64,000 nt of DNA from Rhodospirillaceae bacterium (GTDB taxonomy: Bacteria > Pseudomonadota > Alphaproteobacteria > Rhodospirillales > Rhodospirillaceae), in assembly GCA_947476925.1 (NCBI GenBank), contig CANJSF010000005.1:62001-126000 (forward strand). Direction: 5' to 3'. The notes beneath the pieces were generated by a model. It was given only the letters and a program-made list of their open reading frames with translations, ran no database searches and was not told the DNA's origin. Positions 1 through 64,000 of this stretch are shown piece by piece; positions within the stretch are counted from its first letter, which is position 1, and each line of letters begins with the position of its first letter. Both the position numbers and the translations under genes were made by a program.

Positions 1-1319
1 CTCGCCAAGTCGCGTGCGGCCGCAGCTAAACTGCGCAAAGGGCTGGTGATCGAACGCGCCGTCAACATTGCCGCCAATGCCACCAACGCCATCAACCCAA
101 CTGAGGCCACGCCCGCCACACGAATTTGTTCCATGGTCGCGGCGCGCACAGATTCTTGAGCTGAGTCGGCCAGCGCCTCGACGTCGCCCACGGGCACAAC
201 GTAAAGCAAGCCGGCGCCAAGCGATTGCAGCTTGCGATAGACCCAGATCGAATCTGTTCCGTTATGCGGCATACGCCGCAAGCCGCCGCGCCCGGCGGCA
301 AAATCACGGGTGATCTCGGCCAGAATATCAGGCGTGCCCGAATCCAGAATCGGCTCAGCGACGACCGCCTCCCAATCATTCTCTGCCGTTACATGATCGG
401 CCGGAACGCGGCTTGAGGCCACAATTCGCAGTAATGGCTCACCGTCTGATTTGCCGGGCACATAAACTCCGCCCTGATCATTGGACAATCGCACAATAAA
501 GCTTTCAGCATTGGCGCTCAGTTTGAGCTTCTCGTGAATGGCGTTGAGTAGTGATAGGATCTCAACGTCGATGCCCGTCACACCAACAAACTTGCCGTCG
601 GCATCCTTCACCGGCATTGCCGCTGTGAGCAGCAGCCGTCGTGTGGCAGCATCCAAGAGCGGCGGCGTCCAAATCACATCGTTCTCGGTCTGCGCCAACT
701 GATACCAAGCTCGCTGGCGCGGATCGTAATTCGCGGGATAGCCGCCATGCCCTGGGAACGATGAATGCAGGCCGTTGGCCAACGCGGTGTATTGCCAATA
801 AAACAAACCCGGATTTGCGACATTCAGTTGGGCGTAAACGCTGTCCATGGCTGCCAGCCTGCGCATATCATCGGTCGTTTCGGCGGCACCGCGAGGCACG
901 AAGAATGATTGATGCTGCGTTGAGATGGCTAACGCCTGCACAGTGCGATTTCCCGTCACGGCACTCCGATCAAGCGAGAGCGTTGTTCCGGGCGGCCAAG
1001 TTTCGGCCTTTTCGAATGCCGTATGGAGATAGACCTTGGCCGTTTCGGGAATTGGTCCAGCAAGGTGCCGCTCAGCCTCAAGCGCCTGCACACGCAGCGC
1101 CAACTCGACCAGTCGTTGTTGGCCGGACATCACGTCCGAACTATAATCGACAATGCGGCTAAGCTGCAGTTCGATGTCCTCGACGGCCGAGCTGCGCCCC
1201 TGGGCGACAATAGCCAAACCGAGCGACTCTGTGGCGCGTTGCCCGCGCCACGTTAGGGCGATGAGCGGCAGTACCGCGATCACGATCAACAGCAGAAAGA
1301 GCTTGCTTTGAATACGCAT
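1..1319 (-). CDS. Membrane-bound dCache sensor protein, C-terminus cut by window edge
   Basis: The reading frame is open from an ATG at 1319 down to base 1 (439 residues) and runs out of the window, so the output domain is not visible. An N-terminal membrane segment lies at about residues 6-23. A large extracytoplasmic region of the dCache type follows, with the typical YDPRQRAWYQLA stretch and a GIDVEILSLL strand. A second membrane segment lies at about 403-422, and the start of a HAMP-like linker (SITSPLRSLA) is the last thing seen. The protein should sense a small ligand outside the inner membrane and pass the signal inward. The missing part could be a phosphatase, kinase, cyclase or chemotaxis domain; the sequence shown does not say which. 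A terminator separates it from the upstream gene, so it probably has its own promoter. Confidence 0.75.
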   Translation of the reverse strand, partial: MRIQSKLFLLLIVIAVLPLIALTWRGQRATESLGLAIVAQGRSSAVEDIELQLSRIVDYSSDVMSGQQRLVELALRVQALEAERHLAGPIPETAKVYLHTAFEKAETWPPGTTLSLDRSAVTGNRTVQALAISTQHQSFFVPRGAAETTDDMRRLAAMDSVYAQLNVANPGLFYWQYTALANGLHSSFPGHGGYPANYDPRQRAWYQLAQTENDVIWTPPLLDAATRRLLLTAAMPVKDADGKFVGVTGIDVEILSLLNAIHEKLKLSANAESFIVRLSNDQGGVYVPGKSDGEPLLRIVASSRVPADHVTAENDWEAVVAEPILDSGTPDILAEITRDFAAGRGGLRRMPHNGTDSIWVYRKLQSLGAGLLYVVPVGDVEALADSAQESVRAATMEQIRVAGVASVGLMALVALAAMLTARSITSPLRSLAAAARDLA

Positions 1320-1345
1320 AAGCTGAGTTAGAGCGCGCTTTGCGG

Positions 1346-1375
1346 CAAAAATAAAGGCGGCATCTTCTGCCGCCT
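1346..1375 (-). terminator. Rho-independent terminator after the EAL-like gene
   Basis: An 8-bp stem (1355-1362 with 1368-1375) closes a 5-base loop. On the minus strand it is followed by a T-rich run (1354-1346). It lies 26 bases beyond the stop codon of the EAL-like gene. Confidence 0.7.
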
Positions 1376-1401
1376 CGCCGAAGGTGAGATCCTGGGGCCG
1401 C

Positions 1402-2637
1402 TTAAGCCTTGGGCCTCGTAAGCTCGTCGATGTGGAAACCTTGATAGATGTTAATCCCCATGGCCTCGCCAACTGCGAAAGCTCGTTCGGTATCAACACG
1501 GATCATGATCGGCGTCACATTACATTCCATCATATACTTGATGGCTTTGGCGCGCTCGCGCAGCATTTCTTCGGCACCCGTGCGCCAATGAATCTTGGCC
1601 AAACTGGCACCGATGTACTCGAGATCGACCAAGCCCACGGTTTGCGGGAAGATTTGGTCGACGGCGATAGTTGCGCCCTTCGATTTGATCAGACCGCGCG
1701 CCACCTGGAATTCGTCGAAGTTTTCAACAATGTTAGCCTGACGGAATTCAAAAACGATGTTGGCAAGCTTGTTGCCCGGCGTTTCTTCGATGAAGTTCTC
1801 GAAGGCTTCGGTAAACACGCTCTCGACGTTTAGATTGATCGAGCAACGCCCCACTGACGTGGGCATTTTATTAAACGACTGCAGCATGATCTGGTCGAGA
1901 ACCAGGGTGAATTCCTGGAAGATGCGACCCGAACCGCGCATTTCAACGTCAACGAATAGCGGCTTACGGATCAAGTCCATGCTGATGTAGTACTCGGTCA
2001 GCCGCGGTTCGATTGCCCCTGCACCCTTTTTGTAAACGGCGTCTTGGTGACGAACGAACGCTTTGACAAACTTATCGGTGCCGAATTTCTGGTAGGCCAG
2101 CATCACTTTTTGAATATCTGACGACGTCAGTGCGCGCAGCTTTTTCTCGCCGCCCTCGGCGGCGTCCGCATCTTTTTGTGCCGATTCCGCAAATTTTGCC
2201 ACGCGGTCAGCGGCTGAACGGTAATTGTTGGCCAGATCGTAACTCAGCACCAAGCGGCTCTGATCAATCGTGCCAAAGCTGCCGGGAAAATTGCGCTCGA
2301 TGGTCCGCAGCATCTCGACTTTCAAGTCACGCACGGTGCTGATCAGCGCACCTTCGTCGAGCTTGCCGAGCAATCCGATATCGTGAGCTGATACTTGATA
2401 GACCGTGCAGCCTTTTTTTGCGCCGAGTGCACCGACGCCATCTAACAGCTGGGCGACAAGCGCAGGGGTGCGCTTGGTTTCGGGCAATGCGCTCGAAACG
2501 CTGACGACGATCAGGTTGACGCCGTTTTCGGGAGCGTGCCTCCACTTGCCCATATCCTGGACAAGCGCCCCCAAATCCTGCGGCTTAGGCCCCCGATCAT
2601 CCGGCGCCCGCGACAATTCAGCTGCGGGTTCCGACAT
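1402..2637 (-). CDS. Degenerate EAL-fold domain protein
   Basis: 411 residues from the ATG at 2637. The frame extends further upstream, but the added residues look non-coding, and a GAGGGA sits about 15 bases before this ATG. The N-terminal half is alpha-helical without a recognisable domain. The C-terminal ~230 residues follow the EAL phosphodiesterase fold: a CSINLNVESVF strand, an NIVFEFRQANI strand where EAL enzymes have ELTE, AVDQI where they have DDFG, and GINIYQGFHIDELTRP like the terminal QGY motif. The E-x-L signature and the DD pair are missing, so cyclic-di-GMP hydrolysis is unlikely. A role as a binding or scaffold protein is inferred. There is no transmembrane segment, so it is probably cytoplasmic. 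It ends in a clear terminator. Confidence 0.7.
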   Translation of the reverse strand: MSEPAAELSRAPDDRGPKPQDLGALVQDMGKWRHAPENGVNLIVVSVSSALPETKRTPALVAQLLDGVGALGAKKGCTVYQVSAHDIGLLGKLDEGALISTVRDLKVEMLRTIERNFPGSFGTIDQSRLVLSYDLANNYRSAADRVAKFAESAQKDADAAEGGEKKLRALTSSDIQKVMLAYQKFGTDKFVKAFVRHQDAVYKKGAGAIEPRLTEYYISMDLIRKPLFVDVEMRGSGRIFQEFTLVLDQIMLQSFNKMPTSVGRCSINLNVESVFTEAFENFIEETPGNKLANIVFEFRQANIVENFDEFQVARGLIKSKGATIAVDQIFPQTVGLVDLEYIGASLAKIHWRTGAEEMLRERAKAIKYMMECNVTPIMIRVDTERAFAVGEAMGINIYQGFHIDELTRPKA

Positions 2638-2897
2638 AGTTGTTCGACAATCCCTCGAAAAAGAGTAAGGCGCTAAGGTCGGCCCGCGCCGTCCCTGGCC
2701 ATTCTCCCACCACATACATTACTATCAAAGGAACATTAAATCATCTTTTACGCCCTCTTGGCACCCATTAACATCCTGAAAAGGCTTAAGTTATTGCCTG
2801 TTTGGCCAGGGCCAGTTAGTTTTGTGCCGAAGCTAATGTGACCAAAATTCATGTCAATCTGCTCAGCAGCGGCCGACCAGCAACAAAGGTAACCACC

Positions 2898-3617
2898 ATG
2901 AAGCATGTTTTTCGCATCGTTCTGACCGCAGCTTTGATCGCCCAAGCCTCAATCAGTTGGGCGCAATCACCATCCAAAGACGCCGTCCTGGTTTTCGGCG
3001 GATCGGGGCAGTTGGGTTCCGAGATCGTGAAGTCCCTCGTTGCCGCTGGCAAGCCAGTGACGATCTTCCTGCGCACAGGCGCCGAGACCAGTCGTTTGGA
3101 TGGGTTGAAATTCTCAACCGTCAGCGGTGACGTACTGAAAGAAGACGATGTGGCTGCGGCATTTAAATCAAAGCCCTTCACGGTCGCGATTGACGCGCTG
3201 GCGCGCGGAGACGCCGATGCCTCATTCTACGAGATCAGCGAGCGTTACATTTCAAAGTGGGCTAAGCAAACGGGTGTGAAGCAAATTATTCTTCATAGCT
3301 CCGTCGGCGCGGGCAAAAGCCAAGCGATCTATCCGGCTGCCATGTGGCCGCGCATGAAAGATACGCTTCAAGCCAAAGAAGCCGGCGAGAAGCATGTGAT
3401 TAACAGCGGTGTGGGTTACACCATTATTCGCAATGCGCAATTGCCCGATTCAAAAACGCCCGCGACAGGTAAAGCAAAATTATACGAGGACGAAACCAAG
3501 TACGGCGCTGTCACGCGTGCCGACTTAGGTCCGCTGACCCTCAGCTGTGTGGGAAACACCGCCTGCATGAACAAAATTTATCACGCGGTGGACGAAACCT
3601 TGCCCGTGCGCCGCTAG
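2898..3617 (+). CDS. Exported NAD(P)-binding (NmrA/SDR-like) protein
   Basis: 239 residues from the ATG at 2898, which has an AAAGGT ribosome site; an earlier in-frame start would bury the signal peptide. Residues 1-22 form a signal peptide ending SWA. Directly after it comes a Rossmann strand with the dinucleotide motif GGSGQLG (34-40), and the rest follows the atypical SDR/NmrA pattern (SSVGAGKS, GYTIIRNAQLPD). Such proteins normally work in the cytoplasm with NAD(P), so export is odd. The substrate is unknown. The last 4 bases overlap the convergent serine hydrolase gene. Confidence 0.75.
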   Translation: MKHVFRIVLTAALIAQASISWAQSPSKDAVLVFGGSGQLGSEIVKSLVAAGKPVTIFLRTGAETSRLDGLKFSTVSGDVLKEDDVAAAFKSKPFTVAIDALARGDADASFYEISERYISKWAKQTGVKQIILHSSVGAGKSQAIYPAAMWPRMKDTLQAKEAGEKHVINSGVGYTIIRNAQLPDSKTPATGKAKLYEDETKYGAVTRADLGPLTLSCVGNTACMNKIYHAVDETLPVRR

Positions 3618-4846
3618 TTCGCAGCGGCAGCTTCAGGCTTCGCGATCACGCCGCCGATAAGCGCGTTGGGGATGATCGCATCGTCCCACAAAAAGTCGCC
3701 CGTGCTCAGGTTCACGCCACCTTTGCCGGTGCGCACAATCACCATGTCCTTTGAGGGAATCACATAGACGCGCTGGCCGCCGGCCCCGTCGAAGTAAATG
3801 ATTCCGGGCTCCGCAAACGGGGCGCTGTGCGGAACAGCAGCAGGCACGCCCTTCCCGTACCCGCGCTTCGGCTCGTAGGTCGTTCCCAACCAGGTTTGCA
3901 GCCCGTAGTTCGGATTAACCGCCGAGGGCGTGGTGACTTGGGCCATCCAATCTTCGGCAACCACCTGCTCATCACCCACTTTGCCCTTGTGAAGATGCAA
4001 TAGACCGACGCGGACCCAATCTTCAGCCGAGGCTTGCAAGCAACAATAGGTGCGGGCCAGTCCATTCGGATGATCAAGGAACACATAGGCATCACGTGTG
4101 CCAAGTTTGCTCCACAAGCGCTCGGACAAATATTGCGCGTACCGCTTGCCCGTAAGGCGCTCAATAACAATCGATAAAATTTGTGGGTTGATGTTGTAGT
4201 ATGAAAACACCTTGCCGGGCTCTTCGGCTGCGCGCTTGGACAACGTCAAAGTCTTGATGTCAGTGCCTGCGTTCAGCTTAAAAAAATCACCCGACGGGCT
4301 AGGACTGAAGGGTTGCCGTTCAAGCCCGCTCGACATGGTCAACAAATGCCGGAAGGTGATTTTGTTGCGGTCATCGCCCGCCCATTCTGTCAAATAGGTG
4401 GCTACAGGTTCGTCGATGGATTTGATGTAACCATCGGCCAGCATCTGTCCAAACAGAATCCCAATAACTGATTTATGCATCGACGCAGGGTCAGTTCGAT
4501 CTTCGGGCTTAAAGCCCGGCAAATAGTATTCGTATTGAACCGCACCGCCCTGCCACACCACCAGCGCCAGCGATTCCATTTTTTTGGCGTAGTCTAATGC
4601 CGTCAACCAACTTTCCGGCGTGATGGTTCTTTGGGCATCGGCCGCCCGGACCAAAGGTGCGGCTGGATTGCCCTTCACAACCTCAAGCGGCTTGTACTTA
4701 TCGACGTCGCGAACAATGTCCATGAACGGCAACATTGCAAGGCGACGGTAATAGGGCGGGTCCGTCCAGTAGTAAAAGTTCACAACGACAAACAGGAGCA
4801 CCACCAACCACAGCAGCGCCTTGCCGATGAATTTCAGGACACGCAT
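3614..4846 (-). CDS. Serine hydrolase of the beta-lactamase (class C-like) family
   Basis: 410 residues from the ATG at 4846, with AAAGG 8 bases before it. One N-terminal membrane segment (about 8-25) anchors the protein, with the catalytic domain in the periplasm. The SxxK nucleophile motif is SMHK (122-125) and the second motif is YYN (216-218), as in DD-peptidases, esterases and class C beta-lactamases. The family includes esterases such as EstB and 6-aminohexanoate hydrolases, so beta-lactam resistance should not be assumed. It is followed on the opposite strand by the exported NAD(P)-binding protein gene, with a 4-base overlap of ends. The SDR gene lies just upstream on the same strand with a 20-base gap, so the two are probably co-transcribed. 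Confidence 0.8.
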   Translation of the reverse strand: MRVLKFIGKALLWLVVLLFVVVNFYYWTDPPYYRRLAMLPFMDIVRDVDKYKPLEVVKGNPAAPLVRAADAQRTITPESWLTALDYAKKMESLALVVWQGGAVQYEYYLPGFKPEDRTDPASMHKSVIGILFGQMLADGYIKSIDEPVATYLTEWAGDDRNKITFRHLLTMSSGLERQPFSPSPSGDFFKLNAGTDIKTLTLSKRAAEEPGKVFSYYNINPQILSIVIERLTGKRYAQYLSERLWSKLGTRDAYVFLDHPNGLARTYCCLQASAEDWVRVGLLHLHKGKVGDEQVVAEDWMAQVTTPSAVNPNYGLQTWLGTTYEPKRGYGKGVPAAVPHSAPFAEPGIIYFDGAGGQRVYVIPSKDMVIVRTGKGGVNLSTGDFLWDDAIIPNALIGGVIAKPEAAAAN

Positions 4847-4866
4847 GTGCAAGCCTTTCGCTGAGA

Positions 4867-5592
4867 TTACCAGGGCAGCGTTGAGCCATCGTAGGCATGG
4901 AAGGCGTCAATATCGGCAGGCTTCAATCCATCGATGACTTTTTTCATGCCGGTGACTGACGTTTGTGCGTCGATGTCGGCGCTGGGGCCGCCCATCTCGG
5001 TGCGCACCCAGCCCGGATGCATCGCGATGACCGTAATACCGCGAGCCTTCAGGTCTTCGGCCATGCCGCGCGTAATAGCATTCAATGCCGCCTTAGTGGC
5101 ACGGTAGCCATACATATTGCCGCCATAGCCATGGCCAATGGTGCCAATAGATCCAACAATGCTGGAGATATTGATGATTTTTTTCTGAACGCTAGCCGCA
5201 ACATTCTCGACGAAAGACTCGCAGACCTTCATTGGGCCCATGACATTGACTTTATAGATCCGTGCCCAGTCGACGTAATCGCTTTCGCCAAACGCCTGCA
5301 AGCCACCCGGCTCGGTGACAATTTTCGGGCCATAGTAACCAGCGACATTCAGCAGAACGTCAATCGGTTGGCCGACCAAAGCCTTGGCCAACGCATCGAC
5401 GGAGGCGTGCTGTTCGACATCAAGGGGATGGACAGTGACTTTGCCGCCCGATGCCGCTGCCACAACGTTCAGCTCTTTCGCTTTGGCAGGGTCGCGGCAG
5501 CAGGCGAAAACTCGCCAGCCTTCGGCGGCATAGAGCTTCATCAGGCCAAATCCGAGGCCGCGGTTCGCACCCGTCATCAAAACGCTTGGCAT
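4867..5592 (-). CDS. SDR family NAD(P)-dependent oxidoreductase
   Basis: 241 residues from the ATG at 5592, with a GGAG site 11 bases upstream. This is a classical short-chain dehydrogenase/reductase. The cofactor motif TGANRGLG is at 7-14, NVAG at 82-85, the catalytic Ser at 143, and Tyr/Lys in YRATK at 163-167. It oxidises or reduces an alcohol/ketone in the cytoplasm; the substrate cannot be read from sequence. It is probably first in a two-gene unit with the serine hydrolase. It is divergent from the SCP2 carrier gene, with 126 bases between them for both promoters. Confidence 0.85.
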   Translation of the reverse strand: MPSVLMTGANRGLGFGLMKLYAAEGWRVFACCRDPAKAKELNVVAAASGGKVTVHPLDVEQHASVDALAKALVGQPIDVLLNVAGYYGPKIVTEPGGLQAFGESDYVDWARIYKVNVMGPMKVCESFVENVAASVQKKIINISSIVGSIGTIGHGYGGNMYGYRATKAALNAITRGMAEDLKARGITVIAMHPGWVRTEMGGPSADIDAQTSVTGMKKVIDGLKPADIDAFHAYDGSTLPW

Positions 5593-5718
5593 GGTCGGTA
5601 CTTCTCCGTGAGAATATGATGTAGACTGTTGTCGGACGGCTGGCCGGGAACCGCAACCCCTTCTTGGTATCAGTCCGCTGTGGAGATGTGTGGGTCGGCT
5701 TGCAATGGGAGAGGCGCT

Positions 5719-6027
5719 ATGAACTTGGATGAGATCGTCGGCGAAATGCAAAAGCAAGCCGAGAAATTAAAGGCCCTCAATCACACCGTGCTGTTCGACC
5801 TGGGCGATGATGGCAAAGTCTTACTCGATGCGACCGGTGATTCCGTGAAAATCACGCCAAACCCTGATAACGACGAGGCTGAAACTACCCTGGTCCTATC
5901 GCCTGAAAACATGATGAAATTGATGAACGGCGACCTCAACCCAATGGTCGCCTTCACCATGGGGCGCCTCAAGGTATTCGGCTCGAAGGGCATCGCGCTC
6001 AAGCTTTCAAGCTTACTCGATCAGTAG
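5719..6027 (+). CDS. SCP2 sterol-binding domain protein
   Basis: 102 residues from the ATG at 5719, preceded by GGGAGAGG. The whole protein is one SCP2-like domain: a helical start, then beta strands such as VLFDLGDDGKVLLDATG, and a C-terminal GRLKVFGSKGIALKL segment that lines the lipid tunnel in this family. Members carry sterols, fatty acids or acyl-CoA in the cytoplasm. It stands about 250 bases before the acyl-CoA synthetase gene on the same strand, so a role in handing lipids to the beta-oxidation enzymes is likely but inferred. Confidence 0.85.
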   Translation: MNLDEIVGEMQKQAEKLKALNHTVLFDLGDDGKVLLDATGDSVKITPNPDNDEAETTLVLSPENMMKLMNGDLNPMVAFTMGRLKVFGSKGIALKLSSLLDQ

Positions 6028-6174
6028 GGACTTCCGAGTCGCATCTAATTTGCTCAGCGCGGGGCCGGCTTCGCCAATGCCCTATGGCCAGCGGGACATT
6101 GCCTGCCCGCGAGAAGTGCCTTTAAGCTACTGATATTCAAAGATTTTGTGCCGAGTGCTCGGTCCTCACGCAAT

Positions 6175-6192
6175 GGTGACGTTAACGTCACC
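6175..6192. promoter_or_regulatory. 18-bp perfect palindrome, candidate operator of the fad operon
   Basis: GGTGACGTTAACGTCACC equals its own reverse complement. It lies 88 bases before the chosen fadD start. A weaker relative, TTAC-N4-GTAA with an internal TAACGT, lies at 6219-6230. A MerR-family regulator is the second gene of the operon and is the obvious candidate to bind here; that pairing is inference. The palindrome also argues that the 6173-6280 stretch is leader rather than coding sequence. Confidence 0.55.
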
Positions 6193-6280
6193 GAATGGCA
6201 TTGAAGTTTCCCCACCGGTTACTAACGTAAGTACTGAAGCGGGCAAAACGAGACCCTCAATAAGCACCGCGTGGGACGAG

Positions 6281-7966
6281 ATGGACGCACCGAACTATCC
6301 TTGGCTGAAGAATTACCCGCCGTTCGCCGATTGGCACGCCCCGATCCCGGTGCTTCCGGCGTATGCGGGCTTTCTGAATGCCGTTAAGAATTACCCCGAT
6401 AATCTATGCCTGGAGTTTTTGGGCAACTGGTGGACGTACGAGGAAGTCGGCCAGATGGCCGCGCGTGCCGCCAAAGGATTTCAAAATCTCGGCGTCGTGA
6501 AGGGCACGCGCGTCGCGCTGATGCTGCCCAACACACATTATTATGTGCTGGCCTACATCGGAACGCTGCTCGCAGGCGGAACGGTTGTGAACGTCAACCC
6601 ACTTTACGCCGACCGCGAACTTGAACACCTGGTCAAGGATGCCGGCGCGGACATATTAGTGACGATGGATTTGGCTGCCATGTACCCCAAGGCACGCAAA
6701 ATTCTTGATATCACGAAACTCAAAAAGCTGATCGTCTGCTCGATGACCGATGCGCTGCCCGCACATAAGGGCGTGCTGTTCTCGATGTTTAAGCGAAAAA
6801 CGTTGGCCGACGTCAAAGAAGACCCCTTGCAGATGTGGTTCGATGAACTGCTGGCGAACCGCGGCGATTATGAGCGTGTTGCCATTAACCCGAAAGACGA
6901 CATCGCGGTTTTCCAATACACCGGCGGCACCACCGGCATGCCCAAAGCGGCGATGCTGACCCACGCAAACGTGACGGCCAACACCCACCAGGTTGCCCGC
7001 TGGTACAACAATGCCGAGCACGGCAAAGAGCGCTTCCTGGCCGCGTTGCCTTTCTTTCATGTTTTCGCGATGACGGTGGTGATGTTATGCGCGTTTGAAT
7101 ACGGCGCCGTGATTATCATGATGCCGCGCTTTGACTTGAAAGATTGTTTGAAAACCATTGCGAAGCGAAAACCCACATGTTTCCCGGCGGTGCCGACGAT
7201 TTTTACCGCCATCAACAATTCACCCGACGTCAAGAAATACGATTTAACGTCGATTAAACTTTGTATTTCTGGCGGGGCCGCGTTGCCCGTCGAAGTCAAA
7301 AAGCAATTCGAGGCGATCACCGGCTGCATTGTCGTGGAAGGTTACGGCCTGAGCGAAACCTCGCCCGTGGTCTGCACCAACCCAACCGTTGGGACGAATA
7401 AAGCCGGATCCATCGGTTTGCCAATGCCCGGCACCATTGTTGAAATTCGCTCGCTCGACGACGACCGGGTACTCGGAATCGGCGAACGGGGCGAACTGTG
7501 CGTGCGCGGGCCTCAAGTAATGAAGGGCTACTGGAACAAGCCCGAGGAAACCGCCAATGTTCTGAAAGATGGCGTGCTGCATACAGGCGATGTCGGCACC
7601 ATGGATGATGAAGGTTATGTCTTCATCGTCGACCGCATCAAAGACATGATCAACGCTTCGGGCTTTAAAATTTACCCGCGCATGGTCGAAGAAGCGATTC
7701 AGCTTCACCCTGCGGTCGAAGAGGTCACCGTGATTGGCGTCGATCACCCTTATCGCGGCCAAGCCCCCAAGGCGTTCATCAAAGTCAAAAAGGGCATGAC
7801 GCTGACGGAAGCCGAGCTGAGAGAATTTTTGAAAGATAAATTGTCATCAATTGAGCGACCGGAATTTATCGAGTTCCGCGACCAGTTGCCCAAAACGCTG
7901 ATTGGAAAGCTTTCGAAAAAAGAACTGAAGCAGGAAGAGTCGGGCAAGGTCGGAGGTGCCGTTTAA
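6281..7966 (+). CDS. fadD: Long-chain acyl-CoA synthetase (FadD-type AMP-binding enzyme)
   Basis: 561 residues from the ATG at 6281. Family members usually begin close to the PNYPWLKNYPP segment seen here; the frame stays open to a TTG at 6146 and an ATG at 6173, which remain possible. The enzyme activates fatty acids to acyl-CoA via an acyl-adenylate. The P-loop-like signature YTGGTTGMPK starts at residue 213, followed by GYGLSETSP, the LHTGDVG core motif and FIVDRIKDMINASGFKIYP. The catalytic Lys is in the final IGKLSKKEL. It is the first gene of a six-gene lipid-degradation operon, and its stop codon is one base from the MerR gene's start. Confidence 0.9.
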   Translation: MDAPNYPWLKNYPPFADWHAPIPVLPAYAGFLNAVKNYPDNLCLEFLGNWWTYEEVGQMAARAAKGFQNLGVVKGTRVALMLPNTHYYVLAYIGTLLAGGTVVNVNPLYADRELEHLVKDAGADILVTMDLAAMYPKARKILDITKLKKLIVCSMTDALPAHKGVLFSMFKRKTLADVKEDPLQMWFDELLANRGDYERVAINPKDDIAVFQYTGGTTGMPKAAMLTHANVTANTHQVARWYNNAEHGKERFLAALPFFHVFAMTVVMLCAFEYGAVIIMMPRFDLKDCLKTIAKRKPTCFPAVPTIFTAINNSPDVKKYDLTSIKLCISGGAALPVEVKKQFEAITGCIVVEGYGLSETSPVVCTNPTVGTNKAGSIGLPMPGTIVEIRSLDDDRVLGIGERGELCVRGPQVMKGYWNKPEETANVLKDGVLHTGDVGTMDDEGYVFIVDRIKDMINASGFKIYPRMVEEAIQLHPAVEEVTVIGVDHPYRGQAPKAFIKVKKGMTLTEAELREFLKDKLSSIERPEFIEFRDQLPKTLIGKLSKKELKQEESGKVGGAV

Positions 7967-7967
7967 A

Positions 7968-8453
7968 ATGCGCACCGCTAACCATACGCATCCCGACGCA
8001 CCACGCAGTCGCTATTATTCTACGGCCGAGTTGGCGGCGGCGGCTGGCGTGACGCCCCGCACTGTGCGTTTTTACGAAGCACGCGGGCTGCTAAACCCCG
8101 ATCGCGCCGGAAACGTGCGCGTTTTTACCTATGCAGACCGGGCACGGCTTTTACTGATTTTGCGCGGTAAGCGGCTGGGGTTCAGTCTGGATGAGATTGG
8201 CAAATATCTCGAACTCTATGGTGCTGATTCCGAGCACATTGAGCAGCTGAATCATGTCGTCAATAAAAGCCGTGAACGCATCGCTGAGCTTGAAGGCAAG
8301 CTACAAGACCTTCAGGTCACCATCAAAGAGCTGCGCCAAATTGAACACGAAGCCATTGCGCGCCTAAAAGTCAAACGTGGACGCAACTCTGCGCCCGCCC
8401 GTCGATTCACAACCGTTTCTGGGGAAACGCACCAAGGGAGACCCAAGTCATGA
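7968..8453 (+). CDS. MerR-family transcriptional regulator, likely of the fad operon
   Basis: 161 residues from the ATG at 7968. A strong GGAGGT lies 10 bases upstream, inside the end of fadD. The N-terminal winged helix reads YYSTAELAAAAGVTPRTVRFYEARGL, the MerR hallmark, followed by the RLGFSLDEIGKYLELY segment. The C-terminal half is a long helix that forms the dimer coiled coil. The metal-binding cysteines of CueR/ZntR types are absent. MerR proteins of this kind (LiuR-like) control fatty-acid or branched-chain amino-acid degradation in proteobacteria. It sits inside the operon it probably controls; its last 4 bases (ATGA) overlap the thiolase start, which suggests coupled translation. 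Confidence 0.85.
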   Translation: MRTANHTHPDAPRSRYYSTAELAAAAGVTPRTVRFYEARGLLNPDRAGNVRVFTYADRARLLLILRGKRLGFSLDEIGKYLELYGADSEHIEQLNHVVNKSRERIAELEGKLQDLQVTIKELRQIEHEAIARLKVKRGRNSAPARRFTTVSGETHQGRPKS

Positions 8454-9586
8454 GCAACGTCGTCATTGCAGGATATGCCCGCTCGCCGTTTACACTGGCC
8501 AACAAAGGCACACTAAAAAAGGTGCGGCCTGATGATTTGGCTGCCGCTGTGGTGAAGGCCTTAGTCGAACGCACCAAGATCAACCCCGATCATATCGAAG
8601 ATCTGGCGTTGGGCTGCGCCTTCCCTGAAGGCGAGCAAGGCTTGAACGTTGCGCGCAACATCGTTTTCCTGGCGGGCCTGCCCAACAGCATAGCCGCCGA
8701 CACGATCAATCGCTTCTGCGGATCGTCGATGCAGGCCATCCATCAGGCTGCGGGCGCTATTAAAATGGGCGCAGGAGAAGCTTTCATTTGCGCCGGTATC
8801 GAGAGCATGAGCCGAGTTCTCATGGGCGGATTTAACCCCATGCCCAACCCCAAGCTGATCGACGCCGGGCACGCTGCCTATATGGGCATGGGCGAGACAG
8901 CCGAAAACTTGGCCAAAAAATACAACATCAGCCGCGTCGAGCAGGAAGCCTTTGCGGTCGAGAGTCATAAACGTGCCACAGCGGCGCAAGCTGCCGGCAA
9001 GTTTAAAGACGAAATCGTGCCCGTCCCCGGCGAAGGCGGCATGGTGGACACTGACGGCTGCATCCGCCCCGACACCACGGCCGAAGGTTTGGCTGGGTTA
9101 AAACCTGCCTTCAACGAAAAGGGCACGGTGACGGCTGGCACATCCTCGCCGCTCACCGACGGCGCCTCGGCAGTGATCGTGTGCTCGGAAGAGTATGCGG
9201 CAAAAAATGGCCTGAAGCCGCTCGCGCGCATTCTCTCGATTGCGGTTTCGGGCTGCGCGCCCGAGATCATGGGCATCGGGCCTGTCATCTCTAGCCAAAA
9301 GGCGTTGAAGCGTGCCGGACTCAAACTGGATCAAATCGACATTATTGAACTGAACGAAGCCTTCTCGGCGCAAAGCTTGGCGGTGGTGAAGGAACTCGGC
9401 GTTGATTTGAAAAAGGCAAACATCGATGGCGGTGCGCTGGCGCTGGGACATCCCTTAGGCGCGACAGGCGCCCGCATCACCGGAAAAGCTGCGGCGTTGT
9501 TGGTGCGCGAGAAAAAGAAGTACGCGCTGGCGACCCAATGTATCGGCGGCGGTCAAGGTATCGCCACCGTCCTCGAGGCCATGTAA
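8450..9586 (+). CDS. fadA: Acetyl-CoA acyltransferase (3-ketoacyl-CoA thiolase)
   Basis: 378 residues. It cleaves 3-ketoacyl-CoA to acetyl-CoA and a shortened acyl-CoA, the last step of beta-oxidation. The nucleophile Cys90 is in NRFCGSSMQ, His334 in GHPLGATGAR and the second Cys364 in TQCIGGGQG, so the catalytic set is complete. Start codon and the MerR stop overlap as ATGA. The fused dehydrogenase/hydratase follows after 13 bases containing AAGGAG. The order and partners make a FadA-type degradative role more likely than an acetoacetyl-CoA biosynthetic one. Confidence 0.9.
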   Translation: MSNVVIAGYARSPFTLANKGTLKKVRPDDLAAAVVKALVERTKINPDHIEDLALGCAFPEGEQGLNVARNIVFLAGLPNSIAADTINRFCGSSMQAIHQAAGAIKMGAGEAFICAGIESMSRVLMGGFNPMPNPKLIDAGHAAYMGMGETAENLAKKYNISRVEQEAFAVESHKRATAAQAAGKFKDEIVPVPGEGGMVDTDGCIRPDTTAEGLAGLKPAFNEKGTVTAGTSSPLTDGASAVIVCSEEYAAKNGLKPLARILSIAVSGCAPEIMGIGPVISSQKALKRAGLKLDQIDIIELNEAFSAQSLAVVKELGVDLKKANIDGGALALGHPLGATGARITGKAAALLVREKKKYALATQCIGGGQGIATVLEAM

Positions 9587-9599
9587 GGAGCGCCAGGCA

Positions 9600-11939
9600 A
9601 TGGCCGACATTAAAAAAGCCGCCGTGATTGGCGCAGGCGTGATGGGGGCAGGCATTGCCGCGCACCTCACTAACGCCGGCGTTCAAGTCATTCTGTTCGA
9701 CATCGTCCCTAAGGATGCCAAAAACAGAAACGCGATCGCCGAAGGCGCGATTGCCAAGCTGATGAAGGTGGAACCTGCCGCCTTCATGAGCAAGCGCAAC
9801 GCCAAGCTGATGACCGCCGCCAATACCGAAGACCACTTAGGCTTGCTGGCCGAGTGCGACTGGATTGTTGAAGCCGTCATTGAGCGCATCGACATCAAGC
9901 AAGACCTCTACAAAAAAATCGATGCCAATCGCAAAAAGGGCTCCATCGTTTCGTCCAACACATCGACGATCCCATTGAAAGACCTCACCGCAGGCATGGC
10001 GGCGTCGCTGGTGCCAGACTTCATGATCACGCACTTCTTTAATCCGCCTCGCTACATGCGGCTGTTGGAAGTGGTCGCTTCAGACAAAACCCGCAAAGAC
10101 GCCATTGAGCAAATTAAGCAATTCGGCGATGTGCGCTTAGGCAAAGGCGTAATCGTCTGCAACGATACGCCCGGATTCATCGCGAACCGTATTGGCACCT
10201 ATTGGATGCAATGCGGCGTGGTCGAAGCCATTAATTTGGGGCTGACAGTCGAAGAAGCCGATGCCATCGGCTCGCGGCCTTTTGGAATCCCAAAAACTGG
10301 GTTCTTTGGGCTGATCGACTTGGTGGGCCTGGACCTGATGCCCCATGTCGCCAACTCAATGCAATCGCGACTGACCAAGGACGATGACTACCAGCGCATT
10401 CATGGCCAACCGGCCGTAATTTCGCAGATGCTGAAAAACGGTTGGATTGGCCGCAAAGGCCCCAGCGGCTTTTACAAAATGAATAAGCTGCCCGACGGCA
10501 CGCGCTCGAAAGAGAGCATCAACCTTAAAACCAGCGCCTACGGGCCCTCGACAAAAGCGAGCTTGGAAAGCTTGGATGCGTCGAAAAAGGGCGGCCTGAA
10601 GGCGCTGGTGGAACACGCCGACCGAGGTGGTCAGTATGCATGGCGGATCGCCAGTCAAGGGTTGGCTTACACGGCATCGCTGGTGCCCGAAATTGCAGAC
10701 ACGATTGTCGATGTCGATGAGGCAATGAAAGACGGCTACGGCTGGGACGTCGGCCCCTTCGAGACCATCGACAAAATGGGCGCGGCATGGTTTGCCGAGA
10801 AATTAGCTAAAGACAAAAAGCCGGTGCCGCCGCTGCTGAAACTAGCTGCCGAGAAAGGCGGATTCTACCGCGTGGACGGGGGCAAGCTGCAATTCCTAAC
10901 GGTGAAGGGCACCTATGCCGACGTGCCGCGCGCACCCGGCGTGCTGAAACTGGCTGACATCAAACGCGCTGGCAAACCGGTGATCAAAAATCCATCGGCC
11001 CGCGTTTGGGATATCGGTGACGGTGTTTTGTGCTTCGAGTTTGCATCAAAAATGAATGCGCTCGATCCGCTGACGTTCGCAGCCTACAAAGACACACTGA
11101 AATTATTCAAAACCAACACGCAATACAAAGCGCTGGTGATTCATAATGAGGGCCCGAACTTCTGCGTGGGCGCCAACATCGGCCTTGCGCTTTTCGCGGC
11201 TAACATCGCGGTGTGGGGCGAAATCGAGAGCATGATTGAAGACGGCCAGAAAACATACCTGGCCCTCAAACAAGCTCCCTTCCCCGTCGTCTCTGCTCCC
11301 GTGGGCATGGCGCTGGGCGGTGGGTGCGAAATCCTGCTGCACTCCGATGCCATTGTCGCACATGCTGAAACTTATACGGGTTTAGTCGAAGTTGGCGTGG
11401 GCGTGATTCCCGGTTGGGGCGGATGCAAGGAAATGCTGTTGCGCATGAAAGCCGACAAAAAGCTGCCGGGCGGACCTATGCCAGCAGTGGCCAAAGCGTT
11501 TGAGATGATCGGCACAGCTCAGGTTTCCAAATCTGCATTTGAGGCGAAGGAAATGGGCTTCCTGCGTTCCAAAGACGTTATCACCATGAACCGCGACCGG
11601 GTTCTGGCCGATGCCAAAGCCAAAGCACTTGAGTTGGTGAATGGCTACCAGCCGCCCAAGGATGCGGTGATCTCGCTGCCCGGCGCGACCGGTGTAGCTG
11701 CCTTGAAACTGGCGTTGGCTGGTTTTGTGGCCACCGGCAAAGCCACGCCTCACGATGTGACGGTGTCGCTGGCCTTAGCCAAGGTGCTGACAGGCGGCAA
11801 GACTGATCATACCGAAACCATTGGCGAGAAAGACCTGCTGAAACTGGAACGCCAAGCTTTCATGGAATTGATGCACACCAGCGGAACCTTAGCCCGCATC
11901 GAGCATATGCTCGATACCGGCAAGCCGTTGCGTAACTAA
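9600..11939 (+). CDS. fadB: Fused 3-hydroxyacyl-CoA dehydrogenase / enoyl-CoA hydratase
   Basis: 779 residues. The N-terminal part is the dehydrogenase: NAD motif GAGVMGAG (11-18), then SSNTSTIP, and catalytic His145 in ITHFFNPPRYM. The second dehydrogenase domain follows to about residue 440. The C-terminal part is a crotonase-type hydratase with the oxyanion segment GPNFCVGANI and the two catalytic acids Glu577 and Glu597, 20 residues apart as in enoyl-CoA hydratase. This order (dehydrogenase first, hydratase last) is the reverse of E. coli FadB and is common in alphaproteobacteria. It carries the two middle steps of beta-oxidation and lies between the thiolase and acyl-CoA dehydrogenase genes. 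Confidence 0.9.
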   Translation: MADIKKAAVIGAGVMGAGIAAHLTNAGVQVILFDIVPKDAKNRNAIAEGAIAKLMKVEPAAFMSKRNAKLMTAANTEDHLGLLAECDWIVEAVIERIDIKQDLYKKIDANRKKGSIVSSNTSTIPLKDLTAGMAASLVPDFMITHFFNPPRYMRLLEVVASDKTRKDAIEQIKQFGDVRLGKGVIVCNDTPGFIANRIGTYWMQCGVVEAINLGLTVEEADAIGSRPFGIPKTGFFGLIDLVGLDLMPHVANSMQSRLTKDDDYQRIHGQPAVISQMLKNGWIGRKGPSGFYKMNKLPDGTRSKESINLKTSAYGPSTKASLESLDASKKGGLKALVEHADRGGQYAWRIASQGLAYTASLVPEIADTIVDVDEAMKDGYGWDVGPFETIDKMGAAWFAEKLAKDKKPVPPLLKLAAEKGGFYRVDGGKLQFLTVKGTYADVPRAPGVLKLADIKRAGKPVIKNPSARVWDIGDGVLCFEFASKMNALDPLTFAAYKDTLKLFKTNTQYKALVIHNEGPNFCVGANIGLALFAANIAVWGEIESMIEDGQKTYLALKQAPFPVVSAPVGMALGGGCEILLHSDAIVAHAETYTGLVEVGVGVIPGWGGCKEMLLRMKADKKLPGGPMPAVAKAFEMIGTAQVSKSAFEAKEMGFLRSKDVITMNRDRVLADAKAKALELVNGYQPPKDAVISLPGATGVAALKLALAGFVATGKATPHDVTVSLALAKVLTGGKTDHTETIGEKDLLKLERQAFMELMHTSGTLARIEHMLDTGKPLRN

Positions 11940-11950
11940 GGAGAACAATC

Positions 11951-13753
11951 ATGGCCACATTCACACCGCCCCTGCGCGACATGAAATTTGTCTACCGCGA
12001 GTTGTTCGACGGTGATGGTTTGCAGAACCTCAAAGGCTACGGCGACTTTACGCCAGACGTCGTCGACGCCGTGCTTGAAGAAGCCGGTAAGCTGGCATCC
12101 GAAGTTCTGTTCCCGCTGAATAGATCAGGCGATGAAGAAGGCTGCACGCTGGAAAACGGGGTAGTGCGCACACCCAAAGGCTTCAAGGAAGCCTACCAGA
12201 AGTTCGCTGAGGGCGGCTGGTGTGGCATTGCGTGCGACCCCGAGTTCGGCGGACAAGGCCTGCCCAAAGCGATCAACATGATGATCGAGGAACTGATTTG
12301 TTCGTCGAACATGGCGTTTGGCATGTACCCGGGCCTCACGCACGGGGCCTATAACGCGCTTGAGCTGTACGGCACCGATGAACAGAAGGCGACGTATCTG
12401 CCCAAGTTTGTCGATGGATCATGGTCAGGAACCATGTGCCTGACCGAGCCTCATTGCGGCACCGACTTAGGCTTGATTCGCACCAAAGCCGATCCACAAC
12501 CAGACGGCAGCCATAAAATTACCGGCACGAAGATCTTCATTTCTGCCGGCGAGCACGACTTAACGCAGAACATTTGCCACTTGGTTCTCGCCAAGCTGCC
12601 CGACGCCCCACCGGGCGTGAAAGGCATTAGCCTGTTTATTGTGCCGAAGTTTATGCCCAAGCCCGATGGCGGCGTGGGCCAACGCAATTCGCTCGCGTGC
12701 GGCGCGCTGGAACATAAAATGGGCATCAAAGCCAACGCCACATGCGTGATGAACTTCGACAACGCCACCGGTTGGCTTGTGGGCGAAAAGCACAAAGGCA
12801 TGCGCGCGATGTTTGCCATGATGAACACCGCCCGCTTGGGCGTGGGCGTTCAAGGCTTGGGTCTGGCTGAAGTCGCCTTCCAAGGTGGCTTGGCTTACGC
12901 CAAAGACCGCATCCAAGGCCGCGCGCTGAAGGGCGCGCAGTACCCCGACAAAGCTGCCGACCCGATTATTGTGCACCCCGATGTGCGCAAGAATTTGCTG
13001 ACGGCAAAGTCTCTCACCGAAGGCGTACGCGCCCTGGTGATGTGGGTGGCTCAAGCGTTGGATCATGCGGCGAAAGCCCCGACGGCAGAAGAACGCCAAG
13101 CGGCCGGTGACCTGGTGCAAATCCTCACCCCCATCGTGAAATCTTTCGGCACTGATGTGGGCTTTGATGTCGCCAACATCGGCGTGCAAATTTATGGTGG
13201 GCACGGGTTTATTCGCGAACACGGCATGGAACAATTCGTGCGCGATGCCCGCATCACCCAGCTTTACGAAGGGACCAACGGCATTCAGGCGCTGGACCTC
13301 GTGGGCCGCAAAATGAGCGCGCATTATGGTCGCTACCTGCGTGCCTTTTTCCATCCGGTACAAGAGTTCGTGGAAAAGAATGCTTCTGAGCCGGGCATGG
13401 AGGAATACGTTCTGGGCTTGGCCAAGGCCCTGGGGCGCTTGCAACAGGCCGTCGGCGCGGTGGCGCAAAAAGGCATGAGCAACCCCAACGAAGCTGGGGC
13501 CGCAGCCACCGATCTGCTCAACCTATTTGGCTACGTCGCCCTGGGCTACTTGTGGGCGCGCATGGCCAAGCTGGCCTTGAGCAAACAAAACGATGACCCA
13601 TTGGGTTTTTACAAAAGCAAAATCAAAACGGCGAACTTCTATATGGCCAAAGTGTTGCCCAAAACCGGCGCGCTGCTGTCGAGCATTCTGGCCGGCGGCA
13701 ACAGCATTATGGATATGGAAGAAGACCTGTTTGGGACTGGGATGGCGGCTTAG
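11951..13753 (+). CDS. Acyl-CoA dehydrogenase, ~600-residue type
   Basis: 600 residues with a TAAGGAG site before the ATG. It has the N-terminal extension and extra C-terminal domain of the long acyl-CoA dehydrogenases (the group that includes DmdC and many alphaproteobacterial FadE-like enzymes). The FAD-contact segment MCLTEPHCGTDLG, the QIYGGHGFIREHGMEQFVRDARI strand and the catalytic Glu440 in YEGTNGIQ are all visible. It introduces the first double bond in beta-oxidation and passes electrons to ETF. With fadD, fadA and fadB in the same operon, the complete cycle is encoded here. Chain-length preference cannot be told. Confidence 0.9.
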   Translation: MATFTPPLRDMKFVYRELFDGDGLQNLKGYGDFTPDVVDAVLEEAGKLASEVLFPLNRSGDEEGCTLENGVVRTPKGFKEAYQKFAEGGWCGIACDPEFGGQGLPKAINMMIEELICSSNMAFGMYPGLTHGAYNALELYGTDEQKATYLPKFVDGSWSGTMCLTEPHCGTDLGLIRTKADPQPDGSHKITGTKIFISAGEHDLTQNICHLVLAKLPDAPPGVKGISLFIVPKFMPKPDGGVGQRNSLACGALEHKMGIKANATCVMNFDNATGWLVGEKHKGMRAMFAMMNTARLGVGVQGLGLAEVAFQGGLAYAKDRIQGRALKGAQYPDKAADPIIVHPDVRKNLLTAKSLTEGVRALVMWVAQALDHAAKAPTAEERQAAGDLVQILTPIVKSFGTDVGFDVANIGVQIYGGHGFIREHGMEQFVRDARITQLYEGTNGIQALDLVGRKMSAHYGRYLRAFFHPVQEFVEKNASEPGMEEYVLGLAKALGRLQQAVGAVAQKGMSNPNEAGAAATDLLNLFGYVALGYLWARMAKLALSKQNDDPLGFYKSKIKTANFYMAKVLPKTGALLSSILAGGNSIMDMEEDLFGTGMAA

Positions 13754-13801
13754 TCGTATTTTCTCGAGAAGTGGATTTCCACTTGGCGTGGAAAGTACGA
13801 C
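13753..13801. repeat. Nested and overlapping palindromes between fad dehydrogenase and thioesterase genes
   Basis: Within 49 bases lie GTCGTA (13753-13758) matched by TACGAC (13796-13801), the perfect 10-mer TTCTCGAGAA (13761-13770), the perfect 16-mer palindrome at 13769-13784, and TTCCAC-N5-GTGGAA (13777-13793). The last two share bases and cannot form together. No T-run follows, so a simple terminator is unlikely. An RNA processing site, an attenuator or a protein-binding site are possible. Confidence 0.4.
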
Positions 13802-13820
13802 CACATAAAGAGCCTAATCG

Positions 13821-14351
13821 ATGAACCTGATCTTCCGTCTGGCCTGGACACTGCTTGGCGCGTGGCTGGGCTTGCGGTGGGGCAAGCCAGTCGGTTTTTT
13901 CGATGAGGTCAAATACAGCTTTCGCTGTTTGCCCACCGACATCGACTTCAATATGCACCTGACCAACAGCCGCTATGCCAGCTTCATGGATATCGCGCGC
14001 GTGGCCATGATGGTGCGCAACGGCGCGTGGGGGAAATTTCGCGCGGCCGGAATGTTACCGGTGCTTGGCTCATTGGCCATGAAATTCCGCCGTGCGGTGA
14101 AGCCGTTTCAGGAGTTTGAGGTCACGGCCCGTACCATCGGTTGGGACGAGAAATGGATGTACCTTGAGCACAAATTGCTCATCAACGGTGACGTGGCTGC
14201 CATTGCGGTGATGAAAGCGGCGTTCCTGGGCCCCAAGGGCCGGGTGAACACTGCGGACTTTATGGCAGTCGTTGGGTACAGCGGCCCCAAGCCCGACCAC
14301 ATGCCTGTGATCGAGCGGCTTGTCGCGTTGGACGACGCGTTACGCGGCTAA
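13821..14351 (+). CDS. Hotdog-fold acyl-CoA thioesterase-like protein
   Basis: 176 residues from an ATG at 13821. An N-terminal hydrophobic helix (about 4-20) precedes a single hotdog domain with the segment DIDFNMHLTNSRYASFMDIAR. That is the 4HBT/THEM6-type pattern (cf. MNNxxY in family members). The Asp of classical 4HBT enzymes is in the D-x-N-x-H stretch. It probably hydrolyses acyl-CoA or binds acyl chains, perhaps at the membrane. It is the last gene of the fad block; its stop codon directly abuts the stop codon of the convergent RND permease gene. Confidence 0.75.
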   Translation: MNLIFRLAWTLLGAWLGLRWGKPVGFFDEVKYSFRCLPTDIDFNMHLTNSRYASFMDIARVAMMVRNGAWGKFRAAGMLPVLGSLAMKFRRAVKPFQEFEVTARTIGWDEKWMYLEHKLLINGDVAAIAVMKAAFLGPKGRVNTADFMAVVGYSGPKPDHMPVIERLVALDDALRG

Positions 14352-16670
14352 CTATTTCTGCTTTGGGGTTGCCATAAAGAAGCGCGCGAGCGCTGGCAGC
14401 AGAATAATCGCACCCAGCATATTTGCGACAAACATGAACGACAGCAGCAAGCCCATGTCGGCTTGGAACTGAAGTGCTGAGAAAATCCAAGTGCCAACGC
14501 CAATGGTGAGCGTCAGCCCGGTCATCACCACTGCATTGCCCGAGATTTGCAACGTTCTGAAAAACGCCTCGCGCAAGTCGACACCGGCATCGAGCATGCC
14601 CTTGAGGCGCGCAAAGATATAAATGCCGTAGTCGACACCAATGCCCACGCCAAGGGCCGCGACGGGCAGCGTTGACACCTTCAAGCCAATGTCGAGCGCG
14701 ACCATCACGGTGTAGCACATGAACGACACCAGAACGAGCGGCAGCAGAATGCAGATTGTCGGCCGCCACGAGCGGAACAAAGCCAAACACAACACGCCGA
14801 TGGCCGCATAAACCCACAACAATATTGGGAATTCATTGGCTTTAATCACTTCGTTGGTGGCGGCCATGACACCGACGTTGCCGGTAGCAAGCTTGAACCG
14901 GTGACGCTCGCCGTCATTGGCGGCAGCAAAGCCTTTGACGGCTGCGACAATGCCTTCAATCGTTTCAGCTTTGTGATCCTTGGTAAAGATCACCACAGGC
15001 ATGACACTGCAATCACGATTGAGCAGGCCTGTGGCGGTATCGATACCCTGCGTGGCCTGAACCAAAAGCTGCTCGTTACGCGGCAGCACGCGCCATTTCG
15101 GGTTGCCTTCGTTCCAACCTGCGTTTGTGAGCTTTGCGGCCTGCGGCATCGAGATCGTGGAACGCACACCTTTGACGTTGCTCATCTCCCAGGCGAATTG
15201 GTCGATCTTGGCCATTACGTCGTATTGAATACATCCGTTTGGGATCGTCTCGACGAGGACCTGGATCACATCTGTGCCAATCGCGAAACTATCGGTGATC
15301 ACAGCGTCGTCGCGGTTATATCGCGAATCAGGGCGCAACTCGGGCACGCCTGAGAGCACATCGCCAATTCGCACGAACTTGGATTGGTAGGCACTAAAGG
15401 CAAAAAGAACCACGCTGATCGCAATTGCGACAGTGGCTTTTTTGGGCTCCGTAAAACTGGCCAACTTGTGCCACAGCGGCTCGCGAGCCGCGGTGGCCTT
15501 GGCGAGACGATCGCGATATTTGGGGCCCAACTCCAGATACGATGCCAATAACGGGATGAGGAACAAGTTGGTGAGAATGACGCAGAACACGCCGATCGAG
15601 GCAGTGATCGCCACTTCTTGGATGATGCGAATATCGATGAGAAGAATCGTCAGGAACCCAAACACGTCGGCCAGGGCGGCCACAGCACCGGTTAGCACCA
15701 GCTTTTTGAAGGCGGTTTTGGCGGCGTCAAAGCCGCTCATGCCCGATAAAATGCCCTCGCCGATAACATTGATTTTCTGCACGCCGTGCGAGACGCCAAT
15801 GGCAAAGGTGAGGAACGGCACCAAAATCGACATGGGGTCGAGGCCAAAGCCAAACACCGTCAGGAAGCCCATGTTCCACACCACGGCGACCAGCGAGCAA
15901 ATCAGCGGCATCAGCATCATGCGCACCGAGTGCGTGAAATAATACACCAGCACCGCAGATATGAAGAACGCGACGATGAAAAAGCCGATCACACCCAGCG
16001 CGCCGTCGGCTACATCGCCGATCACTTTGGCAAAACCAACAATGTGAATGGAAATGCCGTCTTTCTCGAACTTCGTTCGAATATCATTTTCCAGCAGGTC
16101 GGCGACCTTGAAATAGTCGAGTTTCTCACCGGTTTGAGGGTCGCGCTCGACCAACTGGGCGCTGACCAATGCGGCCGTAAAATCATTGGCCACCAAGCGC
16201 CCCACCTGGCCTGATTTCAAAATGTTCTCGCGCACGCGCGCGAGCATTTCGGGCGTGGGGGTAAAGTCAGCCGGGATTACGTTGCCGCCTGCAAAGCCGC
16301 CTTCGACGATTTCGATAAACCGCACGTTCGGCGTGAAGATGGATGTGACAGTCGAGCGATCTACGCCGGGCAGGAAGAACACCGCATCGGTGACCTGCTT
16401 CATGGTAGTGAAGAATTCGGGGTTAAAGATGTCGCCCTTCTCCACCTTGACGGCGATCAACAGTCGGTTCGCGCCGCCAAATTGATCTTGATATTTCAGG
16501 AAGGTTTGAATGTAGGGATGCTTCAGCGGCAACTGCTTTTCAAAGCCCGCGTCGACTTTCAGAAGCGAGGCTTGCCAGCCCAAAAATACGGTGACGACCG
16601 CAAACAACACCATAGTGACGCCGCGATTACCGAATATGATATCGGCGAGACGCTCGACAACGCGGTTCAT
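14352..16670 (-). CDS. MMPL/RND-superfamily transporter (inner-membrane component)
   Basis: 772 residues with the RND layout: one membrane helix (about 14-32), a large periplasmic loop to about 230, a block of five helices, then a second loop and a second block of helices. Helices such as FALGVSHGVQKINVIGEG-like and ALGVGIGVDYGIYIFARL carry the conserved acidic region of MmpL/HpnN-type permeases. It should move a hydrophobic molecule using proton force. It is the last gene of a four-gene operon and its start overlaps the YCF48-like gene by 4 bases, so the two products are probably made together. No membrane-fusion protein or TolC is present. DUF1329 and DUF1302 partners replace them. Confidence 0.85.
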   Translation of the reverse strand: MNRVVERLADIIFGNRGVTMVLFAVVTVFLGWQASLLKVDAGFEKQLPLKHPYIQTFLKYQDQFGGANRLLIAVKVEKGDIFNPEFFTTMKQVTDAVFFLPGVDRSTVTSIFTPNVRFIEIVEGGFAGGNVIPADFTPTPEMLARVRENILKSGQVGRLVANDFTAALVSAQLVERDPQTGEKLDYFKVADLLENDIRTKFEKDGISIHIVGFAKVIGDVADGALGVIGFFIVAFFISAVLVYYFTHSVRMMLMPLICSLVAVVWNMGFLTVFGFGLDPMSILVPFLTFAIGVSHGVQKINVIGEGILSGMSGFDAAKTAFKKLVLTGAVAALADVFGFLTILLIDIRIIQEVAITASIGVFCVILTNLFLIPLLASYLELGPKYRDRLAKATAAREPLWHKLASFTEPKKATVAIAISVVLFAFSAYQSKFVRIGDVLSGVPELRPDSRYNRDDAVITDSFAIGTDVIQVLVETIPNGCIQYDVMAKIDQFAWEMSNVKGVRSTISMPQAAKLTNAGWNEGNPKWRVLPRNEQLLVQATQGIDTATGLLNRDCSVMPVVIFTKDHKAETIEGIVAAVKGFAAANDGERHRFKLATGNVGVMAATNEVIKANEFPILLWVYAAIGVLCLALFRSWRPTICILLPLVLVSFMCYTVMVALDIGLKVSTLPVAALGVGIGVDYGIYIFARLKGMLDAGVDLREAFFRTLQISGNAVVMTGLTLTIGVGTWIFSALQFQADMGLLLSFMFVANMLGAIILLPALARFFMATPKQK

Positions 16671-17647
16671 AATTGCCGCTCCAGGTCCAGCGGATGCACG
16701 CCGTGCTCACCAAACACAATCATCTTATTGGCAGCCGTCTCAAAAACACCCGACAGCGCTTCGCGATCAGGTAAGTTGTTAAGCTGGAAGCTCTTGCCAT
16801 CAATACTGGTCAGAACCGCACCACTGAGACCCACGATATCGATGCTGCCATCTTTGCGTTGCACGCCCCCCATCAGCGAGGCTGTGGTCTCGGTCGGGAT
16901 TTCCTCCCAGGTTTTGCCGAGATTTGGCGAGCGAAATAGATTGCCTTGCAATCCGAATGCCAGCAGTGCGCCGTCGATGAGCGACAACAGGCCAAAATAG
17001 GTTCCATCATAGGGCGAGGATTCAATCTTTGCCCATGTCGCGCCGACATCCGTCGAGCGAAACAAAGCGCCAGCCTCGCCTGCGGCGAACAATGAGCCAT
17101 CGGCGGCGCGCACCAACGCATAGAGGTGTGGTTCATCCTCTGAGATGCGGCGCTCGTCCCATGTATCGCCACCATCGTTGGTCTCTTTGATCAGGCCGTA
17201 AGCACCAATCGCCAATCCATGAGTTTCGTTTTCGAACCACAAATCCATGAGCGGCGCTTCAAGTTCGGGGGACTGGTCTTTGATCGTCCAGGTTTGACCG
17301 CCGTCAGTCGTGCGCAACAATGTCGCGTCATGGCCCGCAGCCACGCCGTTGGTGGCTGAGCTCATCGCCACGGCTGTGAGCATGACCGCTGTGGGTGAAG
17401 AAACCTGCGCCCACGATTGGCCACCGTCGGTGGAGCGCAGAATAAATCCGCGGTCACCAACAGCAACCAGTGCATCGCCCGCCGCAGCGACATCAAGCAC
17501 CAAGGACGATGCCGCCAAGGGGTATGTTTTGGGTGGAGTCTGCGCGCGTGCGGGGGCTAAAAGGCACGAGGCTCCGGCAATTGCCGAAGCCCCGTAACCT
17601 AACCAAACCCGGCGCGAAAATCGTTGCGTCTGGCGGATTTGATCCAT
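16667..17647 (-). CDS. Exported YCF48/BNR-repeat beta-propeller protein
   Basis: 326 residues. A twin-arginine-like start (RRVWLGYGASAIAGA) and Ala-rich cleavage region send it to the periplasm. At least five BNR/Asp-box repeats are visible: RSTDGGQSW, RTTDGGQTW, ETNDGGDTW, RSTDVGATW and RSPNLGKTW, giving a six- or seven-blade propeller. It resembles the photosystem II assembly factor Ycf48 in fold only; no photosynthesis gene is here. Its place between the permease and DUF1329, with a 4-base overlap to the permease, suggests a periplasmic adaptor for the transporter. The ribosome site GGGGGAGGGG is unusually close to the ATG. Confidence 0.8.
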   Translation of the reverse strand: MDQIRQTQRFSRRVWLGYGASAIAGASCLLAPARAQTPPKTYPLAASSLVLDVAAAGDALVAVGDRGFILRSTDGGQSWAQVSSPTAVMLTAVAMSSATNGVAAGHDATLLRTTDGGQTWTIKDQSPELEAPLMDLWFENETHGLAIGAYGLIKETNDGGDTWDERRISEDEPHLYALVRAADGSLFAAGEAGALFRSTDVGATWAKIESSPYDGTYFGLLSLIDGALLAFGLQGNLFRSPNLGKTWEEIPTETTASLMGGVQRKDGSIDIVGLSGAVLTSIDGKSFQLNNLPDREALSGVFETAANKMIVFGEHGVHPLDLERQL

Positions 17648-17670
17648 CCCCTCCCCCGAGGTTCTGGTTG

Positions 17671-19035
17671 TTAACGCACACCCTCGCGTCGAAGCGATTC
17701 AGGCGAGAAGTCGCTGGGCGTCATGGGTGAATTGAAACGCACATAGTCGTCTTTGTCTTTCACGCCGAACGCCAGGTAACGGCCGTTCTGCAAGTCGTAA
17801 TGCGCATGAATGTTGTCCCACAACAGCGGGATTTCATAATACTGCATCAAGTATGCTTCCGAGAGGCGCCAAATTTGGCCGCGCCCGTCATAGCTATCCA
17901 CCACCACAGCTTGCCAGCTGTCTTCATCGAAATAGAACACGCGTTTGGCGTAAACGTGGCTGGTGCCTTGCTTCAAGGTGGCTTCCGTCACCCAGACGCG
18001 GTGCTTTTCGTAACGCACGAGGTCGGGGTTCAAGTGACCGGCTTTCACAACGTCGGCCACCGGCGCGCCGCCATCCAGCTTGTAGGAATTGTAGGGGACC
18101 AGCATCTCGACGCGGCCCTTCAGGTTCCAGTCGTAGCGATCGGGCGCGCCATTGAACATATCAAGTTGGTCGTTGGTACGTTGGCCGTCCGAGGCCGTGC
18201 CGGGGTTATCGTAAGCAACGTTGGGCGCACGGCGAACACGGCGTTGACCTGGGTTATAGGTCCAGGCATTGCGAGGTTCGGCCAACTGATCAAGCGTTTC
18301 GTGGACCAACAAAATCGTGCCCGCCAAACGCGCTGGTGCCGTCACTTCTTGCAGGAAGTAAGCCAAGCGATTGTTGATGCTGGCGATGGTGGCGCCTTCG
18401 CCGTTATAGGCCCACAACACCTTGTCGGAGAACTGAACCGGCGTGAACGAACCATCAGGCGTTGGCACGACTTGCTTCACGCTACGGTCAGTGCTTTCGC
18501 CGCGATAGCGCGTCAGGTGATTCCAAATCGTTTCAAGGCCGTTTTTGGGAATCGGAAACGGCACCGAGCGTGTCGCATTTTTAATACCGTTGCCGCCTTC
18601 GGTGAGTTCAGCCGTTGTCGCGTTTTGAATCACGGCATCGTAAATGGCCTTGGAAAAACCGGCCGAGCGACGTGATGGATAGACCTTCATCTTGAAGGTC
18701 GGATAGCGCTTCAACATCGCCATCTGGCCAGGCGACAAAAGCTCTTTGTACTTGTCGGCGTTGGCACCGGTCACTTCATACAACGGTTGATCGGCGGCAA
18801 ACGGGTCGACGTGCGGCTGGCCTTTTTGATAGCCCGCCGGCGGCTGAATCACCCCGCCCGTCCAGGCCGGAATGCTGCCATCTTGATTGGCGGCTTTCAC
18901 GGCGCCCAGCGGTGTGAGCGTTGACGCCAACTGCGCGGCTTCTTGCGCGGTTACCTTGGCCATAGCTTGGGCCGACAACAAGGTCGCCACCGCGATTACG
19001 GCAGTGCTCCAGGTCAGTTTCGCACGAACAGTCAT
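17671..19035 (-). CDS. DUF1329 periplasmic lipid-shuttle-like protein (LolA-type fold)
   Basis: 454 residues with a Sec signal peptide (about 1-26, ending QAMA) and a GGGGAGG site before the ATG. It is a full-length DUF1329 protein, the family annotated as outer membrane lipoprotein-sorting protein and grouped with LolA/LolB folds. Segments typical of the family are AQLASTLTPLGAVKAAN near the start, an IPAWTGG motif and RVFYFDEDSWQAVVVDSYDGRGQIWR near the end. It probably carries a hydrophobic molecule across the periplasm between the RND permease and the outer-membrane protein. The gene follows the DUF1302 gene after 23 bases. Confidence 0.85.
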   Translation of the reverse strand: MTVRAKLTWSTAVIAVATLLSAQAMAKVTAQEAAQLASTLTPLGAVKAANQDGSIPAWTGGVIQPPAGYQKGQPHVDPFAADQPLYEVTGANADKYKELLSPGQMAMLKRYPTFKMKVYPSRRSAGFSKAIYDAVIQNATTAELTEGGNGIKNATRSVPFPIPKNGLETIWNHLTRYRGESTDRSVKQVVPTPDGSFTPVQFSDKVLWAYNGEGATIASINNRLAYFLQEVTAPARLAGTILLVHETLDQLAEPRNAWTYNPGQRRVRRAPNVAYDNPGTASDGQRTNDQLDMFNGAPDRYDWNLKGRVEMLVPYNSYKLDGGAPVADVVKAGHLNPDLVRYEKHRVWVTEATLKQGTSHVYAKRVFYFDEDSWQAVVVDSYDGRGQIWRLSEAYLMQYYEIPLLWDNIHAHYDLQNGRYLAFGVKDKDDYVRFNSPMTPSDFSPESLRREGVR

Positions 19036-19058
19036 TTGATCCTCCCCAGAATTGCGCG

Positions 19059-20876
19059 TTAGAACGAGTAATTGACGGTAAACGACACGAAGTCACGATC
19101 TTTCAGAAGATTGTAAGGCGCAGCGCCCCAGTTCTTGGTGTAGCCCAAGTTGGCCTGCCAGGCATTTTGGTAGCTGGCGCCTAAGCTGACTGTGACCGAT
19201 TTGCGACCTTCAACGAAGTTAGACACCGGAGACGGTGAGGTGCCGTTGACGTCTTGGTTATAGGCAATTTGCGGCTGCAACGCGATGGAACCAATCGCGT
19301 TGTTGATGTCGCCACGGGCGACCAAACGATAGCCCCACGAGAACGCATCAGCGAAGCCGCGACTGTCTTGCGTGGCGGGTTGAAGACGCAGCGTCGTGAA
19401 GAACGGATTGGCATTGGTGAACGTACCTGGGCCTTCATAGCGCAAGACGTCTTTGCTCTCCATTTTATGAATCTTCATGCCGCCCACTTCACCGACCAAA
19501 GCGATTTGGTCGAAGGGGCCAACATTGGCGAGAAGATGCGTGATCGTGGTTTGAGCCTGCGAATAGTCTTTGCGGCGCCAGCCCTTAATTTCTTGGGCGA
19601 AACTAAAGCGACCGAGCTGATTGCGCCCAAACACCGGCGTGCCCGCCGGGAATGGGAAACCTAAGAAAGGATCAAGCGGCGACAACGCTGCAAACAACAG
19701 TTCAACGTCGTCTACCGAAATTGGCTGGTCCCAGTGATAGGAGTACTCGGCTTGGATCGCAGTGGTTCCAATGGTGGTATTGAAACTTGCGCCGACGAGT
19801 TCGATCCCGTCGGGGAACTCGCGGTTATAAGATGCGGTTTTGGCATAATCTCCCAAAACCAATCCCCCGAACGTGCCTGTGCGTGCGCTCAGCACGGGAA
19901 GACGGCTGTTATACTTGATATAGTAAGCGCCGAATTCGGTGTCATTCAGCTCGGTCGCAAGGTAACGCAGCGCCAGGCCGAACTGGCCGCTATCTTTTGC
20001 GTCGCGGTCTGGACTGCGCGACACCAGCGAGCCAACCGGACCACGGCTGAGCGACGGCGGATTGTCACGGGGTCCCGTGGGCAAGCCAAAGCCCAAATAG
20101 ACGAACTGGCCGCCAGGGCTGGCGAAATCGTTAGTCGCGAAGAACGTGCCCTCGGCTTCGATCTCGGTGTGATCCCAACCCAGCTGATAAAAGCCTTCAA
20201 GCGACAAATTGCCAAAGCCAATCGAGCTTTGGACAATCGGCACCGGCACTACGCCCTCGCGCAATTCCGTACCCGCGCCGCGCAACTTGGTGACATCGAA
20301 CGGATTGACGACGTTGATACCGTTTTGGATGAAAGTGCTTTCACCCCAGCTGAGCACTTGCTTACCAACGCGCACGCTTAGAGGGCTGTCGCCGACATCA
20401 AAGTTTCCCGCCACATAGAGATCAAGCAGGTCGAATTTCAAACCTGCCAAATTTCGGGCGGCCTTATTCAGTTGAGTGCGGTCGAGCGTTTTATCGTTGT
20501 TGATGTAATCGTAGAAATAATTGACGCGTGTAAAGAGCTGAATGTTGCCGCCTTTAATCGACAACTCATTCGTGCCGCGCGCGGCGAGAGACACAAAATC
20601 GCCCTTCGAGAAATTGAGGTTGCCGTTATCACCATTGATGGAAAACGCCGTACCACCGTTGGCAACACCCACCAGCGCCGGGTCACGACCCTTGGTGCGC
20701 ATCGCGCCACCGACCGAGTAGGTGCTATCGAGCGAACCCGTGATGTCGGTTCCCAAATTAAAATCGACGGCCTGTGCTGGTACAGCGAAAGCAAGCAAAG
20801 CAGCCACCGCGGTTGTTCCCGCCAAAGTTGCTGCACCAAATTTCACGGCCTTCCGTTGAACGGAATGAAAAAGCAT
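19059..20876 (-). CDS. DUF1302 outer-membrane beta-barrel protein
   Basis: 605 residues from the ATG at 20876, which has GGAGG 9 bases before it; an in-frame GTG at 20885 would leave no space for a ribosome site. A signal peptide ends at about VPAQA. The rest alternates polar and hydrophobic residues as in barrels and ends FVSFTVNYSF, with the C-terminal Phe used by the BAM complex. DUF1302 proteins are outer-membrane proteins found with DUF1329 and RND permeases. It is the first gene of the operon. It is likely the outer-membrane pore or receptor of the system. Confidence 0.85.
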   Translation of the reverse strand: MLFHSVQRKAVKFGAATLAGTTAVAALLAFAVPAQAVDFNLGTDITGSLDSTYSVGGAMRTKGRDPALVGVANGGTAFSINGDNGNLNFSKGDFVSLAARGTNELSIKGGNIQLFTRVNYFYDYINNDKTLDRTQLNKAARNLAGLKFDLLDLYVAGNFDVGDSPLSVRVGKQVLSWGESTFIQNGINVVNPFDVTKLRGAGTELREGVVPVPIVQSSIGFGNLSLEGFYQLGWDHTEIEAEGTFFATNDFASPGGQFVYLGFGLPTGPRDNPPSLSRGPVGSLVSRSPDRDAKDSGQFGLALRYLATELNDTEFGAYYIKYNSRLPVLSARTGTFGGLVLGDYAKTASYNREFPDGIELVGASFNTTIGTTAIQAEYSYHWDQPISVDDVELLFAALSPLDPFLGFPFPAGTPVFGRNQLGRFSFAQEIKGWRRKDYSQAQTTITHLLANVGPFDQIALVGEVGGMKIHKMESKDVLRYEGPGTFTNANPFFTTLRLQPATQDSRGFADAFSWGYRLVARGDINNAIGSIALQPQIAYNQDVNGTSPSPVSNFVEGRKSVTVSLGASYQNAWQANLGYTKNWGAAPYNLLKDRDFVSFTVNYSF

Positions 20877-20959
20877 TTGAGACACCCTCCGCGGTTAATA
20901 GCCTGGGCGATGAGAAAACAGTGGCTGTCGCCCAGCCCCTCAGTTCGTTGATTTCTAAT

Positions 20960-20989
20960 ATATTACGGGCAGTTAACACACGGCGGCAA
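20960..20989 (-). promoter_or_regulatory. Possible sigma-70 promoter of the DUF1302-RND operon
   Basis: On the minus strand TTGCCG and TAATAT are 18 bases apart, about 85 bases before the DUF1302 start. The match is moderate and the region also carries other AT-rich hexamers. Confidence 0.3.
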
Positions 20990-21037
20990 GGGCAAGTGCG
21001 ATGCGGTATTTTTTTAGGTGCAACGCAATATTCACCT

Positions 21038-22642
21038 CTACTGAGTGAGGTCTTCGCCCCTAATGGCTCGGTCGAGGAGCACCAACGACTCTTTAACGCC
21101 ATAGAGCGCGATAAACGAGCCCATCCGCGGGCCCTGGTCTTGGCCCAGCAAAATTTGATACAGCGCCTTGAACCAATCGCGCAGCGACGGGAAGGTTGTC
21201 GGGTGTCGCTTACCCACTTCAAAGACAAGGGTTTGCAGAAGTTCTGCCGTGGGCTCGCCAGTATAGGCGGCCACACTATCGCGTAAATCAACCAGGGCGT
21301 TGATCTCGTCCGCCGAGGCCTTTTTATAGACTTTCGATGGTTTGACGAAGTCGTGGTAGTAGGCAACAGCGTATTTCACCAGCTTATCGAGCAGCGGCGC
21401 TGAAGCTGGCGAACGGCCTGACGCATAGCGCGACACATACGCCCACATGACCTCGGGCCCTTCGGCGTTGCAGACGCCGGCTAAGTTGAGCAGTAACCCG
21501 AATGTGAGTGGGACATCTTCTTTGGGCGGGTTGCCGCCATGGATGTGCCAAACCGGATTTTCCAACTTCTTGGCATCGTCTTCGGCGTGGAACTTTTCCA
21601 AAAAGTCGACGTATTCATCGACCGCCTTGGGGATGACATCAAAGTGCAAGCGCTTCGCGGCCTTGGGCTTTTGGTACATATAAAGTGCCAAGCTTTCGGG
21701 CGGCGCGTACTTCAGCCAATCATCAACCGAAATGCCGTTGCCTTTGGATTTGGAAATCTTCTGGCCCTGTTCATCTAGGAACAATTCGTAAGTCAAATTA
21801 GCCGGCGGAACGCCACCCAGGATTTGGCAAATGCGGCTCGAGAGGCGCACGGAATCAATCAGGTCCTTGCCCGACATTTCGTAGTCCACGCCCAGCGCAT
21901 ACCACCGCATCGCCCAATCGCACTTCCATTGAAGTTTGCAATGGCCGCCTGTCACAGGCGTTACAATTTTCTGGCCAGACTCGTCTTCATAAACAATAGT
22001 GCCCGCCGCCACGTCGCGATGGATGATAGGCACTTGCAATACGACGCCGGTTTTTTTGCACACGGGCAAAAACGGCGAATAGGTCGCACGGCGCTCTGGC
22101 CCTAACGTCGGCAGAATAACATTGATCACGTCGTCATAACGTTCCAGCACGCGCAGCAGTGCGGCATCGAACTCGCCAGACTTATAGCTGACCGTCGAAC
22201 TCTTGAATTCGTACTCAAAACCAAAGCTGTCCAGAAAAGCCTTCAGCCGTGCGTTGTTGTGTGCGCCGAAGCTGTCGTGCGTGCCAAACGGATCGGGGAT
22301 GCTGGTGAGCGGCTTGCCCAGGTGCTGGCTGATCATCTCTTTGTTCGGCACGTTATCGGGAACTTTGCGCAGGCCATCCATGTCATCGGAGAACGTGAAT
22401 AGCCGGGTTTTCACGCCCGGGTTGGCCGCCTCGAACGCGCGGCGAACCATTGTGGTGCGCACCACCTCGCCAAACGTGCCGATATGCGGCAGACCTGAAG
22501 GGCCATACCCGGTTTCGAACAGCACATAACCCTTTTCGGGTATTTTGGCTTTCAGTCGGTCATCCCATAGCGCGCGGGCCTCTTGGAACGGCCAAGCATT
22601 GGACTGTCGAGCCAATGAAGATATGTGGTCTGTGGAGGTCAT
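21038..22642 (-). CDS. lysS: Lysine--tRNA ligase, class I
   Basis: 534 residues from the ATG at 22642; the frame continues upstream but without family similarity. It charges tRNA-Lys and belongs to the class I lysyl-tRNA synthetases found in archaea, spirochaetes and alphaproteobacteria, not the class II enzyme of E. coli. The HIGH signature appears as PHIGT (52-56) and KMSKS as KISKSKGNG. The length fits the family. It is an essential cytoplasmic translation gene standing alone between the DUF1302 promoter region and a divergent helicase gene. Confidence 0.92.
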
Positions 22643-22761
22643 GACGATTACTGCATTCAAAGATGGCCGTGTGTAGGCGGCAGCCCCACCCAGGTCAAGC
22701 AGGTACGACCTGACAAGCACACTAGAGCTTTTGCGGCTTTATATATAAGTGTTCTTTGCCC

Positions 22762-25551
22762 ATGACTGCCCCCTCACCCTTGCCCTCCACTTCTGCGCGC
22801 CGCGTTGGCTTGCCGCCAGCCCATATTGTCGTGGCTGAATGGTCCGAGGCCGCCGTGCTGGACCCGGACGGCGAAGTCAAAGTGCTGGCGCCTGCCAAAG
22901 CCGCGCAGTTGGTGGCGCGCAAGAACATGATCGTTTGCCATGCTCGCGCCACAGCCAAGCGGCTGAAGCTTGAGCGCTTCGAGGCGGCTGACGCTTTGGA
23001 ACTGTTTGCCTTCACGCGACCTGCAACGTTTGCAGTGCCGACGGTTGATGGGCTGGCATTGGCGCTCAACATGACGCGCGCCAAAAGCATTGAAGACCGG
23101 CCAGAGCTTTTGGCGAGCATATGCATTGCATTGCTGAGGGAACTATCGCAAATCCCCGAAACTGAGGCCAAGTCACTACGGGCCATCGCCGGCAGCATGG
23201 CGCGCGCGCGCTGGCCGTGGGGGCCAAGCGTGTTGGCGGCGTTGGGCGGTGATGAAACCGACACTGGCTCGTTCGGTGTGGGCTCGGGCCTGCGGGTGTG
23301 GACACGCTTGCCTGAATGGCAAGAACGTGCGCCCCCTGCCCCTCCCGCCAACAACCCCATCACACCCGATGAGGCAGCCGACCGTTTGGAAAGCCTGCTG
23401 GGTGCCTCAGCGGAACGCAGGCCGCAGCAGGTGAGTTTCGCGCGTGAGGTGACGCAAGCATTTCAACCGCGCGAGGCGATTGACGCACCGCACTTGGTGC
23501 TGGCCGAAGCCGGTACCGGCGTAGGCAAAACGTTGGGCTATATCGCCCCCGCCAGCATGTGGGCCGAGAAGAACGACGGCACAGTGTGGATTTCCACGTT
23601 CACCCGAAACTTACAACGCCAACTGAATGACGAGCTTGATCGACTTTGCCCGGACCCCGACGACAAAAAGCGTCGGGTAGTCATTCGCAAAGGGCGCGAG
23701 AATTATTTGTGCCTGTTAAACCTTGAAGACGCCGTGAACCGGCTGTCAACACAACCTGCCGATGCGGTGTTGCTGGGCTTGATGGCGCGCTGGGCGTTGG
23801 CCACCGACAACGGCGACATGATCGGCGGGGATTTACCAGGCTGGATCGTCGAAATTTTTGGCCGAGAAAAAACCTTGCCGCTGGCCGACCGGCGCGGCGA
23901 GTGCATCTACGCGGCGTGCGCGCATTACCAAAAATGTTTCGTGGAACGCACCGTGCGTCGCGCGCGTTACGCCGACATTGTGGTGGCCAATCATGCGCTG
24001 GTGATGGTCCAAGCAGCCATGGGTGGGCTGGACGATGGCACGCGGCCCACACGCTATGTATTCGACGAAGGCCATCATATTTTTGAGTCAGCCGACTCAG
24101 CGTTCTCGGCGCACCTCAGCGGCATGGAAGGCGCGGAACTGCGTCGATGGTTGCTGGGCGCCGAAGACCGTGGCACTGACCGTGCCCGGGGCCTTAAAAA
24201 GCGCGCCGAAGATTTGATTGCCGAAGGAACATCTTCGCCCGACGCGCTGTTGAATGCGCTCGAAGAAACATTAGCGGCGGCGCGCGTATTGCCCGGCCCC
24301 GGCTGGCGCAACCGCATTAAGGATGACCAGCCGCAAGGGGCAGCGGAAGAATTTTTGGTGCTGGTGCGCCAACAGGTGTATGCCCGCGCCGACGCAAAAT
24401 CACCCTACTCGCTGGAAACGGAAGCAACCGCGCCGGTCGACGGCTTGCTGCAAGCTGCTACGGCGTTGGATGAAAAACTCAGCCGTCTCGAAGGCCCCGT
24501 GCGGCGGCTGATCGCAGGCTTTAAATCAAAACTTGATGCCGATGCCGAAACGCTGGAAACCTCGGCGCGCATCCGCATCGAAGCTTTGATCCGCACGCTG
24601 GAACGTCGTGGGTTGATGGATGTGATCGCCTGGCGCGATATGCTCAAAGCCTTGCGAGGTACAACACCACCGGAGTTCATCGACTGGCTGAGCATCGACC
24701 GCATGGATGGGATGGATCTGGATGTCGGCTTGCATCGTCATTGGTTGGACCCAACGCTGCCCTTCGCGCGCGCCATTGCCGACCAGGCGCACGGCATTGC
24801 GGTAACGTCTGCAACGTTGCTCGATGGCAGCGGAGATCTTGAAGCTGACTGGGCGGCGGCGGAACGGCGTGTGGGCGCACCGCATTTGGGCGCACAACTA
24901 TCGCGCAGCTCGCAGGCTTCGCCGTTTGACTATGCCAAGAATACTTTGGTTCTGATCATCACCGACGTCCGCAAAGACGATATGGCCCAAGTGGCGGCTG
25001 CTTTTCGCTCGCTGTTCATGGCTTCAGGCGGCGGCGCATTAGGCATCTTCACATCCATCGCTCGACTGAAAGACGTGCATGGACAAATTGCATCACCGCT
25101 GGAACACGCCGGCCTGCCGCTGTATGCGCAGCATGTGGATGATATGGACGCTGGGACGTTGGTGGATATTTTCCGTGCCGAGGAAAACGCCTGTTTGCTG
25201 GGCACTGATGCGCTGAGAGAGGGCGTCGATGTGCCTGGCCGCTCGCTGCGCATGGTGGTGTGTGATCGCGTGCCCTGGCCACGACCTGATATTTTGCACA
25301 AAGCGCGCCGCGTATTTTTCGGCAAACGCGTTTATGATGACGTGGTTACGCGCCTGCGACTTAAACAAGCCTTTGGAAGATTGATTCGCCGCGCCACCGA
25401 TCGCGGCGTGTTCGTGCTCCTGGACCCGATGATGCCGTCGCGCTTGCGTGGCGCATTCCCTGCTGATGCGCGTTACGAGCGCTTGGGGTTAGCTGAGGCG
25501 GTGCGTCAGATTGAGATTTTCCTCTCGCCAACGACAGAGTCGAAGAGCTAG
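22762..25551 (+). CDS. DinG/XPD-type iron-sulfur ATP-dependent DNA helicase
   Basis: 929 residues from the ATG at 22762. The helicase core has Walker A GTGVGKT (251-257) and Walker B DEGH at 435-438. Late motifs are ALREGVDVPGRSL and QAFGRLIRR. Four cysteines between motifs I and II (317, 381, 386, 392) are spaced as in the 4Fe-4S domain of DinG/XPD helicases. The N-terminal ~200 residues precede the helicase and look like a degraded nuclease-like or unknown domain; no DEDD exonuclease residues are obvious. It should unwind 5'-3' forked or damaged DNA. Alphaproteobacterial relatives of this length are common. There is no clear ribosome site before the start. Confidence 0.85.
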   Translation: MTAPSPLPSTSARRVGLPPAHIVVAEWSEAAVLDPDGEVKVLAPAKAAQLVARKNMIVCHARATAKRLKLERFEAADALELFAFTRPATFAVPTVDGLALALNMTRAKSIEDRPELLASICIALLRELSQIPETEAKSLRAIAGSMARARWPWGPSVLAALGGDETDTGSFGVGSGLRVWTRLPEWQERAPPAPPANNPITPDEAADRLESLLGASAERRPQQVSFAREVTQAFQPREAIDAPHLVLAEAGTGVGKTLGYIAPASMWAEKNDGTVWISTFTRNLQRQLNDELDRLCPDPDDKKRRVVIRKGRENYLCLLNLEDAVNRLSTQPADAVLLGLMARWALATDNGDMIGGDLPGWIVEIFGREKTLPLADRRGECIYAACAHYQKCFVERTVRRARYADIVVANHALVMVQAAMGGLDDGTRPTRYVFDEGHHIFESADSAFSAHLSGMEGAELRRWLLGAEDRGTDRARGLKKRAEDLIAEGTSSPDALLNALEETLAAARVLPGPGWRNRIKDDQPQGAAEEFLVLVRQQVYARADAKSPYSLETEATAPVDGLLQAATALDEKLSRLEGPVRRLIAGFKSKLDADAETLETSARIRIEALIRTLERRGLMDVIAWRDMLKALRGTTPPEFIDWLSIDRMDGMDLDVGLHRHWLDPTLPFARAIADQAHGIAVTSATLLDGSGDLEADWAAAERRVGAPHLGAQLSRSSQASPFDYAKNTLVLIITDVRKDDMAQVAAAFRSLFMASGGGALGIFTSIARLKDVHGQIASPLEHAGLPLYAQHVDDMDAGTLVDIFRAEENACLLGTDALREGVDVPGRSLRMVVCDRVPWPRPDILHKARRVFFGKRVYDDVVTRLRLKQAFGRLIRRATDRGVFVLLDPMMPSRLRGAFPADARYERLGLAEAVRQIEIFLSPTTESKS

Positions 25552-25561
25552 CGCTCGCCGG

Positions 25562-26158
25562 CTAGTTTGCAGGAGATGGTTGGGTGAGAGGTTTGTTTTC
25601 GCTGTCTGTCGGCGTCGTCGCAGGCATGTCTTTCAACTCCGCCACAATCGGCGATGTCCCCACCGGCGCCAGCCCGCGCGCAAACACAAGCCTGGCCGCA
25701 TCGCGTGGAACACAGAACCCCTTCACGCCATCTGGAAACTTGCTGTTGGCTAAGGTCGCCCGTGGAATGCGCATAGGAGTCACCGGATGCGCCGTGCCCC
25801 AACTGGCTTCGCGTTCATAGTCGATGAACACCAACGACCAGTGCGTTTTCAACGGCAGCCAATGCATTTCGTCATAGTCTTTGTAATCAAAGCCAATGAT
25901 TTGTTTTAGCTCGTCGCGCGAAGCACCGGTATCGACCGCGCACACTTTCACCCACGGCCATGCCGTGAGGGGGGCTAGATCAATCGACGTAGGCTCGGCC
26001 ATGAACGCGTAACGCAGGTTTTTTTGGAACGCCATTTCCTTCTGCGATTCCGGCCCGCCCGTGCGGTTGTACATGATGTAGATCGAGAATGGTGTGAGCG
26101 ACAAAAACGCCAACAGCCCGGCAGCTTTCAAGAAAGACGCGGTGGGTTTGATCGACAT
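25562..26158 (-). CDS. Hypothetical single-pass membrane protein
   Basis: 198 residues from the ATG at 26158; upstream in-frame sequence looks non-coding. One membrane helix lies at about 12-30 (AAGLLAFLSLTPFSIYIMY), and the rest faces one side, probably the periplasm. The remainder has no domain I recognise; it contains two Cys (near residues 73 and 151) and a Pro/Thr-rich tail. It ends 10 bases from the end of the helicase gene (convergent) and is divergent from the next membrane protein gene. Confidence 0.6.
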   Translation of the reverse strand: MSIKPTASFLKAAGLLAFLSLTPFSIYIMYNRTGGPESQKEMAFQKNLRYAFMAEPTSIDLAPLTAWPWVKVCAVDTGASRDELKQIIGFDYKDYDEMHWLPLKTHWSLVFIDYEREASWGTAHPVTPMRIPRATLANSKFPDGVKGFCVPRDAARLVFARGLAPVGTSPIVAELKDMPATTPTDSENKPLTQPSPAN

Positions 26159-26233
26159 CAGGGCGGATTCCAGGTTGATCGTGTGCAATAATGGCCATCG
26201 ATTAAGCGCCGCACCATAGCGGCATGGAGCGCC

Positions 26234-26860
26234 ATGGCAACTCCCCCGGACAGTACTAAGCCCGTGACACCCGAGCCGCACACCCTTGCGCAGGGCTTGG
26301 GCTCGGTGCAGCACTATCGGCAGGAGGGCGGCCTGCATGTCATCGATGTCAACGCCGGATCAGTGGCACAATTGTTCAGCGGGCTTGACCCAGCTCCGTT
26401 CCGCCATAAAGACCTTGACCCGGCAGTGGACGCCTACATTTTGAGTGCACTGCGCGAAATCGGCGAGCCAAGGAAGGCAAAGCTGGTGTTTTATTTGCCC
26501 GCAATTGAAGCCGCGAGCCCTTCCGGTCAAGGTATGGCGGACGCAGTTCACAACTATTATGCCTATCGAGAATGGGTCGCGCGCGAAGACTTGCGGCGGC
26601 TGCTGGGCATCGGCGCGTTGTCGTTGGCGATCGGCTTGGCGTTCTTGTTCACGTGCCTTTTTATTCGCCAAGTGTTGGTCAGTAACGATGGCACCATCTC
26701 AAGCGTGCTACACGAGGGCCTGCTGATCGTCGGCTGGGTCGCCCTCTGGCGGCCGCTCGAGGTCGCACTTTACGACTGGTGGCCGTTGTGGCGCGTTGCG
26801 CGACGCAACCGAGTGTTAAAAGAGATGAGCATCGAGGTCCGCACCCTCAAAACGCCATAA
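26234..26860 (+). CDS. Hypothetical two-helix membrane protein
   Basis: 208 residues from an ATG with GGAG just upstream. The first ~115 residues are soluble and include a small alpha/beta-like part (HVIDVNAGSVAQLFSGLDPAPF, then AKLVFYLPAI). Two hydrophobic helices follow at about 125-147 and 155-172, then a basic C-terminal tail. No family is recognised with confidence. A strong bidirectional terminator follows at once and separates it from groEL. Confidence 0.65.
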   Translation: MATPPDSTKPVTPEPHTLAQGLGSVQHYRQEGGLHVIDVNAGSVAQLFSGLDPAPFRHKDLDPAVDAYILSALREIGEPRKAKLVFYLPAIEAASPSGQGMADAVHNYYAYREWVAREDLRRLLGIGALSLAIGLAFLFTCLFIRQVLVSNDGTISSVLHEGLLIVGWVALWRPLEVALYDWWPLWRVARRNRVLKEMSIEVRTLKTP

Positions 26861-26862
26861 AA

Positions 26863-26890
26863 AAAGAGCCGGGGTTGCCCCCGGCTCTTT
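26863..26890. terminator. Bidirectional Rho-independent terminator between a membrane protein gene and groEL
   Basis: A 12-bp perfect stem (26863-26874 with 26879-26890) around a 4-base loop is flanked by an A-run on the left and T-rich sequence on the right. It can therefore stop transcription from both convergent genes. Confidence 0.85.
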
Positions 26891-26916
26891 CGTTTTCGCA
26901 ATCAGATGGACTGATC

Positions 26917-28572
<1,656 letters not shown>

Positions 28573-28612
28573 TTAGATTGAGTGTTCTTGGAGACGGAAT
28601 GATCGAGTGCGA

Positions 28613-28900
28613 TTACTCGATGATTCCCATGATGTCGGATTCCTTCATGATCAAGAGATCCTTGCCATCGATCTTCACTTCCGTGCCCGACCATTTGCCG
28701 AACAGGATGCGGTCGCCTTTTTTGACGTCCAAAGGCTGCAACTTGCCGTTCTCATCGCGGGCGCCGGGGCCTACGGAGATGACTTTGCCTTCCATCGGCT
28801 TTTCTTTCGCCGTATCGGGGATGATAATCCCACCTTTGGTCTTGGAATCGGATTCAGCTCGCTCAACCACGACCCGGTCGTGCAGCGGTTTAAACTTCAT
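28613..28900 (-). CDS. groES: Co-chaperonin GroES
   Basis: 95 residues, starting [24 protein letters not shown] and ending [12 protein letters not shown]. The mobile loop that contacts GroEL is the EKPMEGKV-preceding segment with [19 protein letters not shown] ribosome site precedes the ATG. It forms the lid of the GroEL ring. It is the first gene of the operon, just below the CIRCE operator. Confidence 0.97.
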
Positions 28901-28957
28901 GTCGTCCTCCGTTAAAGCATTGAAATAGCAGTATTTTTTCTCGGTCGTAGACGTGTG

Positions 28958-28984
28958 TTAGCACTCCCCCACGCCGAGTGCCAC
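28958..28984 (-). promoter_or_regulatory. CIRCE operator (HrcA-binding site) of groESL
   Basis: TTAGCACTC, nine bases, then GAGTGCCAC: the left arm fits the CIRCE consensus exactly and the right arm differs from GAGTGCTAA at two positions. It lies 58 bases before the groES start. HrcA is known to repress groESL through this element; hrcA itself is not in the window. Confidence 0.9.
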
Positions 28985-28985
28985 G

Positions 28986-29014
28986 GATGTAGTGGCGAGG
29001 TCGGCGGGAGTCAA
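28986..29014 (-). promoter_or_regulatory. Promoter of groESL next to CIRCE
   Basis: On the minus strand TTGACT and TACATC are 17 bases apart, and the -10 box ends two bases before CIRCE. Transcription would thus start inside the operator, which explains repression by HrcA. Confidence 0.6.
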
Positions 29015-29109
29015 GGGTTGGCCTGATGAAATTGAGGGTATTTGCCGGAAGACCGGCTGGCAAAGCCGGGGTCTAGCCTGCAATAAAGCACACGTCTAAA
29101 GGTTAAGGC

Positions 29110-30528
29110 ATGAATACGGCATTCAAACTGATCGCGCTCATGACGGCGCTGATCCCAATCCTCGCGCTTGGTCAGGACTCCGACCTGCGTGCTCAGCTCT
29201 TGGCCATGCCCGTCACTCCCGATTTAGGCGGGCTGACAACGCGCCCGGTGGCCACGATGGATGCGTTTACGTTCGTGGCCGCCAATGCCACGCCCGAACA
29301 TAGAAAAGCGTTCTCGCGCGGCAATGCCGTGTTCATTGCCTTGTGGATGCCTACACCAGGCGGTAACCCTGCGTTTGAAGGCTTGGGGCCGCTGTTTAAT
29401 CGTAATTCGTGCTTCGACTGCCATTTGCAGAACGGTCGCGGCAAAGCCCCTGACGGGCCTAAGCAAACACTCGATAGCAGCTTGGTGCGCGTCTCGGTGC
29501 CGGGCTTTGACCCCAACGGCGGGCCCAACCCCGTGCCGGTGTACGGCGATCAAATTCGCAACCGTGCCATCGAAGGCGTGCCGCCGGAGGCCCAGCCGAC
29601 AATCAGTTGGACCGAAACCAAAGGCAAATACGCCGACGGCACGAAGTTCACGTTACGTGCGCCAACCATCAAGATCACCAATCCGGGTTATGGCCCCTAC
29701 CCTCGCGACGTGATGACATCATTTCGCGTATCCAACCCCGTGATCGGCTTGGGCCTGATTGATTCAGTACCCGAGAGCACGCTGGAAGCCCTGGCCGACC
29801 CGGACGACAAAGATGGCGACGGCATTTCAGGCCAAGCCAACCGTGTGTTTGATATGACCACCAAAACCAAACGCATCGGCCGCTTTGGGTGGAAATCCAA
29901 CATTGCGAGTTTGCGCCATCAAAACGCCAACGCGGCGCTCACCGACATGGGTGTCTCGACGCCAACATTGCCCATGGACCTTTGCCGTCCGACACAAGAT
30001 GCATGCGCAGCAGCGGCCCGCAAAGCCAAGCCGACAACCGGCAGCGAGATCACCCCTGAACAGTTTGAAGACGTCACCCTATATATGCAGTTGTTGGCTG
30101 TGCCGCGCCAACGCGGCAGCGAGTTACCGGACGTACAACGCGGCGAACGCGTCTTTCGCGACATGGGCTGTGCTGCGTGTCACATGCCGACGCTCATGAC
30201 ATCGCCCGATGCTGCATTACCAGAACTGCGTGACCAAACTTTTCATCCGTTCACCGACCTGCTGCTGCACGATATGGGCGAAGGCTTGGCCGATCATCGC
30301 CCGGATTGGCTGGCGAGCGGCAGCGAATGGCGCACGACACCCCTTTGGGGCATAGGCCTGACAGCGAAAGTGAGCGGTCACACTTATATGTTGCACGATG
30401 GCCGCGCGCGAGGAATCGCCGAGGCCATATTATGGCATGGTGGCGAAGCTGAAGCCGCTAAGGAAAAGTTCCGAACCGCGCCGAAAGCCACGCGCGAAGA
30501 TTTGCTGGCCTTTTTGAACTCGATCTAG
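29110..30528 (+). CDS. Di-heme oxidoreductase (DUF1111/DHOR family), exported
   Basis: 472 residues with a signal peptide (about 1-21). Two heme c sites are visible: CFDCH (101-105) and CAACH (354-358). This is the pattern of the DHOR family (often named thiol oxidoreductase), related to di-heme cytochrome c peroxidases. The early LWMPTPGGNPAFEGLGPLFN stretch and the late TTPLWGIGL and LHDGRARGIAEAILWHGGEA segments are typical. It works in the periplasm; its true substrate is not established for the family. It converges on the TPR protein gene, which may be unrelated. Family members often stand beside an imelysin iron-uptake protein, which I do not see here. Confidence 0.85.
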   Translation: MNTAFKLIALMTALIPILALGQDSDLRAQLLAMPVTPDLGGLTTRPVATMDAFTFVAANATPEHRKAFSRGNAVFIALWMPTPGGNPAFEGLGPLFNRNSCFDCHLQNGRGKAPDGPKQTLDSSLVRVSVPGFDPNGGPNPVPVYGDQIRNRAIEGVPPEAQPTISWTETKGKYADGTKFTLRAPTIKITNPGYGPYPRDVMTSFRVSNPVIGLGLIDSVPESTLEALADPDDKDGDGISGQANRVFDMTTKTKRIGRFGWKSNIASLRHQNANAALTDMGVSTPTLPMDLCRPTQDACAAAARKAKPTTGSEITPEQFEDVTLYMQLLAVPRQRGSELPDVQRGERVFRDMGCAACHMPTLMTSPDAALPELRDQTFHPFTDLLLHDMGEGLADHRPDWLASGSEWRTTPLWGIGLTAKVSGHTYMLHDGRARGIAEAILWHGGEAEAAKEKFRTAPKATREDLLAFLNSI

Positions 30529-30532
30529 AGTC

Positions 30533-31018
30533 TTAGGTTCCAGCTGAGCGCTTGGTCCACACAAAGTCGCCGTCTTTGAAACGCTCAATGGCGGCTTGCA
30601 AGACGTCGTGCGCTTCGCAGCCGGTTGGGCAAAGCACTTTGAGTTTGGCCAAGTTCGCTTCGGCCGACGGCTTGTCGTTCAATTTCAAGAACAGCTCGCC
30701 CTGATACTCGAGCGTGCCGAGGTAGTTGGGGTCAATCTCAAGCGCGCGGTTGTAGGCCACCATCGCATCGTCAAAGCGACCCAAGTTGCGCAACGTGTAG
30801 CCCAACTGATTGCTGACTTCGGGGTTTTGCGGCTCGAAGCGCAAAATTTCTTCCAACATATCAAGCGCGGTGCTGAAGTCGCCTTCGTCGATTTTGGCCA
30901 TCGCCTCTTTCATGTTGTGCGTCGGGAAGTCGACCCCGGCGATGGACCATGCCGTGTTGGCCGAGAGGCTAAGAGCCATAACGACTGAAAAACCAATGAG
31001 AGACTGACGAAAGCTCAT
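30533..31018 (-). CDS. Exported TPR-repeat protein
   Basis: 161 residues with a signal peptide (about 1-26). Two to three tetratricopeptide repeats follow; NPEVSNQLGYTLRNLGRFDDAMVAYNRALEIDPNYLG is one clear unit (split by its helix pairs). A CPTGCEAHD segment near the end has two Cys that could form a disulfide. It is probably a periplasmic protein-interaction factor; the partner is unknown. Confidence 0.75.
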   Translation of the reverse strand: MSFRQSLIGFSVVMALSLSANTAWSIAGVDFPTHNMKEAMAKIDEGDFSTALDMLEEILRFEPQNPEVSNQLGYTLRNLGRFDDAMVAYNRALEIDPNYLGTLEYQGELFLKLNDKPSAEANLAKLKVLCPTGCEAHDVLQAAIERFKDGDFVWTKRSAGT

Positions 31019-31187
31019 GAGATGATCTCGCGGTTAGTGGTGACGACGGGGCATCAATAGCCCAACTTATATGGCTTGTCTTGGGGTCAGAGAATTTTTG
31101 AGCCGCGCATCGCACCTGCTAAAAAAAATCTGCAGGTAAACGCGGCCACTGGTTGGACAAAAATGTGAGTTGTGGGGAAAACCGCCC

Positions 31188-33128
31188 CTACCTCGCCGCC
31201 AGAATGTCGTCGAGCCGGGCGGCGGTTTTGCCCTCGCGCACTAATCGCGGATAACGCAAGCCGCCGCGATAATCAAAACTAATGGTCGAAAAACGGTCGC
31301 CGTTGCGAACAATCATCTCGATGGGTTGGGGCATTTTCTGCGCGTCTTTGACCGCCTCTTTCAGGCGGTCGGCATCAAACGCTAAGCCATTCACGGCCAC
31401 CAGTTGCGCACCAATGGTCAGCCCTTTTTTATAGGCCAGGCCGTCCCACTGCACGGCACTGAGTTTGCCGTCGCGCGCCACCGTCATGCCCAGCGAATAG
31501 GTGAGGTCGGTGTTTTTGCGATTGGTCTCGACCGATTTGTAAAAATCCGTCGGCGTGTCGGTATAAACCAATTTATATCCGCCGCGTGTCACACCATCTA
31601 AGGGTGCCGGCTTGTCGGTGTCATTCAGCCTCGCGCGCAAGAACGCCGCCCAGTCGTAGCGCTGCACATCGTTCAGCGTGCTCACCACATCATCGAATGT
31701 GTAGGTCACGGAAACAGTGCTGCCGTCGTTGATGCCAAAAAACGCTTTGGCAAAATCATCCAGCGATTTTCTTCCACCCGACAATTCGCGGATCAGCGTA
31801 TCCACATCCAGCCACACCAATTGGCCTTCGGAATAATAATCTTCGCTGCGTTGCCAACTGCGCCAGGGTAATGGCCGACGCGACGCCGTGATGGGGTCGT
31901 TCGTCGTGTCTTGCAGCGGCTTCCAGGCGCGGCCCACGCGCACATCATAGGTCGCGGCCTGAATGGCGATCGAGTCCAGCGCTTGTTGTTTGGTAATGAG
32001 CCCCGAGCGCGCGGCCAGCACCACACCCCAATACTGCGTTTGCCCCTCGTAGACCCACAACAAGGAGTCGCGCATGGGCACGTTGAAGTTCGGCGTCCAC
32101 AAATCGGCGGGGCGGCGGAACTTGCCGTTCCACGAATGCGTATATTCGTGCGGCAATAAATCACGGCCATCGGCGTTCTTATCCCACTCGCTGAAGTACC
32201 CAGGCGCGGTGCCGTTTTCGCTCGACTGCAAATGCTCAAGCCCAATCCCGCCCATTTGGTCGGTGAGCGCCAACAAAAAATTGTAGCGTTCGTAATGCCG
32301 CGAGCCATACAGCTTCAGCGCCTGGTTCACCATCTCGCGATGCACGGCCAATTGCTCGGCCTTCACCGGCAACAACGTCGCGCGGTCGGCGACGATATTC
32401 AAACTCACGTTTCCCGGCCCAGGATTGTTGGGCGTGAGGTCGACCTTCACAAAATGCTGGCCGGCAAACAAAGGTGAATCCACCAACGTCTCAAGCGATG
32501 TGGTTTTGAAGGTTGTTTGCGCGCCGTTACTTGATGCGGTTTCCAGCGCCGTGCCGAACTTCCAACCCTCGGGCAGTGTCATACTGACCTCCACCGGGAT
32601 TTGGCGCGCGAAATACCCTGCCGGATACAGCACCAGCGAATTCCATTGCAGGTTCATCATGTCTTGCGTGATGACAACGCGGCCCTGTGCGGACTCAACG
32701 GCCGACAGAAATTGAAACTCCAGCTCAAGCGCGCTGACGCCCGCAGGCACGTCGACATGGAAGGCATACACGTCGACCACGTCGCGCGTCCAGGCGATGC
32801 GCTGCCCGCCAGCTTTAACAACCAGGCCCGCGAGCTTCTCGATTTGCCCGCGCGGCGCGTGATTGCCCGGCAGCCACTCAGGGTAAAGCAACGTCATGCG
32901 CCCCGGCCCCCGCACCGGGATCGTCTCACGCATATTAATAATTCGCCGGTCGAGGTCGGTGGCATTGACGTCGAGCTTGATGGTGCCTGGATAGGCGACA
33001 TCCTGCGGTGCAGGGATGGCAGGCGGCATTGGCAGCGACTGTGGGCCGGGCGTTTGAGCATCCACCACAACGGTCGGCAAACTCGCAGCCAAAATCAACG
33101 CAACACCTAAAACCAATCGACCCAACAT
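31188..33128 (-). CDS. Exported M61-family metallopeptidase with PDZ domain
   Basis: 646 residues from the ATG at 33128, which has GGGAGA 8 bases upstream; an in-frame TTG at 33146 is less likely. The signal peptide covers about 1-25. The zinc site is HEYTH (327-331) with Glu361 in WVYEGQTQYW as third ligand, and the family segment GGIGLEHLQSS lies at 293-303. A PDZ-like domain follows near the C-terminus (YSLGMTVARDGKL ... GLTIGAQLVAVNGL). M61 enzymes are glycyl aminopeptidase-like; this one should work in the periplasm. It is divergent from the M14 peptidase gene, which suggests joint peptide scavenging. Confidence 0.88.
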   Translation of the reverse strand: MLGRLVLGVALILAASLPTVVVDAQTPGPQSLPMPPAIPAPQDVAYPGTIKLDVNATDLDRRIINMRETIPVRGPGRMTLLYPEWLPGNHAPRGQIEKLAGLVVKAGGQRIAWTRDVVDVYAFHVDVPAGVSALELEFQFLSAVESAQGRVVITQDMMNLQWNSLVLYPAGYFARQIPVEVSMTLPEGWKFGTALETASSNGAQTTFKTTSLETLVDSPLFAGQHFVKVDLTPNNPGPGNVSLNIVADRATLLPVKAEQLAVHREMVNQALKLYGSRHYERYNFLLALTDQMGGIGLEHLQSSENGTAPGYFSEWDKNADGRDLLPHEYTHSWNGKFRRPADLWTPNFNVPMRDSLLWVYEGQTQYWGVVLAARSGLITKQQALDSIAIQAATYDVRVGRAWKPLQDTTNDPITASRRPLPWRSWQRSEDYYSEGQLVWLDVDTLIRELSGGRKSLDDFAKAFFGINDGSTVSVTYTFDDVVSTLNDVQRYDWAAFLRARLNDTDKPAPLDGVTRGGYKLVYTDTPTDFYKSVETNRKNTDLTYSLGMTVARDGKLSAVQWDGLAYKKGLTIGAQLVAVNGLAFDADRLKEAVKDAQKMPQPIEMIVRNGDRFSTISFDYRGGLRYPRLVREGKTAARLDDILAAR

Positions 33129-33289
33129 TCGTGTATCTCCCGACAACGAAACTCACTCAAACTATACCGCAAAAGATGCCATGCTGCGTAAAGTGAGTCG
33201 ATGGAGATGATGCTAGGCAATCTGTCACGCCACTCGCAAACCCCTCACCCTACCCTCTCCTGCATGCGGGACAGGGAGAAGGAGCACAC

Positions 33290-35089
33290 ATGATTCGAAA
33301 TTTATGCGTCGGATTATTTTTGGTCGCTGCGAGCACCGCCCACGCCGCTGATTTTTCGACGGCCAAGGCGCTGCCGTCTGATTTGCCGTGGCATGGCAAA
33401 AGCGAAAAATTGATGGTGCCGGCATCCGACCCGTGGGTAACGCCGTCGGAAAAAAGCAACATCACCACCTCGCCCACCTACCCTGAGACGCGCGCTTATT
33501 TGGAACGGTTGGCCGCGGCCTCGCCGCTGGTTCGCCTTGAGGCATTCGGCAAAACACCGCAAGGCCGCGAACTGATTGTTGCGATCATCAGCAAAGATGG
33601 CGCGACGCTGGACCCCGCCAAACCGGTACTGCTGCTGCAAGCGGGCATTCATTCCGGCGAGATCGACGGCAAGGATGCAGGCCTGATGTTGCTGCGCGAC
33701 ATCGCCTTCAAGGGCAAAGACAAACTGATCGACAAGGTGAATGTTTTATTTGTGCCGATCTTCAACATCGATGGCCACGAGCGCAGCAGTGCATTTAACC
33801 GCCCCAACCAACGCGGCCCTGAATTGCAAGGCTGGCGCACCACCGCGCAGAATCTGAACCTTAATCGCGACTACGCGAAAATTGATGCCCCCGAGATGCG
33901 CGCCATGATGGGCCTGTTGCAAAAGTATAAACCCGACTTTTACATGGACCTGCATGTCACCGACGGCATGGATTACCAATATGACATTACCTATGGCTTT
34001 CAGGGACGCGATGGGAGTTGGACAATCTCGCCCCATATCGCTGCGTGGATGCAGCGCGTGTATGTCCCCGACGCCGACAAAGCTTTAAGCGCGATGGGCC
34101 ATGTGCCCGGCCCGCTGATTACCGAGCGCGACCCGCGCAAGCCCAACGAGGGCATTACGAACGATGGCTTCTCGCCGCGCTATTCAAACTCGTACGGTGA
34201 TTTTGTGCATATGCCCTCGGTGTTGGTGGAAAACCATTCACTGAAAAATTATAAGCGCCGCGTGCTGGGCACTTATGTGTTGTTAGAGCAAACAATCAAA
34301 ACACTGGCTCGTGATGGTGTTGGCTTGCGCGCCGCCATTGCTGCCGACCGTGCCGCGCGGCCGGCCACGATCGCTGCGGGCTGGAAACTGACCGACAAAC
34401 CTAAAGGCACCATGGCATTCTTGAGTATCGCGCATGAGACCTGGCGCTCGCCCGCATCGGGCGTCGATGAAGTGCGCTGGCTGGGTAAACCCGGCGGCAC
34501 CATTTCAATGCCCTTGTTTGAGGCCGCGCCCACCATTCAGCTCAAACGCCCGCGCGCCTATTGGGTGCCCGCGACCAAGCCCGAGGTGATTGAACGGCTG
34601 CGCGCGCACGGGTTGGTGATGGAAACTATCACCACAGCGCGAAACGTGACAGCCGAGATGCTGCGCTTGCCCGATGCCAAGCCCGCCACCACGCCGTTTG
34701 AAGGCCGCTTTGGCGCGACGGCTGGAACACCAAAGCCCGAACAGCGTACGGTGACATTCCCCGCAGGCAGTGTTCGCGTCAGCACTGATCAGCCGTTGGG
34801 TGAACTGGCGGTCGCGTTGCTGGAGCCCGAAAGCGAAGACTCGTTTTTCGCTTGGGGCTTCTTTCACGAAATTTTACAGCGCACGGAATACGCCGAGGGT
34901 TACGTGATGGCCCCCATGGCCGAGCGGATGATGGCCGAGGACCCCAAACTGAAAGCCGCGTTTGAAGCCAAGCTGGCCGCCGAACCCGACTTTGCGAAGG
35001 ACGCGGGTGCACGGCTATCGTGGTTTTACGCCCGCACACCGTATTATGACGATGCGTACATGCTTTATCCGGTGGGAATTGAGCGGTGA
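33290..35089 (+). CDS. Exported M14-family zinc carboxypeptidase-like protein
   Basis: 599 residues with a signal peptide ending STAHA (about 1-19) and GGAG before the ATG. The zinc ligands His121 and Glu124 are in AGIHSGEIDG, and the third is His222 in YMDLHVTDG. The NRDYAK segment (193-198) carries the substrate-binding Arg region. The C-terminal ~250 residues extend beyond the catalytic domain and are of unknown role. It should trim peptides in the periplasm. It is divergent from the M61 gene across a 161-base spacer. Confidence 0.85.
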   Translation: MIRNLCVGLFLVAASTAHAADFSTAKALPSDLPWHGKSEKLMVPASDPWVTPSEKSNITTSPTYPETRAYLERLAAASPLVRLEAFGKTPQGRELIVAIISKDGATLDPAKPVLLLQAGIHSGEIDGKDAGLMLLRDIAFKGKDKLIDKVNVLFVPIFNIDGHERSSAFNRPNQRGPELQGWRTTAQNLNLNRDYAKIDAPEMRAMMGLLQKYKPDFYMDLHVTDGMDYQYDITYGFQGRDGSWTISPHIAAWMQRVYVPDADKALSAMGHVPGPLITERDPRKPNEGITNDGFSPRYSNSYGDFVHMPSVLVENHSLKNYKRRVLGTYVLLEQTIKTLARDGVGLRAAIAADRAARPATIAAGWKLTDKPKGTMAFLSIAHETWRSPASGVDEVRWLGKPGGTISMPLFEAAPTIQLKRPRAYWVPATKPEVIERLRAHGLVMETITTARNVTAEMLRLPDAKPATTPFEGRFGATAGTPKPEQRTVTFPAGSVRVSTDQPLGELAVALLEPESEDSFFAWGFFHEILQRTEYAEGYVMAPMAERMMAEDPKLKAAFEAKLAAEPDFAKDAGARLSWFYARTPYYDDAYMLYPVGIER

Positions 35090-35104
35090 GCTCGGATTTA
35101 AGTT

Positions 35105-35917
35105 TTACTGTTGCGCCTGGTTGGCCATAGCCTCACGCAGTTCTTCCAGCGGAGCAACACTGACAACCACGCTGCCGACACGCGGGCGGTCGATGTCGAC
35201 AATCACGGTCACCACCAGGGAGAGCAACAGCAGCAGCAATGACGACATCGCCAAATGCCGTCGTCGGGTATCTGCCAGTGCATACCCCAGAAGGGACGCA
35301 CAGATCAGCGCATAGAGCAAAACCATGCCAAGCACCGAGGCAGGGATGTGTGATGTAAATGCCGCTCGCCTGGATGTTGCCAAGTCGAACGCGTCATTCA
35401 CAGACGACACAAGTAAACTGGTGAGAGGGTTTTGCTCGTGGGTTTCGATCCCTCGCGACATGACCTGCCATAACTTGTCTTGCATGGCGATGGTATGGCG
35501 GCGCGCAGCCTGTTCTTTCGCCGGATCGCCAGCCGCAGCAAAATATTCCAACCGCACGTCAAGATATTGCCGCACCGCTTGCGCCATCTCTTCCCGGCCT
35601 GGGCTTGCGATCAGTCGCGAACGCAACTCCACGGTTCCAATGGCATTGGCTTCGTCCAAAACAAGTGTGCGACGCAAATCGTAGCGCTCTAGCGCCATAG
35701 AAAAACTAAAGCCAAGAATCAAAGCTAATAACCCAAGTGCTGCGCCGAAGATCGGAAAACTCGACTCGGGCTTTGTTGCGTCGGCTGATTCGAGCTTTTT
35801 GAGATGTCGTAAGTGAATCCGGTATCCCAGCTCGGTCGCGGCAAACAAACCCGCCGACACGATTGCCGCCAAAAGCAATAGCGAGGTTCCATCAAGAAAT
35901 TTTTCGAATGCTTGCAT
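35105..35917 (-). CDS. Membrane protein of the DUF4239 (bestrophin-like) type
   Basis: 270 residues from the ATG at 35917; a TTG at 35947 is an alternative. Two membrane helices lie in the N-terminal third (LLLLAAIVSAGLFAATELGY and FGAALGLLALILGFSFSM). A soluble helical region follows with ALERYDLRRTLVLDEANAIGTVELRSRL, and then two more helices near the C-terminus. That arrangement and the E-A-N-A-I-G-T motif match the DUF4239/bestrophin-like family. The function is unknown. It follows the glycosyltransferase gene after 33 bases and may share its transcript. Confidence 0.7.
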   Translation of the reverse strand: MQAFEKFLDGTSLLLLAAIVSAGLFAATELGYRIHLRHLKKLESADATKPESSFPIFGAALGLLALILGFSFSMALERYDLRRTLVLDEANAIGTVELRSRLIASPGREEMAQAVRQYLDVRLEYFAAAGDPAKEQAARRHTIAMQDKLWQVMSRGIETHEQNPLTSLLVSSVNDAFDLATSRRAAFTSHIPASVLGMVLLYALICASLLGYALADTRRRHLAMSSLLLLLLSLVVTVIVDIDRPRVGSVVVSVAPLEELREAMANQAQQ

Positions 35918-35950
35918 GGCCTTGAACCGACTGGGGTGATTCTTCAATCA

Positions 35951-36697
35951 TCATAACAGGTCGTTTTGAACTTGGGGCTTCGTATAGCGCCGCATCAGCC
36001 ACAATACGCCGACTAAATCCACAACGCCCAGAAGGCCGCGCGACAAAATGCCGTAATGCGATCGCCCATACGTGCGTGCACGATGCGAGACCGGAATGGA
36101 CACCACCGCCCCGCCGGCGCGCAACACCAACGCCGGCATAAAGCGATGCAATGCATCGAAGCGCGGCAAGGCCATGAACAAGTCACGTCGAAACAATTTC
36201 AAACCGCAGCCCGAATCTGGAGTGGCATCACCCAGCACGAACGCGCGCACGGTATTGGCAACCCGCGAGGCCAACACCTTGGCCGGGCTGTTATGGCGCA
36301 CGGTGCGATGCCCAATGAACAAAATATCCTTTGATGCAGCATCGCGCGCATCGCGAGCTGCGATCAGCAGCGCCGCATCGGCAGGGTCGTTCTGGCCATC
36401 GCCATCCATCGTTACTATCCACTCCGCGCGGGCTGCCAACACACCCGAGATAATGGCTTGGCTCTGGCCGCAGGTTTTGGCGTGACGCACAATGCGCAGG
36501 TTTTGTATTTTCTTTTGGGCAATCGTCAGTTCGTCGGCGGTGCGGTCGCGAGAGGCATCGTCGACGACAACGATTTCAAATGGCCCGAAGGAAGCAAATG
36601 CGCGTTCGATCTCCGCCAGCAACCCTGCCACATGGCCGGCCTCGTTTTGCATGGGCAAGACAATAGAAAACGCTAGGCTGGGTTGGGCTTCAGGCAT
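35951..36697 (-). CDS. Glycosyltransferase family 2 (dolichyl/polyprenyl-phosphate sugar transferase-like)
   Basis: 248 residues. The GT-A fold shows FSIVLPMQNEA at the start, VVVDDASRDRT (44-53) for the nucleotide, and the metal motif DGDGQNDP (98-105). It ends in HRARTYGRSHYG, a signature of DPM1/ArnC-type enzymes, and a short hydrophobic tail. It should transfer a sugar from a nucleotide donor to a lipid phosphate at the inner membrane. No sugar-modifying partner is next to it. It is divergent from the heme A synthase gene. Confidence 0.88.
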   Translation of the reverse strand: MPEAQPSLAFSIVLPMQNEAGHVAGLLAEIERAFASFGPFEIVVVDDASRDRTADELTIAQKKIQNLRIVRHAKTCGQSQAIISGVLAARAEWIVTMDGDGQNDPADAALLIAARDARDAASKDILFIGHRTVRHNSPAKVLASRVANTVRAFVLGDATPDSGCGLKLFRRDLFMALPRFDALHRFMPALVLRAGGAVVSIPVSHRARTYGRSHYGILSRGLLGVVDLVGVLWLMRRYTKPQVQNDLL

Positions 36698-36804
36698 AGG
36701 CCCTCATACACGGCTGTTTGGGCCAAGAGAAGCCATGTTGCGCCTAGGTTTGTTGGCTGCGCGGTTGCTTGTCCCAACGCCGCGTTTGGCTTAAACCTTG
36801 GCCT

Positions 36805-37890
36805 ATGACGACCTTGGAATTTCAAAACCAACGACGCGCCATCGGCTGGTGGCTGGTCATCTGCGCGGCCATGGTGTTTATCATGGTCGTGCTGGGTGGG
36901 GCGACACGGCTGACCGAGTCTGGGCTGTCGATGGTACACTGGAAGCCGCTGCACATTTTGCCGCCGCTGACCGATACCGAGTGGGCTGAAGAATTTGCGG
37001 CCTATCAGCAGTTCCCCGAATTCCAGAAAAAAAATACCTGGATGGCCGTGGACGATTTCAAAGAAATCTTTTGGCTGGAGTATTCGCATCGGCTGTGGGG
37101 CCGGACGATCGGCTTTGTGTTTTTTGTGCCGTTCATGGTGTTTTGGCTGCGCGGCTGGATTGATCGGCCTTTAGCATGGAAATGCGCCGGGCTTTTTACA
37201 TTGGGCGGTCTGCAAGGCCTGCTCGGCTGGTACATGGTGGCCAGCGGCTTGGTCGACCGACCCGACGTGAGCCAATATCGCCTCGCTGCACATTTGGTGA
37301 CGGCGTTCGTGTGTTATGGGCTGATCATTTGGGTTGCGCTCGATCAGTTTCGTTTAGCACGTGGGCGAGATTCGAGTACTGACTTCAACGCCGGCTTGGG
37401 CGGCTGGTCCGTCAGCATCACACTGTTCGCGCTGCTGGTGGTCGTCGCCGGGGCATTTGTTGCAGGGCTCGACGCGGGCCAGGGCTACAACACGTTCCCG
37501 CTGATGGACGGCCAAATCATCCCCGAGGGATTGTATGCTCAATCGCCGTGGTGGCTGAACTGGTTCGAGAACCACATGACCGTGCAATTCAATCATCGTG
37601 TGCTGGCCATGGTGCTTGTCGGGCTGATCATCGCCATGTGGATCAAGGCGCGGGCTTTGGCCTTGTCGACCTCAGCCCGAAAAGTGCTCAATGACTTGCT
37701 CGGCATGGTGTTCGTGCAAGCCACCCTTGGCATTTTGACACTTATATATGTGGTGCCCATTCCGCTGGCCTTAGCCCATCAAACCGGCGCGCAAATTGTG
37801 TTCACACTCGCCGTCGTTTTCACGCATCATGTCTGGGTGCCGCAGGTTGCGCGCACGACCAGCGATCTCCATATGAAGCCAGCAGAGTAG
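36805..37890 (+). CDS. ctaA: Heme A synthase (Cox15/CtaA)
   Basis: 361 residues from the ATG at 36805 (an earlier start would add a non-conserved stretch). It oxidises heme O to heme A for aa3-type cytochrome oxidase, inside the inner membrane. Eight membrane helices are suggested. Conserved histidines are in SMVHWKPLH, EYSHRLWGR, FNHRVLAM and LAHQTGAQ. The proteobacterial/mitochondrial Cox15 type has the GGATRLTESGLSM motif seen at the first helix. The tldD gene follows after 17 bases. Confidence 0.92.
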   Translation: MTTLEFQNQRRAIGWWLVICAAMVFIMVVLGGATRLTESGLSMVHWKPLHILPPLTDTEWAEEFAAYQQFPEFQKKNTWMAVDDFKEIFWLEYSHRLWGRTIGFVFFVPFMVFWLRGWIDRPLAWKCAGLFTLGGLQGLLGWYMVASGLVDRPDVSQYRLAAHLVTAFVCYGLIIWVALDQFRLARGRDSSTDFNAGLGGWSVSITLFALLVVVAGAFVAGLDAGQGYNTFPLMDGQIIPEGLYAQSPWWLNWFENHMTVQFNHRVLAMVLVGLIIAMWIKARALALSTSARKVLNDLLGMVFVQATLGILTLIYVVPIPLALAHQTGAQIVFTLAVVFTHHVWVPQVARTTSDLHMKPAE

Positions 37891-37907
37891 TTAGGATTTC
37901 AGTTTCC

Positions 37908-39341
37908 ATGGCCGACAGCAAAATCATCAACGATCTGTTTTACAACAAGGCAGGCCTGGATAAAAAGAAGGTTGCGAACATCGTCAGCGACGCGCTGAAA
38001 GGCTGCGATGATGGCGAAATGTTTTTGGAGTACGCGCAGTCTGAAAGCGTGCTGTTCGACGATGGCCGGGTAAAGAACGCTAACTTCGACACCTCGCAAG
38101 GCTTCGGCTTACGCGCCGTGGCGGGTGAAACCACAGGCTTTGCCCATTCCACCACGCTTGATGAAGCCGCCATGAAGCGCGCGGCCAGCACGGTGAAAGC
38201 GGTGCGCTCGGGCAAAGGCACGACGCTGGCCGATGCACCACGCGGCACGAACCAACAGCTATATACCGATGCCAATCCGCTGCCCGCTATTCCATTCGAG
38301 AAAAAGGTGGAAACGCTGGCCGCCATTGATGCGTATGCGCGAAAAAAAGACCCGCGCGTAAAGCAAGTGACAGTCTCTATCGGCGGGTCATGGCAAGCTG
38401 TGCACATTGTGCGCGGCGATGGATCGACGGCGTCGGACATTCGCCCGTTGGTGCGCTTGAACGTGAACATCGTTGTGGGCAACGGCACGCGTATGGAAAG
38501 CGGCAGCTATGGCAGCGGCGGACGCGTCACGTACGGCGAATTTTTAAAGCCGCAGAGCTGGCAAGCCGCCGTTGACGAAGCGCTGCGTCAAGCGCTGGTC
38601 AATCTCGACTCCATCGATGCGCCCGGCGGCGAAATGACCGTGGTGCTCGGCCCCGGCTGGCCCGGCGTGTTACTTCACGAAGCGGTGGGCCACGGGCTTG
38701 AAGGTGATTTCAATCGCAAAAAGACCTCGGCATTCTCCGACATGATTGGCAAGCGCGTCGCAGCCAAGGGTGTGACGGTGGTTGACGATGGGACGTTCCA
38801 AGATCGCCGCGGATCGCTGACCATCGACGATGAAGGCACGCCCACCGGCCGCACAGTGCTGATCGAAGACGGCATTTTGCGCGGCTACCTGCAAGACCGC
38901 ATGAACGCGCGCCTCATGAAAATGAAACCCACAGGCAATGGTCGGCGGCAAAGCCACGCGCACCATCCCATGCCGCGCATGACCAACACGTTCATGCTGG
39001 CCGGTGATAAAACCAAAGACGAGATTATCGCCTCGGTGGACAAGGGCATTTATGCCGTCAACTTCGGCGGCGGCCAGGTCGATATCACGTCGGGCAAATT
39101 CACTTTCACTGCCACTGAAGCCTACATGATCGAGAAAGGCAAAGTCGGCCCCGCCGTCAAAGGCGCAACGCTGATTGGCAGCGGCCCCGAAGTGATGAAG
39201 CGCATCAGCATGATCGGCAACGACATGCAGCTCGACCCCGGCATCGGCACCTGCGGCAAAGAAGGCCAAGGGGTGCCCGTAGGCGTCGGTCAGCCATCTT
39301 TGCGCATCGAAAACCTAACGGTCGGCGGCACGCGGGTTTAG
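37908..39341 (+). CDS. tldD: TldD metalloprotease
   Basis: 477 residues. The zinc motif HEAVGH starts at residue 257 and reads HExxxH, followed by GLEGDFNRK. The N-terminal domain with GFGLRAVAGETTGFAHS and the final PVGVGQPSLRIENLTVGGTRV are typical of TldD. With its partner TldE/PmbA (not in the window) it degrades unfolded peptides and matures some microcins. It is probably co-transcribed with ctaA. Its stop overlaps the convergent CpcT-like gene by 4 bases. Confidence 0.93.
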   Translation: MADSKIINDLFYNKAGLDKKKVANIVSDALKGCDDGEMFLEYAQSESVLFDDGRVKNANFDTSQGFGLRAVAGETTGFAHSTTLDEAAMKRAASTVKAVRSGKGTTLADAPRGTNQQLYTDANPLPAIPFEKKVETLAAIDAYARKKDPRVKQVTVSIGGSWQAVHIVRGDGSTASDIRPLVRLNVNIVVGNGTRMESGSYGSGGRVTYGEFLKPQSWQAAVDEALRQALVNLDSIDAPGGEMTVVLGPGWPGVLLHEAVGHGLEGDFNRKKTSAFSDMIGKRVAAKGVTVVDDGTFQDRRGSLTIDDEGTPTGRTVLIEDGILRGYLQDRMNARLMKMKPTGNGRRQSHAHHPMPRMTNTFMLAGDKTKDEIIASVDKGIYAVNFGGGQVDITSGKFTFTATEAYMIEKGKVGPAVKGATLIGSGPEVMKRISMIGNDMQLDPGIGTCGKEGQGVPVGVGQPSLRIENLTVGGTRV

Positions 39342-40378
39342 TTTTTCTTGGGCGGCGCGCCGGCTTCCGCTAACTTACACCGTGCGCCCCAAACACCGGT
39401 ACCAAACGAGGTGCGGTCGCTGTCGGCGCTGGCCCAACCGTTCCCGATAACTTTTCGCTTGGCAGGCGGTGCGTCCAAATCGCCCTGAAACATTTCAATG
39501 CGAAGCAACTCTTTGTAGTTCCGGCCCGATTCCGACGGCCACATGCTGCGCATCAGTTCGATATGCACAGGCTCCTTCACGCCCTTCACGGTCCACGTGT
39601 AGTGGTCGCCGCCATCGTGCATGTGAAACCCATTGTTCACCACGGCGTCCCCTTTGGCGGGTTGATAACTCGCAAAGCATTCGTAGTCGCGCGTCTTGCT
39701 CATCCGTAAATGAGTCTTATCGGCGCGGCCTGAGAACAGCGTTCCGTCTTTTAAGTAGCCGTTATCATAAACCCACAGCTCATGATCGTTGAGTATCCAC
39801 TCGGCATCCCATGTGTATTGGGTGTCCGAAACTTTCGATGTCATCGTGCAAGTCGAGTTGTTCTTGTCATTCTCGCTCAGTTTTCCGACGATTTGCGCGC
39901 CATGACGTCGCCATAAGAATTCGCAATTGCCGCCATACTTAGGATCGGGCGCAATGGTCTTCCACATCTCGGGATGCAAATGAGCATCGACGAAATTTTC
40001 TGGGTCTTTGATACGACGGCCCTGAATGCGCACGGCCTGACGCCCTTTGTCGATGTCGACCAGGAACAAGACCTGCTGGCCGGAGTAGATAGGGCCGTCT
40101 TTTCCGTCGATATGGATTTGTGTGTAGATGACATTCTCGCCTAACTGCGGAGCGTCGATCTTGGCAAATACGCGATAGAAGTTCTCGTGCACGCCGTCAG
40201 GCGGCGGTCCGGCGGCATTCTCGAAAAACACCTGCGGCGCACTGGAGTAAATACCTGGCATCCAGGTCATCAAATCGTTCAAGACAGATTTGAGTTCCAT
40301 GGGCGAGTTCGTCGCCCATGCGGGTGGGGTCGATGCCAAAAATATCGCAATCGCCAAAAGACGCCGATTGAGCTTCAT
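39338..40378 (-). CDS. Exported CpcT/CpeT-family-like protein
   Basis: 346 residues from the ATG at 40378, preceded by GGGGAGGG. Residues 1-22 are a signal peptide (ending AWA). The following domain begins LNDLMTWMPGIYSSAPQ and contains GNCEFLWRRHG and a following Cys-containing strand (STCTMTSKV). This matches the pattern of the CpcT/CpeT chromophore lyase family (DUF1001), which attaches bilins to phycobiliproteins in cyanobacteria. No phycobilin gene is present, so the role here must differ; lipocalin-like binding of a small molecule is the simplest guess. The extra ~100 C-terminal residues include GFHMHDGGDHYTWTVKG. Confidence 0.6.
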   Translation of the reverse strand: MKLNRRLLAIAIFLASTPPAWATNSPMELKSVLNDLMTWMPGIYSSAPQVFFENAAGPPPDGVHENFYRVFAKIDAPQLGENVIYTQIHIDGKDGPIYSGQQVLFLVDIDKGRQAVRIQGRRIKDPENFVDAHLHPEMWKTIAPDPKYGGNCEFLWRRHGAQIVGKLSENDKNNSTCTMTSKVSDTQYTWDAEWILNDHELWVYDNGYLKDGTLFSGRADKTHLRMSKTRDYECFASYQPAKGDAVVNNGFHMHDGGDHYTWTVKGVKEPVHIELMRSMWPSESGRNYKELLRIEMFQGDLDAPPAKRKVIGNGWASADSDRTSFGTGVWGARCKLAEAGAPPKKN

Positions 40379-40536
40379 ACGTGCCCTCCCCAGATTCCCG
40401 CGCGACAAACCTACCCCTAAAAACCGCCATAAACCATAAGCAACTTATGGGAAAACGCACTTCCCAGGGCTTAAGCTATTGCCGTAAGCTTCTACCATAG
40501 GAAGAACATTACGAGATCATCACAATCTATACGTTA

Positions 40537-41910
40537 ATGGACCAAAAGCACGACAAGCCACTTGCCGCTGAAATTGCGAATGCCGTCAATATTGAGCGGC
40601 TGCTCACCATGTCGCGTCATCAGCCCGTTGCGGCGATTGCGCACATTTTTAATGCCGGGCTTTTGGCTTATGCCAGTTGGCCAAGCAAGCAGCCGATTTT
40701 TTTAATTTCGGTTCTGGCGTTGTTTTGTATCACGTCTGTTCGTCAACTTTTTGCGTGGTGGCGAAATCGAAACCGCCCACGGCCGCACCATGTGAGTGAC
40801 AAGACGATCCGCAGAGTTGTGTGGTGGGCCGCGGCGTTCGGTTTGCTATGGGGTATATTGAACGGCGGCCTCGTTTACATGCAGCCTTCGCCGGAATTGC
40901 TGGTGATCATCTGCGCGGTCTATGTGGGCATGTCGGCCGGCAGTTTTCTGATGCTCTATACAATTCCTTCTGCGCTGGCCGCGTTCTTGTTTTGCAGCGT
41001 CTCGCCAGCATGGACGATCATCCTGCTTCGCGGCACGACCTTTGACTACGTGTTGGCAGCGTACACTCTCATCTACCTTGGCTTCTTGTTCGTCTCAGCC
41101 CGCTTCACCCAAAGATCGTTTGTTGAGGGAATCGCACTTCGGCTGCAAAACGCCGAACTTGCATATAAAGCCGATGCGGCGAACCGCGCAAAGTCGCGCT
41201 TCTTGGCCAACATGAGCCACGAGCTGCGCACACCACTCAATGCCATCAATGGCTTTGCTGAAATTATTCAACTTCAATTCAAAGGCCCCATCGGAAACCC
41301 GCAATATTTGGAATTTGCGAAGTCGATTGTGGAAAGCGGGCGTCACCTTGTTTCACTCATCGATGACATTCTCGATATTTCCAAAGTCGAGTCAGGGCGG
41401 GCGACTTTGGAAGAACGCGCTGTTCAGCCGCAAGCGATCATCGATCAGGTGGTGCGGCTTACGCAAAGCTCGGCCGAGAAGGCGCACCAACGCATCGAGT
41501 CGCACTTGCAATCAGAACTGCCCAGCATTTTTGTCGACGAGCGCAAGCTCTGCCAAGTTTTGGTCAATCTTGTTTCTAATGCCGTGAAGTTTACGCCTGC
41601 GGGCGGGCAAATCCGCCTGGAAGTTCGCCTAAATTCTGAAGGCGGGATGTCGTTCTTGGTGGGCGATACCGGCGCGGGAATCCCGGCGGACGAACTACAA
41701 GAAGTTCTCAAACCCTTTATGCGAAGCAAGGACGTCGAACGCCGGCAATTGCAGGGCACGGGGTTGGGTTTGCATTTGGCGCAGGAACTTATGAAGCTGC
41801 ATGGCGGCGCTTTGGCTCTCAGCAGCACTGTCGGTCAAGGCACGGTCGTCAATGTTTCTATTCCGGCCAGCCGCGTGATTACTGCTGCACAACAGAAAGC
41901 TGCTGGTTAA
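40537..41910 (+). CDS. Membrane sensor histidine kinase (orphan)
   Basis: 457 residues. Five or six hydrophobic helices fill the first ~190 residues, with no PAS or periplasmic domain visible. The kinase part follows: H-box with His228 in MSHELRTPLNAI, N-box LVNLVSNAVKFT, G1 GDTGAGIP and G2 GTGLGLHLAQELM. The phospho-acceptor and ATP site are complete. No receiver gene is directly adjacent; the nearest is the single-domain response regulator 4.3 kb away. The input could be a membrane or lipid signal. Confidence 0.88.
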   Translation: MDQKHDKPLAAEIANAVNIERLLTMSRHQPVAAIAHIFNAGLLAYASWPSKQPIFLISVLALFCITSVRQLFAWWRNRNRPRPHHVSDKTIRRVVWWAAAFGLLWGILNGGLVYMQPSPELLVIICAVYVGMSAGSFLMLYTIPSALAAFLFCSVSPAWTIILLRGTTFDYVLAAYTLIYLGFLFVSARFTQRSFVEGIALRLQNAELAYKADAANRAKSRFLANMSHELRTPLNAINGFAEIIQLQFKGPIGNPQYLEFAKSIVESGRHLVSLIDDILDISKVESGRATLEERAVQPQAIIDQVVRLTQSSAEKAHQRIESHLQSELPSIFVDERKLCQVLVNLVSNAVKFTPAGGQIRLEVRLNSEGGMSFLVGDTGAGIPADELQEVLKPFMRSKDVERRQLQGTGLGLHLAQELMKLHGGALALSSTVGQGTVVNVSIPASRVITAAQQKAAG

Positions 41911-41929
41911 ATTTCACCTCGGCTGCACT

Positions 41930-42922
41930 CTACTTCAGCGACAATGTTGCGCGCGCGTTGGTGAGGGGCGCAAGATCGGCTGTCTTGAGAAATGCCAATG
42001 CTCCGGCATCGTTCTTGGTATAAGCGTTTAGAAACGCTGTGCTGACTCCGTTGAAGATATTCAAACCATCTTGATCGAGCGGCCCCGGCACATCTGTGCG
42101 GCACCACAGGCCGCCGAGATAGTGATTCACATCGTTCACCCATAAATAATGCTTGGGCTGTGACGCGGCTGACGCGTTGTCGACAAGGGCATATCCAAAA
42201 GGAGATTTGCGCCCGGTCGTCTCACCACCTTTGTCATTCGTGCCGGTATAAATGAAAACGGGAATGGGCGATTGCTTCCAAGGCTCGTCGGGCATCATGG
42301 GGTTCGAGCCGGGCTCGGAAAGCAACAACAGATATTTGTAGCCCGCGCTCTCCATTTCCAACACTGAGCCATCGGCTTTGTTTTTCATCCGTACCCCGGC
42401 CGCTGCGAGCGCCGTAAAGCCGCCCATGGAATGCCCCGCAGCAACCAACTGAGCGGTGTTCATGCGCGCGGCGAGGCCAGGCACCTGAGCGCCGATATCG
42501 TTCAAGTGTGTTGCGATATATCGCATGTCGGCGATGCGGCTAATCATCACGCCCGCCATGCCCGGCCCGCCCGCCTTTGCGATGTCAAAGCCCAGCGCCT
42601 TGGCGTCTTTATGTGTCGGCGCAATGACGACAAAACCGTGCGAAACCCAATGATCGCCTGCGCGTGTGTAATCGTCCTTAGATGCACCACCGCCCGGAGA
42701 TAGAACGATGACCGGGTATTTTCCCTGCGTTTTCGGATACGCGATACGTAACGGCAAGTCTTTGTCTTGCGCGGCGTCGTGCACGACGATGTCGCTGACC
42801 GCCACTGGATATGAACCCGCCTGAGGTTTGAAGGCCTGTGACACCAGGGGCGCTGTGCTGCTGGCACATCCGCCCAACCCGCAGAGGAGAATTGTCACAG
42901 CGACCGTGCGCAAAATGCTCAT
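41930..42922 (-). CDS. Lipoprotein alpha/beta hydrolase
   Basis: 330 residues. A lipobox LGGC (16-19) makes it a membrane-anchored lipoprotein. The hydrolase domain has LSPGGGASKDDY as oxyanion loop and the nucleophile elbow GHSMGG with Ser165. It resembles the platelet-activating-factor acetylhydrolase/dienelactone hydrolase group, so an ester hydrolase in the periplasm is likely. The substrate is unknown. It converges with the kinase gene, with 19 bases between stops. Confidence 0.8.
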   Translation of the reverse strand: MSILRTVAVTILLCGLGGCASSTAPLVSQAFKPQAGSYPVAVSDIVVHDAAQDKDLPLRIAYPKTQGKYPVIVLSPGGGASKDDYTRAGDHWVSHGFVVIAPTHKDAKALGFDIAKAGGPGMAGVMISRIADMRYIATHLNDIGAQVPGLAARMNTAQLVAAGHSMGGFTALAAAGVRMKNKADGSVLEMESAGYKYLLLLSEPGSNPMMPDEPWKQSPIPVFIYTGTNDKGGETTGRKSPFGYALVDNASAASQPKHYLWVNDVNHYLGGLWCRTDVPGPLDQDGLNIFNGVSTAFLNAYTKNDAGALAFLKTADLAPLTNARATLSLK

Positions 42923-43082
42923 GTGCCCCGCTCCATCAAATACTGCCTGGGCCAGAGCTTAGCCTGATCCATTATCGCCTTCGCAGCCCGATGGCGGCCC
43001 GACCAAACCGCGGGCGCGCTCAGTTTGGCCGTATCAACAGCGAGCGACGGGCATTTAAGGTAACCGCTCATTGGGGGACACG

Positions 43083-44411
43083 ATGACAATCAATACCGAG
43101 GCGCCAACAGCCAAAATTGGGCCTGTGCACCTTGCGCCAGGTGTGAGTTATTGGAACGGGGCAACGTTGCTTTATGCGTCGTTTTTCTCCATTGCCTCGA
43201 CCGTCTTCTTGTCGTTTGTGCAGCCCTACATTTTTACCGAAATCCTCAAAATTCCGGCCGACGAACAAGGCACGTTGGCAGGTAACTTGGTGTTTTTTGG
43301 CGAGCTAGTCGTGCTGTCGCTGATAGGTGTGGCAGGTGTGCTATCCGACAAAATCGGACGGCGCCCGGTTTTCGTTTTCGGCTTCGCGATGCTCGGCGTG
43401 GGCTACATCCTCTATCCCCTCGCGACATCGTCAATTGAGTTGATTGCTTACCGCATGATCTTTGCGCTGGGCATTGTTGGCGCCACATCCATGCTGGCCA
43501 CTGTGCAAGCCGACTACCCGCAAGAGCGCGACCGCGGCAAGCTCGTCGGCATGATGGGCTTTCTTCAGGCCATCGGCGTTATTCTCATCGTCTTCACATT
43601 GTCGAAGTTACCGCAAAAATTGTCTGAGGGCGGCATGAGCCCGGTCGAGGCTGGGCAAACAGCCCTATGGATTTTTGCTGGCTTTTGTTTGTTTAACGCG
43701 GGCGTGCTGCGCGCTGGCTTGAAGGGTGGCGTGCCATCGACCGTGACCACACGTGAAGGGTTTGTCCCAATTCTGAAACGCGGCATCAAAGCAGCCGAGA
43801 ACCCCCGTGTTGCACTAGCCTATGCTGCTGCCATGGTTTCGCGCGGAGATTTGTCAACCGTCTCAACATTTTTGTCGCTGTGGCTGGTTCAAGTGGGCGT
43901 CGCAAAAGGCCTGCCAACATCTGAGGCCTTGGCCATAGGCGGGAAATTTTTCGGTGTCGTGCAGTTGGCGGCGCTTCTTTGGGCACCCGTTGTGGCCATC
44001 ATCTCTGATCGGATGAACCGCGTAAGCGCCTTGTGCATGGCGATGGCCTTAGCGTGTGGCGGATACCTGATCGCGGGGTTTATTCCCGATCCCACAAGTG
44101 CGGCCATGTACCCGGCGGCGGTTTTCTTGGGCATGGGTGAGATCAACGCCGTGTTGGCCGCGCAGGTGCTGATCGGACAAGAAGCGCCCAAAGATGGAAG
44201 GGGCGCGGTCATCGGTGTGTTTGGCGTGTGCGGCTCGGTGGGAATTTTGTTCGTGGGCAAGCTCGGCGGTTATTTGTTCGACGCTTGGCAACCTTCTGCG
44301 CCATTTATATTGATGGGCATCGCCAATGGCGTGTTGTTGCTCGTTGCATTAACGGTGCGCTTCAAATGGCCGGGACATAGCCCGATGCGTCCCTCGACGG
44401 TGATCCATTAA
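43083..44411 (+). CDS. MFS transporter
   Basis: 442 residues from the ATG at 43083 with GGGGGA upstream. About twelve membrane helices are seen. The loop 2-3 motif of the superfamily appears as GVLSDKIGRRPVFVFG. Direction and substrate cannot be told; residues such as the long central loop (LKGGVPSTVTTREGFVPILKRG) are not diagnostic. It stands alone, followed by a possible terminator. Confidence 0.85.
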   Translation: MTINTEAPTAKIGPVHLAPGVSYWNGATLLYASFFSIASTVFLSFVQPYIFTEILKIPADEQGTLAGNLVFFGELVVLSLIGVAGVLSDKIGRRPVFVFGFAMLGVGYILYPLATSSIELIAYRMIFALGIVGATSMLATVQADYPQERDRGKLVGMMGFLQAIGVILIVFTLSKLPQKLSEGGMSPVEAGQTALWIFAGFCLFNAGVLRAGLKGGVPSTVTTREGFVPILKRGIKAAENPRVALAYAAAMVSRGDLSTVSTFLSLWLVQVGVAKGLPTSEALAIGGKFFGVVQLAALLWAPVVAIISDRMNRVSALCMAMALACGGYLIAGFIPDPTSAAMYPAAVFLGMGEINAVLAAQVLIGQEAPKDGRGAVIGVFGVCGSVGILFVGKLGGYLFDAWQPSAPFILMGIANGVLLLVALTVRFKWPGHSPMRPSTVIH

Positions 44412-44447
44412 CCCGATCACAGCTATTTGAAAAATTCGATAGTCGGG
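44412..44447 (+). terminator. Possible terminator after the MFS gene
   Basis: CCCGA (44412-44416) pairs with TCGGG (44443-44447), and inside it CTAT pairs with ATAG across a bulged stem. A loose T-rich run (CATTTTGTC) follows. The stem is imperfect. Confidence 0.3.
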
Positions 44448-44491
44448 CTCATTTTGTCATGATCGAGTGCGCTTCAGGATAGGAGCACGCC

Positions 44492-44992
44492 ATGACACCT
44501 CAGATTTTTCAAACATTCGCTCAGTACAATGCGTGGATGAATCAAAATATTTACAATGGGTGCGCTCAGATTCCCGATGAGCAGCGAAAGTCAGACAGGG
44601 GAGCGTTTTTCAAATCCATTCACGGCACTTTGAATCATCTTTTGGTCGGTGACATGATGTGGATGGCGCGATTTTTATCAAAGCCCATCCCGGGGCTATC
44701 GCTGAACGCAATTATTCACGACAGTTTCGACGACCTTTGGGCCGCACGGCTCAAGCAAGATGCCGAGATTTCAGCGTTCGCTGCGGGCCTGACGGAAGAA
44801 TGGCTGGGCACGCTCTTCACGTTCAGAAGTTTTGCCTACAATCGCGAGATCACCAATAGAAACTGGTTCTTCGTGATGCAGCTTTTCAACCATCAAACCC
44901 ACCATCGCGGGCAGGTCACAACGTTGATGAAGCAATGCGGTATTGATCCCGGCCCGACAGACCTGCCTGCCATGCCAACCGATATACGCTAG
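44492..44992 (+). CDS. DinB-family protein (first copy)
   Basis: 166 residues, the usual four-helix bundle length. The metal triad is His49 (TLNHL), His134 and His138 (FNHQTHHRGQ). The closing VTTLMKQCGIDP is shared almost exactly with the second copy at 48181. DinB-like bundles are thiol-transferase-like or stress proteins in other bacteria; the reaction here is unknown. Its last 4 bases overlap the convergent M48 protease gene. Confidence 0.85.
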   Translation: MTPQIFQTFAQYNAWMNQNIYNGCAQIPDEQRKSDRGAFFKSIHGTLNHLLVGDMMWMARFLSKPIPGLSLNAIIHDSFDDLWAARLKQDAEISAFAAGLTEEWLGTLFTFRSFAYNREITNRNWFFVMQLFNHQTHHRGQVTTLMKQCGIDPGPTDLPAMPTDIR

Positions 44993-46182
44993 TTGTTCGG
45001 CGTGGACGCTGTGTCGGCGGAAGCCATGTTCTTGGCCTTCCAGGCCATGCCCATGCGAATGCGATTGGCCACTGATGGGTGGCTATGAAACAGCATTTCG
45101 GCGATCGGATGCGGCGTCGGATCGCGGTACTCGGCGGTTTTAAGCAGAGCCGTTGCCAAGCCATCTGGTTCGCGCGCTACCTTGAGTGAGTAGGCGTCTG
45201 CCCCTGCCTCGAACGAGCGCGTCAGCGTATTTCTGATCGGTTGGCATAACAGCAGCCACGCCCCAATTGCCATGATCAACACCGGCACACCAGCCGGATC
45301 AGAAATCGAGGTTATGCTCGGCGCACCAAACCATGCCACCAGACGCGCGAACATGCGCTCGACCAGGAAAAACCCGATCATGGCCAGAACAGACAGTGTC
45401 GCCACCATTTTCAGCACATCGCCGCTGACAAAATGCCCGATCTCGTGAGCCACAACTGCGCGCACTTCGGGCAACGTGGCCTCTTTCAACGCAACATCAG
45501 ACACCGCGATGCGCATGGTGCCGGCAAATCCGCTGACGTTTGCTGTCAGTACCGAGCGTTGTCGCGATCCGTCGTAAACAAAAATGCGATCAGTTGGGAC
45601 ACCGCTGTCTTTGGCTAACGCGACAATCGCGTCTTTGACCGGGCCTTCGGGGATTGGCGTAAAATCGTTGAAGAGCGGCTCAATAAAGACTGGCCCTATG
45701 AGCAAGCCGAACAGGATTGACACAAAAGCGAAGCCACCGCCCCACATCCACCACCGCTTTCCGGCACGACGAATGAGCGCATAAAGGCCCATGAGAAAAA
45801 AACCGCCAAGAACCATCAGCACAACAGCGTTCAGCGCGCTTTGCCCGATCCAATCGCCAAAAGACTGTTGCGTTAGATTGTACGCACGCTCGCGGCACCA
45901 CTCGGCATAGATTGTCCAGGGCAGTTCGAGCACCCAACTAAGGCCCATAAATACCGCACCGACGATCAACGCGGTGAAAGCGGGACGCGGGCCCGAACGT
46001 TGGATGCGATCACGCATCCGAGCCAACACGCCCCAACGCATTAGAATTAAAGTGACGGCAACGCTTGCCGCCAATGCCCACAGATCAAGCCAATAGCCTC
46101 CTGTCGTGTAGGCTTTAGATGCTGCCATCACGTCGGGTGGTATAGTTGCTAGATAAACTTGGGTGGCGTCTTCAATATTCAT
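44989..46182 (-). CDS. M48-family membrane metallopeptidase (Ste24-like)
   Basis: 397 residues from the ATG at 46182, which has GGGGG upstream. Several membrane helices surround a cytoplasmic-facing zinc site, HEIGH in VVAHEIGHFVSGD, with the third ligand Glu in FEAGADAYSLKVA. The N-terminal region LPWTIYAEWCRERAYNLTQQSFGDW matches the Ste24/CAAX prenyl protease 1 pattern (Peptidase_M48_N). Bacteria lack CAAX proteins, so it is probably a membrane-protein quality-control protease like HtpX. It ends against the first DinB gene. Confidence 0.88.
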   Translation of the reverse strand: MNIEDATQVYLATIPPDVMAASKAYTTGGYWLDLWALAASVAVTLILMRWGVLARMRDRIQRSGPRPAFTALIVGAVFMGLSWVLELPWTIYAEWCRERAYNLTQQSFGDWIGQSALNAVVLMVLGGFFLMGLYALIRRAGKRWWMWGGGFAFVSILFGLLIGPVFIEPLFNDFTPIPEGPVKDAIVALAKDSGVPTDRIFVYDGSRQRSVLTANVSGFAGTMRIAVSDVALKEATLPEVRAVVAHEIGHFVSGDVLKMVATLSVLAMIGFFLVERMFARLVAWFGAPSITSISDPAGVPVLIMAIGAWLLLCQPIRNTLTRSFEAGADAYSLKVAREPDGLATALLKTAEYRDPTPHPIAEMLFHSHPSVANRIRMGMAWKAKNMASADTASTPNN

Positions 46183-46222
46183 GCATGACCCCCAACCAAA
46201 GCGCCCACATCGAACGCCAAAC

Positions 46223-46678
46223 TCAAAACCGGCTTTTCTCGTGAATGATAGATGAGCGCACGGGCGTCGTTCGCGCAACGTGCCCCGAAAGTGCCTTTTC
46301 AATGGCAGCCTTGATCCCGTCTTGCGAGACCGGCTTAATCAGGTACGACGAAATGTTGAATGGCTCGAGCGACTTATAAGTGCTGGGGCTATTCTCTCCC
46401 GTCATCACAATAATGGGCACCGATCTGGCCTTGGGGTGATTGATCTCACGCAGTTTTTTGATGAAAGTGCCGCCCGAGACGCCGGGAAGGTTCAAATCTA
46501 CAATCAGCACATCGTAGGGTTTGCCCTTAGTTACAACAGCTTCCCAACCCGACTCTGCTGTTGAAAAATCATCGAACTCTCGAATTCCGATGGCCGTGAA
46601 AAAACGCGACATAATCTCGCGGATAATGCGCTCGTCCTCGATCAGCAAAAGGCGACAATCTTTGAGAGCTTTGGACAT
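46223..46678 (-). CDS. Single-domain response regulator (CheY-like)
   Basis: 151 residues from the ATG at 46678; in-frame ATGs at 46687 and 46690 are also possible and no start has a clear ribosome site. The receiver is complete: acidic pair in LIEDE (13-17), phospho-Asp61 in VDLNLPGVSG, Thr93 and Lys115 in LIKPVS. The C-terminal ~20 residues are a basic tail with no output domain. It probably acts by binding a partner. It could be served by the orphan kinase at 40.5 kb, which is inference from distance only. Confidence 0.85.
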   Translation of the reverse strand: MSKALKDCRLLLIEDERIIREIMSRFFTAIGIREFDDFSTAESGWEAVVTKGKPYDVLIVDLNLPGVSGGTFIKKLREINHPKARSVPIIVMTGENSPSTYKSLEPFNISSYLIKPVSQDGIKAAIEKALSGHVARTTPVRSSIIHEKSRF

Positions 46679-46834
46679 ATTCAGCATCATCACAATCAAC
46701 GCGTATACGAAACTAATGGTTGCGGTTCTGAACGAAGTTTAGAGTCAAATCAACCCTATCAGAGGTATGACTCGAGGCCTGTCTTAAGTTAGTTTTGCGT
46801 TTCGGAATGGCCTTTTAGGCCGAGGGGGACTGCG

Positions 46835-48184
46835 GTGGAGACATTCCAAAGGTTCGTAGCGGCTGCCTCTGAGGTTACTTTCGGCCCGTTTACCGTTGCG
46901 CTCATCTTGGGCACTGGCTTTTATCTCACGGTTGGCTTGCGTTTCATTACATGGCGGCGACTCGGTGAGGGTTTGCGCCTTATGGTTGATAAGCGCCTGG
47001 TGGCGCAAAAGGGTGCGGCTGGCGAATACTCGCCACGCGACGGACTGATGACCGCGCTCGCCGGCATGGTCGGCATCGGCAAAATTGTCGGTGTAGCTAC
47101 AGCCATTCACCTGGGCGGACCCGGCGCACTGTTCTGGATGTGGATCAGCGCATTTGTGGGCATGGCAACGCGTTATGCCGAGGCTTACTTGGCGGTAACC
47201 TACCGTGAAGTTTCGCCCAACGGCTCTACATTGGCCGGGCCGATGTACTACATCAAGCATGGCCTTGGCCCGAAGTGGACGTGGCTGGGCGGCATGTACG
47301 CGGCGTTTGCCTGCATACAGGCGTTTGGCCCAAGTGCGCAATCCAACACCATCGCCGACGTGCTCGGTTCCAGTTTAGGCGTGTCGGCCTGGACGACCGA
47401 AGTTTTCCTCACCATCTCTATTCTTGCTGTGTTGATTGGCGGCGCGAAACGATTGGCAGGCGCGGCCAACGCGCTCGTGCCGTTCATGGTGGGTGTTTAC
47501 CTGCTGGCAGGTCTGGTGGTGTTGGCCATGAACATCGGCAAAATACCTGCTGCATTTGGTGAAATTCTATCGAGCGCGCTGACGGGAAGTGCGGCAGTCG
47601 GCGGATTTGCCGGCGCAGCGTTAGCCGAGGCCATTAAGTTCGGCGTGGCGCGTGGCATTTTTGCCAACGAGGCAGGCCTGGGCAGTGCCGCCGTGGCGCA
47701 CGGCACCGCGCAAAGTAACGACGCCGTGCAGCAAGGCATGCTGGGTGCGGTCGGTGTGTTCATTGATACGATTGTTGTTTGTTCCATCACCGGCTTGGTC
47801 ATCGTTGTCTCGGGCACATGGCAAACGGGCGAAACCGGAACAGCGTTGGCAGTGATGGCTTTTGATGCGGCGATCCCGGGCCTTGGCGGGCCCGTGGTGG
47901 CGTTCGGTGTTGTGCTGTTTGGCTACACCACACTCTTGGCATGGGGCCTTTATGGCAGCCGGGCCGCTGCATACTTGTTTGGTGAGCGTGCGCTGGGTCC
48001 AGCGCGGTTCTTGTATTCACTGTCCGTGCCCTTGGGCGCCGTAGTGACATTGGAAGGTGCCTGGCAATTTGTGGACTTAACCCTTGGCTTGATGGCCGCA
48101 CCGAACTTGATTGCGCTGATCTTGCTGGGCCCCAAAGTTTTCAAAGGCACGCGCGAACAGATTGCAAAAGAGCAGCACCCATGA
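46835..48184 (+). CDS. Alanine/glycine:cation symporter family (AGCS) protein
   Basis: 449 residues from a GTG at 46835 with GAGGGGG upstream; no ATG fits. The AGCS pattern is clear: ILGTGFYLTVGLRF at the start, GGPGALFWMWISAFVGMATRYAEAYLAVTYR, and EAGLGSAAVAHGTAQ. About eleven membrane helices are seen. The family takes up Ala, Gly or related amino acids with Na+ (or H+). The strongly conserved Asn of the G-x-G-N-I signature is Lys83 here (GIGKIVGVATAI), which may change ion use. Its stop overlaps the second DinB gene as ATGA, so the two are co-translated. Confidence 0.88.
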   Translation: METFQRFVAAASEVTFGPFTVALILGTGFYLTVGLRFITWRRLGEGLRLMVDKRLVAQKGAAGEYSPRDGLMTALAGMVGIGKIVGVATAIHLGGPGALFWMWISAFVGMATRYAEAYLAVTYREVSPNGSTLAGPMYYIKHGLGPKWTWLGGMYAAFACIQAFGPSAQSNTIADVLGSSLGVSAWTTEVFLTISILAVLIGGAKRLAGAANALVPFMVGVYLLAGLVVLAMNIGKIPAAFGEILSSALTGSAAVGGFAGAALAEAIKFGVARGIFANEAGLGSAAVAHGTAQSNDAVQQGMLGAVGVFIDTIVVCSITGLVIVVSGTWQTGETGTALAVMAFDAAIPGLGGPVVAFGVVLFGYTTLLAWGLYGSRAAAYLFGERALGPARFLYSLSVPLGAVVTLEGAWQFVDLTLGLMAAPNLIALILLGPKVFKGTREQIAKEQHP

Positions 48185-48684
48185 ACACTGATTTGGTTAA
48201 AGCGCTGGCCAGCTACAACACCCGGGCCAATGCGCAAACGCGCATGGAGTGCAACAAACTGACTGAGGAGCAACTGACCAAAGATGTCGGCGCGTTTTTT
48301 GGTTCCATCTATCGCACGCTCAATCACATCATGGTTGCGGACTGCATATGGATGGCGCGATTTCTGGGCGAGGCTGAATTTACCTCGCCCCTCGATGCAA
48401 TTTTGTTCGAACGCCCCGCCGACTTTTGGACCGAACGCGACGCGCTGGATGCCCGCATTGAAGCTTTCGGTGCCACCGTCACCACCGACTGGCTGGCCCA
48501 GCCTCTCACCTTTGGACGCGTGAGTTCAACCGTCCGTCGCACGCGACCTCGCTGGGCCCTGGTGGTGCATATGTTCAATCACGCCACGTATCACCGCGGC
48601 CAGGTCACGACGCTGATGAAGCAGATGGGCTTTGACCCAGCCGAAACTGATTTCCCGGCCGCGCCGTTCTTTGGATCGGCTTAG
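48181..48684 (+). CDS. DinB-family protein (second copy)
   Basis: 167 residues. The His triad is at exactly the same positions as in the copy at 44.5 kb (His49, His134, His138; FNHATYHRGQ). The endings VTTLMKQMGFDP and VTTLMKQCGIDP match almost fully, so the two are paralogues. It is translationally coupled to the AGCS symporter. Its end overlaps the convergent lipoprotein gene by 4 bases. The function is unknown. Confidence 0.85.
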   Translation: MNTDLVKALASYNTRANAQTRMECNKLTEEQLTKDVGAFFGSIYRTLNHIMVADCIWMARFLGEAEFTSPLDAILFERPADFWTERDALDARIEAFGATVTTDWLAQPLTFGRVSSTVRRTRPRWALVVHMFNHATYHRGQVTTLMKQMGFDPAETDFPAAPFFGSA

Positions 48685-50474
48685 TCCGACTCACTCTTCA
48701 CGTACTTCACCACTTCACCGGCCAGCAACTCGCCCATGCGAGGGTCGTCGTTGGCGGGCACCCACATCGCCCAGGTTCCGGTGTATTGGTTTTGAACTGG
48801 TTTGTCGTCGGACGGCGCGCCTTTGGTCACGTCGTAACCCAAGTGCCCGAAGGCCGGCACATCAAACGCTAAAGACGGATCAACATCTTCCCGCGCGCGA
48901 TCAGCCGGTGATTGACGCGGCGGCGGATAAACACCGCCACTTTTGCAACCGCCCATGTCAAAGCAGCACGCTTGCTTGGCGTCACCGGCTTTGCATTCTT
49001 TCTCAACCCAAATGCCCCAATAATCTGCGAATGGATTGCCGTGATTTGGATAGCGCGTGTAGTCGCCGGTTTTGGCGTACAGCCAGGTTTTCCAGCCGAT
49101 TTCTTTGGCGATCTGGTTGGGCACTTCGACCAAGTCCAACGCTGAGTGAATGACAATTTGCGAAAAGATCACGACGATGTGTTTGACACCGCGATTTTTC
49201 AACATCTCCAGCGCATCCCAATACCGATACTGATGATCGCCGCCGGGCAACTGCTTGTTGCTCTCGTACATCCAAGCGTTGCCCAAATCTTCGCCGCGCA
49301 TCTCGCGCGTTCGCTCTAAATTGCTGCGCACCCGGCCGCCGACTTTGATGTTGGGGTTGGGTTCACGCAGCCCCATCCAACTGCCGACGATGTTTTCAGC
49401 CTTCATGGTGGGGTATCTGCGCAGCAATTCCGCTTTAATGCGCGCATCTAAAATCAACGTGTCGTCGATTTTCGGGTCGAAGGCTTCATTGCCCTCGCGC
49501 GTGGCGTGGTTAATGAACATCACCGCGGTATCGGCGGGGGCAATGTTTTTGTTAAACGACTTCACCACGCCGTCGACCATCATATTGGCCAACAGCGGAT
49601 CTTCCACCACCGGATTGCGGCGTCCTGCCAACGGAACCTTGGGGTCCGACTTCGGCTCGCCCAACGAGCGCGTCCAGCCCGGTGGGTCATTAGGGTAGCT
49701 TTCCGTCATCAGGTCGGTGATATCATTCAGCCAACGCACTTTAATATGAGTGCCGTTCTTTTTGTTCCAATCATCGACCATGCGGCGCGTCATGCTGACC
49801 ACGTCGAACGATTTCCAAAACCGCGTGCCCGCCACAGTCATGTCGATCATCACCAGCTCGTCAGCGCCTTGTTTCAGCAACCGCTCGCCGGGGCCGTCGA
49901 TGTTGTAGCGCTGCGGGTCGCAGCCTTTCCAAGGGCCGCCGTCTTTGGCGCTGCCGCAGTAGGTCAATTGTGTGCCGCCAGGCACTTTGGGCTCGTACAT
50001 ATATCGTGGCCAAGGCAGATACTTGGTTTGCTCTAAATCACCAATCCACTGCGCGCGGTCAGAAATAAACTTCACACCGAGTTTTTTGCTCGCGTTCGCC
50101 AGCGCCCGTTTCAGCGCGGCTTCTTGCGCTTCGGTATATTTCAGCGCGGGGTCTTTGCCGCCCATGCGCTCGGATGCAAAGGCGTATTTTTTCAGCTGCG
50201 TCGAGGCATTGGCATAAGATTGATCGTCCGCCCCCTTCACGACCGTCGGCCACGCCTCAGGGTTCCAAATCACATTCTTGAAAATGGGATTGTGCGGGTC
50301 GTACTGGAAAAATTGCAGCGTATTGTCCCATTGGTTGGCGACGCCCTGCTCTTCCCCGCCGCCGTGAACCACGAACAACACACCAACAGTGCGCTGTTTG
50401 GCCGGGGGCGCTGCGGCGCAGGCGGACAGCGCTAGAGCCAGCACAACCGAAAAAAATCGAACAATTCTGATCAT
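48681..50474 (-). CDS. Large lipoprotein of unknown function
   Basis: 597 residues from the ATG at 50474 with GGGGAT upstream; the frame runs on but without the signal peptide. A lipobox LSAC (near 19-22) anchors it. Two alpha/beta stretches (VGVLFVVHGGGEEQG near the start and DTAVMFINHATREGNEAF in the middle, then KHIVVIFSQIVIHSALD) faintly recall a two-lobe chelatase-like fold, but I cannot confirm this. A Cys cluster (KECKAGDAKQACCFDMGGC) lies near 515-535. There is no assigned family. It is divergent from the nitrilase gene. Confidence 0.7.
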   Translation of the reverse strand: MIRIVRFFSVVLALALSACAAAPPAKQRTVGVLFVVHGGGEEQGVANQWDNTLQFFQYDPHNPIFKNVIWNPEAWPTVVKGADDQSYANASTQLKKYAFASERMGGKDPALKYTEAQEAALKRALANASKKLGVKFISDRAQWIGDLEQTKYLPWPRYMYEPKVPGGTQLTYCGSAKDGGPWKGCDPQRYNIDGPGERLLKQGADELVMIDMTVAGTRFWKSFDVVSMTRRMVDDWNKKNGTHIKVRWLNDITDLMTESYPNDPPGWTRSLGEPKSDPKVPLAGRRNPVVEDPLLANMMVDGVVKSFNKNIAPADTAVMFINHATREGNEAFDPKIDDTLILDARIKAELLRRYPTMKAENIVGSWMGLREPNPNIKVGGRVRSNLERTREMRGEDLGNAWMYESNKQLPGGDHQYRYWDALEMLKNRGVKHIVVIFSQIVIHSALDLVEVPNQIAKEIGWKTWLYAKTGDYTRYPNHGNPFADYWGIWVEKECKAGDAKQACCFDMGGCKSGGVYPPPRQSPADRAREDVDPSLAFDVPAFGHLGYDVTKGAPSDDKPVQNQYTGTWAMWVPANDDPRMGELLAGEVVKYVKSESD

Positions 50475-50625
50475 GGCTGCAGATCCCCAAACCATCCCCA
50501 AGTTAACTTGCCCGATTTTGTGCACCGATCCATGGCCGATCATGCGTTGACCGAGCCGAGGATAACCGGTTGCGCCATCCGCCCCCCAGTGAAAAGATCG
50601 TCCCTCTATGAATGGGGAGCTTGAA

Positions 50626-51693
50626 ATGATCCAACCTTGGACAGCCACCTGCGTGCAGGTTTACACGCATTGCGTCAATTCCACGACCACGCGCGCCGAC
50701 GCCATGGCCGTTGTCAACAAAAGCGTCGACCGCTGGCTGCAGCTGGCCAAAGCTGGCGCACGCATGAGCGGCGGTGGCAAGCAGTTGATGCTGTTTCCAG
50801 AATTTGCCCTCACCGGTTTTCCGTTACACGAAACGGCGGCCGAGTGGATTGACAAAGCCTGCATTGAAATTCCGGGCCCGGTGACCGAGCGTTTTCAAAA
50901 AGCCGCGCAAGAATTGAAATGCTATTTCGGTATGAATGCCTACGAGCGCGACCCTGAATGGCCGGGGCGCTATTTCAATTGCAGTTTCATCATCGGGCCA
51001 AACGGCGACATCCTGATTAAGTATCGGCGCATCAACACGGTGCACACCGGCAGCCCCCACGACTTTATGGACAAGTACCTGGCCAAGTACGGCATTGAGG
51101 GAACGTTCCCTGTAGCTAAAACCGAACTGGGCAATTTGGCGATCATGCCTTGCGGTGAAATCATGTACCCGGAAGCCACGCGCATGTTCATGTTTCGCGG
51201 CGCGGAAGTATTGCTTCACCCCACCAGCGATCAAGGGCTTGATGATAAGTGGGCCTGGGAGTCGGCTAAGAAAGTGCGGGCCTCTGAAAATATGATGTAC
51301 CTGGTATCGTGCAATGCCACCGGCCAACTGGGCACGTACATTCCCGAAGGCCAGACCATGGGCAATTCTAAAATTATCGATTTCAACGGCCGAGTGCTTT
51401 GCCAAACCGGCGGGCCAGGGGAAAGCACCACCGCCTCGGCGATCATTGATGTTGAAAGCCTGCGTCGCGCGCGCTTGCAACCGGGCGCTGGCAATCGATT
51501 GTTGCGCCAGCGACTTGAAATTTACAGGCCGCTTTATAATTCCAGCACATTCTATCCGGCCAACCAATTCTCCGATCAGCCCATGGATTCTAAAGCTCGC
51601 ATCATGGAGATTCAGGCGGTGGCTTTGAAGAACATGGAGAAGGCCGGCGTGATTACCTACCCAGATGATGGGGCCAAACGAGCGGCGGAATAG
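50626..51693 (+). CDS. Nitrilase-superfamily carbon-nitrogen hydrolase
   Basis: 355 residues from the ATG at 50626, with GGGGAG six bases before; an ATG at 50608 is possible but lacks a site. The catalytic triad is complete: Glu59 in LFPEFALTG, Lys132 in IKYRRINT and Cys176 in MPCGEIMYPE. It should hydrolyse an amide or nitrile in the cytoplasm, closest in feel to formamidase/aliphatic amidase members. An MFS gene follows after 5 bases in the same unit, so import of its substrate or export of its product is likely. Confidence 0.88.
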   Translation: MIQPWTATCVQVYTHCVNSTTTRADAMAVVNKSVDRWLQLAKAGARMSGGGKQLMLFPEFALTGFPLHETAAEWIDKACIEIPGPVTERFQKAAQELKCYFGMNAYERDPEWPGRYFNCSFIIGPNGDILIKYRRINTVHTGSPHDFMDKYLAKYGIEGTFPVAKTELGNLAIMPCGEIMYPEATRMFMFRGAEVLLHPTSDQGLDDKWAWESAKKVRASENMMYLVSCNATGQLGTYIPEGQTMGNSKIIDFNGRVLCQTGGPGESTTASAIIDVESLRRARLQPGAGNRLLRQRLEIYRPLYNSSTFYPANQFSDQPMDSKARIMEIQAVALKNMEKAGVITYPDDGAKRAAE

Positions 51694-51698
51694 CGGGC

Positions 51699-52991
51699 GT
51701 GTCATCGTCCCCCGAACCCGAAGTCAGCGACGGATATCGTCGCTATCTCCTCGTGCTTTTGATGCTCTGCCAAGTGTTCAACTATTTGGACCGGCAGTTG
51801 CCGGCCATCTTGTTGCCGTCCATCAAAAAAGACCTGGTTCTGACGGACACCCAACTGGGATTCATCACTGGTCTCGCCTTCGCCGCGTTCTACGCGGTCG
51901 TGGGCATTCCCTTGGGCCGGTTGTCAGACAGCATCAGCCGTCGCAAGTTGATGACCGCCTGCATAGGCGTGTGGAGCTTAGCCACCGCCAGCACGGGCAT
52001 GGCCACGAGTTTCATCACAATGGCCAGCGCGCGCTTTGTTGTCGGGATGGGCGAAGCCGGGCTAACGCCGTGCGCCTATTCCTTGATGTCCGACGTCTTT
52101 CCGGCCAAGCGCCGCGCCGGGGCCTTTGGCATTTTTGCGGCGGGCACGCCCTTTGGCGCGCTTCTCGCCTTTGTCGGCGGCGGGTGGATTACCGAAATTT
52201 TCGGCTGGCGCACGGCTTTCATTGCGCTGGGTCTGCCGGGCTTGATCTTGGCGGCGTTGGTGTTCTTCACCGTGAAGGAAACGAAACGCGGAAACCTGGA
52301 AGGCATGCAGGACTCCGGCAAGCCACCGCCGCTTTCCGAGGTGTTTCGCACATTGTTCTCGATCCCCTCTTTCTGGCACTGCTGCCTGGGCACCTCGTTC
52401 ACCGGATTAGTGTACTCGTGCATTCAAGCTTGGGTGCCGTCGTTTCTATCGCGCTCGTTCGGCATGAGCACCGGCGAGATTGGCAGTTGGCTGGCACCGG
52501 GCGTAGCGGCTGGCGGACTCATCGGCACCATGATGGGCGGACGATTAGCCGACCGTTTGGCGCTGGCCGATGAACGCTGGCGCGGCTGGCTGCCCGCCAT
52601 CACCACTGGAGTGGGCTCGCTGTTGGGTGCCATCGCCTTTACCGCCGATAACTGGGGCTTTGCCGTGGTGATGATTAGTGTGCCGCTGCTTTTGTGCCCG
52701 GTGCATCTGCCGATCTACGGCTCGATTTTGCAGAGCCTTGCGCCGTTGCGCATGCGCGGGGCGTTTCCGGCGATCTCGTTATTCATCGCCTCGGTGCTTG
52801 GTATCGGGATCGGCCCGCAGATGGTGGGCATTGCCAGCGATTTGGTACGACCCTTTGTCGGTGAAGAGTCGCTGCGTTACGCGCTGATGCTCGTGGTGCC
52901 CTTCTTTGGCGTATGGGCTGCCATCCACTTTTACCTGGGCGGCAAACACATCCCAGCAGATTTCGCCAAGGCCAAGCGGCAAAATAGCTAA
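51699..52991 (+). CDS. MFS transporter (Spinster/phthalate-permease-like)
   Basis: 430 residues from a GTG at 51699. It has twelve helices. NYLDRQLPAILLPSIKKDL in helix 1, the loop motif GRLSDSISRRKLM and RFVVGMGEAGLTPCAYSLMSD in helix 4 are the pattern of the anion:cation symporter/Spinster group that takes up organic acids. It is paired with the nitrilase gene (5-base gap), so it may carry that enzyme's substrate. Its end overlaps the convergent formylglycine-enzyme-like gene by 4 bases. Confidence 0.85.
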   Translation: MSSSPEPEVSDGYRRYLLVLLMLCQVFNYLDRQLPAILLPSIKKDLVLTDTQLGFITGLAFAAFYAVVGIPLGRLSDSISRRKLMTACIGVWSLATASTGMATSFITMASARFVVGMGEAGLTPCAYSLMSDVFPAKRRAGAFGIFAAGTPFGALLAFVGGGWITEIFGWRTAFIALGLPGLILAALVFFTVKETKRGNLEGMQDSGKPPPLSEVFRTLFSIPSFWHCCLGTSFTGLVYSCIQAWVPSFLSRSFGMSTGEIGSWLAPGVAAGGLIGTMMGGRLADRLALADERWRGWLPAITTGVGSLLGAIAFTADNWGFAVVMISVPLLLCPVHLPIYGSILQSLAPLRMRGAFPAISLFIASVLGIGIGPQMVGIASDLVRPFVGEESLRYALMLVVPFFGVWAAIHFYLGGKHIPADFAKAKRQNS

Positions 52992-53914
52992 TCTACCGAT
53001 GCCGCGACCCTGAAACCTAACACCACCAGTCGGGTCGTCACCGGGTCACCGCCGCGCGTGGTGGTGCGCGTGTACCATTCCGCCGACGAATAACCCGAGC
53101 TGCGCAATACGCGGCGCTTGCAATCGGCGGGCGGAACTTCCAACGCGGTGCCGTCGCGCGGCGTCGTGGCGAGATCTTCGGCACGACAATCGCGCGCCCA
53201 TTCCCACACATTGCCCAGCATGTCGTGCAAGCCAAAGGCATTGGCGGGGAACTTTGTCACTGGCGAGGTAAAGGCATAGCCGTCGTCGCAATCGATCGCG
53301 CCGTACTCAGGGATGATGCGCAGATAATTTTTGTCGCCGACGTTGGCGTACTTGCAGCTTTCTTCTGCTGCCCCAGGCCAAGGGCGTTTTGCGGCGGTGC
53401 CTGCGCGTGCGCCGTATTCAAACTGCGCTTCGGTGGGCAGTGCATACACATGCTTGCCGCCCGACAATTTGGTCAGCCACGCCGCATAGGCGTTGGCATC
53501 GTCCCACGACACGCACACCACCGGCTCGTCATCTTTTTGCTTGCTGCCATCGGGCCATTGCGGATCCTGCCAACTCACTTTTGACGGATCAGGTAACCGC
53601 TTTTCCCAAATCGAGCGGCATTTGCCGTCTTGAACGTAGCCGGTGGCTTTAACGAAAGCGGCAAACTGCGCGCGTGTGGTTTCGGTTTTAGCCATGGCGA
53701 AGGGTTTGGCGATGGTGACTTTGATTTCTGGCCCGCCCCACCCGAATTTGCGGTTTTGGCTTTCGCTCTCTGGCTCGCCCATGGTGAAGCTGCCACGAGG
53801 AAGCACAGCCATCTCGGGGCAATCGGAGCAATCTTTGAATGCCTGAGGGCCTTGACCCTCGGCGTGGGCGATGAAAGGCAGCAAGAGTACGGTGACGCAG
53901 ATAATTCTCAGCAT
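52988..53914 (-). CDS. Exported formylglycine-generating-enzyme-like (SUMF1) protein
   Basis: 308 residues with a signal peptide (about 1-18) and GGGGAGG before the ATG. The FGE-sulfatase fold is clear: LPRGSFTMGEPESE, KTETTRAQFAAF, PVVCVSWDDANAYAAWL, ALPTEAQFEYGARAG and GNVWEWARDC. The two active-site Cys that oxidise sulfatase Cys are replaced (RSSGYSSAEWYTRTT), and no sulfatase is nearby. It is therefore probably a binding or other-purpose member. Its role is unknown. Confidence 0.85.
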   Translation of the reverse strand: MLRIICVTVLLLPFIAHAEGQGPQAFKDCSDCPEMAVLPRGSFTMGEPESESQNRKFGWGGPEIKVTIAKPFAMAKTETTRAQFAAFVKATGYVQDGKCRSIWEKRLPDPSKVSWQDPQWPDGSKQKDDEPVVCVSWDDANAYAAWLTKLSGGKHVYALPTEAQFEYGARAGTAAKRPWPGAAEESCKYANVGDKNYLRIIPEYGAIDCDDGYAFTSPVTKFPANAFGLHDMLGNVWEWARDCRAEDLATTPRDGTALEVPPADCKRRVLRSSGYSSAEWYTRTTTRGGDPVTTRLVVLGFRVAASVD

Positions 53915-53967
53915 GGTGTCCTCCCCTTGGCTTAGGTAGCATACCGCTTATAGGGGTGAATCCAAAC

Positions 53968-54087
53968 ATGAAGCATCGCAAGCTGCGCCGCTACGTAAGG
54001 TGCCAGCCAATGACGACACCTGCAGGAAAATTCCACGTGGTGCATATTCAAGATATGTTCCCCGACGAACCGCATGCAGACTTTTGA
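53968..54087 (+). CDS. Possible 39-residue basic small protein
   Basis: An ATG at 53968 with GGGGTG about nine bases before opens a 39-codon frame that begins MKHRKLRRYVRCQP and ends at 54087, 27 bases before the next gene. It has no membrane helix and no known family. It may equally be random leader sequence. Confidence 0.2.
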   Translation: MKHRKLRRYVRCQPMTTPAGKFHVVHIQDMFPDEPHADF

Positions 54088-54114
54088 ACTCATTAAACTA
54101 AGTGGAGAAGCGCA

Positions 54115-54807
54115 ATGAATCACCGGTCGTACAGCGGTAAAGTGCTCTACCTGACTGATGGCAAAGGCGAGATGGGCCGGGAAATGTTTTACGTCACCAT
54201 CCAGCCCGACGGGACTCGCACCATGCGCGCCACCTGCGAAATGGACGATGACCGTTTGCTGCGCGACGTGGTGATGACCGTCAACAAAGAGTGGCAACCG
54301 ACTGACGCTTTTGTGCGCCTGATGATCGAAGAGAAATTCTATGGCAGTTCGTGGTTCCGGTTCACCGACACCACCGCCGAATGCCAGGGCTATACCGTGA
54401 ATGAGGGGCGCATCAATCAACTGTTTGAAACGCAAGGGCGGACATCTAAGTTTGGCACTCATCCGGTGCACGGAGACGCCTGGGGCTTGGCGGAATTCAA
54501 AGACCGCACGCCTGGAGAGATCTCCGTCCGCCGCGGACCAACATTTTCATCGTCGCACTTGCCCAATGGCGGCTCGGGCCCCTACCTGATGCCAACGGGA
54601 AGCTACATTCAGCGCAAGTACATCGGCCTTGAGGACATCGCTGTGACAGCCGGAAAATTTAAGGCCGCGCATTTTCAAATGCTATTTGATCAATATCCGC
54701 CTATCGACATCTGGGCGACACCCGAAGACTGCATTCCAGTACGTTTGCGGTGGGATTTACTAAAGCAGACGTATGAGTTGGTGGAACTGTCGGGTGATGC
54801 GCGCTAG
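54115..54807 (+). CDS. Hypothetical protein, 230 residues
   Basis: The ATG has GGAG seven bases upstream. There is no signal peptide or membrane helix, so it is probably cytoplasmic. The C-terminal half (GLEDIAVTAGKFKAAHFQMLF ... IDIWATPEDCIPVRLRWDLL) looks like the beta-sheet of DUF3108-like proteins, but weakly. The DUF1838 gene follows after 29 bases, so the two form an operon. No function is assigned. Confidence 0.75.
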   Translation: MNHRSYSGKVLYLTDGKGEMGREMFYVTIQPDGTRTMRATCEMDDDRLLRDVVMTVNKEWQPTDAFVRLMIEEKFYGSSWFRFTDTTAECQGYTVNEGRINQLFETQGRTSKFGTHPVHGDAWGLAEFKDRTPGEISVRRGPTFSSSHLPNGGSGPYLMPTGSYIQRKYIGLEDIAVTAGKFKAAHFQMLFDQYPPIDIWATPEDCIPVRLRWDLLKQTYELVELSGDAR

Positions 54808-54836
54808 CATCTGATTTGAAATAAGGGAGAACGACA

Positions 54837-55733
54837 ATGTCTGAGGATATTTCGCGACGTGGATTTGGGTTGGCAACAACGGGGCTTGGCATCGGCATGA
54901 TGGGCGGATTTCCCGCCAATGCTGCCACGCCCAAGTCGTTACCCACGGACCCCAAAGCCATTGCTGAAACGCTGGTGCGCATGTACGGCACTTCGGGCAA
55001 AGAACCTGTGGTGTGGAAAACGCGTGGTATTGTTTACGGCGTGCAGCCTACCGCCGTGACACCGCTGATTGGTTTTCGCGGCTCGGAAAGCGCGTGGTGG
55101 ACGCGCAAAGACGAAACGACATGGGTGCGATACTCTTCCACCATGTCGTTCTTTCAAGATTTAGAGACCGGCAAATTCATCGACGAGTTTAAAAACCCGT
55201 TGAACGGCAAAACCGTGAAGGTGGGCGTCAGCTTTATTCGCCACAAGGAAGGCGAATACAAAACGACCAAGGGCGACTACTACGGCAGCATGAAGAAAGC
55301 CTTCCCCGACGTCTATAAAGACGAAGTGGTCAAGCCCGAGTGGACACTGGACGGCGACACCATACGCCTGAGGGGAGCGTCGAACTTCCCGCCCATCTTG
55401 GCGCAGCCCAGCAAAGAATGCGCCACGCTGGTGGCCCGCGCCTCAGAAGTATTTAACCCGAAAGTCGAAACACCCTGGGGCGCCAGCACCGGTTGGAACA
55501 TCCGCGTTTGGGAACGCTGGCTCGAGATGGTCGACGACAAAGGTGCGGCCCTGCCCGGCCACGACATTTGGCATTTTGATGCGGTAAAAATGAGCGGCTT
55601 TGAAGGATTGGATGCAGATTACTTGGCACGCGCGCGCGCGCATTCGCCGCTATTTGAAAAATCGCCCGAGTTCGACGAAGGCCCCAGCTTTTTTGAGCGT
55701 ATTCTCGACGCACGCAAAAAAGCAGCAGGCTAA
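54837..55733 (+). CDS. Exported DUF1838 protein (Tat signal)
   Basis: 298 residues with GGGAG upstream. The N-terminus SRRGFGLATTGLGIG is a Tat signal, with cleavage after about NAA. The DUF1838 domain follows: KTRGIVYGVQPTAVTPLIGFRGSESAWW, FQDLETGKFIDEFKNPLNGK, and GWNIRVWERWLEM near the end. The family is uncharacterised; Tat export hints at folding before export or a bound cofactor. It is the second gene of a pair with the 230-residue hypothetical protein and ends at a bidirectional terminator. Confidence 0.85.
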   Translation: MSEDISRRGFGLATTGLGIGMMGGFPANAATPKSLPTDPKAIAETLVRMYGTSGKEPVVWKTRGIVYGVQPTAVTPLIGFRGSESAWWTRKDETTWVRYSSTMSFFQDLETGKFIDEFKNPLNGKTVKVGVSFIRHKEGEYKTTKGDYYGSMKKAFPDVYKDEVVKPEWTLDGDTIRLRGASNFPPILAQPSKECATLVARASEVFNPKVETPWGASTGWNIRVWERWLEMVDDKGAALPGHDIWHFDAVKMSGFEGLDADYLARARAHSPLFEKSPEFDEGPSFFERILDARKKAAG

Positions 55734-55738
55734 AAACA

Positions 55739-55771
55739 AAGAACCCCGCCGGAGGAAAAGGCGGGGTTCTT
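55739..55771. terminator. Bidirectional Rho-independent terminator after the DUF1838 gene
   Basis: A 12-bp stem (55739-55750 with 55760-55771) closes a 9-base loop. T-rich sequence follows on the plus strand and an A-rich run precedes, so both converging genes could be ended here. Confidence 0.85.
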
Positions 55772-55814
55772 ATTTATCACACTCTGACCGAGGGATGTCA
55801 GGAGCGTGTGAGTC

Positions 55815-55946
55815 TTATCGTGTAGAAACGACGACACCGTTGTGGCGGAAGCCATCGTGGATCTGTAAGCCGTGCGCAGCGACCAGCAGGGCCGCTACGA
55901 TCGCCAGGCTGGCGATTAGAAAACTCTTTCTGAGTGTCGCGATCAT
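55815..55946 (-). CDS. 43-residue single-pass membrane small protein
   Basis: The ATG at 55946 has a good GGGAGAG site five bases upstream. The frame begins MIATLRKSFLIASLAIVAAL and runs on hydrophobically to about residue 24, then has a polar tail ending VVVSTR and TAA at 55815. It is a single membrane helix or an uncleaved signal. The strong bidirectional terminator 44 bases further on fits a gene ending here. It has no known family. Length cut-offs would miss it. Confidence 0.6.
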   Translation of the reverse strand: MIATLRKSFLIASLAIVAALLVAAHGLQIHDGFRHNGVVVSTR

Positions 55947-56115
55947 CTTTCTCTCCCGGAGTTGGTTGGGGGTAACCGTCGGGCAAGAAAACAATCGGGC
56001 GTGAAGGCTGAATCTTTCCTTAACACCCGAAAACGCGATGAATCAAAGGCTTAGAGGACGAGTCGCGATGGGCAGAAATGCCAACGCGCAAACGACTCGA
56101 GCGACTCGACTTCTC

Positions 56116-56682
56116 TTACTCTGGAATTTTGCTCAAGTTCAATTCGAACACTTCAACGATACGGCCATTGGGGTCGTACATCATCATGTTGCGCGACAAG
56201 CGCGAGCCCGACACTTTGGGCCCAAACAGAATCTCAACACCTTTGGCCTTAGCGCGTTTGGCAATTTCGTCAATGTTCGACACGCGATGCGGGTGAATTT
56301 CACTGCCCTGAATACCACGCTGGTTTTTCAACTTGGCGACATCTTTACAGGCCGGTGCTTTGGGATCTTCGATGCCCATAAACGCCACGCGCCCGCCGAT
56401 AATCTCGCCACCGGGATAAACTCCCGAGCCGCGCATAATCACAAAACGCACTTTCGAATTGGGGTTGGTATCGAGAAACTTCATCGCACCATCGGGGCTT
56501 TGAATGCCGTCTTCCATCACCTCTTGGCCGAGGATGTCGCGATAAAACGCAATGGACTCCTCCAGCTTGCACGTCACCGTGACCGAGCGCAGCAGCATGC
56601 TTTGAACTTTAGCTTCTTGGGCTTGAACTGACGTGCTGAGAGCGAGCGCGGCAACAGCGGGTATCAATACGGCGCGAAGCAT
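56116..56682 (-). CDS. Exported VOC (glyoxalase/dioxygenase fold) protein
   Basis: 188 residues with GGAG upstream. A signal peptide ends STSVQA (about 1-21), then a VOC fold: RSVTVTCKLEESIAFYRDILGQEVMED for the first module and a C-terminal MMMYDPNGRIVEVFEL strand with the Glu often used as metal ligand. VOC enzymes usually act in the cytoplasm, so export is unusual. The substrate is unknown. Confidence 0.8.
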   Translation of the reverse strand: MLRAVLIPAVAALALSTSVQAQEAKVQSMLLRSVTVTCKLEESIAFYRDILGQEVMEDGIQSPDGAMKFLDTNPNSKVRFVIMRGSGVYPGGEIIGGRVAFMGIEDPKAPACKDVAKLKNQRGIQGSEIHPHRVSNIDEIAKRAKAKGVEILFGPKVSGSRLSRNMMMYDPNGRIVEVFELNLSKIPE

Positions 56683-56879
56683 GGGCGTTCTCCTATGAGG
56701 GCGGTCTTCGAATTAAAATGGCGTTTTAAGTCTAGGCTGACGCCCGCGCTGATAGCAACCAATGGGGCATCACGTTCGCGCAAATGCTTGGCGTGAATCG
56801 GACAAAAACCATCGCCGTGAGGAATAATATTCCGCTCATACGAACGACCGACTTCGGCGGCAATGACGTCTTTGGTCCG

Positions 56880-57707
56880 TCAGGCCACATCAAAAAAGGC
56901 GCGCATCGAGTCAGCCATCAATTCGGCTTCGGCATCCCAAGCGTTGTGGCCAGCCTTGGCGCTGATATCGACAAGAATGGGAAAGGGCACGATTTCTTTC
57001 GCGCGGCGCGTGTTGGGCCCCAGCATTTCGTTGAGCACCAACAACAGTGTCGGCTGCGTCAGTTTTTTGAGCGTGCTTTCGCAATCGTAGTTCAGCGATG
57101 CTTCGGGCCCGAACCAACCCTTGGTTCCCGAACGCAATCGCTCAACAAACATTTCAAAACGGCGCTCGATTGGCGTGCCTGAACTTGGATCCATCACTGT
57201 GTTGCGCCAGATCTTGGGCACGAAATCCGGGTCGCTCAGAATGGGTTGTGGGCCGCCGAACTGCGCTTTCATTTTGGTGCGCTCTTCGGCCGTAAATAGC
57301 GCCAAGCTGGGCAACGAAAGTTTGCGCACCAAATCGGGGCGGGTTGTTGCCAACTCAACCGCGATCAGCGTGCCCGTATGGCAACCCACCACATCGACAG
57401 CACCCTTGCCTTTTGCGCCATACCCCAAGCCATCGAGCATATCGGCCATGGCCCCCGCGTAATCGGGAATCGTAACTGGCACATCAGGCCCATCGGAGCC
57501 GCCGAAACCCGGTGTATCGGGGCACAACACCAGCCGGTCTTCGGCCAAGATGCGCTGAAAGATTTTATATGAGAGGCCCGACATCGGGCTGGGATGAAAA
57601 CATACGACAGGCGTTTTGCTGCCAGGGCCCGAAGCAGGTTGAGCGCACGTGATGTGAACCTGACCGTAACGACCCGCACCGTACGCACGCCAAACTTTCG
57701 CCGCCAT
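56880..57707 (-). CDS. Alpha/beta hydrolase with GCHTG elbow
   Basis: 275 residues from the ATG at 57707, which has GGAGGT right before it. The alpha/beta hydrolase fold is clear: FHPSPMSG (oxyanion loop), DTPGFGGSD, then the elbow VVGCHTGTLIA (106-116) and the late His in AGHNAWD. The usual G-x-S-x-G nucleophile position holds His110, with Cys109 beside it. GYHTG-type elbows occur in some relatives and their chemistry is not settled. It is cytoplasmic and divergent from the 128-residue hypothetical gene. Confidence 0.8.
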   Translation of the reverse strand: MAAKVWRAYGAGRYGQVHITCAQPASGPGSKTPVVCFHPSPMSGLSYKIFQRILAEDRLVLCPDTPGFGGSDGPDVPVTIPDYAGAMADMLDGLGYGAKGKGAVDVVGCHTGTLIAVELATTRPDLVRKLSLPSLALFTAEERTKMKAQFGGPQPILSDPDFVPKIWRNTVMDPSSGTPIERRFEMFVERLRSGTKGWFGPEASLNYDCESTLKKLTQPTLLLVLNEMLGPNTRRAKEIVPFPILVDISAKAGHNAWDAEAELMADSMRAFFDVA

Positions 57708-57885
57708 GCGACCTCCGAACATGAATGGGCTGAGAATGCCGCACGCACCTCGCCCCCGGCAAGCCTGAACGCGTAAGGATCTGGCGTGCGATCAAAGCCC
57801 TTGCTACATTGATGCCGTCACAGAACGTGACGACGATCCGGCAGCAAGCGGGCTCGAAGGTTTCAGAATGAAATGAGAGTTGACC

Positions 57886-58272
57886 ATGACCGATGGTCCC
57901 GACGCAGCCCTTGCGGGCTTAGTTCTCCCAATCAACGATTCTCGACGTGCGACCGAAAGTGTCGCTCAGCAATTGCGACGTAACGCTGTGGCGCTGAGCA
58001 ACGATTTGGTCCGCCGCGAGGTTGAAAAGAAATCCCGCACCAGTATTGATGTACTTGAAGAAAAAGCCATGCGCGAAACGGCCGCACTGGCGGCGGCATC
58101 GGGCACGCCCGAGCAGGCCAAAGCGATGCTGCGCAAAGCCCGCGGCAAGCTGATGAGCGCGGCGGCGAATGGTGCCGATACCGCGACATTAGAAGCCATG
58201 GTGCGTGATTTTGAACGTTTGGCCAAAGTGGCGCAGCAACGCCGCGAGGCAAACAACGCTTTTCGGCCTTAA
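57886..58272 (+). CDS. Hypothetical helical protein, 128 residues
   Basis: The start is the ATG at 57886 (a TTG at 57880 is in frame), with GAGAG upstream. The protein is rich in Ala, Arg and Glu and is predicted to be mostly helical, with a coiled-coil-like part at about 30-125. There is no signal peptide and no recognised domain. It may be part of the transcript of the methyltransferase genes, but 119 bases and a promoter-like site separate them. Confidence 0.6.
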   Translation: MTDGPDAALAGLVLPINDSRRATESVAQQLRRNAVALSNDLVRREVEKKSRTSIDVLEEKAMRETAALAAASGTPEQAKAMLRKARGKLMSAAANGADTATLEAMVRDFERLAKVAQQRREANNAFRP

Positions 58273-58335
58273 CTGCTGTGATTCCAGGTGCTTGCGACCC
58301 TTTCACACGCCGAACACATCATATGAGAGATGCCA

Positions 58336-58359
58336 CAAACGTTTGAATCGTTGTATAAT
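58336..58359 (+). promoter_or_regulatory. Possible promoter with palindrome before the first methyltransferase
   Basis: A perfect TATAAT lies at 58354-58359, 32 bases before the start codon. The perfect palindrome CAAACGTTTG lies at 58336-58345, in the spacer where a repressor could act. The -35 region is weak. Confidence 0.4.
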
Positions 58360-58391
58360 AGACCCAGTTAATTATTCACGGAGCGACCAAC

Positions 58392-59612
58392 ATGCCCGAC
58401 GGCTCAATGCCCCGCTCAAACGCTGCGACGCTGCCCGATATCGACAGCTTCTTTGAGCCCAACCACAACGAAATCGCACGTCAGCGTTACGTCAGCGCCC
58501 TGCGCAAGCATGTCCTGTTCGATAAGCAGGGCGATATGGAGCAGGTTTACAAAACGCAAGTCGCGCCTGCTTACAAAAAAGCAAATGGCCACGTGCCGCG
58601 CACAGGCGTTGAGATTGAGAAGGCCATGACCGGCCAACTTTCATATGAAGTCTACGGATCGATGCGCTACGTCGCCCAAGAAATGGTCTGGGCCTCGGTT
58701 CAAGAACCTGTTGAACGTGTGCTGCCAGACATGATCTCGGTGGCACAACGCGCCGCCTCCGAGCAACCCGCCGGTGGCTCGCTGACCCTTGATCCTGCTA
58801 TGGAAATCCCGCGTTATGTCAGCGCACTCGATGTGCACCTGATTCCAGGCTGCTTCCATAGCGAATTCACACAAAATGACGTCGCCCAAGGTGCCGTCGT
58901 GGCTTTCGGCGGCATGGTGTTCGCCGGGGCCATGGGCTGGCGCCAGGGTTTCAAGGGCTCGTATGGCGCAGTTGGTGAGTCGGTCGCGTATTACCTGAAA
59001 AGCAAATTCCCGGATTTCAAACCGCGCCGCATTCTCGATATGGGCACGTCATCAGGCAAAAATTTGCTGCCCTATGCGGACATTTTCCCAGAAGCGGAGT
59101 TGTTCGGCATCGATGTGGGCGCGCCGTTGCTACGCTACGGGCATGCCAAAGCTGAAGCGGTTGGTATTCCTGTGCACTACAGCCAACAAAACGCCGAGGC
59201 GACCAATTTCCCGGACGGTCACTTCGACCTGATTGTTTCCAGTTTCTTCTTCCACGAAGTGCCAGTGAAATCGACCCGGAAGATCTTGGCGGAGTGCCAT
59301 CGCTTGTTGGCCAAGGGCGGCCTGATGGCGCACATGGAATTGCCACCGCGCAAAAATTGCGATGCGTATCTCAACTTCTATTGGGATTGGGACACACTCA
59401 ATAACAATGAGCCCGCCTATTCTGCGTTCCGCGCCTCAGACCCCGTTGCCCTCTGCACCGACAGTGGCTTTTCCGCCGCAACCGGATACGAGATCACCGT
59501 CCCCAATCGCGCTTCATTTGGCGACGCCAATTTCGCTAAGTTTATGAAGGGCGAAATGCCCGCTCCTCGTCATGGCGTTGGCGGGTGGTATATCTTTGGC
59601 GCACAGAAATAG
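58392..59612 (+). CDS. SAM-dependent methyltransferase with N-terminal extension (copy 1)
   Basis: 406 residues with GGAG before the ATG. The first ~200 residues form a conserved domain without a known family (DIDSFFEPNHNEIARQR, then VERVLPDMISVA and DVHLIPG). The class I Rossmann domain follows: motif I ILDMGTSSGKN (214-224), acidic IDVGAP (240-245), QQNAEATNFPDGHFDLIV and FHEVP. The Gly-rich loop (GTSSG) is not the standard GxGxG. The second copy follows 103 bases on. The acceptor is unknown. Confidence 0.85.
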   Translation: MPDGSMPRSNAATLPDIDSFFEPNHNEIARQRYVSALRKHVLFDKQGDMEQVYKTQVAPAYKKANGHVPRTGVEIEKAMTGQLSYEVYGSMRYVAQEMVWASVQEPVERVLPDMISVAQRAASEQPAGGSLTLDPAMEIPRYVSALDVHLIPGCFHSEFTQNDVAQGAVVAFGGMVFAGAMGWRQGFKGSYGAVGESVAYYLKSKFPDFKPRRILDMGTSSGKNLLPYADIFPEAELFGIDVGAPLLRYGHAKAEAVGIPVHYSQQNAEATNFPDGHFDLIVSSFFFHEVPVKSTRKILAECHRLLAKGGLMAHMELPPRKNCDAYLNFYWDWDTLNNNEPAYSAFRASDPVALCTDSGFSAATGYEITVPNRASFGDANFAKFMKGEMPAPRHGVGGWYIFGAQK

Positions 59613-59642
59613 CGTCGAAATTGGTCGACCCCTTGGCAAGTT

Positions 59643-59656
59643 TTGACGTCCGTCAA
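59643..59656. promoter_or_regulatory. Inverted repeat before the second methyltransferase
   Basis: TTGACG-TC-CGTCAA is a 14-base inverted repeat, 59 bases before the start codon and just before the hairpin that covers the ribosome site. It could be an operator. Confidence 0.35.
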
Positions 59657-59680
59657 GGCTGAGGTGCGACGAACAGCGGC

Positions 59681-59715
59681 AAAATCCCTCTCCGAACAGC
59701 ACGGGGAGGGATTTT
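59681..59715 (+). promoter_or_regulatory. Hairpin that holds the ribosome site of the second methyltransferase
   Basis: AAAATCCCTC (59681-59690) pairs fully with GAGGGATTTT (59706-59715), and further inside CC pairs with GG. The strong site GGGGAGGG (59703-59710) lies in the right arm, and the stem ends on the base before the ATG. Folding would hide the ribosome site. The T-run also makes it terminator-like. Confidence 0.6.
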
Positions 59716-60930
59716 ATGTTAGACACACCCATTACGCCCGCAGAAGCACATCAGCTTCGCGACATTGATTCGCTCTATAGCCCTACTCACGACGAAATCG
59801 CCCGGCAGCGGTTCGTCAGTGCTGTGCGAAAACATGTTCTCGTCGATAAGGCCGCTGAAATGAAAGCTGCCTACGACCGCGAGGCAAAGCCCGCCTACAA
59901 ACGCAGACACGGGCACGCACCCAAGGATCACGAACAGATCCGCAAGGCGATGCTGAACGACATGACCTTCAAGGTATTTTCGAGTTTGCGCCTCAATGCC
60001 CAAGAGCTGAGCTGGACCTCGGTGATGGACGGCGTGGAGCGCGTCCTACCCGACATGATCGAGGTGGCCCGTACGGCAGCGCGTCTCAATCCCGCTGGCG
60101 GCTCGGTTAAAACCGACCCTGCATTCAAGCCGCCGGCGTATGTGGCCAACGTCGACGTACATCACATCCCCGGCTCATTCACAGCCGAGGTGGCCAAAGA
60201 TGATGTGGCCATCGGTGCCGTGGCGCACTTTGGTACAAAAGTTTTTGCCGGTGCCCTACCTCATCGCAAGGATAACCCAGGCGACGTGGCTCAAACCATC
60301 GCGCACTACTTGAAGTACAAGCATCCTGACTTTAAGCCCAAGCGCATTTTGGATTGCGGCACTACGGGCGGCAAGAACTTGGCGCCCTACCTTGAAGTGT
60401 ATCCCGACGCCGAGTGTTACGGAATCGATGTGGCTGCTTCGGCTTTGAGGTACGGGCATGCTCAGTGGGAATTTAAGGGCAAGCCCCTGCATCTGTCGCA
60501 GCAAAATGCCGAGGCCACCAACTTTCCCGATGGCTTCTTCGATTTGGTCGTCTCGTGTTTCTTCTTCCACGAGATTCCTGTGGCGACCACAAAGAAAATC
60601 TTACGCGAGAACTACCGCTTGTTGTCTAAGGGCGGGCGCTTGGCGCATCAAGAATTGCCGCCAAATTGCGAAGTAGACCCCTATTACGCGTTCTACCTCG
60701 ACTGGGACAACTACTACAACTACGAGCCGGACTACGCCGATTACCGAAGCCAAGTTCCTAAAAAGCTATGCGCGGAGGCAGGCTTTAGCGCCTCGTCATG
60801 CTCGCACGTTTTCATTCCCAGCTGGCGATCATTTGGAGACGACAATATGCGTCGCTTCGTCGAGGGCAAGGTCCCCCCGCCAACGCATGGCAACGGTGCA
60901 AGTTGGTTTGTCTTTGAAGCGATGAAGTAG
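59716..60930 (+). CDS. SAM-dependent methyltransferase with N-terminal extension (copy 2)
   Basis: 404 residues, aligned with copy 1 over the full length. The shared features are the DIDSLYSPTHDEIARQR start, VERVLPDMIEVA, DVHHIPGSF, motif I ILDCGTTGGKN, IDVAAS, QQNAEATNFPDGFFDLVV and FHEIP. The two are clearly tandem paralogues that have drifted apart, perhaps acting on two steps or as a heterodimer. The Rieske oxygenase gene ends two bases away on the opposite strand. Its translation start is inside a hairpin. Confidence 0.85.
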   Translation: MLDTPITPAEAHQLRDIDSLYSPTHDEIARQRFVSAVRKHVLVDKAAEMKAAYDREAKPAYKRRHGHAPKDHEQIRKAMLNDMTFKVFSSLRLNAQELSWTSVMDGVERVLPDMIEVARTAARLNPAGGSVKTDPAFKPPAYVANVDVHHIPGSFTAEVAKDDVAIGAVAHFGTKVFAGALPHRKDNPGDVAQTIAHYLKYKHPDFKPKRILDCGTTGGKNLAPYLEVYPDAECYGIDVAASALRYGHAQWEFKGKPLHLSQQNAEATNFPDGFFDLVVSCFFFHEIPVATTKKILRENYRLLSKGGRLAHQELPPNCEVDPYYAFYLDWDNYYNYEPDYADYRSQVPKKLCAEAGFSASSCSHVFIPSWRSFGDDNMRRFVEGKVPPPTHGNGASWFVFEAMK

Positions 60931-60932
60931 AG

Positions 60933-62066
60933 TTATTCTGCCGCTGCACGGGCCGTCGAATTGGCCCCTACCATCGGAACTGCATCGAGCGCCCAGCCCT
61001 TATTGCTGCGTCGCGCGGGTGACGGTATGGCAAACTTCTTGTTTTCGCCGGCAGCCAAGAGCGCGTCTACATCCATCAGCCAGCCCTTGGCCTGCCACTG
61101 TGCCTGCCATTCGCGGTAGCGCACGATCACTCGGTCGGCGGGCACGATGACTTCTTCGGTCGAGCTTTGAGGCACAAAGAAAGGCTGGACGCGCTCCATC
61201 ACCACGCGGTCTTGGTCCATCACCTCACGTGTGCGCACATCCATGCGCGCATCGCCCGACGGATCGAGCGCGAAGTTGCGCGCCTGCAAGAAGAATTTCT
61301 GGGTATGATGGGCATCAACCGGGGTGTTGAACGTATATTGCCGCGACCAGGCCACAGGACTGAACTGAATCCAGGTGTAAGTTGTGGTCGCACCATGATG
61401 GCCAGCCTCGGCTTCGGTTTGAAAACCGCCGCCACGCACTTCTGCTTTGACGGTGCCTGCCGCACCTGGCGTCACAAACTTGGTTTTGGTGCCCGTGCCC
61501 CAATCACGCTCGATCAGTTCAATTTGCGGCACGCTGTAATCATCACGTTCGCCTTGAAAGCCCATGACCGGATGGACAAATTCGGTATGCGCGGGGTCCA
61601 GTGTGTTCTCGACGCCACGCAATGTGTTCACCCTCCATAGCGTCGTCATCAAGCTCACGCGCCAGGCTGGGTTGTCCCACTCGGGGATGTCGATAATCGG
61701 TGGGCGCTCGGCCTCGGGCAGGTCGCCCAGAAAGGTGAAAACAAGGCCATATTTTTCCTGCGTCGGATAACTATCCACCTTTGCGCGCGCCGGAATTTTA
61801 CCGTCTTTGCCCAACGAGGGGATTTTGGTGCATACGCCATCGGCCCCACCGAACTGCCAGCCATGATAGGGGCATTCGATGTTATCGCCCTTCACTTTGC
61901 CATGGGCTAACGACGCGCCGCGATGAATGCAGGTGTTGGACAAACAATGGACCTTGCCTTTGCTGTCGCGAAATAACACGAACTCTTGGCCCAGCATTCT
62001 GACATGCTGGGGCTGGTCGGTGACCTTCGCGGCCTCGGCGGCGGCATACCAAAAATTGATAAACAT
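60933..62066 (-). CDS. Rieske non-heme iron oxygenase, large subunit
   Basis: 377 residues from the ATG at 62066 with GGGGAG upstream. The Rieske 2Fe-2S site is complete: Cys46, His48, Cys65 and His68 (CIHRG ... CPYHGW). The mononuclear iron site is NTLDPAHTEFVHP with Asn154, Asp157, His160 and His165. The length and start FINFWYAAAEAAKV put it in the PaO/vanillate demethylase-type group, which works as a single subunit with a separate reductase. No reductase or ferredoxin gene is nearby. It would hydroxylate or demethylate a ring or sterol-like compound. It is convergent with the methyltransferases. Confidence 0.9.
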   Translation of the reverse strand: MFINFWYAAAEAAKVTDQPQHVRMLGQEFVLFRDSKGKVHCLSNTCIHRGASLAHGKVKGDNIECPYHGWQFGGADGVCTKIPSLGKDGKIPARAKVDSYPTQEKYGLVFTFLGDLPEAERPPIIDIPEWDNPAWRVSLMTTLWRVNTLRGVENTLDPAHTEFVHPVMGFQGERDDYSVPQIELIERDWGTGTKTKFVTPGAAGTVKAEVRGGGFQTEAEAGHHGATTTYTWIQFSPVAWSRQYTFNTPVDAHHTQKFFLQARNFALDPSGDARMDVRTREVMDQDRVVMERVQPFFVPQSSTEEVIVPADRVIVRYREWQAQWQAKGWLMDVDALLAAGENKKFAIPSPARRSNKGWALDAVPMVGANSTARAAAE

Positions 62067-62161
62067 GAGTGCTCCCCTGATCACAACACCTATTGTACGG
62101 TGCTCAGAACCCGACAGACTTCCGCTATAATAGCATCTCAGTGAGTTTTTGAACCCCCGCT

Positions 62162-62923
62162 ATGGCACCAAGCGTTCGCATCACGGCACTTTATTTCTGC
62201 CTTGCCAGTCTGGTCCCCACTCTGGCCCAGGCGGCAACGCTAATTTTTGCTGCATCCAGCCTGACCGATGCGCTAACGGCTGTTGCCGACAGTTACGAAA
62301 AAACCGGCCAGCCCAGGCCGATTTTGTCATTTGCCTCCAGCGCCACATTGGCCCGCCAAATCGAGAACGGCGCACCGGCTGCCATTTTTGTCTCGGCCGA
62401 CGAGCAATGGATGGACTATGTCGCCGAACGCAAGTTGATCGAACCCGCATCGCGTCTAGCAATGTTGGGCAATCGCCTGGTGCTGGTCGCGGCAAAAAGT
62501 GAGCCATTGACGCTTGAGATCTCGCCCGGCTTCCCGCTGGCCAACGCATTGGGCAAAGGCAAACTTGCCATCGCTGACCCGGATTCAGTTCCCGCTGGCC
62601 GCTACGCCAAAGCCGCGCTGGAACACTTAGGCGCTTGGCGTGATGTTGAAGCCAATGTGGTTCGTGCCGAGAACGTGCGCGCCGCACTGGCGTATGTCGA
62701 ACGCGGCGAGGCCAAAGCAGGCGTTGTTTATGCCACCGACGCGGCCCAATCAAAAAATGTCAGGATTGTCGGTCCATTCCCTGAGACAAGCCACCCGCCG
62801 ATCAGTTATCCGCTGGCCCTTGTGGGCCAAACACCGAACGACGACGCGCGAAGGTTCTATATTTTTATGCGCTCACCTGCGGCAGCTGATATCTATACTT
62901 CATACGGATTTACCATCAAATAA
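62162..62923 (+). CDS. modA: Molybdate ABC transporter, periplasmic binding protein
   Basis: 253 residues with a signal peptide ending LAQA (about 1-22). The molybdate/tungstate pocket segments AASSLTDAL, FASSATLARQIENGAPA and FVSADEQWMD follow. It captures molybdate outside the inner membrane for ModB. A perfect TATAAT at 62126-62131 lies 30 bases before the start, but no good -35 is paired with it. The ModB gene starts three bases after the stop, so modABC is one operon. No ModE site was recognised. Confidence 0.92.
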   Translation: MAPSVRITALYFCLASLVPTLAQAATLIFAASSLTDALTAVADSYEKTGQPRPILSFASSATLARQIENGAPAAIFVSADEQWMDYVAERKLIEPASRLAMLGNRLVLVAAKSEPLTLEISPGFPLANALGKGKLAIADPDSVPAGRYAKAALEHLGAWRDVEANVVRAENVRAALAYVERGEAKAGVVYATDAAQSKNVRIVGPFPETSHPPISYPLALVGQTPNDDARRFYIFMRSPAAADIYTSYGFTIK

Positions 62924-62925
62924 TC

Positions 62926-63627
62926 ATGCTCGATCTCTCCCCCGCCGATCTTGAGGCCATTGCGCTTAGCTTAAAGGTTGGCGCGTGGAGTGTTGTGTGC
63001 AGCCTGCCATTTGCGTTTGGCTTGGCGTATGTATTGGCGCGCGTTGAGTTTGCATTCAAACCAGTTGTCAGCGCTGCCATTTTACTGCCCCTGGTATTGC
63101 CGCCGGTGGTAACAGGTTTTTTTCTGCTTTTGGCATTCGGCAAAAACGGCCCCATCGGCGAAATTCTTGATCAGTGGTTTGGCATCACCGTGGCCTTTAA
63201 GTGGACGGGCGCAGTGATTGCGGCTGCCATTATGGGTTTGCCGCTGATGGTGATGGGCATGCGCATTTCCATTGAGAGCGTCGACCGGCGTTTGGAGATG
63301 GCCGCGCGCACGTTAGGTGCAGGCCCATGGCGCACATTTTTTACCGTGACACTGCCGCTGTCGCTGCCTGGCATTTTGGCCGGATCGATATTGTCCTTTG
63401 CCAGAAGTTTCGGCGAATTTGGTGCGACGATCACCTTTGTCTCAAATATTCCTGGCGAAACGCGAACGTTGCCGATTGCCATCTATGCGTTGCTCCAAAC
63501 ACCGTCGGGAGATTCAGCCGCGCTCAAGTTATCGCTTGTGGCTATTGCCATTGCGCTGATCGCCATTGTGATTGCCGAGGTATTGAATCGGCGCTTGCCA
63601 AAAACACATGAGCGCGACGATGCTTGA
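62926..63627 (+). CDS. modB: Molybdate ABC transporter permease
   Basis: 233 residues, about five membrane helices. The EAA loop that docks to the ATPase reads EMAARTLGAGPWRTFFTVTLPLS. It forms the channel with ModC at the inner membrane. It starts two bases after the modA stop and its last 20 bases overlap the start of modC. The substrate follows from the ModA identification. Confidence 0.92.
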   Translation: MLDLSPADLEAIALSLKVGAWSVVCSLPFAFGLAYVLARVEFAFKPVVSAAILLPLVLPPVVTGFFLLLAFGKNGPIGEILDQWFGITVAFKWTGAVIAAAIMGLPLMVMGMRISIESVDRRLEMAARTLGAGPWRTFFTVTLPLSLPGILAGSILSFARSFGEFGATITFVSNIPGETRTLPIAIYALLQTPSGDSAALKLSLVAIAIALIAIVIAEVLNRRLPKTHERDDA

Positions 63628-64000
63628 GATCGACATCGTAACCTTGCGCGGCGAATTTGTGGTCGAAGCGCGCTTTACGGCAGATCGCGGCATCACCGCG
63701 CTATTTGGTCCTTCGGGTTCGGGCAAGACCACGATCCTCAGCGCAATCGCGGGTGTCGTTCGTCCGCGCCAAGGGCAGATCAAACTCGACGGACGCGTGC
63801 TGTATGATTCTGCTGCCAATATCGACATTGCGCCGGAACACCGGCGCATTGGCACCGTGTTTCAGGATCGACGCCTGTTCCCGCACCTCTCGGTCGAGGG
63901 AAATTTGCTGTTCGGTTACAACCAGCTTGCGCCGAACCTGCGAACACAAAAACCTACCGACGTGATTGCAATGTTAGAGCTTCTGCCATTTCTGGATCGC
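63608..64000 (+). CDS. modC: Molybdate ABC transporter ATPase, cut by window edge
   Basis: 131 residues are visible, from the ATG at 63608 inside the end of modB (a second ATG at 63620 is possible). Walker A is FGPSGSGKTTIL and the Q-loop segment is IGTVFQDRRLFPHLSVEGNL, a ModC-typical stretch. The signature motif, Walker B and the C-terminal molybdate-binding domain lie beyond the window. It powers import through ModB. Confidence 0.9.
   Translation, partial: MSATMLEIDIVTLRGEFVVEARFTADRGITALFGPSGSGKTTILSAIAGVVRPRQGQIKLDGRVLYDSAANIDIAPEHRRIGTVFQDRRLFPHLSVEGNLLFGYNQLAPNLRTQKPTDVIAMLELLPFLDR

Follow-up and report, generated by a model that had tools for sequence, protein, structure and literature searches.

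The closest described relative of the locus is AmeABCD of Castellaniella defragrans 65Phen (2018), in which DUF1302, DUF1329, YCF48 and RND permease genes, encoding 605, 451, 316 and 787 aa, follow one another in a betaproteobacterial monoterpene island; its authors reported that cassettes of this kind encode members of the AmeD lineage within HAE3 (PMC6394551). Insertion in ameB impairs growth on monoterpenes, deletion of AmeABCD makes the cells less tolerant of monoterpenes, and Nile Red accumulation is slightly higher in the mutant after CCCP treatment, which was read as export (PMC6394551). Operons of DUF1302, PF07044, COG1033 and COG4447 genes were later found in the AphS/AphR/AphT regulons of Betaproteobacteria (2019), and coping with toxic aromatics was proposed as their role (PMC6449761). 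In Pseudomonas putida, the DUF1302 and DUF1329 genes (PP_0765/PP_0766) and PP_2018/PP_2019 are required for growth on Tween 20, and predicted contacts are strong between PP_2019 and PP_2018 and weak between the DUF1329 protein and either PP_2019 or the barrel (2024; PMC10866462). A “nanopod” cluster in the anaerobic benzene degrader ORM2a (2026) encodes porin-like, DUF1329, YCF48 and MMPL proteins (PMC13101534). DUF1302 and DUF1329 genes are also adjacent in a Delftia phenanthrene cluster (PMC3110197), and the ORM2a paper mentions second-hand a DUF1329 deletion that impairs growth on phenanthrene (PMC13101534).

The window, a 64,000-nucleotide stretch of Rhodospirillaceae DNA, carries the same four families contiguously and in the AmeABCD order, with products of similar size (Table 1). 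The likeness lies in families, order, sizes and an HAE3 permease without adaptor or TolC; the setting differs, as the window comes from an alphaproteobacterium and the cassette lies beside a beta-oxidation operon. The AphS/AphR/AphT operons likewise unite all four families but are regulated with aromatic catabolism, and the ORM2a cluster has additional universal-stress and hypothetical genes and a benzene setting. In P. putida a DUF1302 protein, a DUF1329 protein, a periplasmic protein and an RND permease act together as the window's parts might, PP_2018 and PP_2019 being compared by description, but they are encoded at two separate loci instead of one operon. The system is thus not new, and the idea of a categorically new one was dropped because several papers describe these families together. 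The original prediction had regarded only the DUF1302/DUF1329 partnership as known, which does not hold, since the whole cassette had been described. What our analysis adds is the conservation of gene order, a permease signature, recurrent beta-oxidation layouts, the cassette-free junction and decayed copies in relatives. We consider the chances about even for a reading in which the locus encodes an AmeABCD-type envelope transporter of four parts that most likely handles long-chain acyl or isoprenoid-like carbon, or intermediates of its pathway, in the service of beta-oxidation, with net movement slightly more likely inward than outward.

Table 1. Features of the cassette and its flanks, in window coordinates
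Feature	Position	Strand	Evidence
SCP2 sterol-carrier-like protein, 102 aa	5719..6027	+	PF02036 3.7e-16
FadD-like AMP-binding ligase	6146-7966, likely ATG 6173	+	Pfam
MerR	7956-8453	+	Pfam
Thiolase	8450-9586	+	Pfam
FadB-like 3HCDH+ECH fusion	9600-11939	+	Pfam
Acyl-CoA dehydrogenase (ACAD)	11951-13753	+	Pfam
4HBT thioesterase, last gene of the beta-oxidation operon	13821..14351	+	PF13279 2.6e-22
HAE3/MMPL RND permease, AmeD-like, 772 aa	14352..16670	-	MMPL PF03176 3.4e-25, two stretches
YCF48/BNR propeller, AmeC-like, 326 aa, Tat-like signal	16667..17647	-	PSII_BNR/YCF48 PF14870 4.5e-24
DUF1329 periplasmic LolA-like carrier, AmeB-like, 454 aa	17671..19035	-	PF07044 1.1e-150, LolA_like 3.5e-9
DUF1302 outer-membrane beta-barrel, AmeA-like, 605 aa	19059..20876	-	PF06980 1.4e-164
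lysK (lysyl-tRNA synthetase, class I), flanking the cassette upstream	21038..22720	-	NF001968 4.5e-258

The open reading frames and Pfam families agree with the original prediction for all four cassette genes and for the full beta-oxidation operon with an SCP2 gene nearby, and the predicted 4-base overlap of the propeller and permease genes is the stretch 16667-16670. For the DUF1302 gene, ATG 20876, the coordinate first proposed, is most likely the start, because a GGAGG lies just upstream of it and overlaps the alternative GTG 20885; this start gives a protein of exactly the published AmeA length. Among the neighbouring genes scanned, Pfam recognised no family of the membrane-fusion or TolC kind, as had been predicted, which sets the locus apart from HAE1 tripartite pumps of the AcrAB-TolC kind. 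The propeller has an RRVWLG motif in its N-terminus. The window shares such a Tat-like twin arginine with its closest relatives, while most other propellers have Sec-like or anchor-like N-termini, and Tat export was therefore rejected as a general property of the family.

Structure models are in line with these assignments. The DUF1329 protein (pLDDT 86.9) is predicted to have a LolA-like fold, with target-normalised TM-scores of 0.82-0.83 against LolA3 and 0.72 against 4z48, a DUF1329 protein of solved structure, and it matches PF17131 above the cut-off, as expected of the LolA-like superfamily. The DUF1302 protein is modelled (pLDDT 83.9) as a barrel with about 18 strands, counted from the DSSP string, whose best PDB matches in Foldseek are porin/Occ barrels at modest TM-scores; there was no FadL fold among the 50 matches listed, and the sequence matched DUF1302 only, with no hit to the FadL family PF03349. 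The YCF48 protein matches solved Ycf48 propellers in the PDB.

The permease has TIGR00921 (HAE3) as its best model, below that model's cut-off, and scores 59.8 bits against the HpnN model, far from the cut-off of 751.85; by sequence search, its closest solved relatives are general RND/MmpL proteins. Usual RND proteins have an acidic pair in TM4, whereas the window permease has S294-H295-xx-Q298 there and keeps D680-Y681 in TM10. Among 85 aligned permeases these residues are nearly invariant (H295 in 85, Q298 and D680 in 84 each, S294 and Y681 in 83 each), and both motifs occur in 14 of 14 plasmid relatives at identities down to 28%. HpnN proteins of relatives show the reverse arrangement: their acid sits in TM4, mostly as VDF, and TM10 has none. 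The aligned MmpL4 and MmpL5 chains have DY in each half. A single acid with a histidine partner is a lineage mark of the cassette permeases, and proton drive would run through the H295-D680 pair. The near-universal signature points to residues that may bear on energy coupling.

Scanning GTDB genomes with a permease alignment (A1) yielded 80 loci, of which 66 had enough upstream DNA for the four-gene order to be scored; neighbouring genes were surveyed with the window's proteins as tblastn queries and from annotated plasmids. All four genes occur in order on one strand in 64 of the 66, so the co-occurrence proposed as a check of the original prediction extends far beyond this strain, and in 49 of these 64 the YCF48 and RND genes lie within 20 bases of each other. 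One exception (L055) has decayed to a 5'-truncated permease (residues 191-770 only) without the other three genes; the other (L120) is complete by inspection, a second DUF1302/DUF1329 pair having misled the automatic scoring. Judged by record titles, cassette loci are found in Alpha-, Beta- and Gammaproteobacteria, Opitutae and other Verrucomicrobia, and Acidobacteria, and the permease was also matched in 57 records of a plasmid collection. AmeABCD-type systems are widespread and often plasmid-borne beside degradation genes. Within the window's own family the cassette is patchy: close permeases were found in five of 61 genomes (G000, G001, G004, G036 and a broken copy in G003), and one further genome (G007) has a distant permease.

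The permease stop (14352) directly abuts the thioesterase stop (14351), the two genes being convergent. The original prediction drew attention to this zero-gap meeting; the gap is real but weak as functional evidence, and we rejected it as a stand-alone argument since the junction exists without the cassette. Four cassette-free genomes of the family (G002, G005, G006, G022) still have lysK converging on the same beta-oxidation operon, and the ends of the lysK and thioesterase matches in G006 are separated by about 15 bases. Because these relatives keep the operon facing lysK, the cassette is, by comparison of gene order, a 6.5 kb unit of gain or loss at this junction. Traces of decay are visible as well: beside lysK, G003 retains no more than the final part of the permease, with its frame changed, and the thioesterase match in G002 ends at residue 93, which is what a deletion would produce.

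The same kind of operon adjoins the cassette in other layouts. Denitrobaculum, Pelagibius and two uncultured Kiloniellaceae have thiolase, FadB, ACAD, DUF1302, DUF1329, YCF48, RND and 4HBT genes on one strand with FadD upstream, and MerR lies between FadD and the thiolase in both of the two genomes checked, so that one co-directional ten-gene run extends from FadD and MerR through thiolase, FadB, ACAD and the cassette to 4HBT. Azospirillum halopraeferens carries FadD, thiolase, FadB, ACAD and the cassette on one strand, with no thioesterase match at the locus, and an Acidobacterium shows ACAD, FadB, thiolase and MerR genes in a convergent layout. On the permease tree the beta-oxidation label is clustered and needs five changes, at least four of which are forced by well-supported branches. 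On the plasmids of Aromatoleum EbN1 and Azoarcus KH32C the cassette has genes for beta-oxidation or a fatty acid-CoA ligase as neighbours, and other plasmid cassettes lie beside aromatic catabolism genes. These neighbours would fit a shared role in the use of hydrophobic carbon. Since most of the 80 loci have no beta-oxidation operon of the window type nearby, the cargo clearly varies by branch, and the branch built into a FadD-to-thioesterase operon points to a defined cargo class.

The route for a hydrophobic molecule across the envelope in the original prediction is well supported by the types of the parts, their predicted folds and published mutants, while substrate and direction are what we infer. 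In our preferred reading, a hydrophobic substrate would cross the outer membrane at the DUF1302 barrel, be shielded by the LolA-like DUF1329 protein while in the periplasm, and be exchanged between this carrier and the HAE3 permease, whose periplasmic face the tightly coupled propeller would serve; the cargo would then be handled for the neighbouring FadD-MerR-thiolase-FadB-ACAD-thioesterase pathway. By analogy with the contacts predicted for P. putida, the four parts may assemble into one complex. In this branch inward movement is slightly favoured over outward, given that an activating ligase stands first in the operon. A sharper version, in which the beta-oxidation branch performs FadL-independent, proton-driven uptake of long-chain acyl or isoprenoid acids by an inward-working RND protein and a LolA-like carrier, with the rearranged TM4 SHxxQ/TM10 DY residues as a His-Asp relay, is a tentative and rather unlikely one. 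Its model is NPC1/NPC2, where a soluble lipid carrier hands cargo to an RND-superfamily membrane protein, a likeness in working that claims no homology of the carriers and concerns a eukaryotic system with no outer membrane. No FadL match was found in this genome, which is consistent with inward movement. Among relatives, FadL is present in one of the five cassette carriers (the broken copy counted) and in 21 of the 56 other genomes, which does not separate the two groups, and FadL complementarity was rejected as evidence of uptake. The literature search returned nothing relevant on RND-linked fatty-acid uptake and mostly unrelated work on DUF1329 with steroids or RND. If the movement is inward, the permease would be an unusual RND importer.

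RND proteins of the HAE type usually move cargo outward, and a pump that removes membrane-partitioned hydrophobics or toxic intermediates through the carrier and barrel, thereby protecting the cell, is a serious possibility, though we would sooner expect it not to apply. The lowered monoterpene tolerance of the AmeABCD deletion speaks for it, as does the only transport assay of a relative, the Nile Red assay read as export (PMC6394551), and the regulon study's proposal of coping with toxic aromatics agrees (PMC6449761). The dye difference is small, however, and appears only in de-energised cells, and for several mutants of relatives the defect is a failure to grow on the substrate itself and not just sensitivity; the dye assay thus favours export and the growth defects favour supply. 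The position of the cassette behind FadD in an ordinary beta-oxidation operon also fits substrate supply. Were the movement outward, ordinary fatty-acid catabolism could, it seems, carry its own export safety valve.

The contact with the operon could also be a coincidence, a mobile cassette having landed between lysK and the thioesterase gene with a cargo unrelated to fatty acids. The cassette-free junctions and the many loci away from such operons would allow this, but the recurrence of the same operon in further layouts, including co-directional runs, and the clustered label with its repeated changes on the tree make it improbable. More doubtful still is a role in envelope lipid trafficking like that of HpnN, in which a native lipid (a hopanoid, wax or other) would be moved between membranes and the catabolic neighbours would be incidental. 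HpnN is an HAE3-type RND protein of similar layout, and a LolA-like carrier would suit lipid transfer, but HpnN has no carrier, propeller or barrel partner and its intramembrane residues are reversed. The patchy presence within one family and the catabolic neighbours on plasmids argue against this role too, and the window shows no recognisable lipid-synthesis cluster next to the cassette.

A genome-wide search returned a single YCF48 match of the cassette kind and no second cassette-type permease. Contig 36 of the same genome carries a second, divergent DUF1302/DUF1329 pair, which might share the single YCF48-permease pair, as the split P. putida loci suggest. Three other genomes (G006, G022 and G028) likewise show DUF1302 and DUF1329 matches that are opposed and separated by a few hundred bases.

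In G003, a genome of the same genus, the cassette has decayed to permease residues 481-772 alone, which adjoin lysK and contain a frame change. In the related genome G002, where lysK faces the beta-oxidation operon directly, the match to the 176-residue thioesterase closing that operon breaks off after residue 93 at this cassette-free junction, as expected if a deletion had taken out the cassette.

Permease and lysK matches in two MAG contigs titled Candidatus Marinimicrobia (L048 and L055) are 71-79% identical to the window locus, and these labels may therefore be wrong.

The YCF48 propeller of the window carries a Tat-like signal (RRVWLG), shared only by the close relatives L046 and L047, while the remaining family members look Sec-exported or membrane-anchored.

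In Wenzhouxiangella and kin (L060, L066, L080, L095, and L098), the DUF1329 match covers about 2.8 kb, as though the carrier gene had been tandemly duplicated within the cassette. In Paraperlucidibaca, two consecutive DUF1302/DUF1329 sets lie upstream of a single YCF48-permease pair.

Contig 36 of the window's own genome harbors a second, divergent DUF1302/DUF1329 pair, which has no YCF48 gene or cassette-type permease of its own and lies near an ECF-type sigma factor gene. Opposed pairs resembling it are found in three genomes of the family (G006, G022, and G028). DUF1838 genes occur both beside this second pair and in the window.

Elsewhere in the window, two members of the DinB family are encoded within a few kilobases of each other, separated by genes for an M48 protease and a sodium:alanine symporter, and two methyltransferase-domain genes of comparable size are neighbors.

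Positions of the features discussed
Location	Feature	Remark
L161:5505-6379	Permease remnant	G003
L157:4173-4451	Thioesterase match	G002
Window 17540-17647	Tat-like signal, YCF48 propeller	Minus strand
L120:811-8996	Repeated DUF1302/DUF1329 sets	Paraperlucidibaca
L042:4238-7377	Second DUF1302/DUF1329 pair	Contig 36
L042:10883-11851	DUF1838 gene	
Window 54837-55733	DUF1838 gene	
Window 44492-44992	DinB-family gene	
Window 48181-48684	DinB-family gene	
Window 58392-59612	Methyltransferase-domain gene	
Window 59716-60930	Methyltransferase-domain gene	
Window 60933-62084	Rieske oxygenase gene	Convergent, after the two methyltransferase-domain genes

Follow-up and report, generated by a model that had tools for sequence, protein, structure and literature searches.

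A terminator-like hairpin that may also mask the ribosome-binding site of a paralogous methyltransferase gene in a Rhodospirillaceae bacterium

Within a stretch of 64,000 nucleotides from a Rhodospirillaceae bacterium (the window), two methyltransferase-domain genes follow one another on the same strand, and a strong predicted hairpin ends at the base preceding the start codon of the second. The reading we lean towards, if only by a modest amount, is that this is a terminator-type hairpin placed after gene 1 which, wherever transcription continues into gene 2, also masks the ribosome-binding site of that gene and so keeps its expression constantly low. RNA polymerase leaving gene 1 would make the hairpin and then UUUUAUGUU, and would stop there in part. 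In RNA extended past that point, the hairpin would hide GGAGG and end at position -1 of the AUG, so that ribosomes would seldom start and the level of gene 2 would stay constantly low compared with gene 1. Termination, reduced translation and co-transcription with gene 1 are all steps that we infer from sequence. The features concerned are the following:

58392 to 59612, plus strand: gene 1, a class I SAM-dependent methyltransferase-domain protein of 406 aa (Pfam Methyltransf_25, E = 5e-19).
59643 to 59656, no strand assigned: inverted repeat TTGACG-TC-CGTCAA, found once in the genome; a repeat of this sort turns up in 5-16% of shuffles.
59681 to 59715, plus strand: hairpin with a 14-bp stem and the loop AACAGCA, built as A-tract, GC stem and T-tract TTTTATGTT, with the gene 2 Shine-Dalgarno sequence in its 3' arm.
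59705 to 59709, plus strand: GGAGG, the Shine-Dalgarno core, entirely in the 3' arm of the hairpin and 6 bases before the ATG.
59716 to 60930, plus strand: gene 2, a methyltransferase-domain paralog of 404 aa (Pfam Methyltransf_25, E = 6.7e-15), its start aligned with the starts of homologs.

Gene 2 is 53-54% identical to gene 1, whose orthologs are 73-90% identical and occur in all four congeners. In an alignment with three relatives the N-terminus of gene 2 reads MLDTPITPAEAHQL, against a majority of MxxAPLTPxEAHxL, and upstream of gene 2 there is no in-frame ATG, GTG or TTG before a stop; the start codon at 59716 is therefore credible. Neither a ready-made scan, which covers the sigma-70 consensus only, nor a looser scan found a promoter-like site between the two genes, so gene 2 mRNA likely comes from read-through out of gene 1. 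Upstream of gene 1, the ready-made scan lists a TATAAT-like box (58330-58359); by eye, the four congener orthologs (L015-L018) have a TATCAT box at a comparable position, and these boxes look like a kept promoter.

The hairpin itself reads AAAATCCCTCTCCG-AACAGCA-CGGGGAGGGATTTT, with the ATG directly 3' of it at 59716. The preliminary description had given it a perfect 10-bp stem with two more GC pairs inside: the outer ten pairs are indeed perfect, while inside them lie one U-G and three G-C pairs, making a continuous stem of 14 bp (13 Watson-Crick pairs and the U-G) around a 7-nt loop. That the stem ends one base before the ATG holds as described, leaving zero spacing to gene 2. Folding prediction gives -21.2 kcal/mol for the hairpin alone and -15.5 kcal/mol for its GC-closed 9-bp part, a stable GC-rich hairpin of the kind looked for in an intrinsic terminator. 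In a 55-nt context the value is -23.9 kcal/mol (z = -5.43), equalled by none of 200 shuffles, and the best fold of the local RNA is the same stretch 59681-59715. When the 103-nt spacer was shuffled 5000 times with dinucleotides preserved, the longest stem had 12 bp and none reached 14 bp. Both exact arm patterns occur nowhere else in the genome, and a looser CCCTC-type hairpin pattern has no other site in a 640-kb sample of it, which speaks against a repeat element. Of the curated models in Rfam 15, none matched 57700-61000 even with E values up to 1 allowed, so the hairpin is not recognised as a known riboswitch, leader or RNA family. A direct 8-base repeat, CGAACAGC, is present at 59670-59677, before the hairpin, and at 59693-59700, across its loop; a direct repeat of this kind arises in 4.6% of shuffles.

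The ribosome site of gene 2 lies where the preliminary description had it, buried by the stem: GGGGAGGG occupies 59703-59710, GGAGG begins at 59705 with 6 bases between it and the ATG, and all of it is paired in the prediction. This would be the only good Shine-Dalgarno sequence that gene 2 has. To put the masking on a scale, we computed the cost of opening the last 16 bases preceding each start (the opening energy) in 640 kb (17% of the genome), where our own hexamer model called 581 genes; two near the sample ends were left out, giving 579 scored starts. Gene 2 stands at 20.1 kcal/mol, rank 2 of 579 (mean 6.6, sd 3.6), so that the predicted pairing of its Shine-Dalgarno sequence goes far beyond what is usual at the starts of this genome. 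Among 36 other methyltransferase-family members with loci, the maximum was 12.8 versus 20.1 for gene 2, a comparison that leaves out 22 of the 32 own-genome family matches and four other listed matches, which have no locus, and that scores L012 from a GTG start and gene 1 (L002) from an internal ATG five codons inside. The closest relatives of gene 2 have ordinary, unmasked Shine-Dalgarno sites. In a 400-kb listing one further hairpin reaches a called start, extending 3 nt into it (C5 102297, minus strand); it is weaker, at -14.6, and has no T-tail. Masking of its ribosome site by the hairpin probably keeps the output of gene 2 low.

In shape the hairpin resembles the terminators of this genome, where intergenic hairpins often consist of an A-tract, a GC stem and a T-tract (the 400-kb listing holds 49 intergenic ones among 169 hairpins counted strand-wise); its own-genome lookalikes include AAAAACCCCGCC...GGCGGGGTTTTT. 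We took a census of hairpins of -9 kcal/mol or better in 640 kb of the same genome. Hairpins at least equal to ours in both stability and T-score make up 20 of the 72 found within 80 nt past stop codons (ours included), as against 5 of 1758 within genes, which groups ours with the terminators, among the weaker ones as judged by its T-tract. That T-tract, TTTTATGTT, is short and interrupted by the ATG. Its T-score of 2.29 is matched by 25 of the 72 post-stop hairpins (ours included) and by 62 of the 1758 in genes, and it falls just under the limit of 2.3 that we required of strong terminators, of which we listed 33. The ready-made terminator scan, which named 5 sites in the region versus 4.7 in shuffles, does not list the hairpin. 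The pairing of an A-tract with a T-tract can weaken or strengthen termination, and the two tracts pair in this hairpin.

Position also bears on termination. The 5' end of the hairpin lies 68 nt past the gene 1 stop codon, farther than most post-stop hairpins in the 400-kb listing. The E. coli terminator tR2 reaches maximal efficiency beyond about 30 bp from the stop codon, according to the accessible text of the source (PMC4824070); on those data a ribosome terminating at the gene 1 stop, 68 nt away, should not disturb the hairpin. It is not unusual in this genome for a terminator to lie near the next gene, since 7 of the 33 strong ones lie 21-54 nt before the next same-strand start; our hairpin is the closest. 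Three strong terminators of the same genome (G000:C2:112017, C2:153460 and C2:104605) stand 21-24 nt before the next same-strand called start, and it is possible that these are attenuators or that the starts were wrongly called. Of the three roles suggested in the preliminary description, a terminator reused as leader fits best, given the terminator-like shape and the place 68 nt after the gene 1 stop.

We looked for a structure that could relieve the hairpin and found no antiterminator: forbidding the hairpin costs 22 kcal/mol, its arms gain no alternative pairing in the minimum-energy fold, and their best upstream partners reach only -7.9 and -9.6 kcal/mol. An attenuator with a built-in antiterminator is not supported, as no mutually exclusive upstream structure was found. 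It is this result that favours a constant dampener over a switch; no built-in switch, whether antiterminator or temperature, is visible in the predicted folds. Control from outside would be another matter. The hairpin could serve chiefly to mask the ribosome site until a trans factor (a small RNA, an RNA-binding protein or a helicase) opens it, with no real termination, and the extreme predicted occlusion, the short and broken T-tract, the absence from the ready-made terminator scan and the direct repeat (one copy at 59670, the other at 59693 in the loop region), which could be a binding site, all suit such a regulated switch. We consider it unlikely, though still to be reckoned with, as the Rfam search of 57700-61000 gave it no family, as it has no alternative structure that we could find and is unconserved among the family members examined, and as 8-mer direct repeats come up in shuffles at the rate given above.

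Other possibilities turn on where gene 2 came from. In the stretches fetched from congeners the common gene order is hydrolase, small ORF, gene 1, Rieske oxygenase, modA/modB. In all four, the convergent Rieske gene comes directly after gene 1, the aligned ends being at most some 245 bp apart and gene 2 missing, and none of the congener matches at E of 1e-100 or below falls within the gene 2 clade. Gene 2 clusters instead with single genes of two other genomes, G006 and G028 (68 and 67% identical; support 97/93), and next with genes of G020 and G036 (100/100), in both of which a gene 2 relative stands before, not after, a gene 1 relative. Scanning an alignment of the gene 2 relatives across the genome contigs gave five loci, the same ones already found in G006, G028, G020, G036 and G004. 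From this clade and these gene orders, gene 2 is a member of an old group of paralogs, and among the genomes seen only this one has it behind gene 1.

The leader has no homolog in 40 other genomes either: 28 of the 41 genomes searched matched at E up to 1, the self match at 1.9e-71 and the next best at 0.068, and short. No relative examined has the gene 1/gene 2 junction. The preliminary description had held that lack of the pairing in relatives would speak against it, and the pairing is in fact absent from those seen; these belong to other genera, and the congeners have no gene 2 at the site. The arrangement of hairpin and gene 2 looks lineage-specific. In the congener with the closest gene 1 (G002, 90%), the gap of about 245 bp between gene 1 and the Rieske gene (L065:9676-9921) holds an imperfect palindrome, CCTTCTC...GAGAAGG, with a T-run. 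The methyltransferase family is expanded, since a single genome of 3.8 Mb gives gene 2 32 matches with E values of 0.001 or less, and its genes repeatedly lie beside Rieske/VanA_C oxygenase genes (60933-62084, minus strand, here; L065, L066 and L068 elsewhere); 16 kb of G002 contain three Rieske-type and three methyltransferase-type genes. For the Rieske protein at 60933-62084, the best NCBIfam match is 4beta-methylsterol monooxygenase, far under its cut-off (94 of 600 bits).

This setting is also compatible with a terminator and nothing more, left behind by the rearrangement that placed gene 2, whose own transcript would start inside the hairpin and so free the Shine-Dalgarno sequence. The terminator-like shape, the lack of gene 2 at the site in four of four congeners and CAAAAT at 59679-59684, which by eye matches a -10 box at 4 of 6 positions, all agree with this, but CAAAAT has no -35-like partner and neither the ready-made scan nor the looser one (8 of 12 or better) gave a promoter with its -10 there, and we rate it somewhat below the trans-acting control described above. 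Less likely again is a lineage-specific dual gate that arose when gene 2 came between gene 1 and the Rieske gene, ending gene 1 transcripts and silencing gene 2 until a trans factor opens the hairpin, with the paralogs made in alternative conditions.

We give still less weight to translational coupling, in which ribosomes translating a short leader frame (34 codons from GTG 59664) would traverse the hairpin and free the ribosome site. The frame is the same as that of gene 1 beyond its TAG; it is open across the hairpin and beyond the ATG and has AAGG 5 bases before its GTG, but it is weak, a stop-free run of 34 codons is not rare, a ribosome in it would cover the gene 2 ATG too, and relatives do not have it, since they do not have the junction. 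Nothing speaks positively for the translation coupler of the preliminary description: the stop codon of gene 1 lies 68 nt short of the hairpin, which this weak frame alone would traverse. An RNA thermometer opened by warming, also among the original suggestions, can be dismissed almost entirely: a hairpin over the Shine-Dalgarno sequence beside the AUG is in the right position for one, but it has no Rfam thermometer match, and in predictions followed from 4 to 90 C it showed no marginal stability or melting (Shine-Dalgarno pairing 1.000 at 4-42 C and 0.993 at 80 C), so that it is predicted to stay closed throughout the growth range and could not sense temperature unaided.

The inverted repeat noted before the hairpin, TTGACGTCCGTCAA, is where it was said to be, at 59643-59656, with arms of 6, a spacer of 2 and 24 bases from its end to the hairpin at 59681. 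When the 68 nt preceding the hairpin are shuffled, 6-base arms arise with a spacer of 0-2 in 5% of cases and with a spacer of 0-8 in 16%, and the RNA containing it (59636-59662) folds as a 9-bp hairpin of -9.8 kcal/mol. The pattern TTGACGNNCGTCAA has no second site in the genome, and being single there it is ruled out as a regulon operator. The repeat is much less remarkable than the hairpin and may be due to chance, and we assign it no function.

Returning to the reading that we prefer, a hairpin that terminates and masks at once, several known systems come close; what we say of them follows the accessible text of each source. Naville and Gautheret (2010) proposed bifunctional attenuators that terminate and sequester the ribosome-binding site, with 18 E. 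coli candidates less than 15 nt from the start codon, none demonstrated by then (PMC2965389). Theirs share with ours a terminator hairpin near the start codon and an expected dual attenuation of transcription and translation, but they lie between a promoter and the first gene of an operon, whereas ours lies between two genes and has no antiterminator that we found (PMC2965389). The pT181 repC attenuator likewise is a terminator hairpin, one whose 3' half contains the ribosome-binding site, and controls transcription and translation at once; it is switched by antisense RNA via an antiterminator, neither of which was found here (PMC5435934). The rimP terminator lies 4-130 nt before the gene start and may include the ribosome-binding site, but the rimP leader is conserved and belongs to one housekeeping operon, while ours is a single lineage-specific instance with no Rfam match (PMC2965389). 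In the vmlR leader of Bacillus subtilis, a terminator and a Shine-Dalgarno-sequestering hairpin lower expression at two levels; these are separate (SL-3 and SL-4) and antibiotic-induced, whereas here one hairpin would do both (PMC9226507).

By analogy with these systems, the hairpin is probably a compact member of a class of control elements already known and not a new mechanism, and the general view is left unchanged by this case. If our reading is true, it would be a clean natural terminator whose 3' arm doubles as a ribosome-binding site, with zero spacing before the ATG and without an antiterminator, and would illustrate how an adjacent terminator sets a newly placed downstream gene to low expression.
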